From: Alkalibacterium putridalgicola
Lineage (GTDB): Bacteria > Bacillota > Bacilli > Lactobacillales > Carnobacteriaceae_A
Reading direction: 5' to 3'
Assembly: GCF_900109825.1 (NCBI RefSeq)
Contig: NZ_FOBL01000028.1
Span: 1 to 33,065 of the forward strand
DNA: 33,065 nucleotides
Part shown: piece by piece, positions 1-33,065 of the stretch
Numbering within the stretch: position 1 is the stretch's first letter
How the letters are laid out: every line of letters begins with the position of its first letter
Position numbers and translations under genes: made by a program
The notes under the pieces: generated by a model
Told to the model about the DNA's origin: nothing
Databases searched by the model: none
Seen by the model: only the letters and a program-made list of their open reading frames with translations

Positions 1-7
1 AGTTATC

Positions 8-466
8 TGCCCTTCGTGAAAGAAAAGTCAGGATGAGAGGCACAAAAAGTAGGTATATGTGTCCTTCGTGAAAGGCAAGTAAAGCTGAAGGTCACAAAAA
101 GTAGATATATATGTCCCTCGTGAAAGAAACGGAGCACTGAAGGGCACAAAACGAGCGGATATGTGCCCTTCGTGAAAGATAAAGCGGGCTGAAGGTCACA
201 AAAAGTAGGTATATGTGCCCTTCGTGAAAGATAAGGAGAGCTGGAGGTCACAAAACGAGCGGATATGTGCCCTTCGTGAAAGATAAGGAGAGCTGGAGGT
301 CACAAAACGAGCGGATATGTGCCCTTCATGAAAGATAAAGCGAGCTGAAGGTCACAAAACGAGTGGATATGTGCCCTTCGTGAAAGATAAGGAGAGCTGA
401 AGGTCACAAAACGAGTGGATATGTGCCCTTCACAAAAGAAAAGTCGAGACGAAGGGCACAAAAGAA
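8..466. repeat. Tandem array, nine units, 52-bp period
   Basis: Units begin at 8, 60, 112, 164, 216, 268, 320, 372 and 424, always exactly 52 bases apart. Each opens with a variant of TGCCCTTCGTGAAAG and has GAAGGTCACAAAA about 30 bases on. The arms TGTGCCCTTC and GAAGGGCACA are exact reverse complements in the last unit (422-431 with 451-460) and near-complements in the others, so each unit could form a hairpin or cruciform. Units drift by point changes with no indels. 52 is not a multiple of 3, so this is not a repeated protein segment. There is no alternation of constant repeat and variable spacer, so it is not CRISPR. The array may continue to the left of the window. Confidence 0.93.
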
Positions 467-509
467 ATCATGTTATACATATAAACAGTAAAAGAACTCT
501 TATTATGTT

Positions 510-534
510 AGCAATCGTCAGCGATTGCTTTCTT
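510..534 (+). terminator. Short terminator-like hairpin
   Basis: AGCAATCG, a four-base loop and CGATTGCT form an 8-bp stem followed by TTTCTT. It lies between the tandem array and the first gene. The rest of 467-625 holds only a promoter and no convincing gene. Confidence 0.45.
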
Positions 535-568
535 CATCATAAAACGAAAGTAAACGAACATTCAGTAT

Positions 569-576
569 GCTATACT
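569..576 (+). promoter_or_regulatory. Extended -10 promoter of the GNAT gene
   Basis: TGC directly precedes TATACT (571-576), an extended -10 element. The -35 region is weak (AAGTAA at 17-bp spacing). The same TGC-TATACT arrangement occurs before the small gene at 32631. Confidence 0.5.
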
Positions 577-625
577 TTTAATGAGAGATTCTGGTAATTG
601 AAAATTGGGAGAGGAGACGGGAATA

Positions 626-1153
626 ATGATGATTTCCTATAGAATAATCACAGAAGAACGTGCTGAGGACTTGCGTTTGCGTAATAAACCTTTTGATATC
701 CTTGGTCGTTTACATGTCTCCAGATCGAATGACGAATGGATGCATTCCAGCGAATGGTTTCCGGAGAAAACAGCCATGACTTTTCCCGATGAGAACTATG
801 ACTTTAAGGAAGTCACTGCGGTAGGCTTTGCGATCGGAGCATATAGTCAAGGTGAATGTGTGGGGCTTGCGGTTTATCAAAACGACTGGGCTAAATTCAT
901 GTATTTATCTGACTTGAAAGTCAACCGAGAGTACCGTAAACAGGGTATAGCTGCAGAATTGATAAAATTAGGCAGAATAGAAGCTGAAAAAAGACAGTAT
1001 AAAGGTCTTTACACGATTGCCCAGGATAACAATCTCATCGCCTGCCTGTTTTATTTGAGTCAGGGGTTTGAAATAGGGGGCCTGAATACTCACGGATACA
1101 GACACACAAAGCAAGAGCATAAGGCAGATATCTATTTATATTCAGATAATTAA
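626..1153 (+). CDS. GNAT N-acetyltransferase, streptothricin acetyltransferase-like
   Basis: A 175-residue Gcn5-related acetyltransferase, expected to move the acetyl group of acetyl-CoA to an amine in the cytosol. The acetyl-CoA loop of motif A is visible as YRKQGIA, preceded by the beta-strand FMYLSDLKVN. Motif B follows as N-L-I-A-C-L-F-Y-L-S-Q-GF, and the tail GFEIGGLNTHGYR resembles SatA-type streptothricin acetyltransferases. Whether it acts on an antibiotic cannot be told from sequence. The ATG at 626 is preferred over a TTG at 605 because AGGAG at 612-616 lies nine bases upstream. It appears monocistronic. Confidence 0.82.
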   Translation: MMISYRIITEERAEDLRLRNKPFDILGRLHVSRSNDEWMHSSEWFPEKTAMTFPDENYDFKEVTAVGFAIGAYSQGECVGLAVYQNDWAKFMYLSDLKVNREYRKQGIAAELIKLGRIEAEKRQYKGLYTIAQDNNLIACLFYLSQGFEIGGLNTHGYRHTKQEHKADIYLYSDN

Positions 1154-1241
1154 AAGAAAAGAACTGCTTCCTGGATTATTTTAAAACAGCATCACCCATC
1201 AGTGCATATTAACAAGTGCAGAGAATAAACAGGTTTGGTCC

Positions 1242-1247
1242 TATACT
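1242..1247 (+). promoter_or_regulatory. -10 element before the two-helix membrane protein
   Basis: TATACT about 75 bases upstream of the start codon, in an AT-rich intergenic stretch. No strong -35 hexamer is apparent. Confidence 0.35.
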
Positions 1248-1318
1248 AGTTACAGTGAGGTACTAGATGCAAAGAACTAATCTTAAACATCAATTGGTGT
1301 TCGATAAAGGAGATCCGT

Positions 1319-1588
1319 ATGAGAGATAAAATAACAAATTGGCTGATTATTGGAATAATAGTGAGCGTAGTAATGATGATCGTCGGCTACTTCCTGTGGA
1401 CGAATCTGGTACCGCTACAGGACATAAACAGCTATTCTCCACAGGAACTGAGAGACATTCAAAAAGAACTGGCCATCAATTACCCTCTAGGCAGTCTACT
1501 TTTGAACCTTGGATTTGTCGGGTTTTCTTCCACGCTACTCGCTCTCGTCGTGAGGAAGCTGCTGGCTTTCATTAAGAAAAAACAGTAG
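1319..1588 (+). CDS. Small two-helix membrane protein, unknown function
   Basis: An 89-residue protein that I do not recognise. Two hydrophobic helices are clear, at roughly residues 8-27 and 58-83. They are separated by a polar segment of about 30 residues (around QDINSYSPQELRDIQKEL), and the tail is basic (FIKKKQ). Both ends are probably cytoplasmic, with the polar loop outside. AAAGGAG at 1306-1312 with seven bases to the ATG supports the start. The overlapping open frame at 1339-1575 has no ribosome binding site and a composition unlike a protein, so this frame is preferred. Confidence 0.7.
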   Translation: MRDKITNWLIIGIIVSVVMMIVGYFLWTNLVPLQDINSYSPQELRDIQKELAINYPLGSLLLNLGFVGFSSTLLALVVRKLLAFIKKKQ

Positions 1589-1627
1589 GGTGTCCTGTTT
1601 TGCAAAGTGACTGTTATTCGTTATTAT

Positions 1628-1633
1628 TATAGT
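1628..1633 (+). promoter_or_regulatory. -10 element of the thioesterase gene
   Basis: TATAGT inside TTATTATTATAGTATG, 28 bases before the start codon. The -35 region is poor. Confidence 0.35.
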
Positions 1634-1660
1634 ATGAATACTAAATCGGAGGGATAACAC

Positions 1661-2029
1661 ATGTTCAATGCATTTGAAAAGATATTTACAGTCAAAGAAT
1701 CTGAAACGGCAGAAGCAGTCGGATCAGGAGGTTTGCCCGTTTTGTCCACACCTCATATGATCGCCTACATGGAAAATACGGCAATGACGTTAATGTCATC
1801 TGAGCTGAACGAGAACGACACGTCAGTAGGGATGGAGATCCATGTCCAGCATCTTGCCCCAACAGCTTTAAATAAGACAGTTTCCGTCCAGGCCAAACAG
1901 GTGGATAAAAGCGGAAAAGTCTTTACCTATGAGATAGAAGCCTATGTCGATGAAGAACTGATCGGTAAAGCTACCCACAAACGGGCGATCGTGGACAAAG
2001 AAAAATTCATGGCAAAAATAAAACCATAA
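1661..2029 (+). CDS. FlK-like hotdog thioesterase
   Basis: A 122-residue single-hotdog thioesterase, expected to hydrolyse an acyl-CoA. Known family member: fluoroacetyl-CoA thioesterase FlK, with catalytic Thr42, Glu50 and His76. Here the segment STPHMIAYMENTAM supplies Thr30 and Glu38, and HVQHLAP supplies His64. The spacings of 8 and 26 residues equal those of FlK. The fold also shows the long central helix segment followed by the beta-strands EIHVQHL, VSVQAKQV and FTYEIEAYV. The real substrate is unknown; many relatives are general housekeeping thioesterases. CGGAGGG lies just upstream of the ATG. It is a single gene with its own terminator. Confidence 0.82.
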   Translation: MFNAFEKIFTVKESETAEAVGSGGLPVLSTPHMIAYMENTAMTLMSSELNENDTSVGMEIHVQHLAPTALNKTVSVQAKQVDKSGKVFTYEIEAYVDEELIGKATHKRAIVDKEKFMAKIKP

Positions 2030-2038
2030 CTCCGAACA

Positions 2039-2069
2039 AACACTAGGGACAGATGTCTTTAGTGTTTTT
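2039..2069 (+). terminator. Rho-independent terminator after the thioesterase
   Basis: AACACTA pairs with TAGTGTT around a loop that itself contains GACA/TGTC, followed by a run of five T. Confidence 0.7.
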
Positions 2070-2170
2070 GTGGTTTCGCAGAGTTTTAAGAAGACTTTTG
2101 GCATTAGCTCGTACTATCCGGAAGTAAATTACAACTGTCTAACAAATGTTATTTATTTAAGTATTTCAGT

Positions 2171-2184
2171 TGAAAACGTTTCTA
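2171..2184 (+). promoter_or_regulatory. cre-like site over the promoter of the 148-aa gene
   Basis: TGAAAACGTTTCTA matches 12 of 14 positions of the CcpA consensus TGWAANCGNTNWCA. It lies just before TGC-TATACA (2188-2195, extended -10), so binding would interfere with transcription of the gene at 2229. Confidence 0.4.
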
Positions 2185-2228
2185 AATGCTATACACTGGA
2201 GATAAGCTAAAATAAAGGAGTGTAGTGA

Positions 2229-2675
2229 ATGGAACAAACCGTGTACACGAATTATTGGCAGAACCGACTGACTGGCGTGAAGAAAGAACATGGCAGTTAC
2301 ACAAGTGAAGAAGAGGCAGTTAATGGGATCAAGGCCTGGTGGGAACTTCATAAAGAAGATTACCCGCATGCTGAATACAAACGAACCAATTCTGGCGCTC
2401 TGGAAATCATATATAACGATGACGATCATTTTTATCGTGTGGAAAAACGGAAAACGGACCAGCCACTACCTAAATCAAAAGCAAAACTGAGAAATAATAA
2501 TGAAGTGGCTTCCATCAGACAAAAACACGGCCTGCACGATGAAGCTTTCTTGTTTGAAGAACTGGCGGAACCATATCGCGACAGACTGATGATGGCGATG
2601 AATGACAGTAAAAAATTAAGGCAGTACACATTTGATTCAGAAGGACGACCGATAAAAAAATTGAACGATAATTAA
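2229..2675 (+). CDS. Hypothetical protein, 148 aa
   Basis: Not recognised. It is a soluble, charged protein with no signal peptide or membrane segment. The first half is aromatic-rich, with paired Trp in GIKAWWELHKEDYP and a probable beta-strand pair around ALEIIYNDDDHFYRVEKR. The second half is helical and basic. AAAGGAG at 2215-2220 with a normal gap supports the ATG. It has its own promoter, a possible cre site and its own terminator, so it is a monocistronic unit. Confidence 0.75.
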   Translation: MEQTVYTNYWQNRLTGVKKEHGSYTSEEEAVNGIKAWWELHKEDYPHAEYKRTNSGALEIIYNDDDHFYRVEKRKTDQPLPKSKAKLRNNNEVASIRQKHGLHDEAFLFEELAEPYRDRLMMAMNDSKKLRQYTFDSEGRPIKKLNDN

Positions 2676-2683
2676 TCAGCGAT

Positions 2684-2722
2684 AGAACTCCGGGTTTGAA
2701 TACTTCCTGGAGTTCTTTTTTT
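2684..2722 (+). terminator. Rho-independent terminator
   Basis: AGAACTCC and GGAGTTCT form an 8-bp stem with a 17-base loop, followed by a run of seven T. Confidence 0.85.
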
Positions 2723-2762
2723 GTGCTGGCCCTCATTTTTACGGAAATTCTCTCTTGAATGG

Positions 2763-2768
2763 TATAAT
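2763..2768 (+). promoter_or_regulatory. -10 element of the CBS protein / esterase pair
   Basis: A perfect TATAAT about 75 bases before the start codon. A weak TTTACG at 2738-2743 could be a -35 at long spacing. Confidence 0.5.
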
Positions 2769-2840
2769 GAAGATATCAATGCAAATAAATAGAGTGACGG
2801 AACAGCTAATACTAACGATTTCTAAAAAGGAGGATGAACG

Positions 2841-3560
2841 ATGGGGAGTAATTACCAGCGTTTTATGCACGCGTTCAATGAGTTACATAATGTGATCGCA
2901 AAGAAAGTGAACCGGGATCCGGATACGAACTTTGGTGAACTGATGGGAGCAGCTGCCAAAAAACGGGATAAGGTCATCGAGAAATATGTGGATGAAATCG
3001 ACTTTTACCGGGAACTCCGAAACCTGCTTACACATAACACCATAAACGGTGACGAAGCAGCAGCAGAACCCAGTGATTCGCTGATAAACGAAATCGAGAA
3101 GGTCACGGATAAAATCAGATACAGTAAACAGGCAAAAGATCTATTTTTAAAACGCGTGCGCACCTTTGATGTCAACGATCCACTCGGAAAAGTCCTGGAT
3201 GTTATCAACCACGTCCGCTATACACAGTTCCCGGTGTTTGATGGTGATAAACTGGTCGGGATTTTGTCATCCATCGGAGTCACGAAGTATCTGGCGAAAG
3301 CGATGGATAAAGATATCCATGCGATAAAAAAAGCGACGGTGAGACAGATTCTACAAGTGGAAGATGAGCAGGAGTTCTATGAAGTCATTTCAGCTGAAAC
3401 GTCGGTCTTTGATATCGAGGAAATATTCTCAGAACGCATCAGAGAAGGGCGGACGGCTTATGTTCTGCTCATTGCCAAAGGAGACACGATCAAAAAGAAA
3501 AGTGACCTGATAGGTATCGTCACGCCCTGGGATCTGCCAAAAGTCGTGGCGAACAAATAA
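2841..3560 (+). CDS. CBS-pair protein with HEPN-like N-terminal helical domain
   Basis: 239 residues. The first ~90 residues are helical and contain FYRELRNLLTHN. Its R60-N61-x3-H65 fits the Rx4-6H motif with a polar residue after Arg that defines HEPN domains, many of which are RNases or RNA/nucleotide-binding modules. Residues ~98-160 (with FPVFDGDKLVGILSS) and ~165-236 (with DLIGIVTPWDLPK) are two CBS repeats, the usual adenine-nucleotide sensing pair. The pairing suggests a nucleotide-controlled helical module, but catalysis is unproven. AAGGAGG at 2827-2833 supports the ATG. An esterase gene follows after 25 bases, so the two are probably co-transcribed. Confidence 0.75.
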   Translation: MGSNYQRFMHAFNELHNVIAKKVNRDPDTNFGELMGAAAKKRDKVIEKYVDEIDFYRELRNLLTHNTINGDEAAAEPSDSLINEIEKVTDKIRYSKQAKDLFLKRVRTFDVNDPLGKVLDVINHVRYTQFPVFDGDKLVGILSSIGVTKYLAKAMDKDIHAIKKATVRQILQVEDEQEFYEVISAETSVFDIEEIFSERIREGRTAYVLLIAKGDTIKKKSDLIGIVTPWDLPKVVANK

Positions 3561-3585
3561 ACCTGTATTTAGGAGGTGAAGACGG

Positions 3586-4494
3586 ATGTCATTAGCATCC
3601 CTAAGTTTTAGAATTGCGGCGACCATTCATGATACAAAACGGGACTGGGGACTGAAAGCAGACCCGACGATACGCGCTCATTCTGATATACAGTACGGCA
3701 AGTCAAAAAAATATAACAGTCTGGATGTCTACTATCCGAAAGGTACGAATGAAAAGTTGCCGGTGATCGTCAATTTTCACGGTGGCGGTTATGTTCACGG
3801 GCTGAAGAAGAATTATCTGCACTACGGGATGTTCCTGGCTAAACAAGGATTCGTTTTCGTCAATCCCAGCTACCATCTGGCGCCAAAGAAAAAGTACCCG
3901 ACACCGCTTGAGGAATTGAATCAGGTCATGCACTGGATGGTGGCTAATCATGAACAGTATTATATAGATACATCGAACGTTTTTATCATTGGGGACTCTG
4001 CAGGCGCTCAGCTCGCTTTTCAATACAGCACGATGTATACTAATCCAGAGTATAGCAAGCTGTTCGATTTTGCACTGTCTCAGACTTTAGATATACAAGG
4101 GAGCGCATTGAACTGCGGTATGTATGAGATTTACAAGAAAATGGCCTCTTTAGATGAAGAAGGCAAAAACGCTGATCTGGAACTGGTTATCTTACTTAAA
4201 GATTACTTAGGAAAGAACTGGCAGCAGTATGAGGAACAGTTTACGATAAAAGACTTTGTCACAGATAAGTTTCCTCCAACATATCTCATGACTGCTCAAT
4301 ACGATTTATTGAGAGACGAAGCCCTCCCGATGTACGAAGCCCTGATAAAGCGGGGAGTTAAAGTCACGTACAAGAAATTTGGTGACCCTGGAGAAGAACA
4401 ATATGGGCACATTTTCCAATGCAATATGAATCTGGAGGAAGCCAAAGAAGCAAACAAGGAACAGTGTCATTTTTTCAAATCGCTTGTTAAATAA
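3586..4494 (+). CDS. Alpha/beta hydrolase, HSL-type esterase
   Basis: 302 residues of the hormone-sensitive-lipase/acetyl-esterase group, which hydrolyse short acyl esters in the cytosol. The oxyanion-hole motif H65-G-G-G68 is followed by the nucleophile elbow G-D-S138-A-G. The acid D239 (QYDLLRDE) and H274 (QYGHIF) complete the triad in the expected order. There is no signal peptide. AGGAGG at 3571-3576, nine bases before the ATG, supports the start. It lies 25 bases behind the CBS protein gene, which suggests co-expression, though no functional link is known. The substrate is unknown. Confidence 0.85.
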   Translation: MSLASLSFRIAATIHDTKRDWGLKADPTIRAHSDIQYGKSKKYNSLDVYYPKGTNEKLPVIVNFHGGGYVHGLKKNYLHYGMFLAKQGFVFVNPSYHLAPKKKYPTPLEELNQVMHWMVANHEQYYIDTSNVFIIGDSAGAQLAFQYSTMYTNPEYSKLFDFALSQTLDIQGSALNCGMYEIYKKMASLDEEGKNADLELVILLKDYLGKNWQQYEEQFTIKDFVTDKFPPTYLMTAQYDLLRDEALPMYEALIKRGVKVTYKKFGDPGEEQYGHIFQCNMNLEEAKEANKEQCHFFKSLVK

Positions 4495-4495
4495 G

Positions 4496-4541
4496 GAGAG
4501 CTGATCTGCCAGGAGGGACTGGTGCATCAGCTCTCTTCGTT
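4496..4541 (+). terminator. Terminator-like hairpin after the esterase
   Basis: GAGAGCTGAT and ATCAGCTCTC form a perfect 10-bp stem around a 19-base loop. The T tract is interrupted (TTCGTTT), so efficiency is uncertain. Between here and 4781 there is only a promoter. A minus-strand frame over 4574-4789 lacks support. Confidence 0.6.
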
Positions 4542-4740
4542 TAGTTATTCGCCATTGAGTTTCTCTTCCCAACTCACATGCCATTCTTCGAAAGAAACTC
4601 CCTTTCCGATTTACCGATGAAGTATCCACTGATAACGATCGGCATCGAGAATAATGAAGATTGAGCCCCAAAATTCTGTCGCCTTCTCTTCAAAATCAGC
4701 AGGATAATGCATACTTTTTTATTCATGACAGGAAATAACG

Positions 4741-4746
4741 TATACT
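4741..4746 (+). promoter_or_regulatory. -10 element of the phosphoesterase gene
   Basis: TATACT about 35 bases before the start codon; the -35 region is T-rich without a clear hexamer. Confidence 0.4.
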
Positions 4747-4781
4747 TAAGGTATGAATAACGTTGCGAAGGAGGATTCAGC

Positions 4782-5822
4782 ATGTTCACTGATCAGCGCT
4801 TGACAGAAGCATATGAAAAGGCTAAAAAGGTATATTTCGATGATCAGTCACGCATCGTATTCATGAGTGATGCGCATCGGGGGGATGGCAGTCTGTCCGA
4901 TGAATTTTTAAAAAGCCGTAATATATTTGTACATGCCTTGAATGAGTATTATGAAAATGGCTACACTTTCGTAGAAGTGGGTGACGGAGAAGAATTCCTG
5001 GAGTATTCCAATTTCGAACACATCAAAAATGCCCATACCGATGTCTATGCTCTAATCAAGAAGTACTTTGACAAGGACCGTTACATACGGATCTTTGGCA
5101 ACCATGACATCTATCTTCAGAATCCAAGGTTCGTCGAAAAGAATTTCGGGATCAACTATGATGAATTTACAGAAGAATATTTCGATTTTCTGAAAGGAAT
5201 GGAACCGCAGGAAGCAATCATCTTGAAACATCGCTATACCAGTCAGGAACTCTTTGTGATTCATGGACATCAGGGAGACGCACCCAATGACCAGTTCTGG
5301 TTCTTTACCATGCTGTCGATCAAGTTCTTCTGGCGCTTTTTCCACCGGTTCGGGATCAAAAATCCAGCCAGTCCATCAAAAAATATCAACAGACGACACA
5401 AAATCGAGAAAAACTACAGCAAGTGGATCGTTAAACATCAGCGTCCCTTGATATGTGGACACACACATCGATTCAAATTTCCGAAAGACAAAAGTGTCCC
5501 CTATTTTAATACAGGCTGCGGAATCTATCCGGCCAGTATCACAGCCATCGAGCTGACTGAAGGATGTATTCGTCTCGTTCGCTGGAAAACATATGTCAAT
5601 GATACAGGCCTGTTGTACATCAAGCGGGAAACGATGAGAGGGCCGGAGCCGATCGAAGCGTTCGATACCCGTAAACCGCAGGGCGTAGTGGAGTATTTGG
5701 CTATGCGCAAAAAACAGCGTACCAAGAAATCGCGGGAAGAGCGTGCAGCGTTCAGAGAAGAACAAATGGATGAACACGAGACCCATGAAAAAACTCAGAA
5801 AGAAGAGTTACATGATCTGTAA
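4782..5822 (+). CDS. Calcineurin-like metallophosphoesterase
   Basis: 346 residues, a cytosolic binuclear-metal phosphoesterase. All family motifs are in order: D30-x-H32 (MSDAHRGD), G66-D67 with GDGEEFLE, G-N107-H108-D109, then HGHQGD and CGHTHRF near residues 164 and 226. The GDGEE form and the long insert between the last two histidine motifs recall the UDP-diacylglucosamine-pyrophosphatase-like branch, but Gram-positives lack lipid A, so the substrate is unknown. The last ~40 residues are highly charged and probably helical (around KKQRTKKSREERAAF), beyond the catalytic fold. GAAGGAGG before the ATG supports the start. The stop overlaps a truncated reading frame. Confidence 0.88.
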   Translation: MFTDQRLTEAYEKAKKVYFDDQSRIVFMSDAHRGDGSLSDEFLKSRNIFVHALNEYYENGYTFVEVGDGEEFLEYSNFEHIKNAHTDVYALIKKYFDKDRYIRIFGNHDIYLQNPRFVEKNFGINYDEFTEEYFDFLKGMEPQEAIILKHRYTSQELFVIHGHQGDAPNDQFWFFTMLSIKFFWRFFHRFGIKNPASPSKNINRRHKIEKNYSKWIVKHQRPLICGHTHRFKFPKDKSVPYFNTGCGIYPASITAIELTEGCIRLVRWKTYVNDTGLLYIKRETMRGPEPIEAFDTRKPQGVVEYLAMRKKQRTKKSREERAAFREEQMDEHETHEKTQKEELHDL

Positions 5823-5979
5823 AAAAATATCAGACAGTGAAATACCCGAAGTCGCAGAACTGCTGAGCAATGCCATTGCGGACCAATTCACTGAAGAGTC
5901 CCTTCGGTCACACCGGACAGCAAAAAAGCTGATAAATCAGAATACTTATTTATTCAGACAGAACAGTAGCTGGGAGTAA
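5812..5979 (+). pseudogene. Truncated GNAT-like remnant
   Basis: The frame starting at ATG 5812 gives about 55 residues. Its start, ISDSEIPEVAELLSNAIADQF, looks like the N-terminal strand and first helix of a Gcn5-type acetyltransferase. It stops before the acetyl-CoA loop, so it cannot be a functional enzyme. It overlaps the end of the phosphoesterase gene by 11 bases, and its ribosome binding site is weak. Most likely a decayed gene whose 3' part was lost; a real micro-protein is less likely. Confidence 0.5.
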
Positions 5980-6038
5980 GGCCAGGCCTACACAAGGACA
6001 CTAGCTGAAATTAGATACACTAAACCCAATAATAGAAG

Positions 6039-6091
6039 ATGCCCTCTTGAAGACTGATTGAAATCGACAGCTTCAAGGGGGCATTATTTTT
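6039..6091 (+). terminator. Rho-independent terminator
   Basis: A 14-bp stem, ATGCCCTCTTGAAG with CTTCAAGGGGGCAT, an 18-base loop and a TATTTTT tail. It separates the phosphoesterase unit from the permease. Confidence 0.88.
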
Positions 6092-6151
6092 AAAATTAGT
6101 AAACAATCGGTCATGGAGGAGAATTCACGCTTTTTATTGCCCTTTATTTTT

Positions 6152-6159
6152 GCTATAGT
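6152..6159 (+). promoter_or_regulatory. Extended -10 promoter of permease-cutC
   Basis: TGC followed by TATAGT (6154-6159), about 50 bases before the permease start; the -35 region is only T-rich. Confidence 0.45.
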
Positions 6160-6211
6160 GAATTGATGAATTAAAAATTAGTGAATAATTTGAATGAAGG
6201 AGGGAATCCAG

Positions 6212-7570
6212 ATGAAAGAAAGAGAACATTATGGATTAAGTACAGCAGTTTCGATGATCGTTGGAATCAGCATCGGATCCGGCATATTTTTTAAATCGGA
6301 TGATATATTACAGGCTACAGGTGGAAGTGTCTGGCTGGGTGTACTGGTTTTTGCGATCGGAGCCTTTTGTGTTATTTTCGGAAGCATCACCTTGTCCCAG
6401 TTGGCTAGCCGTTCGACAAAAAGAGGCGGTGTCATTTCCTATTATGAAGAATTCGTTTCTCCCCGTTTTGCAAGTGCCTTCGGGTGGTTTCAGATGCTTG
6501 TTTATTTTCCCACGATTACCGCAGTAGTCAGCTGGGTTTCGGGTATCTATACGATTTCTTTATTGAACCTGACTATGACACTGGAACTGCAGACACTGCT
6601 TGGATTCGGCTATTTAAGCTTTTTCTTTTTAATGAATTACCTGTCCTATAAAATGGGCGGACGTTTCCAGAACGTTACGACAATAGTCAAAATGATCCCC
6701 CTGATCGGTGTGGCGCTGATCGGTTTGTTCTGGACACAGGAGGCACCGGCACTGCCGCAGGATATCGTAGCGGTCGAATCAAGTGTGGTCGGCTGGGGCT
6801 TTTTAGCGGCGCTGGCACCCATTGCCTTTTCTTTTGACGGCTGGATCGTTTCAACGTCTATTACGCAGGAAGTGAAGGACCACCGCAAAACGATGCCGAT
6901 AGCCTTGACCATCGGACCTCTGATCGTATTAAGTGTCTATCTGGCCTTTTTCTTAGGCATGATCGCCATTGTTGGTACAGAATATATTCTTTCTGCCGGC
7001 GATCAGGCCATCAGCCAGGTCGGCAACTCGATCTTCGGGGCGAGCGGAGAAAAAATCCTGCTGGCATTCGTACTCATTGCTATATTAGGTGTGGTGAACG
7101 GGGTATCTCTTGGTTACATCCGCCTGCCGCAGACACTGGCGTCCAAAAACATGGTGCCGTTCAGTGACAAGATCACACAGATCAGTGATAAAAAAGGTCT
7201 GTCTCCTTATGCGGCTTTGACAGCGTATCTGATCACCGTCTTCTGGCTGGCTGTCCATTATCTGACACAGCGATATGATGTACTGGCTGGGGGAGACATC
7301 AGTGAGATCGCGATCGTCTTCAGTTATGTGGCTTATATCCTATTATATGTAAAAGTGATGGGCCTGAAAAAATCCGGCATCATCAAAAGTCCGTTTCTTG
7401 GTACCGTAGCCCCCATTTTAGGTGTGACTGGGTCGCTGGTCATCCTGCTTGGCGGTATTGTTGCCAATCCCGTATACAGTCCATTATTCCTGCTGTTCTC
7501 GGGAAGCATCTGTGTGCTCGGTTATCTTTATGGCGTCAGAGGGAATACCAGCGAGGAAGTGGAACGATGA
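6212..7570 (+). CDS. APC-superfamily amino-acid permease
   Basis: 452 residues with about twelve membrane helices, a secondary transporter of amino acids. The first helix carries IVGISIGSGIFF, the unwound G-S/I-G-I-F signature of the APC/LAT fold. Helix 6 shows APIAFSFDGW, the position that contacts substrate in this family. The specific amino acid cannot be named. The ATG at 6212 is chosen because AAGGAGGG (6197-6204) is seven bases upstream; the in-frame ATG at 6194 would lie before that site. It overlaps cutC by four bases, so the two are translationally coupled. Confidence 0.88.
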   Translation: MKEREHYGLSTAVSMIVGISIGSGIFFKSDDILQATGGSVWLGVLVFAIGAFCVIFGSITLSQLASRSTKRGGVISYYEEFVSPRFASAFGWFQMLVYFPTITAVVSWVSGIYTISLLNLTMTLELQTLLGFGYLSFFFLMNYLSYKMGGRFQNVTTIVKMIPLIGVALIGLFWTQEAPALPQDIVAVESSVVGWGFLAALAPIAFSFDGWIVSTSITQEVKDHRKTMPIALTIGPLIVLSVYLAFFLGMIAIVGTEYILSAGDQAISQVGNSIFGASGEKILLAFVLIAILGVVNGVSLGYIRLPQTLASKNMVPFSDKITQISDKKGLSPYAALTAYLITVFWLAVHYLTQRYDVLAGGDISEIAIVFSYVAYILLYVKVMGLKKSGIIKSPFLGTVAPILGVTGSLVILLGGIVANPVYSPLFLLFSGSICVLGYLYGVRGNTSEEVER

Positions 7571-8211
7571 TCAAAAAAGAATTTTGTGCAGAAAATTTCA
7601 CCCGTGTCCCTGAAGCAATCGAACTGGGAGCTGACCGTATCGAACTCTGCGATCGACTGGATGTCGGAGGCATAACGCCTTCTATAGAAGTGATCGAAGA
7701 GACGGTGGCCTATGCCCGTCAGCGCGGCGTCGAAGTCGTTGTCATGATCAGACCGCGCGGGGGCTCATTCATCTACAGTGAAGCAGAAAAAGAACACATG
7801 AAAAAAGAAGCAAGGCAGGCCATCGACTTGAAGGCTGACGGCGTCGTTTTCGGCTGTTTAACGGAAGACGGAGATATTGACAAGCCGATCGTTTCAGAGC
7901 TGATCCGTATTGCAGATTTCAAGCAAACCGTCTTTCATATGGCCTTTGATGCTATCCCTGAAGAAAAGCAGTTAGAGTCACTGAACTGGCTGATCGAACA
8001 AGGCTGTACCCGTATCCTGACAAGAGGGGCAGCGTCCGGATCTGCTTTAGAAAACAAAGCAGCGATCATCGACCTGATAGAAAAATCGGAGGGACAGATA
8101 GAGATCCTGCCTGGTGGAGGCTTGACGCATGAGAACCTGGAACAGGCAAGAGTAGAGATTCCGGCGACTCAGTTCCACGGCACCAAGATCGTTCCACTGC
8201 CCGGATTTTAA
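7567..8211 (+). CDS. cutC: CutC family protein
   Basis: A 214-residue TIM-barrel protein of the CutC family, named for copper homeostasis, although a direct copper role is debated. Family hallmarks are the N-terminal EFCAENF, GADRIELCDRLDVGGITPS, MIRPRGGSFIYS, FHMAFD and the C-terminal ILPGGGLTHEN. Bacterial CutC proteins are usually 200-250 residues, so it is full length. The ATGA overlap with the permease points to an operon. No terminator is obvious before the next promoter at 8229. Confidence 0.92.
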   Translation: MIKKEFCAENFTRVPEAIELGADRIELCDRLDVGGITPSIEVIEETVAYARQRGVEVVVMIRPRGGSFIYSEAEKEHMKKEARQAIDLKADGVVFGCLTEDGDIDKPIVSELIRIADFKQTVFHMAFDAIPEEKQLESLNWLIEQGCTRILTRGAASGSALENKAAIIDLIEKSEGQIEILPGGGLTHENLEQARVEIPATQFHGTKIVPLPGF

Positions 8212-8228
8212 CTTTATTTAAAAAAGTA

Positions 8229-8257
8229 TTGACAGAGTGCTGTTAGGTCTGTTAGAC
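8229..8257 (+). promoter_or_regulatory. Promoter of the T-box / metNIQ transcript
   Basis: A perfect TTGACA (8229-8234), a 17-bp spacer and TTAGAC (8252-8257). It is placed just ahead of the T-box leader. Confidence 0.65.
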
Positions 8258-8264
8258 TTCTAAT

Positions 8265-8593
8265 CATTAAAGAACACCGAAAATAATGAGAAAAAAATGA
8301 GCGTTGACAAGATAAGTACAGATCAGAGCGTTATCTCAGAGAGCTCCCGTTTGGTGAAAGGGAGTATGATGATCGATTTGGAAAATGGTCTTTGAGCAGA
8401 GATAGTGAGTGGTGACATGAGCTATTTCCGGTCGCACCCGGTACAGTGCCACAGTATGCAAAAGGTCTGAGTCCTTTTAAGTACTGGGAGAGGTTGTTTT
8501 AGTGATAAAACAACGAATAAAGGTGGAACCGCGCTAACTAAACCAATTAGTCGCCCTTTTTGAGTCACAGGACTCGAAAAGGGCGTTTTTTTT
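8265..8593 (+). promoter_or_regulatory. T-box leader, methionine specifier
   Basis: The T-box sequence AGGTGGAACCGCG is at 8521-8533. Upstream are an AGTA S-turn motif (8315-8318) and the specifier-loop segment GGAAAATGG, which presents ATG at 8385-8387. A stem III-like hairpin is seen at ~8493-8513 (GTTGTTTT with AAAACAAC). Uncharged tRNA-Met would stabilise the antiterminator and allow transcription of metNIQ. The specifier and the genes agree, which supports both assignments. Confidence 0.93.
8552..8593 (+). terminator. T-box-controlled intrinsic terminator
   Basis: CGCCCTTTTTGAGTC pairs with GACTCGAAAAGGGCG around ACAG, followed by eight T. It directly follows the T-box sequence and is the regulated terminator of that leader. 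Confidence 0.93.
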
Positions 8594-8626
8594 ATATAAA
8601 AACAGAAAGTGGAAGGAGTGAGAAGC

Positions 8627-9661
8627 ATGATCACATTAAAAGGTATCAAAAAGACTTACGAAAATAAAGCGGGTCGCTTTGAAGCGATCAAAGAAGTGAA
8701 CCTGACGATCGACAAAGGAGAAATCTTCGGTTTTGTCGGTTATTCCGGGGCCGGAAAAAGTACGCTGCTCCGGCTGACCAATGGACTGGAGCTTCCATCT
8801 GAAGGGACAGTAGAGCTAGGGGATAAGGTATTATCCGAACTGGATAAAAAAGCTATACGGAAAGAACGCCAGTCGATCGGCATGATATTCCAGCACTTCA
8901 ATCTACTCTGGAGCCGGACCGTTCTGGAAAATGTAATGTTCCCGCTGGAAATCGCCAATGTCACTAAGTCTGAACGTTTAAGAAAAGCAAAAGAACTGAT
9001 CCAGCTGGTTGGCCTGGCTGGTAAAGAAAACTCTTATCCCGCGCAGCTCAGTGGAGGAGAAAAGCAACGTGTCGGTATTGCACGGGCGTTGGCCAATGAC
9101 CCGAAAGTCCTGCTCAGTGATGAAGCGACCAGTGCTTTGGATCCTCAGACAACAGATGAGGTCCTGGAGCTGCTAGAAAAAATCAATCGGGAACTCAATG
9201 TCACGATCATACTTATCACGCATGAAATGGAAGTCGTCAGAAAAATCTGTAACCGTGTCGCCGTCATGGACTCCGGCGTCATCGTCGAAGAAGGTTCGGT
9301 CCTTGATGTCTTCAAACATCCTAAACATCCCGTGACCCAGCGTTTTGTCAAGCAGGACCGGGAAATGGATACGAAAGAAACAAAGGAAGCCTTGAAAGAA
9401 CTCCAGTCTCTGTATCCTGACGGTGATATCGTTCAGCTCCTCTTTCAAGGCGGAAGCGTGAACGTCCCGATCATCACCCAGGTCAGTCGCGAAACAGGTG
9501 TAGACATCAATATCATTCAGGGCAGCATTCAGTCGACACACGAAGTACCGATGGGAACACTGGTCGTCCAGCTTCTGGGGACTAAAGAAAAACGCCGGAG
9601 TGCCCTGGACTTATTTAAAACATATCCGATAGAAGTGGAGGTCTTGGGTCATGACGAATAA
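8627..9661 (+). CDS. metN: Methionine ABC importer ATP-binding protein
   Basis: 344 residues, the cytosolic ATPase of the MetNIQ importer. The Walker A loop GYSGAGKST is at residues 38-46, the signature LSGGE at 141-145, and Walker B is K-V-L-L-S-D-E from about 160. The last ~80 residues contain VNVPIITQVSRETGVDIN, the NIL/ACT-like regulatory domain typical of MetN, which binds methionine and inhibits transport in the E. coli protein. GGAAGGAG at 8611-8618 favours the ATG at 8627 over an in-frame GTG at 8609. It overlaps metI by 11 bases. Confidence 0.95.
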   Translation: MITLKGIKKTYENKAGRFEAIKEVNLTIDKGEIFGFVGYSGAGKSTLLRLTNGLELPSEGTVELGDKVLSELDKKAIRKERQSIGMIFQHFNLLWSRTVLENVMFPLEIANVTKSERLRKAKELIQLVGLAGKENSYPAQLSGGEKQRVGIARALANDPKVLLSDEATSALDPQTTDEVLELLEKINRELNVTIILITHEMEVVRKICNRVAVMDSGVIVEEGSVLDVFKHPKHPVTQRFVKQDREMDTKETKEALKELQSLYPDGDIVQLLFQGGSVNVPIITQVSRETGVDINIIQGSIQSTHEVPMGTLVVQLLGTKEKRRSALDLFKTYPIEVEVLGHDE

Positions 9662-10355
9662 TTTACCTTTAATCGCTAATATATTTTTAGAGTATTTCGA
9701 CTTTGCATCCATTTCATGGGACAGGGTGTGGGAGGCTACGGAACAGACGCTGTATATGACCGTCGTATCGGTCGTTGCCGTCTTTTTCCTGGGGATTTTG
9801 CTGGGGCTGCTTTTATATGAGACGCGAAACAGCGAATCTGTCTGGGCTTCGATTTTATATAAGGTCGTCGCATTTCTAGTCAATGTGTTTCGTTCGATCC
9901 CTTTTATTATCCTGATCGTTCTATTGATACCCTTCACCAAAGCACTCGTAGGGAGTATGACAGGACCGACAGCCGGCCTGCCAGCCCTGATTCTGTCAGC
10001 CGCTCCCTTTTACGGGCGTCTAGTTGAAGCGGGACTGAGAGAAGTGGATAAAGGTGTGATCGAAGCCGCAGAAGCCATGGGCGCGAATAAATGGGAAGTG
10101 ATCAGGAAAGTTTACATTCCGGAAAGCCTGCCAAATATCATTGCAGGTATCACGGTTACAGGAATCTCACTCGTCGGCTACACAGCGATGGCGGGCGTGA
10201 TTGGTGCAGGCGGACTAGGGAACCTGGCCTTCTTAGAAGGTTTCCAGCGTAGCCGCCCCAATGTTACACTCGTTTCAACAGTCATCATTTTGCTCATCGT
10301 ATTCGTGATTCAGTTCATTGGAGATACATGGGTAAGCAAAATCGATAAACGGTAA
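9651..10355 (+). CDS. metI: Methionine ABC importer permease
   Basis: 234 residues with about five membrane helices, the MetI subunit. The coupling (EAA) loop is visible as EAAEAMGANKWEVIRKVYIPESLPNI split around residues 142-167, which docks on MetN. FRSIPFIILI and AGVIGAGGLG are further family features. The ATG at 9651 has GGAGG at 9637-9641 and overlaps the metN end, indicating translational coupling. Confidence 0.95.
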   Translation: MTNNLPLIANIFLEYFDFASISWDRVWEATEQTLYMTVVSVVAVFFLGILLGLLLYETRNSESVWASILYKVVAFLVNVFRSIPFIILIVLLIPFTKALVGSMTGPTAGLPALILSAAPFYGRLVEAGLREVDKGVIEAAEAMGANKWEVIRKVYIPESLPNIIAGITVTGISLVGYTAMAGVIGAGGLGNLAFLEGFQRSRPNVTLVSTVIILLIVFVIQFIGDTWVSKIDKR

Positions 10356-10396
10356 TAAACGATAAAAATAAAAAAATAATTAAGGGGAGAATGAAA

Positions 10397-11218
10397 ATGA
10401 AAAAAGTTAAAGGATTGGTTATTTTAGGAAGTACGTTACTGCTTGCAGCTTGCGGAAACGGCGAAGGAGAAAGTGCTGAAGAAACACAGACATTGACCAT
10501 CGGCGCCTCCAATGTCCCGCATGCTGAAATATTAGAATTCGTCGCGCCTCAGCTTGAAGAAGAAGGGATCGATCTGGAGATCGAAACGTACAATGACTAT
10601 GTGATCCCTAACCTGGCACTCTCTGATGGGGATCTGGATGCCAACTACTTCCAGCACGTTCCCTATTTTGAATCTCAAGTGGAAGAAAATGACTATGACT
10701 TTGCCAATGCCGGGGGTATCCACCTTGAACCGCTGGGGGCTTATTCCAACCGTCATGAGGATTTAAGCGAACTGCCGGAAGGTGCAACGATCCTGACGAG
10801 CAACAGCGTATCTGACCATGGACGTGTGCTGGGTATCCTTCAAGAAGCTGGACTGATCAAAGTGGATGAGTCAGTCGATTTAGTGGATGCCACATTTGAC
10901 GACATCACTGAAAACGAGTTGAACCTGGAGTTTGAATATGAATACGATGCAGCCCTGCTTCCAACGTTATATGCAGAAGACGAAGGGGACGTGTTCTTCA
11001 TCAACTCGAACTTTGCAGTGGATCACGACATCAGTCCTATCGACGATTCGATCGCTCTTGAAAACACGTCATCCCCTTATGCAAATATCATCGCTGTCCG
11101 TTCAGAAGATGAAGATGATGAACGAATCGCCAAACTAGTCGAAGTCTTGCGTTCAGAAGAAACACAGGAATTTATTTTGGAAACCTGGGACGGAGCCGTT
11201 GTACCGGTAAATGAATAA
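10397..11218 (+). CDS. metQ: Methionine-binding lipoprotein
   Basis: 273 residues, the surface lipoprotein that delivers methionine to MetNI. The signal peptide ends in the lipobox LLLAAC, so the mature protein starts at Cys19 or nearby and is anchored by lipid. Family motifs include TIGASNVPHAEILEF, the DLDANYFQH segment and the C-terminal region following SSPYANIIAVR. The mature N-terminus is acidic (GNGEGESAEE), as expected for a salt-adapted organism. The ATG at 10397 is seven bases from GGGGAG (10384-10389); the ATG at 10391 is too close to it. Confidence 0.95.
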   Translation: MKKVKGLVILGSTLLLAACGNGEGESAEETQTLTIGASNVPHAEILEFVAPQLEEEGIDLEIETYNDYVIPNLALSDGDLDANYFQHVPYFESQVEENDYDFANAGGIHLEPLGAYSNRHEDLSELPEGATILTSNSVSDHGRVLGILQEAGLIKVDESVDLVDATFDDITENELNLEFEYEYDAALLPTLYAEDEGDVFFINSNFAVDHDISPIDDSIALENTSSPYANIIAVRSEDEDDERIAKLVEVLRSEETQEFILETWDGAVVPVNE

Positions 11219-11291
11219 ATAATCACAAACTATCCGATGTCAAAATTTTATAAATCAATAATATCAATGAATCGTTAGAGTATATACCTGG

Positions 11292-11323
11292 TTTTTAATA
11301 GTGACATATTTCACTATTAAAAA
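11292..11323. repeat. 12-bp AT-rich inverted repeat
   Basis: TTTTTAATAGTG and CACTATTAAAAA are perfect reverse complements around eight bases. No T tract follows on the plus strand, so it is not a classical terminator for metQ. It could act on the opposite strand or be a protein site. The remaining AT-rich sequence of 11219-11381 shows no gene. Confidence 0.5.
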
Positions 11324-11381
11324 ATGGTTAAAATATTTTTTATAAGACAATGATTTAAATTAAATTAAACAAAAAATTACT

Positions 11382-11414
11382 AAGAAGCCTTTATTTAAAG
11401 GCTTCTTTCTTTTT
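11382..11414 (+). terminator. Rho-independent terminator after metNIQ
   Basis: AAGAAGCCTTT, loop ATTT, AAAGGCTTCTT and then TCTTTTT. It isolates the methionine operon from the following cluster. Confidence 0.88.
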
Positions 11415-11449
11415 ATTACCGTACACATAAATTAGAATTCAATAAATTT

Positions 11450-11463
11450 TGTAAGCGTTAACA
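11450..11463 (+). promoter_or_regulatory. cre site 1 (CcpA operator)
   Basis: TGTAAGCGTTAACA fits every position of TGWAANCGNTNWCA. It lies 9 bases upstream of the -35 hexamer. It forms, with site 2, an inverted repeat TGTAAGCGTT/AACGCTTACA. Confidence 0.85.
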
Positions 11464-11471
11464 ACTAAATG

Positions 11472-11500
11472 TTGACAACGCTTACACAAACATATAAAGT
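11472..11500 (+). promoter_or_regulatory. Promoter of the SDR-Liv catabolic cluster
   Basis: TTGACA (11472-11477), 17 bp, TAAAGT (11495-11500). The -35 hexamer is embedded in cre site 2, so CcpA would block RNA polymerase. Confidence 0.75.
11473..11486 (-). promoter_or_regulatory. cre site 2 (CcpA operator)
   Basis: Read on the minus strand, TGTAAGCGTTGTCA matches TGWAANCGNTNWCA at all positions. It overlaps the -35 hexamer of the cluster promoter. Confidence 0.85.
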
Positions 11501-11513
11501 TACTTTACAGACA

Positions 11514-11543
11514 TGAATGACCATTCACCTGAACGTTCATTCA
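11514..11543. promoter_or_regulatory. Double palindrome, probable TetR-family operator
   Basis: TGAATGACCATTCA (11514-11527) has the perfect arms TGAATG/CATTCA. Two bases later TGAACGTTCATTCA (11530-11543) contains the perfect palindrome TGAACGTTCA. Together they also read as one imperfect 30-bp palindrome. They lie just downstream of the -10, a repressor position. The look is close to the TGAATGA...TCATTCA sites of FadR-type TetR regulators. The TetR gene at 21273 is the obvious candidate. Confidence 0.65.
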
Positions 11544-11578
11544 TAGAAAAAAGATGATTTCACAAAGGAGAGAATCAA

Positions 11579-12304
11579 ATGACACGATTATTAAGTGATA
11601 AGGTAGCGGTTGTTACAGGAGGAGCGCGGGGGCTCGGACAAGCGATGTGCGAAGCTTTTTCAGAGGAAGGAGCACGAGTGATCGCTCTGGATATGGGAGA
11701 GATGACTTATAACAAAGAAAATGTCGAGTACATGGAACTGAACGTGACAGACAGTGATGCATGCCAAAGTGTCTATGAGGCGATCATTGAAAAATATGGA
11801 AAAATCGATGTGCTTGTCAATAATGCAGGAATTACTAAAGATGCCTTGACTCGTAAAATGACGGAAGACCAGTGGCAGGCAGTGATCGATGTAAACTTGA
11901 ACGGGGTCTTTAATCTGACCAGACACATTGGACCGCATATGGCTGAGCAGGGAAGCGGCTCGATCATTAATATATCTTCTGTTGTCGGTACATATGGCAA
12001 TATCGGACAGGCCAACTATGCCGCAACCAAAGGCGCTGTTGTCTCTTTAGGAAAAACATGGGCCAAAGAGTTTGCCATGAAAGGGGCGGATGTCCGAGTC
12101 AATACGATTGCTCCAGGTTATACAATGACTGATATATTGAAAACAGTTCCTGAAGATTTACTTGATAAATTCGCTAAGATGACGATGCTTAATCGTCTCG
12201 GTCAGCCTGAAGAAATCGCCAGTGTTGCCTTGTTCTTAGCTAGTGACATGTCTTCATATGTGACAGGACAGCTGATCAGTGTGGATGGAGGAATGAGACT
12301 CTAA
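11579..12304 (+). CDS. SDR oxidoreductase, FabG/PhaB-like
   Basis: 241 residues, a short-chain dehydrogenase/reductase close to 3-oxoacyl-ACP and acetoacetyl-CoA reductases. The cofactor loop TGGARGLG is at 13-20 and NNAG at 81-84. The catalytic residues are N108, S134, Y147 and K151 with the expected 13- and 4-residue spacing. In this context it could interconvert a 3-hydroxyacyl and a 3-oxoacyl compound. A dedicated fatty-acid FabG is less likely because no other fatty-acid synthesis genes are present. AAAGGAG (11564-11570) supports the ATG. Its TAA shares one base with the ATG of the next gene. Confidence 0.85.
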   Translation: MTRLLSDKVAVVTGGARGLGQAMCEAFSEEGARVIALDMGEMTYNKENVEYMELNVTDSDACQSVYEAIIEKYGKIDVLVNNAGITKDALTRKMTEDQWQAVIDVNLNGVFNLTRHIGPHMAEQGSGSIINISSVVGTYGNIGQANYAATKGAVVSLGKTWAKEFAMKGADVRVNTIAPGYTMTDILKTVPEDLLDKFAKMTMLNRLGQPEEIASVALFLASDMSSYVTGQLISVDGGMRL

Positions 12305-13200
12305 TGAAAGAATATGAACTGAAAAAAACAGATGTGAAGACGGGTGAAACACTTGCCTACAGAACGTCTGAAACACAGGGAGAAACGGTCCTGCTCCTTC
12401 ACGGTAACATGAGTTCGTCGGTCCACTTTCAGCCATTGGTGGAACAGTTGGAAAAAGACTTTAATGTTTACGCCCTTGATCTGGTCGGCTTCGGAGACAG
12501 CACGTATAATCGGCAGCTGGAATCACTGGAAGACTTCAGTCGTGACGTTCAGGCATTTATCAAGCAGCTGGATCTCAAAGACATCAATATATTGGGATGG
12601 TCTACAGGCGGCGGGATCGCTCTGGAGGTTGCAGCAGCACTCCCTGACAGGATCCGGCAAGTATTTTTACTTAATTCTGTTGGTTTGCAGGGCTATAAAA
12701 TGTATAAAAAGGGGCCGGATTACAAACCGGTACTGACTGAACGCATTTATAAAAGAGAAGAGATCGAAAAAGATCCTGTTCAGGTTTTACCTGTTCTGCA
12801 CGCATACAATAGCGGGAATAAAGATATGATAAAACAGATCTGGGAAGCAGCGATCTACAACCTCAATAAACCGCAAGAAGAAGACTATGAAGTATTTATC
12901 GACGCCGTAATGAAACAGAGAAACCTGGTCGATGTCGATGTATCGCTTACTCAATTCAACATTACACATGACTTTAATGGTGTTGTGGAAGGATCTGGCC
13001 GCATGGAAAATATACAAGCGCCTATCGTTATTATCCACGGAGAAAAAGACATGATCGTCCCGGTCGAAGAAGCCCATCAATCTAAGAAGTTCCTCAGTGA
13101 TCAAGCCGAACTGATCATAATCGAAGATGTCGGTCATTCTATTATTACGGATGACTTAAATGAACTTACAGAAATAATAGCAAAGCATATAAAAGAATGA
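12304..13200 (+). CDS. Alpha/beta hydrolase 1 (esterase/lactonase-like)
   Basis: 298 residues, a cytosolic serine hydrolase. The oxyanion segment LLLHGNMSSS (around 30-39) precedes the nucleophile elbow G-W-S100-T-G-G. The acid is D249 (GEKDMIVP) and the base H278 (VGHSI). A mobile helical cap lies between about 130 and 230. The nucleophile is Ser, not Cys, which excludes a PHA synthase. Translation is coupled to the SDR through a TAATG overlap, suggesting both act on one substrate. Which ester, lactone or C-C bond is cut is unknown. Confidence 0.85.
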   Translation: MKEYELKKTDVKTGETLAYRTSETQGETVLLLHGNMSSSVHFQPLVEQLEKDFNVYALDLVGFGDSTYNRQLESLEDFSRDVQAFIKQLDLKDINILGWSTGGGIALEVAAALPDRIRQVFLLNSVGLQGYKMYKKGPDYKPVLTERIYKREEIEKDPVQVLPVLHAYNSGNKDMIKQIWEAAIYNLNKPQEEDYEVFIDAVMKQRNLVDVDVSLTQFNITHDFNGVVEGSGRMENIQAPIVIIHGEKDMIVPVEEAHQSKKFLSDQAELIIIEDVGHSIITDDLNELTEIIAKHIKE

Positions 13201-13216
13201 CACAGGAGGATTTGAG

Positions 13217-14242
13217 ATGACAAATGTAGGAATTGCAGGCATTGGTTTATACCTTCCTGAGAAAACGATGTCTGCAAAAGAAATAGCTGAAAAAACGAAA
13301 GGCAACTGGACAGAGAAAGCCGTGAGGGAAAAACTGGGAATCAATCAGATATATGTTGCTGGTGATGGTGAAGGAACACAAGAAATGGGAGCCTTGGCGG
13401 CACTCGACTTGATTGATAATACAGGAGTAGACCCTAAGGACATTGATGTAATCCTATGCTTTGGAGAAGAGTGGAAAGAATACCCGCTTACGACCTCGGC
13501 CATTTATATCCAGGACAGAATCGGAGCTGAAAATGCCTGGGGGATAGATGTACAGAATAGATGCTGCACAACGGTTACCGCATTGAAGATGGCAAAAGAT
13601 ATGCTGATAGCTGATGAGTCCATCGATACGGTTTTAATTGCCGGAGGATACAGGAATGGCGATTTGATCGACTACTCTGATCCGATGAATTCGATGATGT
13701 ATAACCTGTCAGCCGGTGGGGGAGCGCTCCTGCTTAAAAAGGATCACGATGAGAATCTACTCCTAGGGTCACATATCATCAGCGACGGATCGCTTGCCCG
13801 GACGGCAGGCGTGGAAGTCGGAGGGATCGACAACCCTTATACAGCAGAAAATGTGGAGAACTCGAAGCGTACATTAAAATTGCTTGAACCGGTAAAAATG
13901 AAAGAACGGCTGAATGATGTTTCCATGACTAACTGGATGAAATGTATCGACCATGCTCTAGAAAAAAGTGAAATGACCCGGGAGGATATCGATTATTTGA
14001 ATGTTTTGCATATGAAGCGTTCAGGGCATAAAGCAATACTTGAGGACCTGAATCTCACCCCGGATCAGACGGTTTATCTTGAGGACTACGGTCATTTAGG
14101 GCAGATCGATCAGATTCTATCACTGAAATCTGGTCTGGAACAAGGCAAAATCAAAGAAGGAACGGTTGTCTGCTCGATCGCGGCCGGTATTGGTTATGTG
14201 TGGGCAGCTGACATCATCAAATGGGGGAAAGCGGATGGCTAA
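13217..14242 (+). CDS. KAS III-like thiolase-fold protein with altered active site
   Basis: 341 residues with the thiolase fold of FabH-type enzymes. The active Cys is C116 (DVQNRCCTTV), at the same distance from the conserved Asp as Cys112 of E. coli FabH, and is followed by a second Cys117. H265 (NVLHMKRSGH) takes the catalytic His position. The usual Asn is replaced by H293 in EDYGHLGQ. The C-terminus IAAGIGYVWAA is the glycine loop. With Cys-His-His instead of Cys-His-Asn, the reaction is probably not classical fatty-acid initiation. Linkage to an importer, CoA-transferase and thiolase argues for acyl-CoA metabolism. AGGAGG at 13204-13209 supports the ATG. Confidence 0.8.
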   Translation: MTNVGIAGIGLYLPEKTMSAKEIAEKTKGNWTEKAVREKLGINQIYVAGDGEGTQEMGALAALDLIDNTGVDPKDIDVILCFGEEWKEYPLTTSAIYIQDRIGAENAWGIDVQNRCCTTVTALKMAKDMLIADESIDTVLIAGGYRNGDLIDYSDPMNSMMYNLSAGGGALLLKKDHDENLLLGSHIISDGSLARTAGVEVGGIDNPYTAENVENSKRTLKLLEPVKMKERLNDVSMTNWMKCIDHALEKSEMTREDIDYLNVLHMKRSGHKAILEDLNLTPDQTVYLEDYGHLGQIDQILSLKSGLEQGKIKEGTVVCSIAAGIGYVWAADIIKWGKADG

Positions 14243-15116
14243 CTTTATTGGTGTCTTTTTAAGAAGTTTGGAATATGGAAGTTTTTACGCGTTGTCAGCC
14301 TTAAGTATCATATTGGTCTATAAGACCTCTTACACGACAAACTTTGCTCAAGCGACACTGGGTATGTTCAATACCTTCCTGGTTGCTACACTCGTGATGA
14401 GACAGGGGTGGAGCCTTTATGCAGCTATTCCCATCGGCATAGTGAGTGCAGTCATATTGGGTGTGCTGATCGATATCGTGATCATTAGACGAGCGACTAA
14501 AGCTGGGCCCGTTGGAAAGCAGATCATCACCTTAGGACTTATTTCCGTTTTTCTCGGACTGACACCCATAATCTTTGGAGTCGATAATCTCTCGCTGCCG
14601 CGGTTTGTTTCAAGCGGAACGCTGACGATCATGGGAACGCCGTTTTCCTATAATGCACTCTTCAATATCTTATTCGGGATCTTTATCATGTTGACTATGT
14701 TCGCGACGATCCAAAAAACAAAAATCGGCTTAGCTATCCGTACAACGGCATCAAATGAGACAACTGCACGGATAATGGGGGTGCCGACCAAAACAGTCAC
14801 CATGGCTGCATGGGCGGTCGCAATTGTTCTCTCAATGATCAGTGGATTGATGACTGCACCTTATTCTTCCGTATCACTAACATTTATGAATGATGTACAA
14901 ATCACAGCCTTTCTGGCTACAGTCGTCGGAGGGTTTGCAACCTTTCACGGTCCGGTCATAGCGGCGTATGGCATTTCAGTTTTACTGAACATTTTTCAAG
15001 TTTATATGCCAAGTGGTACGATCTGGGGCAAACCGCTGCTGTATGCTGTCCTGCTGCTGATTATGTACTTTAAACCTTACGGTATATTCGGCAAACAACG
15101 ATTGAAGAAGGTGTAA
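14235..15116 (+). CDS. livH: LivH-type ABC permease
   Basis: 293 residues with about eight membrane helices, a permease of the branched-chain amino-acid/urea importer group. Typical are the early GSFYALSALSIILVYK and, near the end, GPVIAAYGISVLL. The ATG at 14235 follows GGGGGA and overlaps the stop of the KAS III-like gene by eight bases; an in-frame ATG at 14166 lies inside that gene and is rejected. The symbol reflects family only: the surrounding genes make a non-amino-acid substrate possible. Confidence 0.88.
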   Translation: MANFIGVFLRSLEYGSFYALSALSIILVYKTSYTTNFAQATLGMFNTFLVATLVMRQGWSLYAAIPIGIVSAVILGVLIDIVIIRRATKAGPVGKQIITLGLISVFLGLTPIIFGVDNLSLPRFVSSGTLTIMGTPFSYNALFNILFGIFIMLTMFATIQKTKIGLAIRTTASNETTARIMGVPTKTVTMAAWAVAIVLSMISGLMTAPYSSVSLTFMNDVQITAFLATVVGGFATFHGPVIAAYGISVLLNIFQVYMPSGTIWGKPLLYAVLLLIMYFKPYGIFGKQRLKKV

Positions 15117-16174
15117 TGATGAAAAAAATAATCAAAAATCCTTATAGTCATTTTATCCTGCTTGGGCTGGTATTACTCACATTACCTTATCTGGCGGAAG
15201 CCGGAGCAATAAGAAACAGTACGGTTACGGTAATAGGAACGACCATCATCTACACGATCGCCGCACTTGGTCTGAACGTCCTGCTTGGTTTCTCTGGTCT
15301 GATTTCTCTGGGGACAGCCGGATTTATGGGACTGGCTGCATATATTTCAGCTTATGTCACTGAAACGATGGCTCTGCCGTTTGAAGTAGCGGTAATGGCT
15401 GCCATCGGGATACCTACGCTCTTAGGGATATTGGTCGGCATACTGTCCTTGAAGTTCGAAGGGATTTACCTTGGTATCGCTACACTGGTCGTGGCTGAGA
15501 TATTAAGAGAAATCTTTATCAACGTGACTCCCTTTACAGGGGGGGCAACGGGCGCCTTGGCAGGTCGGCCGGTGCTTGCTGGCACGTTTCAATTGAATAG
15601 AATACAGACGTACTATTTGATCGTAGTCGTTATGGTACTGATCTTCATCCTGATACACAATTTGACTAAAGGCCATTTAGGAAGAGCTTTAAATGCAATG
15701 AGAGGGTCCGAAGCTGCAGCTCAGGCTATGGGAGTAAATATTTTCAAGTACCGCCTGATTGCTTTCGGGATCGCGACCGTTTTAGCCGCCGTTTCAGGTG
15801 TGCTATATGTCCACTATGTGGGACTGTCTTATCCGACGACCTGGAATCTTATGCTGTCGCTGGATTTTCTAGCCATCATCGTAGTTGGCGGGTTCCGATC
15901 GATTTTTGGGACATTCATCGGTTCATTTATCATTTTTGCAATGAGTGAATTGTTTTTGAAACCCATCCCCGCGTTAGCCAATATCACGCCACTGGTAAAA
16001 GGGATACTGATTATTATTTTTATCCTCTATTACCCAAACGGGCTTGCCAATATCAAACATCAGGTATCACACTGGCTGGTCAGACGTAAAGGGAAACGCG
16101 ATGCCTTTGGCCAGACAAAAGCTGAGAAGAAAAATTTGACCCGAGCTGAGGTGAGAGAAAATGACACCGTCTAA
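15116..16174 (+). CDS. livM: LivM-type ABC permease
   Basis: 352 residues, the second permease of the importer, with about nine to ten helices. The family segments TIIYTIAALGLNVLLG, SGLISLGTAGFMGL and GRALNAMRGSE (coupling loop) are present. About 35 hydrophilic, basic residues extend past the last helix. The start ATG shares one base with the livH stop; ATG 15119 is an alternative. The end overlaps livG by 14 bases. Confidence 0.88.
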   Translation: MMKKIIKNPYSHFILLGLVLLTLPYLAEAGAIRNSTVTVIGTTIIYTIAALGLNVLLGFSGLISLGTAGFMGLAAYISAYVTETMALPFEVAVMAAIGIPTLLGILVGILSLKFEGIYLGIATLVVAEILREIFINVTPFTGGATGALAGRPVLAGTFQLNRIQTYYLIVVVMVLIFILIHNLTKGHLGRALNAMRGSEAAAQAMGVNIFKYRLIAFGIATVLAAVSGVLYVHYVGLSYPTTWNLMLSLDFLAIIVVGGFRSIFGTFIGSFIIFAMSELFLKPIPALANITPLVKGILIIIFILYYPNGLANIKHQVSHWLVRRKGKRDAFGQTKAEKKNLTRAEVRENDTV

Positions 16175-16970
16175 GACGAAAGAACTGGCATTGAAGATCG
16201 AGGATGTATCCATCGCCTTTGGGGGACTGAAAGCTGTGGATAATCTCTCGTTTGCGATAGAACGCCATGAGATTTTTGGATTGATCGGGCCGAATGGCGC
16301 AGGAAAAACAACGATTTTCAACTGTATCACACAATTTTACAAGGCTGACTCCGGCAGTATCCATTTTATTAATGCAAAAGGAAAAGAAACAGACTTAATG
16401 GATCTGAGTGTACATGAAATCATTGATGAAGGCATCGTACGCACCTTTCAGAACGTGGAGCTCATTAGAGAACTCTCGATCATGGACAATGTATTGATCG
16501 GTGCGCATCATGTAATGAAGCAGCCTTTGCTGGGGCAGCTTTTTAACAGAAAAGCTATCAGGAAAGATGAAGCAGAATCCAGGGAGAAAGCAGAAAAAAT
16601 ATTAGCTTTCCTTGATATCGAGCATTTGAAAGACCTCATTGCAGGGAGTCAGCCGTATGGGGTTCAGAAAAAAGTAGAGATCGCTCGAACGCTCATGTCC
16701 GATCCGGAACTCATCATTCTTGACGAACCGGCAGCGGGGTTGAATGATACGGAAACAAAAGAACTGGCCATGCGTATAAAGCAGATAAGAGAAACCTACC
16801 AGACCACGATATTACTGGTCGAGCATGATATGAGGCTCGTCATGGATATCTGCGACCATATCTGTGCGATCTCGTTTGGAAAAAGAATAGCGGTGGGTAC
16901 CCCTAAAGAAATCCAGTCGAATCCGGAAGTTCAGAAAGCTTATTTGGGAGAGGAGGGAGAACTTGAGTAG
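16161..16970 (+). CDS. livG: LivG-type ABC ATPase
   Basis: 269 residues, one of the two ATPases of the importer. Walker A GPNGAGKTT is at 43-51, Walker B is LIILDEPAAGLN, and the switch His is in LVEHDM. The signature region reads QPYGVQKKVEIAR, the LPYG-Q variant that is typical of LivG rather than the usual LSGGQ. GAGGTGAG is located before the ATG inside the end of livM. Confidence 0.9.
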   Translation: MTPSKTKELALKIEDVSIAFGGLKAVDNLSFAIERHEIFGLIGPNGAGKTTIFNCITQFYKADSGSIHFINAKGKETDLMDLSVHEIIDEGIVRTFQNVELIRELSIMDNVLIGAHHVMKQPLLGQLFNRKAIRKDEAESREKAEKILAFLDIEHLKDLIAGSQPYGVQKKVEIARTLMSDPELIILDEPAAGLNDTETKELAMRIKQIRETYQTTILLVEHDMRLVMDICDHICAISFGKRIAVGTPKEIQSNPEVQKAYLGEEGELE

Positions 16971-17691
16971 AGAACCGATATTGGAAATCAAAAATCTGGA
17001 AGTGCACTATGGCCCGATCCGGGCTTTAAAAGCAATCGATATCACGGTTTATGAAGGACAGGTCGTTGCACTCCTGGGCGCAAACGGTGCCGGGAAAACA
17101 ACCACACTAAGGACACTTTCAGGTGTGGTCAAGCCAACTAACGGAACGATTTTATTTAAAGGGGAACGATTGGATAAACTGGCTCCAGAAAAAATCACAT
17201 CCAGTGGGATCAGTCAGTCACCTGAAGGGAGGCAGATATTCGGCGACTTAACGGTAGAAGAAAACTTGAAAATAGGGGCATACATCATCAAAAGCAAAAA
17301 AACGCTGCAGGAAAATTTCAAGAAGGTGTATGGCTATTTTCCAGTCCTAAGAGAAAGAAAGAACCAGGTGGCGTCGACCCTTTCCGGTGGGGAACAGCAG
17401 ATGCTGGCGATCGGACGGGCATTGATGAATAATCCGAAAGTTCTTCTTCTTGATGAACCTTCCCTTGGACTGGCTCCGCTTTTAGTTAAAGAGATTTTAG
17501 AAATAGTGAACACTATCGCAAAAGATGGTGTGACAGTCGTTATCGTTGAGCAGAATGCAGCACAGACACTGAAGATCGCTGACTATGCATATGTACTGGA
17601 AGTAGGCTCGATCAGTAAAGAAGGTGAAGCCAGTGAGTTGATGAATGACTCCTCATTGGCGGAAGCTTACTTAGGAACGGTTACAAACTAA
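16963..17691 (+). CDS. livF: LivF-type ABC ATPase
   Basis: 242 residues, the second ATPase. Walker A GANGAGKTT is at 39-47; the signature is LSGGEQQMLAIGRAL, Walker B VLLLDEPSLGLAP, and VIVEQNA replaces the H-loop region as is usual for LivF. The start is a TTG at 16963 with GGAGGGAG at 16951-16958, overlapping the livG stop by eight bases. Confidence 0.9.
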   Translation: MSREPILEIKNLEVHYGPIRALKAIDITVYEGQVVALLGANGAGKTTTLRTLSGVVKPTNGTILFKGERLDKLAPEKITSSGISQSPEGRQIFGDLTVEENLKIGAYIIKSKKTLQENFKKVYGYFPVLRERKNQVASTLSGGEQQMLAIGRALMNNPKVLLLDEPSLGLAPLLVKEILEIVNTIAKDGVTVVIVEQNAAQTLKIADYAYVLEVGSISKEGEASELMNDSSLAEAYLGTVTN

Positions 17692-17721
17692 AAATCAGAC
17701 AAAAGTCTAGGAGGAAAAAAC

Positions 17722-18999
17722 ATGATGAAAGCAAAATGGGCAAGGATTTTAGGAACAGCAGCAGTTGCATTGACACTGGCCGCCTGTGGAAACGGAAACG
17801 ATGATACGGATACGAGCGCTGGGGAAGATACAGGGTCTAGCGATACTGAAACAGAAGAAAGCGTAGAACCGGCACAAGGTATAACGGATAATTCCATTAA
17901 AGTAGGAAACTCGGCTGCAACCTCGGGTGCTCTAGCTCCAGTAGGTTCACCTTTTAACGCTGGTATCCGTGCATACTTTGAGATGGTCAATGATGACGGC
18001 GGCGTACACGGAAGAGAAATCGAATTTGTGCATACTGATGATGAATTCGATCCGGCGATCGGTCGTGCGGCCCTTCAAACTTTAGTGGAAGATGAAGAAG
18101 TCTTCGCACTGGTCGGTCATTTTGGTACACCTGTTATTGCAGCGACGATTGATGATATCAAAGACTATGGGATCCCTGCAGTTTATTTTGCAGCGGGTAT
18201 CGGTCAGCTTTATAATGCACAAGCTGAAGGCAGTGACCGTGTAGCAATGCCGGTTCAGCCCATCTACACGACTGAAGGAGAAATGATGCTCTCCCGTGCA
18301 GTCGGTGACTTTGGGGCTGAAAAAGTCGGGGTCATCTATACAAACGATGATGCTGGCCTTGACATGCTGAAAGGTGCAGAACAGAAAGCCGAAGATCTGG
18401 GAGTTGAGCTGGTTTCTGAACAGGTGCCTGCAGGAGCCACGGATGTATCGGCAGCTGTTACATCTATAGTTAATGAAGATGTCGATTTTGTCATTGGTGC
18501 AGCCATTCAGAACACGATCCCGACGATCGTCAAAGCGCTTGTCGCTCAAGGCAGCACGGCTGATCTGATCACCTCTTATGTCAACGTTGATGCCAGCATT
18601 TCTCAGCAAATCTGGAATGACATCGATGGACAATTTGATGTTTACGGAAATGGCTGGGTAGATCTTGAATCAGAAGAATCACTGGAAAGTTTAGCTATGA
18701 TGAATGAGTGGATCGATGATGAATATGATAATAATGTATACGCTATGACAGGCTGGATCGCAGGTCACTTCTTTACAGAAGGGATGGATCGCTTAGGTGA
18801 TGAAACACCGACATGGGAAGCCTACCTCGATGCCATGGAATCCGAGCCGATCAATAATCCGTTTGGTGGAGAGATCGACTTCGGAGATGGACAGCGTGTA
18901 GGGACTCAAGAAATGAATCTCTCCCGCATAGAAGGCTCAACGGAATGGGTAGTTGTGGAAGAGCTGAAGAGCATTGAAGAAATTTTAGGGAATAATTAA
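17722..18999 (+). CDS. livK: Periplasmic-binding-protein lipoprotein, LivK/AmiC type
   Basis: 425 residues, the solute receptor of the importer. The lipobox LTLAAC gives a lipid-anchored Cys22. A linker of about 30 residues, mostly Asp, Glu, Ser and Thr, follows. The type 1 periplasmic fold begins with ITDNSIKVGNSAATSG, and GIRAYFEMVNDDGGVHG is a family hallmark. LivK, AmiC and UrtA share this fold but bind amino acids, amides or urea, so the ligand is open. AGGAGG precedes the ATG. It is the last gene before a terminator-like hairpin, consistent with high expression of the receptor. Confidence 0.88.
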   Translation: MMKAKWARILGTAAVALTLAACGNGNDDTDTSAGEDTGSSDTETEESVEPAQGITDNSIKVGNSAATSGALAPVGSPFNAGIRAYFEMVNDDGGVHGREIEFVHTDDEFDPAIGRAALQTLVEDEEVFALVGHFGTPVIAATIDDIKDYGIPAVYFAAGIGQLYNAQAEGSDRVAMPVQPIYTTEGEMMLSRAVGDFGAEKVGVIYTNDDAGLDMLKGAEQKAEDLGVELVSEQVPAGATDVSAAVTSIVNEDVDFVIGAAIQNTIPTIVKALVAQGSTADLITSYVNVDASISQQIWNDIDGQFDVYGNGWVDLESEESLESLAMMNEWIDDEYDNNVYAMTGWIAGHFFTEGMDRLGDETPTWEAYLDAMESEPINNPFGGEIDFGDGQRVGTQEMNLSRIEGSTEWVVVEELKSIEEILGNN

Positions 19000-19018
19000 T
19001 TAGTTTGAATTACAATAG

Positions 19019-19045
19019 AGGGGCTAGGGAAACCTAGTCCTTTCT
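19019..19045 (+). terminator. Partial terminator between livK and the CoA-transferase
   Basis: GGGGCTAGG, loop GAAA, CCTAGTCC, then TTTCTT. The tail is short, so it may only attenuate read-through to the next gene. No separate promoter is clear in the 84-base gap. Confidence 0.5.
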
Positions 19046-19083
19046 TGTAGCAGAGTATAAAAATCGTAAGGAAGGTGTTTATA

Positions 19084-20421
19084 ATGGATTCAATGACTAT
19101 CATCACACCAGAAGAAGCAGTGAATCTGGTAAAGTCGAATGATGAAATCGTTACGGGATTAGGCTGTTCAGAAGGGCGCAGCTTTATGGAATCCCTTCAT
19201 CTGGTCGCTGACAAGGTGGAGAATGTATCGGTCACGAACTGTCTGCCTATGAATAAATTTGATTTTATGGAAGAAAAGTATAAAGATGTGTTCTTCATCA
19301 ATGGCTGGTTCTATTCTCCCGCTGTCAGAGCTTTGCATAGAAATGGGAATGCCAGTTTCATACCCAACAATCTGCATTTTGCAGCCACCAAACGCTTGGC
19401 ACATAAACAGCCGTCGATCTATGTCGGTGTCTGTTCAGCTGTGGATAATCACGGGTTTGTTTCGCTGTCTATGGGGAACACTTATGAAAAACGGATGATG
19501 GATGCAGCAGATATCGTGATTCTGGAAACGAACAAAAAATTCCCGCGGACATTCGGAGATGTAGAGATCCATGTTTCAGAAGTCGACTATTTCATCGAAG
19601 CCGATTACGAGGTGCCTGAACTGCCGCATGTCGATTCGAATGAGAAAGATAAGAAAATCGGACAGTATATTGCAGATTACATCAAAGATGGCGATAACCT
19701 TCAGTTTGGGATCGGCGGGATACCTAACGCCGTCGCTGCCGCCTTGTATGACAAGAAAAACTTAGGTATCCATACGGAAATGCTGACTTCCGAGATTGCA
19801 AAGCTGGCTCAAGCCGGTGTCATCAACGGTTCAAAGAAAACCCTCCATAAAGGGAAAATCGTTACGACATTCATCATGGGCAATCAGCTGCTTTATGATT
19901 TTGTAGATGACAACCCGTCGGTGATGGTCCTTGATGGTAACTATGTCAACCACCCGAGCATTATTGCTCAAAATGACAACCAGGTCTCGATCAATACGAC
20001 ACTGGAGATCGATCTGACCGGTCAATGTGCATCGGAGTCCATCGGTCCGATCCAGTATAGCGGGACAGGGGGACAGGCAGACACAGCACGTGGGGCACAG
20101 GACGCAAAAAACGGAAAATCCTTTATCGCCTTATATTCAACCGCTATGATCAGAAATAAAGAGACGGGTGAACGCGAAGAGAGAAGCAAGATCGTTCCGT
20201 TCCTCACACCAGGAGCAGTTGTTTCACTGCAGCGTAATGATGTGGACCATGTCGTAACAGAATATGGCGTGGCAGAATTGAGAGGGACGACGGTCAACGA
20301 ACGTGTAGAGCGCCTCATTGCCATCGCTCATCCTAAATTTAGAGACGAGCTGTGGCAGCAGGCAAAAGAATTGAACATAATAGGTGGGGGATTAGATGCA
20401 ATTTACGCTGAACAGCGGTAA
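19084..20421 (+). CDS. Acetyl-CoA hydrolase/transferase family CoA-transferase
   Basis: 445 residues, the two-domain CoA-transferase family that includes 4-hydroxybutyrate and butyrate:acetate CoA-transferases. These enzymes move CoA from acetyl-CoA to a short carboxylic acid through a glutamyl thioester. The motif GIGGIPNAVAAAL is near residue 209. The LEIDLTGQ segment near residue 308 is the highly conserved block expected to hold the active Glu, and SGTGGQ follows. The ATG at 19084 has AAGGAAGG eight bases upstream; the GTG at 19075 is inside that site. The end overlaps hydrolase 2 by 26 bases. Confidence 0.85.
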   Translation: MDSMTIITPEEAVNLVKSNDEIVTGLGCSEGRSFMESLHLVADKVENVSVTNCLPMNKFDFMEEKYKDVFFINGWFYSPAVRALHRNGNASFIPNNLHFAATKRLAHKQPSIYVGVCSAVDNHGFVSLSMGNTYEKRMMDAADIVILETNKKFPRTFGDVEIHVSEVDYFIEADYEVPELPHVDSNEKDKKIGQYIADYIKDGDNLQFGIGGIPNAVAAALYDKKNLGIHTEMLTSEIAKLAQAGVINGSKKTLHKGKIVTTFIMGNQLLYDFVDDNPSVMVLDGNYVNHPSIIAQNDNQVSINTTLEIDLTGQCASESIGPIQYSGTGGQADTARGAQDAKNGKSFIALYSTAMIRNKETGEREERSKIVPFLTPGAVVSLQRNDVDHVVTEYGVAELRGTTVNERVERLIAIAHPKFRDELWQQAKELNIIGGGLDAIYAEQR

Positions 20422-21208
20422 AAAACTGTATTATGAGATCTATGGAAAAGGCGACCCTTTAGTCATACTTAACGGCATCATGATGTCTACTGCCAGCTGG
20501 AGAGAATTCGTCCAACCTTTATCGGAGCATAACCAACTGGTGCTGATCGACTTTTTAGACCAGGGACAGTCTGATAAAATGAACGATCCCTACACGCATG
20601 ATCTTCAGATCGAAGCGGTCAGAGAACTGCTTTCAGAGGTCACTGACAAACCTGTCAATTTATTCGGGATTTCTTACGGAGGAGAAATCGCTATTCAGTA
20701 TGCCCTGCGTTATCCAACAGCCGTAAAAAAGCTCGTTTTATTCAACACCTCGGCGGAAACCTCCTATTGGCTGGAAGAAGTAGGCAATGCCTGGAACAAA
20801 GCTACTCATGATCCCGAAGCCTATTACTTAACGACGATCCCTTTCATATACTCACCTTTGTTCTTTACGGAAAACAGAGAGTGGATGGAGAAGAGAAAAG
20901 AGATACTGCTGCCTCTATTTGGTGACAAAAAATTTATCCGTTCCATGATCCGGCTGACTGACAGTTCAGTGGGGTATGATGTAAAGGACCGATTGTCCGA
21001 ACTGACCATGCCGTCACTGATCGTGGGAGCGGAGTATGATTTTGTCACTCCGTTTTACCAGCAGGAATATTTGAATGATCATATTAAGGGCTCTGAACTC
21101 ATCTATGTACCGAAAAGCGGCCATGCGATCATGTACGAAAAACCGCGCTTGTTCGTGAGTATACTGAAGGGGTTTGTCAGTGATATGAAGACAAACTATG
21201 TATTATAG
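20396..21208 (+). CDS. Alpha/beta hydrolase 2
   Basis: 270 residues, a second cytosolic serine hydrolase in the cluster. The elbow is G-I-S93-Y-G-G, the acid D215 (GAEYDFVTP) and the base H243 (KSGHAIMYE). The oxyanion segment is LNGIMMS with Asn where His is typical. It is only distantly similar to hydrolase 1, so it probably has another step or substrate. The start overlaps the CoA-transferase end by 26 bases with GGTGGGGG upstream, indicating tight coupling with CoA transfer. Confidence 0.83.
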   Translation: MQFTLNSGKKLYYEIYGKGDPLVILNGIMMSTASWREFVQPLSEHNQLVLIDFLDQGQSDKMNDPYTHDLQIEAVRELLSEVTDKPVNLFGISYGGEIAIQYALRYPTAVKKLVLFNTSAETSYWLEEVGNAWNKATHDPEAYYLTTIPFIYSPLFFTENREWMEKRKEILLPLFGDKKFIRSMIRLTDSSVGYDVKDRLSELTMPSLIVGAEYDFVTPFYQQEYLNDHIKGSELIYVPKSGHAIMYEKPRLFVSILKGFVSDMKTNYVL

Positions 21209-21215
21209 AAAGATC

Positions 21216-21244
21216 TTGATCGTTTTGTGATAAAATGATATAAA
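21216..21244 (+). promoter_or_regulatory. Promoter of tetR-thiolase
   Basis: TTGATC (21216-21221), 17 bp, TATAAA (21239-21244), 28 bases before the TetR start codon. No copy of the TGAATGA palindrome is seen here. Confidence 0.55.
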
Positions 21245-21272
21245 TTTGATTGTTTGTTAAAGGAGAAGTACG

Positions 21273-21884
21273 ATGAAGTATGTGAATCAACCTAAAACAG
21301 AAAAAGGCCAAGAAACACTAGATAAAATCATTCTGGAAGCAGAACGGTTATTCAGTGAGAAAGGGTACTACAAGACTTCGATCAAAGACATAACCAAAGC
21401 CGCCGAAGTAGGCATCGGGACTTTTTATATTTATTTTGAAGATAAACACAGCCTGTATCAGGCTATTCTATCAGAATACGGTCACTTTATCAGAAAAACG
21501 ATCGCTGAGAGTGTAAGGACAGCTGAGACGCGTCTCGAAGCAGAACGAATGGGTATCGAAACGTTCATCCGGTTAGTCAGGAAACGCCCGTCGATGTATA
21601 ATGTGATCTGGCAGGCGCTTTACGTCGACAAAAAATTATTTGTCGATTACTATACTAAATTTTCAGAAAATTATATAAAACAGATCCTGATTGCTCAGGA
21701 AAAAGGTGAAATCATAGCAGACTATGATCCAGAGGCCTTATCTTACATGCTGATGGGGATCACTAACTTCATTGGTTTAAGATATGCGATTTTTGATGAT
21801 CAGACTGACCTTGATCCGATACTGGATGAAGTCATGGATATGCTGGTCAATGGAATATACACACATAATGAAAGGATGGAGTAA
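21273..21884 (+). CDS. TetR-family transcriptional regulator
   Basis: 203 residues. The N-terminal helix-turn-helix covers about residues 14-60 and includes TSIKDITKAAEVGIGTFYIYF, the standard TetR recognition region. The remaining all-helical domain would bind an effector, possibly an acyl-CoA, as in FadR-type relatives. It sits between the catabolic genes and the thiolase, whose ATG follows its stop codon directly. It is the natural candidate to bind the double palindrome at 11514-11543. AAAGGAG supports the ATG. Confidence 0.88.
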   Translation: MKYVNQPKTEKGQETLDKIILEAERLFSEKGYYKTSIKDITKAAEVGIGTFYIYFEDKHSLYQAILSEYGHFIRKTIAESVRTAETRLEAERMGIETFIRLVRKRPSMYNVIWQALYVDKKLFVDYYTKFSENYIKQILIAQEKGEIIADYDPEALSYMLMGITNFIGLRYAIFDDQTDLDPILDEVMDMLVNGIYTHNERME

Positions 21885-23099
21885 ATGAACAAAGTATACA
21901 TTGCAGGAGCTAAACGCACGCCGATCGGATCGTTTTTAGGGGCACTGAAAGATGTGTCAGCTTCAGAACTGGGAAGCTATGCGATTAAAGGGGTGCTTGA
22001 ACAAAGTGGCATCAGTCATGAAGACATCGATGAAGTGGTCTTAGGCAACGTTTTGCCGGCCGGCCAGGGTCAGGGCGTTGCCAGGCAAGCCTCGATCAAA
22101 GCAGGAATCCAAGTGGAAGTACCGGCTTATTCTCTGAATATGGTCTGCGGGAGTGGACTGAAAACAGTGATAAACGCATACCTTGGTGTAAAAGCCGGGG
22201 AGTATCAAGCCATCATTGCCGGAGGGACCGAATCCATGAGTCAGGCACCTTACCTGATTCCGGGAAGCACGCGATCCGGACATAAGATGGCAGGCTATAA
22301 AGTCGGCGATCACATGCTGGACGATGCCTTGACGGATGCTTTTGAAGGGTATCACATGGGTGTAACGGCTGAAAATATTGTGGAACGCTACGGCATCACG
22401 CGTGAAGAACAGGACAGTTTTGCCATCACATCACAAAAGCGTTCGATCGAAGCGGTGGATAATGGTTCATTCAAAGACGAGATCGTTCCTGTTGAAACAA
22501 AAGTACGTCGAGAGACGGTGGTCGTGGATACGGATGAATACCCGAACCGTAAAACATCTGAAGACAAACTGAATAGTCTGCGTCCGGCCTTTAAAAAAGA
22601 CGGCTCCGTCACAGCGGGCAATGCGTCCGGCATCAACGATGGGGCCAGTGCGACCTTAGTTGTTGGAGAAGAGTATATGCAAGCGAACGACTTGAAACCG
22701 CTGGTCGAGATCGTAGCCGTCGGACAAGGCGGTGTGGATCCTTCAGTCATGGGTCTGGGACCGACCCCGGCCATCAAGCAGGCAATGAAGAAAGCTGATA
22801 TCACTTTTGAGGATATCGATGTGTTTGAACTGAATGAGGCCTTTGCTTCACAAAGTCTGGGCGTCATTAAAGAGATATCCGATGAATTCGGCGTCAGCAA
22901 AGAGTATATGCTTGAACGCACCAATCTGAACGGTGGTGCGATCGCTCTCGGCCATCCGGTGGGAGCCAGCGGGAACCGTATCCTGGTCACACTGATTCAC
23001 ATCATGAAAAAGCGCGGACTGAAATACGGTCTGGCTTCTCTTTGCATCGGCGGCGGTATGGGTGTGGCTGTTCTGGTGAAAAATACAGACGTCGAGTAA
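21885..23099 (+). CDS. Acetyl-CoA acetyltransferase (thiolase)
   Basis: 404 residues, a type II thiolase. It either condenses two acetyl-CoA or cleaves acetoacetyl-CoA (or another 3-oxoacyl-CoA). The active residues are C88 (NMVCGSG), H357 (ALGHPVGASG) and C387 (CIGGGMG). The 30-residue spacing between the last two equals that of the Zoogloea enzyme (His348, Cys378). FELNEAFASQ is another hallmark. No mevalonate or butyrate genes accompany it, so cleavage in the catabolic cluster is likely, with mevalonate supply an alternative. The start directly abuts the TetR stop, with AAAGGATGGAG upstream. Confidence 0.92.
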   Translation: MNKVYIAGAKRTPIGSFLGALKDVSASELGSYAIKGVLEQSGISHEDIDEVVLGNVLPAGQGQGVARQASIKAGIQVEVPAYSLNMVCGSGLKTVINAYLGVKAGEYQAIIAGGTESMSQAPYLIPGSTRSGHKMAGYKVGDHMLDDALTDAFEGYHMGVTAENIVERYGITREEQDSFAITSQKRSIEAVDNGSFKDEIVPVETKVRRETVVVDTDEYPNRKTSEDKLNSLRPAFKKDGSVTAGNASGINDGASATLVVGEEYMQANDLKPLVEIVAVGQGGVDPSVMGLGPTPAIKQAMKKADITFEDIDVFELNEAFASQSLGVIKEISDEFGVSKEYMLERTNLNGGAIALGHPVGASGNRILVTLIHIMKKRGLKYGLASLCIGGGMGVAVLVKNTDVE

Positions 23100-23106
23100 G
23101 TTATTA

Positions 23107-23135
23107 TTGACAAGCTAACAGTTCCGCTATATCAT
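23107..23135 (+). promoter_or_regulatory. Promoter of the riboflavin operon
   Basis: TTGACA (23107-23112), 17 bp, TATCAT (23130-23135), about 20 bases before the FMN aptamer. It starts seven bases after the thiolase stop. Confidence 0.7.
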
Positions 23136-23155
23136 TGAATGGACAAAACTAAATA

Positions 23156-23261
23156 GTCTTCAGGGCAGGGTGCAAGTCCCTACCGGTGGTATAGCCCACG
23201 AGCCGCAAGGCAGATTCGGTCAGATTCCGAAGCCGACAGTATAGTCTGGATGAAAGAAGAC
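23156..23261 (+). promoter_or_regulatory. FMN riboswitch aptamer (RFN element)
   Basis: The closing helix P1 is GTCTTC (23156-23161) with GAAGAC (23256-23261). Between them are the conserved blocks AGGGCAGGGTG, CCCTACCGGTGG, AGCCCACGAGCCG, CAGATTCGGT and CCGAAGCCGACAGT. FMN binding normally terminates transcription of riboflavin genes, and ribD follows. Confidence 0.97.
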
Positions 23262-23333
23262 AGTATCAATGACATAACTATCAGTCTGAATAGTCCATGG
23301 AGGAGTGTTCAGCTAAACTGACGTTGTATTTTG

Positions 23334-23369
23334 AATGCCCTGGAATTTTTTATTCCAGGGCATTTTTTA
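23334..23369 (+). terminator. Terminator 1 of the FMN leader
   Basis: AATGCCCTGGAAT pairs with ATTCCAGGGCATT around a T-rich loop, followed by a T run. This is the expected expression platform of the riboswitch. Confidence 0.92.
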
Positions 23370-23435
23370 TAGGGTCAGACAAGAGGGTCAGACTCTTTTG
23401 TGATATAGTGTATTAAGTCAGAGACCTATTTGCGT

Positions 23436-23468
23436 TGCCCTGAATCTACAGTGATTCGGGGCTTTTTT
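23436..23468 (+). terminator. Terminator 2 just before ribD
   Basis: GCCCTGAAT, loop CTACAGTG, ATTCGGGGC, then six T. It ends 22 bases before the ribD start codon. Between the two terminators lie two copies of GGGTCAGAC and no gene. Confidence 0.85.
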
Positions 23469-23490
23469 AATGCAGGGAAAGGATAGATCA

Positions 23491-24585
23491 ATGGATAGAA
23501 AATACATGAAACGTGCGCTGGAACTGGCTGAGAAAGGGCGGGGGTTCACTTCTCCCAATCCAATGGTCGGTGCTGTGATCGTTAAAAATGGTCAGATCAT
23601 CGGTGAAGGCTATCATGAAAGATTTGGTGAAGCCCATGCAGAGGTCAACGCAATCGATTCAGCCACAGAACCGGTGGAGGGGGGGACGATATATGTCACC
23701 CTTGAACCGTGTTCTCATTACGGAAAGACACCTCCCTGTTCCGATCTGATCATCGACAGGAAACTGAAAAAAGTCGTGGTCGCAGCCATGGATCCTAACC
23801 CGCTTGTTTCCGGCAGGGGGCTCGACCGCCTGAGAAAAGCAGGGATCGAGGTCGTTGAAGGTGTGCTGGAAGCAGAGAGCAATAAGCTGAACGAGGTGTT
23901 CAATAAATTCATCACGACCCAGACCCCTTTTGTCCTGATGAAGTATGCGATGTCCCTGGATGGCAAGATCGCAACACAAACAGGGGATTCGAAGTGGATC
24001 TCTTCAGAAAAATCCAGAGAACATGCGCATCACCTGAGAGGCTATTTATCAGGCATCATGGTAGGCATCGGTACGGTATTGAAAGACGATCCTCAGCTCA
24101 CCTGCCGGGTGCCGGGCTACCCGAACCCGGTGCGCATCCTACTGGATAGTCAGTTACGTGTCCCGCTTGATTCCAAAATCTTGAAAGATCAAGATGAAGC
24201 CCAGACGCTGATCCTTACAACAGAACATGCACCGCTGAGCATGCGGCGGGAGATAGAAAAACTGGGTGTGGAAGTTCTGACCGTTCCTGAACGGGATGAA
24301 AAAGTGGATTTGAAAGCAGCACGTTCTGAACTTGGAAAAAAAGGAATAGATAGTATCCTGCTTGAAGGTGGCGGCACCTTGAATGCAGCGGCTTTAGAAG
24401 CGGGGATCGTGGATAAAGTCACTATCTATATCGCACCGAAAATCATCGGGGGTGCAGAAGCCATATCACCAGTCATGGGACGTGGAGTGGAAACGATCAA
24501 AGACGCCTATGGTCTTTCAGACTTGCAGGTGACAAAATTAAACGAAGATATATTTGTAGAAGGCTATTTACGGGAGGAAAACTGA
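23491..24585 (+). CDS. ribD: Riboflavin biosynthesis deaminase/reductase
   Basis: 364 residues, the bifunctional second and third steps of riboflavin synthesis. The N-terminal deaminase has zinc ligands H49 (HAEVNA), C74 and C83 (EPCSHYGKTPPC). The C-terminal NADPH-dependent reductase starts around 145 with MKYAMSLDGKIA and has ILLEGGGTLN. Length is normal. The ATG at 23491 has AAAGGAT at 23478-23484; the in-frame ATG at 23470 lies before that site, at the foot of terminator 2. The stop codon directly precedes the ribE start. Confidence 0.96.
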   Translation: MDRKYMKRALELAEKGRGFTSPNPMVGAVIVKNGQIIGEGYHERFGEAHAEVNAIDSATEPVEGGTIYVTLEPCSHYGKTPPCSDLIIDRKLKKVVVAAMDPNPLVSGRGLDRLRKAGIEVVEGVLEAESNKLNEVFNKFITTQTPFVLMKYAMSLDGKIATQTGDSKWISSEKSREHAHHLRGYLSGIMVGIGTVLKDDPQLTCRVPGYPNPVRILLDSQLRVPLDSKILKDQDEAQTLILTTEHAPLSMRREIEKLGVEVLTVPERDEKVDLKAARSELGKKGIDSILLEGGGTLNAAALEAGIVDKVTIYIAPKIIGGAEAISPVMGRGVETIKDAYGLSDLQVTKLNEDIFVEGYLREEN

Positions 24586-25236
24586 ATGTTTACAGGTATC
24601 GTAGAAGAGATCGGAGAATTGAAAAGAGTTAAGAAAGGTGCTAAATCAAGCGAACTGACGATCAAAGCTGATAAAGTCCTTGAGGATACTAAAATCGGTG
24701 ACAGCATCATGACCAGCGGAATCTGTCTGACGGTCACCAGCATGACGGACACTGAGTTTACTGTCGATGTGATGTCGGAAACGCTGGACCGGACCTCTTT
24801 GGGTGATATGTCCAGCGGCAGTAAAATCAATCTGGAACGGGCACTTAATTTGCAGACCCGTTTGGGCGGACATATGGTCAGCGGTCATATCGACGGAACG
24901 GGCATCATTACTGATTTCAAAAAGGATGACAATGCGGTATGGATCACGGTCAAGGCAGGCCCGGAGCTTTTGCGCTACATTATTGAAAAAGGATCGATAG
25001 CCATTGACGGCATCAGCCTGACTGTCGCAGCTGTCTCTGATAACGACTTCAAAGTTTCCATCATTCCGCACACGGCTGAAGAAACGACACTCCTTAAGCA
25101 TGCTGTTGGCGATAAGGTGAATCTGGAAGTCGATCTGATCGGAAAGTATGTGGAAAAACTTCTGGGGCTGTCTTCCCAAAAAGAGGTCCAGAAATCAGCA
25201 CTGACTGAAGCATTTTTAAAAAATAACGGGTTTTAA
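24586..25236 (+). CDS. ribE: Riboflavin synthase, alpha subunit
   Basis: 216 residues, catalyses dismutation of two lumazines to riboflavin. The N-terminus MFTGIVEEIG is diagnostic. Two lumazine-binding barrel repeats are visible, the first from residue 1 and the second from about 96 (MVSGHIDGTG), each with GISLTV or GICLTV-type segments. The trimerisation helix is at the end. GGGAGGAAA precedes the ATG. Confidence 0.96.
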   Translation: MFTGIVEEIGELKRVKKGAKSSELTIKADKVLEDTKIGDSIMTSGICLTVTSMTDTEFTVDVMSETLDRTSLGDMSSGSKINLERALNLQTRLGGHMVSGHIDGTGIITDFKKDDNAVWITVKAGPELLRYIIEKGSIAIDGISLTVAAVSDNDFKVSIIPHTAEETTLLKHAVGDKVNLEVDLIGKYVEKLLGLSSQKEVQKSALTEAFLKNNGF

Positions 25237-25256
25237 TAAAAGATAGGAGCAAAGAG

Positions 25257-26450
25257 ATGTTTGATAAAATCGAAGACCTGCTGGAAGATTTGAAGCAGGG
25301 GAAAAACGTCATCATCGTTGACGATGAAGACAGAGAAAACGAAGGAGACTTTGTGTGTGCCGCTGAATTTGCGACACCTGAAAACGTGAATTTTATGGCG
25401 AAATACGCCCGCGGACTGATCTGTATGCCGATGACTAAAGAGTATACAAAAAAACTGGGTCTGCCGCAGATGAGTTCATTGAACACGGATGAACATACCA
25501 CAGCCTTCACGATTTCGATCGATCATGCAGACACAACAACGGGTATCTCAGCGGGTGAACGTTCGCTTACTGCCATGAAAACGGTCGAAGAAGGTGCCAC
25601 ACCGAACGATTTCAAGCGCCCGGGGCATATGTTTCCGCTGGAAGCAGTGGAAGGCGGCGTGCTGGCAAGAAACGGTCACACAGAAGCCACCGTCGACTTG
25701 ATGCGTTTGTCTGGACTTAAACCCGTTGGCTTGTGCTGCGAGATCATGAATGACGATGGATCGATGGCCAGACGGGATGATCTGCTTAAGATTGCAGAAG
25801 AACACGACCTGAAAATCGGGACGATCACAGATCTGATCGAATACAGAAAAGCCAACGAAGAGCTTATCGTACGAGAATCAAAGGCCAAGCTTCCAACGAA
25901 ATATGGTGACTTTGACATTTATGCTTATGAACATAAATTCACAGGGGAGCATCATGTTGCTTTGGTCAAAGGGGATGTTTCCGATGGCGAACCAGTCTTG
26001 ACCCGTATACATTCCGAATGCCTGACGGGCGATGTCTTTGGTTCGAAAAAATGTGACTGCGGGGAACAGCTGGAAACAGCTCTAGAAAAAATCGCTGAAG
26101 AAGGTCGCGGTGTCCTCGTCTATATGCGTCAGGAAGGGCGCGGTATCGGTCTGGTCAATAAAATCAAGGCGTATGCCCTTCAGGATCAGGGACACGATAC
26201 GATCGAAGCCAACCTGCTGCTTGGACTGCCTGTGGATGCAAGAGAATATTATGAATGCAAGCAGATTTTTGACGACCTGGGTGTCAGTCGCTTGAACCTG
26301 ATGACGAACAACCCGATCAAAATTTCCACGCTTGATAAGTACGGACTGAAAATCGAGAACCGGATCCCGATCCAGACGACAATAACCGATGAAGACAGAG
26401 ATTATCTTGCAACAAAGAAAAATAAAATGGGTCACTATTTAGATTTATAA
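25257..26450 (+). CDS. ribBA: Bifunctional DHBP synthase / GTP cyclohydrolase II
   Basis: 397 residues, a fusion supplying both riboflavin precursors. The N-terminal DHBP synthase shows DDEDRENEGDF and HTEATVDL. Its TTTGISAGERSLT block has Glu where many relatives have Asp. The C-terminal GTP cyclohydrolase II has the zinc motif C-X10-C-X-C in ECLTGDVFGSKKCDCG near residue 255 and the catalytic RQEGRGIGL loop. AGGAGC is upstream of the ATG. Confidence 0.96.
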   Translation: MFDKIEDLLEDLKQGKNVIIVDDEDRENEGDFVCAAEFATPENVNFMAKYARGLICMPMTKEYTKKLGLPQMSSLNTDEHTTAFTISIDHADTTTGISAGERSLTAMKTVEEGATPNDFKRPGHMFPLEAVEGGVLARNGHTEATVDLMRLSGLKPVGLCCEIMNDDGSMARRDDLLKIAEEHDLKIGTITDLIEYRKANEELIVRESKAKLPTKYGDFDIYAYEHKFTGEHHVALVKGDVSDGEPVLTRIHSECLTGDVFGSKKCDCGEQLETALEKIAEEGRGVLVYMRQEGRGIGLVNKIKAYALQDQGHDTIEANLLLGLPVDAREYYECKQIFDDLGVSRLNLMTNNPIKISTLDKYGLKIENRIPIQTTITDEDRDYLATKKNKMGHYLDL

Positions 26451-26480
26451 AAATTATATTCTGGAAGGAATGGATGAAAA

Positions 26481-26945
26481 ATGAATACGATCCAAGGACA
26501 ATTAGTAGGGACAGATTTGAAAATAGGGATCGTTGTTGGACGATTCAACGACTTTATCGGTTCCAGACTGCTTGATGGCGCAACGGGTACATTGGTAAGA
26601 CACGGCGTTGAGGAGTCTGACATAGATGTGGCATGGGTCCCTGGGGCTTACGAGATCCCGCTGGTGGCTAAAAAAATGGCAGCATCCCGAAAATACGATG
26701 CAATCATCACTTTAGGAGCCGTCATCAGAGGCGCAACGACACATTATGATTATGTCTGTTCGGAAGTGGCTAAAGGGGTTTCTGCTGCTTCAGATGCAAC
26801 GGGTGTTCCTGTGATGTTTGGCGTCCTGACGACTGAGAATATCGAACAGGCCATTGAACGTGCCGGCACGAAAGCAGGAAACAAAGGAGTAGATATGGCT
26901 GTTGGCGCTATAGAAATGGCTAACTTGCTGAAGAAGCTGTCGTAA
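26481..26945 (+). CDS. ribH: 6,7-dimethyl-8-ribityllumazine synthase
   Basis: 154 residues, the penultimate enzyme, usually a 60-mer shell. Hallmarks are [23 protein letters not shown] and [15 protein letters not shown] with the catalytic His. GGAAGGA is 11 bases upstream. A four-codon frame starting at ATG 26470 ends in a TGA overlapping the ribH ATG and may tune translation. The stop codon shares one base with the next start. Confidence 0.96.
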
Positions 26946-27604
26946 TGAAGGACTTCAGCAACGTCAAGACCATCATTTTCGATTATGACGGTACGCTGCA
27001 CGACAGCGGCCGGATATACATTCCGGCCTTCAAACGCGCCTATGCGTATCTTGTTGAAAATGAGCAAGCTCCTGAAAAAGTTTTCCAGGATAAGGAGATC
27101 ACGCGCTGGCTGGGTTACAGTAAAACAGAAATGTGGGAGCTGTTTATGCCGGATTTAGTGGATGCCCATAAAACGGAGGCTTCGCGTCTGATCGGAGAGA
27201 CGATGGTCGATAAGATAAGCAGGAAAGAAGCCCATTTATATCCAGCTGCGTTAGAAACACTGGCGTATCTGAAAGAAAAATATACATTGGTTTTCCTGAG
27301 TAACTGTTCCATCGATTATATGGAGTCTCATGCGGATATGTTCAACTTGAGAAACTACTTTACCGATATGTACTGTACTGAAATGTATGGATTTAGTAAG
27401 TCGAAGAAGGAAATCGTGGCGGACTTCAAGCACAACTATCCGTCTGAGTATGTGATTGTTGGAGACAGACATCAGGATCTTGAAGTAGGCGAAATGGATG
27501 AGACCTATGCGATCGGTTGTACTTACGGCTTCGGTCAGAAAGAAGAGCTGGAAAAGGCAGATATGAGCATAAACGATATCAGCGAACTGAAAAATATTTT
27601 ATAA
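26945..27604 (+). CDS. HAD-family phosphatase in the riboflavin operon
   Basis: 219 residues. Motif I is F-D13-Y-D15-G-T, motif II LSNCS, motif III the Lys in GFSKSKKEIVA, and motif IV VGDRHQDLEVG. A helical C1 cap occupies residues ~20-90. The family hydrolyses small phosphate esters. The TAATG overlap with ribH and shared terminator place it in the FMN-regulated operon. A fitting role is dephosphorylation of the pyrimidine phosphate made by RibD, a step done by scattered HAD enzymes in Bacillus; that is inference. Alternatives are FMN or another sugar phosphate hydrolysis. Confidence 0.85.
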   Translation: MKDFSNVKTIIFDYDGTLHDSGRIYIPAFKRAYAYLVENEQAPEKVFQDKEITRWLGYSKTEMWELFMPDLVDAHKTEASRLIGETMVDKISRKEAHLYPAALETLAYLKEKYTLVFLSNCSIDYMESHADMFNLRNYFTDMYCTEMYGFSKSKKEIVADFKHNYPSEYVIVGDRHQDLEVGEMDETYAIGCTYGFGQKEELEKADMSINDISELKNIL

Positions 27605-27605
27605 T

Positions 27606-27650
27606 AAAAAGGTAGTGACAGACTCTGTTTCAGTCTGTCACTACCTTTTT
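27606..27650 (+). terminator. Strong terminator of the riboflavin operon
   Basis: A 19-bp perfect stem, with AAAAAGGTAGTGACAGACT as its left arm, symmetric enough (A run before, T run after) to work in both directions. It could also stop the minus-strand gene starting at 28626. From here to 27843 nothing else is recognisable. Confidence 0.95.
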
Positions 27651-27843
27651 CACTCTACGCCTTAACACATTCTGCGTCTCATGAGATATTAAAGAAGGTT
27701 AATTAAAACCGTTATGATTATCACTTTCAGACCGACAGCCTGTTATCGACCGGATTTTCTTTTGTTCAATTAAAAATATGAAGCGTAACAGTATTGAAGT
27801 TGAACACATAGTCGAGCATTGAACAGGCAGTGTTTTCAGGCCA

Positions 27844-28626
27844 TTACAGTAGAATAAATAGGGAAGCTCCACCAGCGACCCCTGTCAGAAAGCCTTCTAA
27901 ACTTCCACTTTTTTCAGAAGGGAGTTCACTTTTAATTACATTTAAGACCATCGAACCGGTAATGAATGCTTCCAAAACACCAACAATATACTCCGGAAAG
28001 CTGATCCATGTCCCGAATAGATAACCCAACACTATACTGATGGATAAAACAAAACGCCCATATTTATCATATATATATTTATGGTGAAGTCTTAAATGCC
28101 AGTCATTTGCAATAAAATGTAAACCAAATGCTATAAAAAAGACAAACATCGATGAAACCCATCTCGACTGATAAGTGACCAGAATACCGATGATGAAATT
28201 ATATAAAAAGAAAAAACCGAGGTGAGCCCAGAATAATCCTGATTCGACAGATTCCTTTCGTTCACTATCGATATGCGACACTAGACGATAAATGGAGAAA
28301 AAGATGATGAGCCCGCCTAATGCAGTTAAATATAAAGCATGATGCAGCAAACTACCTTGTAGCCATTGAACCTCCTTGGAAAATAATTGCTGAGATTCAG
28401 CAATTTGTGGCCATAGATGAATAAAAACGTAAGCCACACCTATTCCTGCTGAAAGAGAAAGAAAACGCTGCCGATGATTTTTTGGTAAAGATAGATACTT
28501 TGAGAAAAAATGAATCAAAGAAAAACTTAACATTAACATAAAAGAGGAAGTCATATATCTCGTGTCACGATTCCGGACACTGCTCTCCTTTCTGTAGAGT
28601 ATAGATTTATCAATAGTGTACGTCAT
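27844..28626 (-). CDS. Polytopic membrane protein, distantly ZIP-like
   Basis: 260 residues with about eight hydrophobic helices. The region after SLSAGIGVAYVFIHLWP, the His-rich HLRLHHKYIYDKYG loop and the end segment EAFITGSMVLNVIKSELP recall the layout of ZIP metal transporters, but the canonical helix 4-5 metal motifs are not clear. I regard the family as uncertain. There is no good ribosome binding site for the ATG at 28626, and Met25 is an alternative start. It is transcribed toward the riboflavin operon, alone. Confidence 0.65.
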   Translation of the reverse strand: MTYTIDKSILYRKESSVRNRDTRYMTSSFMLMLSFSLIHFFSKYLSLPKNHRQRFLSLSAGIGVAYVFIHLWPQIAESQQLFSKEVQWLQGSLLHHALYLTALGGLIIFFSIYRLVSHIDSERKESVESGLFWAHLGFFFLYNFIIGILVTYQSRWVSSMFVFFIAFGLHFIANDWHLRLHHKYIYDKYGRFVLSISIVLGYLFGTWISFPEYIVGVLEAFITGSMVLNVIKSELPSEKSGSLEGFLTGVAGGASLFILL

Positions 28627-28953
28627 TAAAGGATAAAAGAAAAATGATAGCTTTTAAGATTGACCCAGGAGGTGTCTGTTTTTATCAGACAGGCGTTGAA
28701 TTCTTGGGAATGTCAGCATGGCTTTTGATTGCGTTTAATTATCAATGGAGCTAGAAGATGGGACACTTTTAAATTGATTGAATAACAATAAATATCTTCA
28801 GATGGATCGCTGGAATAAATAGACTTGGTCAGAAGAAATTTTGTCTAGCAGGTTGGGTAATGTATGCGTTTTGTTCAGAGGAGGGATTCTATTAGAATAC
28901 ATAAAGGATTTAAGTTAAACTGTAGATAACAAGTGAATGAAGGAGGCATAAAA
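28627..28953. other. Intergenic stretch without a gene
   Basis: 327 bases, AT-rich, with stops in all frames that I examined. TGTCTG/CAGACA with a T-rich loop around 28677-28696 is a weak hairpin. The end carries AGGAGG (28941-28946) for the PspC gene. No clear promoter or RNA gene is seen. Confidence 0.5.
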
Positions 28954-29127
28954 ATGAATGGAAAAAAATTAACAAAATCGTCTACTGACCGTGTGATCGC
29001 AGGTGTCTGTGGAGGGATCGCAGAATTCTTTGGTATTTCATCTCTGGCGGTAAGGATCTTATTCATCATTCTTCCGTCCAATCTGCTGCTTTATATCATT
29101 CTTGCTGTGATCATGCCGGAAGAGTAG
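28954..29127 (+). CDS. Stand-alone PspC-domain membrane protein
   Basis: 57 residues. After a basic N-terminus comes the PspC signature RVIAGVCGGIAEFFGI, followed by one or two hydrophobic helices (VRILFIILP and LLLYIILAVIMP). In Gram-positives such mini-PspC proteins act at the membrane in envelope stress, often with LiaR-type systems, but no partner gene is present here. The ATG at 28954 has AGGAGG seven bases upstream and is preferred over ATG 28933. A terminator follows. Confidence 0.88.
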   Translation: MNGKKLTKSSTDRVIAGVCGGIAEFFGISSLAVRILFIILPSNLLLYIILAVIMPEE

Positions 29128-29145
29128 CGTTAAGGATAACAGTGT

Positions 29146-29192
29146 AAAAAAGCTCTTTAAAGACCGTATGCTCGGTCCTTAAAGAGCTTTTT
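29146..29192. terminator. Bidirectional terminator
   Basis: AAAAAGCTCTTTAA and TTAAAGAGCTTTTT with an inner GACC/GGTC pair. It serves the PspC gene on the plus strand and the aldo/keto reductase on the minus strand. Confidence 0.9.
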
Positions 29193-29210
29193 GCTGTCGT
29201 CTTGCTTTGT

Positions 29211-30035
29211 TTATCCGCCGTAAATGTCTCCATCAGGTTTAGATAAATTGCTGATCGTGTGCATTTCATTGTCTGAGAGTTCAAAATCAAAGAGATGCAG
29301 GTTCTCTTTTTGATGACTGGAGGAACTGGAACATGGGATTGGCATGAAACCGGACTGGACCTGCCAGCGCAGGATCGTTTGTCCGATCGATTTGTTGTAG
29401 TTCTCAGCGATGGATTTGATCGTCTGGTTATCCAGCAGATCATCGGCCATTCGGTTGCCCAGAGGACTCCAGGACTGTGTCTGAATAGCGTGTGCATTGT
29501 TTCCATCGATAAGTTTGTCCTGAATATAGTAAGGGTGCGTCTGAATCTGATTGATGACCGGGACGATACCCGTTTCTGCTTTTAATCGGTCAAGATGTTC
29601 AGGATGGAAGTTTGAGACACCGATGGAACGAATCAGTCCGAATTTTTGTGCATCGATCAGGGCCTGCCAGGCTTCGACGTACTTATCCTGTTCAGGATCC
29701 GGCCAGTGAATGAGGTAGAGATCGTAATAGTCAAGGCCTGCACGGTAAAGTGATTCCTGAATGGCAGGAATCGCTAGATCATACTGATGATATTTTTCCG
29801 GCAGTTTTGAAGAAATCAGGATCTCCGAACGGTTCAGTCCACTTTCTTTCACAGCTTTACCTACCGTTGCTTCATTTTCATAACTGTAAGCTGTATCGAT
29901 AAAACGGTAACCATTTTGCAGAGCCTGTTTGATAGATGAAACACCTTTAGCACCTTTTAGTTTATCGGTCCCGAAACCGACGACCGGTACAGTCAAGCCG
30001 TCACTTAATGTATAGGTTGGTATGGTATTCGTCAT
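29211..30035 (-). CDS. Aldo/keto reductase
   Basis: 274 residues, an NADPH-dependent (alpha/beta)8 barrel reductase of aldehydes or ketones, close to the 2,5-diketogluconate/glyoxal reductase group. The tetrad is D47, Y52 (DTAYSYENE), K77 (SSKLP) and H110 (LIHWP). The PIPCSSSS segment near the end takes the place of the usual cofactor-binding PIPKSS, with Cys for Lys, so NADPH affinity may differ. AAGAAGG precedes the ATG. The promoter has a MerR-type layout, suggesting induction by a reactive compound. Confidence 0.92.
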   Translation of the reverse strand: MTNTIPTYTLSDGLTVPVVGFGTDKLKGAKGVSSIKQALQNGYRFIDTAYSYENEATVGKAVKESGLNRSEILISSKLPEKYHQYDLAIPAIQESLYRAGLDYYDLYLIHWPDPEQDKYVEAWQALIDAQKFGLIRSIGVSNFHPEHLDRLKAETGIVPVINQIQTHPYYIQDKLIDGNNAHAIQTQSWSPLGNRMADDLLDNQTIKSIAENYNKSIGQTILRWQVQSGFMPIPCSSSSSHQKENLHLFDFELSDNEMHTISNLSKPDGDIYGG

Positions 30036-30054
30036 GATTTACCTTCTTTCCCTT

Positions 30055-30086
30055 ATAATACATTCAGTTTACCTTAAAATGTAAAC
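30055..30086 (-). promoter_or_regulatory. MerR-style promoter/operator of the aldo/keto reductase
   Basis: On the minus strand the -35 is TTTACA (30085-30080) and the -10 TATTAT (30060-30055), with a long 19-bp spacer. The inverted repeat GTTTAC-N8-GTAAAC (30067-30086) overlaps the -35 and runs into the spacer. This is how MerR activators work; no merR gene is in the window. Confidence 0.6.
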
Positions 30087-30116
30087 GGGAACAATTCCAT
30101 TGAACTAGGGACACTT

Positions 30117-31028
30117 TTATAAAATAAAGACCAGCGCAAGGGTCATAAGAATCAGTGAAATGATGATACTGACTGAAGCAAGAAAACTAGATAATGAACG
30201 TTCCGTTCCGTACGTGATGATATTTATCGTTGCTACTGTTCCGATCGGTGCCAGAGCCAAAAGTACAAGGGACAGGCGTACGATATCGGGTAAAGGCAGG
30301 AAGAAGTAGAACACAAGCGCTAAGCCGATACCTAAAGTATAGCGCGTAAGCAGCAGCTTCACCACTTTTTGTAATGACTCTAAATCGATTTGTATATCTA
30401 GGTACAGACCCACCATAAACATCGCGAGAAAGGCATTACCACTGGAGAACAACTGGAAGACTGAAAGAACGTTTTCGGGTAAGACCACACCTGTGAGTGC
30501 CAGTGAGAACATGATTATGTAGGTGGTGAATGAAGGGGATCGGAATAACCCAATGAAGGTTCTGAATAAATTGTTGTTCGATCTTTGTTGATGGGTCAGT
30601 TTATCTACGATCAGAGGGGTACCGCCGAATATCATTAATGCGTTACCCATATCGAAACTTCCGATATAAGGAATCGCGGCGGGGAAAAAGCCCTGAACGA
30701 ATGGAATGGTAAAATTCCCGATGTTATATCCGGCCTGACTGAACATCATGAGCGATTGATCTGGTGCATCTTTTTTCCGCCATATAAAACCACCGATCAT
30801 GACCAGGCCGATATTGGAAAGCAAACCTAGAGATATCATGATAAATAAGATGGGTTCCACAGTTACCGCATTAAAGCCGACCACGATCGTTGCAGGCAGG
30901 GTCAAGTTTAAAATGATTTTCTGCAAGACGATTCCATCAGTGGCTTTTAATATTTTTATTTTTTTAAATAAATACGCAACCATAATGATAAGCAGAAACT
31001 GCAGGGATTGAAGAAGGACAATTAACAC
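30117..31028 (-). CDS. AEC-family carrier (auxin efflux carrier-like)
   Basis: About 303 residues with roughly ten membrane helices, in two five-helix repeats. LNLTLPATIV in the first half and SQAGYNIGNFTIPF mark the AEC fold, whose bacterial members move malate, malonate or other carboxylates. The substrate is unknown. The GTG at 31028 is preferred because GAGAGGTG lies about eight bases upstream; a GTG at 31037 lies too close to it. The gene is divergent from an OFA-type carrier, and both handle organic anions in known relatives. Confidence 0.85.
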   Translation of the reverse strand: MLIVLLQSLQFLLIIMVAYLFKKIKILKATDGIVLQKIILNLTLPATIVVGFNAVTVEPILFIMISLGLLSNIGLVMIGGFIWRKKDAPDQSLMMFSQAGYNIGNFTIPFVQGFFPAAIPYIGSFDMGNALMIFGGTPLIVDKLTHQQRSNNNLFRTFIGLFRSPSFTTYIIMFSLALTGVVLPENVLSVFQLFSSGNAFLAMFMVGLYLDIQIDLESLQKVVKLLLTRYTLGIGLALVFYFFLPLPDIVRLSLVLLALAPIGTVATINIITYGTERSLSSFLASVSIIISLILMTLALVFIL

Positions 31029-31065
31029 AATTTTCACACCTCTCTAAACATAATATAGTATAACA

Positions 31066-31082
31066 TGTTTCAATTTGAAACA
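31066..31082. promoter_or_regulatory. 17-bp palindrome between divergent carriers
   Basis: TGTTTCAATTTGAAACA has perfect 8-base arms around one central base. On the minus strand it sits just upstream of TATACT, the likely -10 of the AEC gene, a repressor position. It also lies upstream of the promoter of the MFS carrier. Confidence 0.55.
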
Positions 31083-31263
31083 GAGAAGTTTTTAAAGAAT
31101 GATCAGGTTATGGTATAGTGGTTTTTTATGATGCAATAAACAAAATAATAAATATAATATTTAAATGCATCAAACGGTGACATTAAAATACCATTTTAAA
31201 AGAGGATTTTCTATTTATTTTTCGGGACTGCTTCATTATACTTTTAAAAAAGGGGAGATGAAA

Positions 31264-32457
31264 ATGAAAGAAAAAACAAAAGATTCGAGAGAAACAAAAA
31301 GGTGGCAGGTGCTGCTGGGCGGAGTACTGATGCAGCTCTGTATTGGCGGTATCTATACATGGAGCCTATTCAATCAGCCGCTCGTCGATACATATGGCTG
31401 GGCCAGGACTGAAGTCTATACAGCCTACTCGCTGATCGTGTTTATTTTTGCACTAGTGACCATTTACTCCGGGCGTCTTCAGGATAAGATCGGACCGAGA
31501 AAAGTAGGTACTATCGGTATCATATTTTTCAGTATAGGTTTGATCGTGGCTTCGATGGCTCGAACACTTCCGGTCCTTTATTTGGGATATAGTGTACTGG
31601 GCGGGATCGGTGTCGGGATGGTTTACGTCTGTCCGTTGTCGACATCATTGAAATGGTATCCAAAGAAAAAAGGGATGGTCACGGGAATCATCGTTGGGGC
31701 CTTTGGTCTTGGCGGATTTGTATTTAATTTTGTGCTCAGTTATTTGATTCAGGAAATAGGTGTGTCTCAAACTTTTCTAGTACAGGGACTGGTTTATGCG
31801 GTCGTTGGTCTGACGGGTGCACAGATGCTGAAGGTACCCAAAAAATCAGATAGCACCCAGCACGTTCTGGTGAACGAAAATGATTTTCAGCCGAAACAGA
31901 TGATGAAAACGAAAACTTTTTATCTCTTATGGGTCATTTACTTTATCGGAAGTCTAAGTGGACTAGTCGTTATCGGTTTAGCACAGGATATAGCCCGGGA
32001 AGTCGTGGGGCTTTCACCTCAGATAGCCGGCTATTCGATCGCCGTTGCCGCAGTCGCGAACGCGCTTGGACGAATAGGATGGGGCGCATTGTCGGATATT
32101 TTTGGACGTCTCCGGGTATTCAGCCTGCTGTTCGTCATTACGGCCTTATCCATGCTGACTTTAAGTTTGTGGACAAATCAGGCTTACTTGTATTTCATCA
32201 TACTGGTTCTGATCGTCAGTAGCTTTGGCGGCTTTCTTGCAACCTTTCCGGCGATCACCAGCGATTACTTTGGCTCATATTATTTTGGGTCGAACTACGG
32301 ATTGATCTACCAGGCGTATGGTGTAGCTTCTCTGGCAGGACCACTTTTACTCGGTCTGACAAGTCAGGATACCCAAGCCTTTCTGATCGCAAGTATTCTT
32401 TCGCTGGTTGGATTAGTACTGACGCTTTTCGTCAGACCACCCAAAACGGCTTATTAA
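31264..32457 (+). CDS. MFS carrier, oxalate/formate antiporter (OFA) type
   Basis: 397 residues with twelve predicted helices. The first helix, with LMQLCIGGIYTWSLFNQPL, is typical of OxlT/OFA proteins. GRLQDKIGPRKVG is the conserved MFS loop 2-3 and its repeat ALSDIFGRLR is seen between helices 8 and 9. Many OFA members are not oxalate carriers, so the substrate is open. The ATG at 31264 has GGGGAG six bases upstream; the frame is open up to 31165, but that extension holds no fitting start. Confidence 0.87.
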   Translation: MKEKTKDSRETKRWQVLLGGVLMQLCIGGIYTWSLFNQPLVDTYGWARTEVYTAYSLIVFIFALVTIYSGRLQDKIGPRKVGTIGIIFFSIGLIVASMARTLPVLYLGYSVLGGIGVGMVYVCPLSTSLKWYPKKKGMVTGIIVGAFGLGGFVFNFVLSYLIQEIGVSQTFLVQGLVYAVVGLTGAQMLKVPKKSDSTQHVLVNENDFQPKQMMKTKTFYLLWVIYFIGSLSGLVVIGLAQDIAREVVGLSPQIAGYSIAVAAVANALGRIGWGALSDIFGRLRVFSLLFVITALSMLTLSLWTNQAYLYFIILVLIVSSFGGFLATFPAITSDYFGSYYFGSNYGLIYQAYGVASLAGPLLLGLTSQDTQAFLIASILSLVGLVLTLFVRPPKTAY

Positions 32458-32498
32458 GAATATGAATGTTTTATCGATAATCATGTATTATAGTGAGA

Positions 32499-32526
32499 AG
32501 AGACTGGATTTCCAGTCTCTTTTTTG
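32499..32526 (+). terminator. Rho-independent terminator of the MFS gene
   Basis: GAGACTGGA with TCCAGTCTC and a very short loop, then six T. Confidence 0.9.
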
Positions 32527-32580
32527 TTTTAAACATGCAAAAGAGGAGACGGGTTATTCTGTTCAAACGCTTTCATTTAT

Positions 32581-32588
32581 GCTATACT
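32581..32588 (+). promoter_or_regulatory. Extended -10 promoter of the 74-aa gene
   Basis: TATGC directly before TATACT (32583-32588), with TGTTCA at 32560-32565 as a poor -35 at 17 bp. Confidence 0.5.
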
Positions 32589-32630
32589 GAAAATGAAAAT
32601 AGGTGGAAGGAAGAGAAAGGAGAATGCGTC

Positions 32631-32855
32631 ATGTTATTCACAGAAGTTTCGGATGAACATGCAAAAGACAAGCATCCGGCAGAGATACTGGCGATCGTGA
32701 CCGGTATCGATAAAAAGGTTATAATGGAAGGTGTAAATGAACACGGTTATCAGAACGTTCTGGATGAGCCATCCTTACTTGATATTTCAGAAGAAGATCA
32801 GAAACGTATTATAGAAGCGCGTAAAATGGGTTATCTTGACGCGACTCTTTTATAA
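32631..32855 (+). CDS. Small soluble protein, weakly RadC-N-like
   Basis: 74 residues, acidic, without membrane segments. I do not recognise it firmly. The order EILAIVTG, then NVLDEPSLLDI and EDQKRIIEARKMGYL resembles the helical N-terminal domain of RadC/UPF0758 proteins (E-L-L-A-I-...-SLEEL-...-A-x-x-L-G), but the helix-hairpin-helix core glycines are not obvious. AAAGGAG at 32616-32622 with eight bases to the ATG at 32631 fixes the start. It is a monocistronic unit. Confidence 0.7.
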   Translation: MLFTEVSDEHAKDKHPAEILAIVTGIDKKVIMEGVNEHGYQNVLDEPSLLDISEEDQKRIIEARKMGYLDATLL

Positions 32856-32866
32856 AGACTAAATTG

Positions 32867-32899
32867 AAAGCTACTCTTCTTTTAGAGTAGCTTTTTCCT
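32867..32899 (+). terminator. Rho-independent terminator
   Basis: AAAGCTACTCT and AGAGTAGCTTT with a six-base loop, then TTCCTTT. Confidence 0.88.
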
Positions 32900-32914
32900 T
32901 TCTTATAATGGCGT

Positions 32915-33065
32915 ATTAGGAGTGGTGAAATCCCAAAGGCAGCTGAGTACGTTCAATGAAGACTGCATTAGCAGTAGCGAAATCCAAAAGGTCGGTGAGT
33001 ACGTCCAATGAAGACTGCATTGGGAGTGGTGAAATCCCAAAGGTCGATGAGTACGTCCAATGAAG
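32915..33065. repeat. Second tandem array, 52-bp period
   Basis: Unit starts at 32915, 32967 and 33019 are 52 bases apart; the third is cut by the window end. Each contains AGTGGTGAAATCCCAAAGG or a close variant, GAGTACGTCCAATG and AAGACTGCATT. CCAATG, the seven bases AAGACTG and CATTGG form a short perfect hairpin at the junction of units 2 and 3. The sequence is not related by eye to the array at 8-466, although the period is equal. It probably continues beyond the window. Confidence 0.9.

Follow-up and report, generated by a model that had tools for sequence, protein, structure and literature searches.

Within the window, the whole stretch of 33,065 nucleotides from Alkalibacterium putridalgicola that was analysed here, twelve co-directional genes occupy positions 11579-23099, all on the + strand, in the order proposed by the first-pass annotation (a gene series around a LivHMGFK importer, followed by a TetR regulator and a thiolase). 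The family calls, originally made from motifs, were confirmed by Pfam for the first ten genes and by NCBIfam for all twelve. The series opens with genes for a FabG-like SDR (11579..12304), a hydrolase of the intracellular short-chain-length PHA depolymerase family with a GWSTG lipase box (12304..13200), and a KAS III-like thiolase-fold enzyme (13217..14242). Next come the importer genes, encoding a LivH-type permease (14235..15116), a LivM-type permease (15116..16174), a LivG-type ATPase (16161..16970; PF00005 and PF12399), a LivF-type ATPase (16963..17691; PF00005) and a LivK-type lipoprotein binding protein (17722..18999; PF13458). The remaining genes encode a CoA-transferase of the 4-hydroxybutyrate/butyryl-CoA:acetate type (19084..20421; PF13336/PF02550), a second, esterase-like alpha/beta hydrolase (GISYG; 20396..21208; PF00561), the TetR regulator (21273..21884) and an acetyl-CoA C-acyltransferase, or thiolase (21885..23099). 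The LivH start was taken as ATG 14235 instead of the listed TTG 14166, and that of the CoA-transferase as ATG 19084, with GGAAGG ahead, instead of GTG 19075. Six junctions overlap, by 1 base (TAATG) at SDR/hydrolase and LivH/LivM, by 8 bases at KAS/LivH and LivG/LivF, by 14 bases at LivM/LivG and by 26 bases at CoA-transferase/second hydrolase.

A terminator-like hairpin lies at 11382-11407, and the promoter region starts behind it, at about 11447. This region contains two cre-like sites of the type associated with CcpA catabolite repression. The first, TGTAAGCGTTAACA (11450..11463, + strand), is an exact match to TGWAANCGNTNWCA, which we take to be the cre consensus, and the second, TGTAAGCGTTGTCA (11473..11486, - strand), also matches it exactly and overlaps the -35 hexamer; the window has no exact match besides these two. 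A consensus scan found a sigma-70-like promoter, TTGACA-17-TAAAGT (11472..11500, + strand, 10/12), in a region where 33 promoter-like matches compare with 23.1 in shuffles, which makes a single promoter match weak by itself. An inverted repeat further on forms a putative double TetR-type operator, TGAATGACCATTCA-CC-TGAACGTTCATTCA (11513..11544, + strand). The only exact copies of TGAAYGNNCRTTCA in the 2.6 Mb genome are those of the operon promoter, and with one mismatch allowed the whole genome has 38 operator sites per strand, compared to 12 for a reversed-pattern control. The operator motif (one mismatch allowed) was found ahead of 15 of 67 other clusters and exact cre-like sites ahead of only three. 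The regulator itself reached no curated cut-off among the 21 families listed, with weak matches to ScbR, FadR and PsrA models. The promoter with its two cre-like sites and its TetR operator is new in the present analysis, and both kinds of site are presumed to be functional. The earlier view of the cluster as one regulated unit is supported.

Enzymes encoded by the operon

The first hydrolase scored 364.8 bits against NF050089 (cut-off 300), a cut-off also passed by all five of the relatives' copies chosen for scanning, and its best PDB match was 8ynv, a poly(3-hydroxybutyrate) depolymerase. The general hydrolase call made before can be narrowed: by curated score the enzyme is a member of the intracellular short-chain PHA depolymerase family, and polyester hydrolysis is predicted. 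PMC2666664 describes a Trp preceding the catalytic Ser in the lipase-box intracellular PHA depolymerase family. This Trp (x1 in Gx1Sx2G) is present in the window enzyme, in 51/51 labelled copies from anaerobe-type loci (46 by pattern, 5 read) and in 22 of 26 copies from aerobic loci, the remaining four being GHS copies with less than 30% identity. In curated score and lipase-box Trp, the enzyme resembles the intracellular native short-chain PHA depolymerases (Bacillus thuringiensis PhaZ seed), and it shares a tree with depolymerase copies of PHA-synthase-bearing genomes. Its identity to the copies next to KAS in aerobic Bacilli is about 33-39%, and in the tree two of the ten copies that come from genomes with a synthase lie apart from every KAS-linked copy; this low identity and tree placement suggest that its specificity could have changed.

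Unlike storage depolymerases, the cluster hydrolase adjoins an importer, in genomes mostly without a PHA synthase, and its substrate is probably taken up. The A. putridalgicola genome gave no match to the class III and class I PHA synthase models (TIGR01836, TIGR01838), and since it nevertheless encodes a depolymerase-family hydrolase, the ester cut by this enzyme probably comes from import. The genome also has no match to Esterase_PHB (PF10503), so the bacterium would rely on oligomers that other organisms make. NF050089-family hydrolases above cut-off were found in 37 of 398 class genomes. A PHA synthase above cut-off was present in 2/24 genomes in which the family gene lies within 10 kb of KAS, compared to 9/13 in which it lies elsewhere (Fisher p 2.4e-4). 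A class III synthase was found in three of 50 further cluster genomes, and a class I synthase in none of 76.

The SDR is a predicted NAD(H)-linked (R)-3-hydroxyacyl-CoA dehydrogenase in which an Asp closes beta-2. This Asp was found by pattern in 55/61 and 21/25 SDRs; of the 10 unmatched, seven show it by eye and three are cut at the N end. The best PDB match was 4nbt (373.8 bits), a FabG-like enzyme of Acholeplasma laidlawii, and the nearest solved structure for the SDR of an aerobic relative (L067) was 4nbu, from Bacillus sp. SG-1. A study tied to 4NBU reportedly also covers 4NBT. By its title that study concerns fatty-acid production. Both structures are in the NAD-bound list of PMC5264612; the window SDR's nearest solved relative is thus an NAD-bound enzyme.

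The CoA-transferase had 3gk7 as its best PDB match (325.3 bits). It scored 280.9 against the butyryl-CoA:acetate CoA-transferase model TIGR03948 (cut-off 674.8), and the broader relationship to 4-hydroxybutyrate CoA-transferase holds. The thiolase scored 460.2 bits against TIGR01930 (cut-off 240.55). The best PDB match of the second hydrolase was 4q3l, MGS-M2 (259.2 bits); the use of plain 3-hydroxybutyrate oligomers needs neither this enzyme nor KAS.

The KAS III-like protein scored 466.6 bits against NF005308/PRK06840 (cut-off 315), a family of at least 579 relatives with the curated name 3-oxoacyl-ACP synthase. Cys116, His265, His293 and Glu85 are invariant across 35 aligned sequences. In an alignment with the FabH and the HMG-CoA synthase of this genome, the protein shares with them the thiolase-fold family and the active-site Cys column. 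Glu85 aligns with the Glu of that HMG-CoA synthase (526 bits against a cut-off of 360.35), whose His region aligns poorly. The Cys-His-Asn triad of FabH is not retained: Cys116 aligns, the Asn is replaced by His in 39/39 KAS rows aligned (His293 in the window), and His265 lies one column away from the FabH His in both alignments. Scores are far under the cut-offs of the curated FabH model (120.8 bits, cut-off 249) and the curated HMG-CoA synthase model (54.8 bits, cut-off 244), and a separate FabH above its curated cut-off is encoded in the genome. These residues, with His in place of Asn and a Glu in the HMG-CoA synthase column, set the KAS III-like enzyme apart from an ordinary FabH. A sister KAS form has Ser instead of Cys; in locus L092, NHL/SMP-30-like propellers adjoin such a Ser-type KAS, and in L141 they lie between LivF and LivK.

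Importer and distribution of the cluster

The importer is complete, with two PF02653 permeases, two ATPases and a Peripla_BP_6 binding protein, and its best labels are Liv-type. Cys22, in the LAACG motif of LivK, is invariant in 29 aligned sequences. All five subunits and domains of LivHMGFK/HAAT-family branched-chain amino-acid importers are present. Unlike in those systems, the curated Liv scores are not reached (LivG 281/362, LivF 244.4/441, LivK-type 49.8/477, LivM 110.2/366), the cluster-linked genes form their own clades (SH-aLRT 100), and the linked enzymes are not amino-acid catabolic. These scores and clades favour the earlier suggestion that the importer probably does not serve amino-acid nutrition. 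Two separate cluster clades appear in the LivH tree and again in a concatenated LivHMGF tree of 21/41 window-type, 28/29 aerobic and 30/40 background rows, 10 background loci being left out for a missing gene among the four or an unfit length. We do not claim that the importer was recruited twice, as a one-clade constraint was not rejected (AU p 0.44; 0.093).

Eighty loci from other genomes were collected with the KAS III-like protein as query, and their genes were labelled by best BLAST match to the query proteins. Liv importer genes were found in 76 of these loci and CoA-transferase and SDR in 59 each; 16 loci had MaoC and 11 had acyl-CoA dehydrogenase. Low-identity labels (PhaZ, ABH2, SDR, TetR) may mark different paralogues, and the ORF choice gives too low a count for LivF. 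EtfAB lies beside the cluster in a minority of relatives. No labelled PhaZ occurs within 9 kb in 37/80 loci, though many contigs are truncated. Forty background Liv loci (9.0-11.5 kb each) were hand-picked from LivH matches, a choice that favours Liv genes nearer to the window LivH than the aerobic-cluster ones; none contained KAS, a depolymerase-type hydrolase or a CoA-transferase at more than 35% identity, and three contained an SDR at 35-37%. The gene-neighbourhood check suggested by the first-pass annotation was thereby passed: the operon is common to many other bacteria, and its genes co-occur more than by chance. No description of the cluster was found in the open-access papers searched, a scope outside which most subscription papers fall, and within it the description "undescribed-looking" stands, which is not proof.

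A proposed catabolic route and its alternatives

Gene content, families, conservation, promoter motifs and the missing PHA synthase match were computed, and from these we infer a substrate, a direction, a step order and the ligands of TetR and LivK. We put it at about even that the operon serves to gain carbon from (R)-3-hydroxybutyrate oligoesters, or from similar short 3-hydroxyacyl esters, of other organisms, for example pieces of bioplastic that other microbes have made. Preferred sugars would probably repress the operon through the cre-like sites, and its own TetR would do so in the absence of an intermediate that may be an acyl-CoA. LivK would capture ester released by other organisms for import through LivHMGF, and the depolymerase-type hydrolase and the second esterase would cut it to free 3-hydroxy acids, to which the CoA-transferase would transfer CoA from acetyl-CoA. 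The SDR would then oxidise the (R)-3-hydroxyacyl-CoA with NAD+, and the thiolase would cleave acetoacetyl-CoA to two molecules of acetyl-CoA. Part of the flow could be diverted to butyryl-CoA as an electron sink in those relatives that have MaoC, acyl-CoA dehydrogenase and EtfAB, and the KAS III-like enzyme would perform a further CoA-linked acyl step. The previously suggested sequence of hydrolysis, CoA activation, oxidation and thiolysis of a short 3-hydroxy or 3-oxo acyl ester fits these neighbours, including the minority ones. Points against the oligoester reading are the possible change in hydrolase specificity, the missing Esterase_PHB match, the loci with no labelled PhaZ, the dispensability of KAS and the second hydrolase for plain oligomers, the gene content of L151 (no SDR, Cat1-type CoA-transferase or hydrolase) and of L175 and L183 (no Liv gene), and the small share of other clusters with the cre-like sites or the operator motif.

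This route is similar to 3-hydroxybutyrate fermentation in Ilyobacter polytropus, which proceeds by CoA activation, oxidation and thiolysis with a butyrate side branch. We know of no importer-linked KAS III or intracellular depolymerase in that fermentation. The abstract of a paper on fermenters of this type states that members do not degrade PHB itself. If the oligoester reading is true, the operon gives a genetic basis for bacteria mostly without PHA synthase to live on the small PHB esters of others, which would be a missing link in the turnover of bioplastics and storage polymers, and it gives a likely catabolic role both to a conserved "KAS III" family and to a Liv importer group otherwise annotated as amino-acid transport.

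The same import-and-cleavage logic may instead serve another substrate (a short ester, lactone or 1,3-dicarbonyl acid), with KAS performing the key CoA-dependent retro-Claisen/aldol-type cleavage to acetoacetate or acetyl-CoA, which we regard as a tentative possibility. KAS remains beside the CoA-transferase in L175 and L183 with no Liv gene in 21 kb, and in L151 its partners are a thiolase and a 3-oxoacid CoA-transferase, while the 20.8 kb of that locus show no SDR, Cat1-type CoA-transferase or hydrolase; the Glu in the HMG-CoA synthase column and the propellers near the clusters of L092 and L141 also agree with such a role. By itself, however, it does not account for the FabG-type SDR, for MaoC or for the repeated presence of the PHB depolymerase family. 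More speculatively, and in our judgement unlikely, the KAS III-like protein could be an undescribed catabolic thiolase-fold enzyme with Cys, two His and an HMG-CoA-synthase-like Glu. It would load CoA directly with hydroxyacyl or acetoacetyl groups taken from (oligo)esters or beta-keto compounds after their import, which would save activation energy, as part of widespread cross-feeding on PHB breakdown products.

Scavenging for fatty-acid synthesis, in which imported short branched acids would become CoA esters and be elongated as primers by the KAS III-like and FabG-like enzymes, is improbable. The FabH- and FabG-like labels, the Liv-type importer and the AMP-forming ligases that occupy the CoA-transferase position in aerobic relatives would suit it, whereas His replaces the FabH Asn, the genome already has its own FabH, and the thiolase, the relatives' acyl-CoA dehydrogenase and EtfAB, the depolymerase and the cre-like sites point to catabolism. 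We reject a breakdown of PHB granules stored by the cell itself, with an unrelated importer alongside, for which chances are very slim: the depolymerase family, the acetoacetyl-CoA reductase-like SDR and the thiolase would fit, but the co-occurring PHA synthase of a PHB mobilisation operon has no match to the class III or class I models in this genome and is mostly lacking from cluster genomes. That a plain branched-chain amino-acid importer adjoins lipid genes by chance, as its Liv-type labels might suggest, is scarcely credible given the absence of KAS, depolymerase and CoA-transferase from the 40 hand-picked background loci, the separate clades of the cluster Liv genes and an operator specific to the operon.

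Gene cluster and its conservation

Twelve + strand genes occupy 11579-23099 of the window, a single contig of a 2.6 Mb genome, in the order SDR, hydrolase, KAS III-like enzyme (KAS, 13217-14242), LivH, LivM, LivG, LivF, LivK, CoA-transferase, hydrolase, TetR and thiolase. Better start positions are 14235 for LivH and 19084 for the CoA-transferase (the LivH query sequence started one codon downstream, at 14238). Genes overlap at six junctions and the longest intergenic gap is 84 bases (75 with the GTG start of the CoA-transferase), in agreement with the tightly spaced cluster described in the first-pass annotation. The cluster is flanked by a T-box-led MetNIQ unit on one side and an FMN-riboswitch-led riboflavin operon on the other. 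Because the T-box leader (8295-8561, 113.3 bits) stands in front of it, the MetN-MetI-MetQ importer (8609-11218) is probably involved in tRNA-regulated amino-acid import. The FMN riboswitch (23152-23265, 118.1 bits) lies directly 3' of the thiolase and precedes ribD and the riboflavin operon (23470-26945). A 16-base inverted repeat with no spacer (94% complementary) is located between MetQ and the operon (11292-11323), and window positions 1-250 contain apparent repeated short units, a minus-strand frame repeating HIPTFC and SFTKG.

The window KAS is a member of the curated family NF005308 (PRK06840). In the relatives set this family was over cut-off in 3/60 genomes, among them that of the window; all three belong to one genus, which has 12 members in the set. 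It was also over cut-off in 52/398 sampled class genomes representing 26/146 genera. A search of named genomes using 18 aligned KAS sequences gave at least 579 confirmed relatives, of which the best 80, many metagenome-assembled, were kept. These 80 include Alkalibacterium, Vagococcus, Erysipelothrix, Clostridia, Tissierellia, Izimaplasma, Acholeplasmataceae, Actinotalea, Propionibacteriaceae and Synergistaceae. Among the matches listed, Alkalibacterium kapii was the nearest named relative (KAS 84% identical).

The cluster is a conserved unit. Within 9 kb of KAS in 80 loci, many with contig ends inside that range, we found LivH (73), LivM (65), LivG (64), LivK (55) and LivF (47), along with SDR (59), CoA-transferase (59), the second hydrolase (52), PhaZ-type hydrolase (43), TetR (43) and thiolase (40); MaoC (16), EtfA (12), acyl-CoA dehydrogenase (11) and EtfB (11) were minority neighbors. 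Of the loci, 43 were 18 kb or longer, and these contained CoA-transferase (40), LivK (39), LivH (38), second hydrolase (36), PhaZ (31), SDR (30), TetR (28), thiolase (25) and MaoC (10). Co-occurrence across genomes, which the earlier reading presupposed, was thus observed: at least one Liv gene was present anywhere in the locus in 76/80 cases, and KAS, PhaZ and CoA-transferase at >35% identity were found in none of 40 hand-picked background Liv loci (9.0-11.5 kb each). The enzyme families are known, and the open-access papers searched yielded no description of this arrangement, which to that extent is apparently new.

Predicted ester hydrolysis and CoA steps

The first hydrolase (PhaZ, 12304-13200) reached 364.8 bits with the curated model of the intracellular short-chain-length PHA depolymerase family (cut-off 300), and its closest solved relative is 8ynv, labelled poly(3-hydroxybutyrate) depolymerase (E 2.3e-72). 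It has the Trp before the catalytic Ser that a passage in PMC2666664 gives as a mark of the depolymerase family. This family was over cut-off for 39 genes in 37/398 class genomes; 24 of these genes, each in a different genome, have a KAS gene within 10 kb. PHA synthase (TIGR01836) was over cut-off in 2/24 KAS-linked genomes versus 9/13 with the hydrolase gene elsewhere (Fisher p 2.4e-4), the KAS-linked genomes having one more match at 244 bits, below cut-off, and one fragment match. It was also over cut-off in 3/50 further cluster genomes, while class I PHA synthase was over cut-off in 0/76. In a tree of 82 depolymerase-type hydrolases, the ten from genomes with a synthase are split over three positions: two outside the rest, one among aerobic-layout rows, and seven in a single clade between aerobic and window-type rows, a placing that rests on SH-aLRT 81-86. 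The tree therefore shows no clean split by setting, which does not prove equal specificity. A single hydrolase family thus covers two settings, stored polymer and, on our reading, imported ester. Esterase_PHB (PF10503) had no match in the window's genome, which suggests that extracellular polymer breakdown would be left to other organisms.

An Asp at the end of beta-2 is the usual mark of NAD use, and it was present in 55/61 and 21/25 SDRs in two sets, the remainder being unmatched by the search pattern. The best solved match of the window SDR (11579-12304) is 4nbt (373.8 bits across 238 residues), and that of the aerobic-layout SDR in locus L067 is 4nbu. Both 4NBT (Acholeplasma laidlawii) and 4NBU appear in a list of NAD-bound dehydrogenases in PMC5264612, which cites for 4NBU a paper whose title concerns NADH-dependent FabG. 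The window CoA-transferase is nearest to 4-hydroxybutyrate CoA-transferase, and locus L151 carries a two-subunit 3-oxoacid CoA-transferase. Locus L114 additionally has MaoC, acyl-CoA dehydrogenase, EtfB and EtfA, predicted parts of a branch from (R)-3-hydroxyacyl-CoA to butyryl-CoA.

The hydrolysis, CoA activation, oxidation and thiolytic cleavage proposed in the first-pass annotation largely hold as a putative pathway. To this we add regulatory evidence, a likely ecological context and a narrower proposed substrate, (R)-3-hydroxybutyrate oligoesters or close 3-hydroxyacyl esters.

KAS active site and alternative layouts

The FabH and HMG-CoA synthase encoded in the window's genome, each above its curated cut-off, served as alignment references. 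KAS Cys116 aligns with the Cys of both, His293 occupies the Asn column of both, and Glu85 lines up with the Glu in FGTES, the HMG-CoA synthase motif. His265 is one column off the His of FabH, so that a catalytic role for it is only assumed. Cys116, His265, His293, Glu84 and Glu85 were invariant in 35 Cys-type sequences, and His replaced the FabH Asn in 39/39 aligned rows. This residue pattern is evidence against ordinary malonyl-ACP condensation and makes KAS a candidate for CoA-ester chemistry of a Claisen, aldol or acyl-transfer kind. The nucleophile position was Cys in 25 of the 39 rows and Ser in 14 (L069, L070, L082, L087, L091, L093, L094, L096-L099, L101, L103, L104). The Ser form has Pro at the Glu85 position in the rows shown, in many loci adjoins MaoC, an AMP-forming ligase and a Liv importer, and sometimes shares one cluster with the Cys form.

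Layouts were compared in 38 regions from 37 of 51 other KAS-bearing class genomes, with KAS labelled in 35 (L074, L086 and L103 were lost through ORF choice). Two layouts were found besides the window's. Layout II contains a LAL-type regulator, LivK-G-F-H-M, KAS, PhaZ, SDR and AMP-forming ligase, with a thioesterase in a few, and layout III contains TetR, AMP-forming ligase, often MaoC, the Ser-for-Cys KAS and LivK-G-F-H-M; the two are joined in L069, L070, L082 and L091. In L077 (5833-16527), KAS-SDR-thiolase is flanked by two Opp/Dpp-type importers (SBP_bac_5), not a Liv importer. The enzyme set can therefore pair with more than one type of activation enzyme and, in at least one case, lie near another importer class. 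In L175 and L183, which contain KAS and CoA-transferase, 21 kb of sequence showed no Liv gene. NHL/SMP-30-like beta-propeller proteins, possibly a lactonase or binding protein, adjoin the Ser-type KAS in L092 (7509-9527) and lie between LivF and LivK in L141 (14574-16433).

Promoter and regulation

Upstream of the SDR are a 32-base double palindrome and two sites that match the cre-like consensus exactly, one overlapping the TTGACA -35 box. The palindrome half-motif TGAAYGNNCRTTCA has only two exact copies in the whole genome, both in this promoter. With at most one mismatch, it was found upstream of 15/67 other clusters, against a mean of 0.2 and a maximum of 1 in 60 shuffled sets, and in 0/138 control upstream stretches. 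The core TGAA-N6-TTCA was upstream of 29/67 other clusters versus 0.6 in shuffles and 2/138 controls, and exact cre-like sites were upstream of 3/67 (shuffles 0.03, controls 1/138). These motifs point to a putative dedicated TetR switch, conserved among some of the relatives, and to probable sugar repression of the window operon, which together would mark the cluster as a carbon-source operon. Sigma-54-dependent activators are located beside the cluster in L160 (4614-7094) and L182 (3323-4708), the former with an MCP-signal-domain protein as well.
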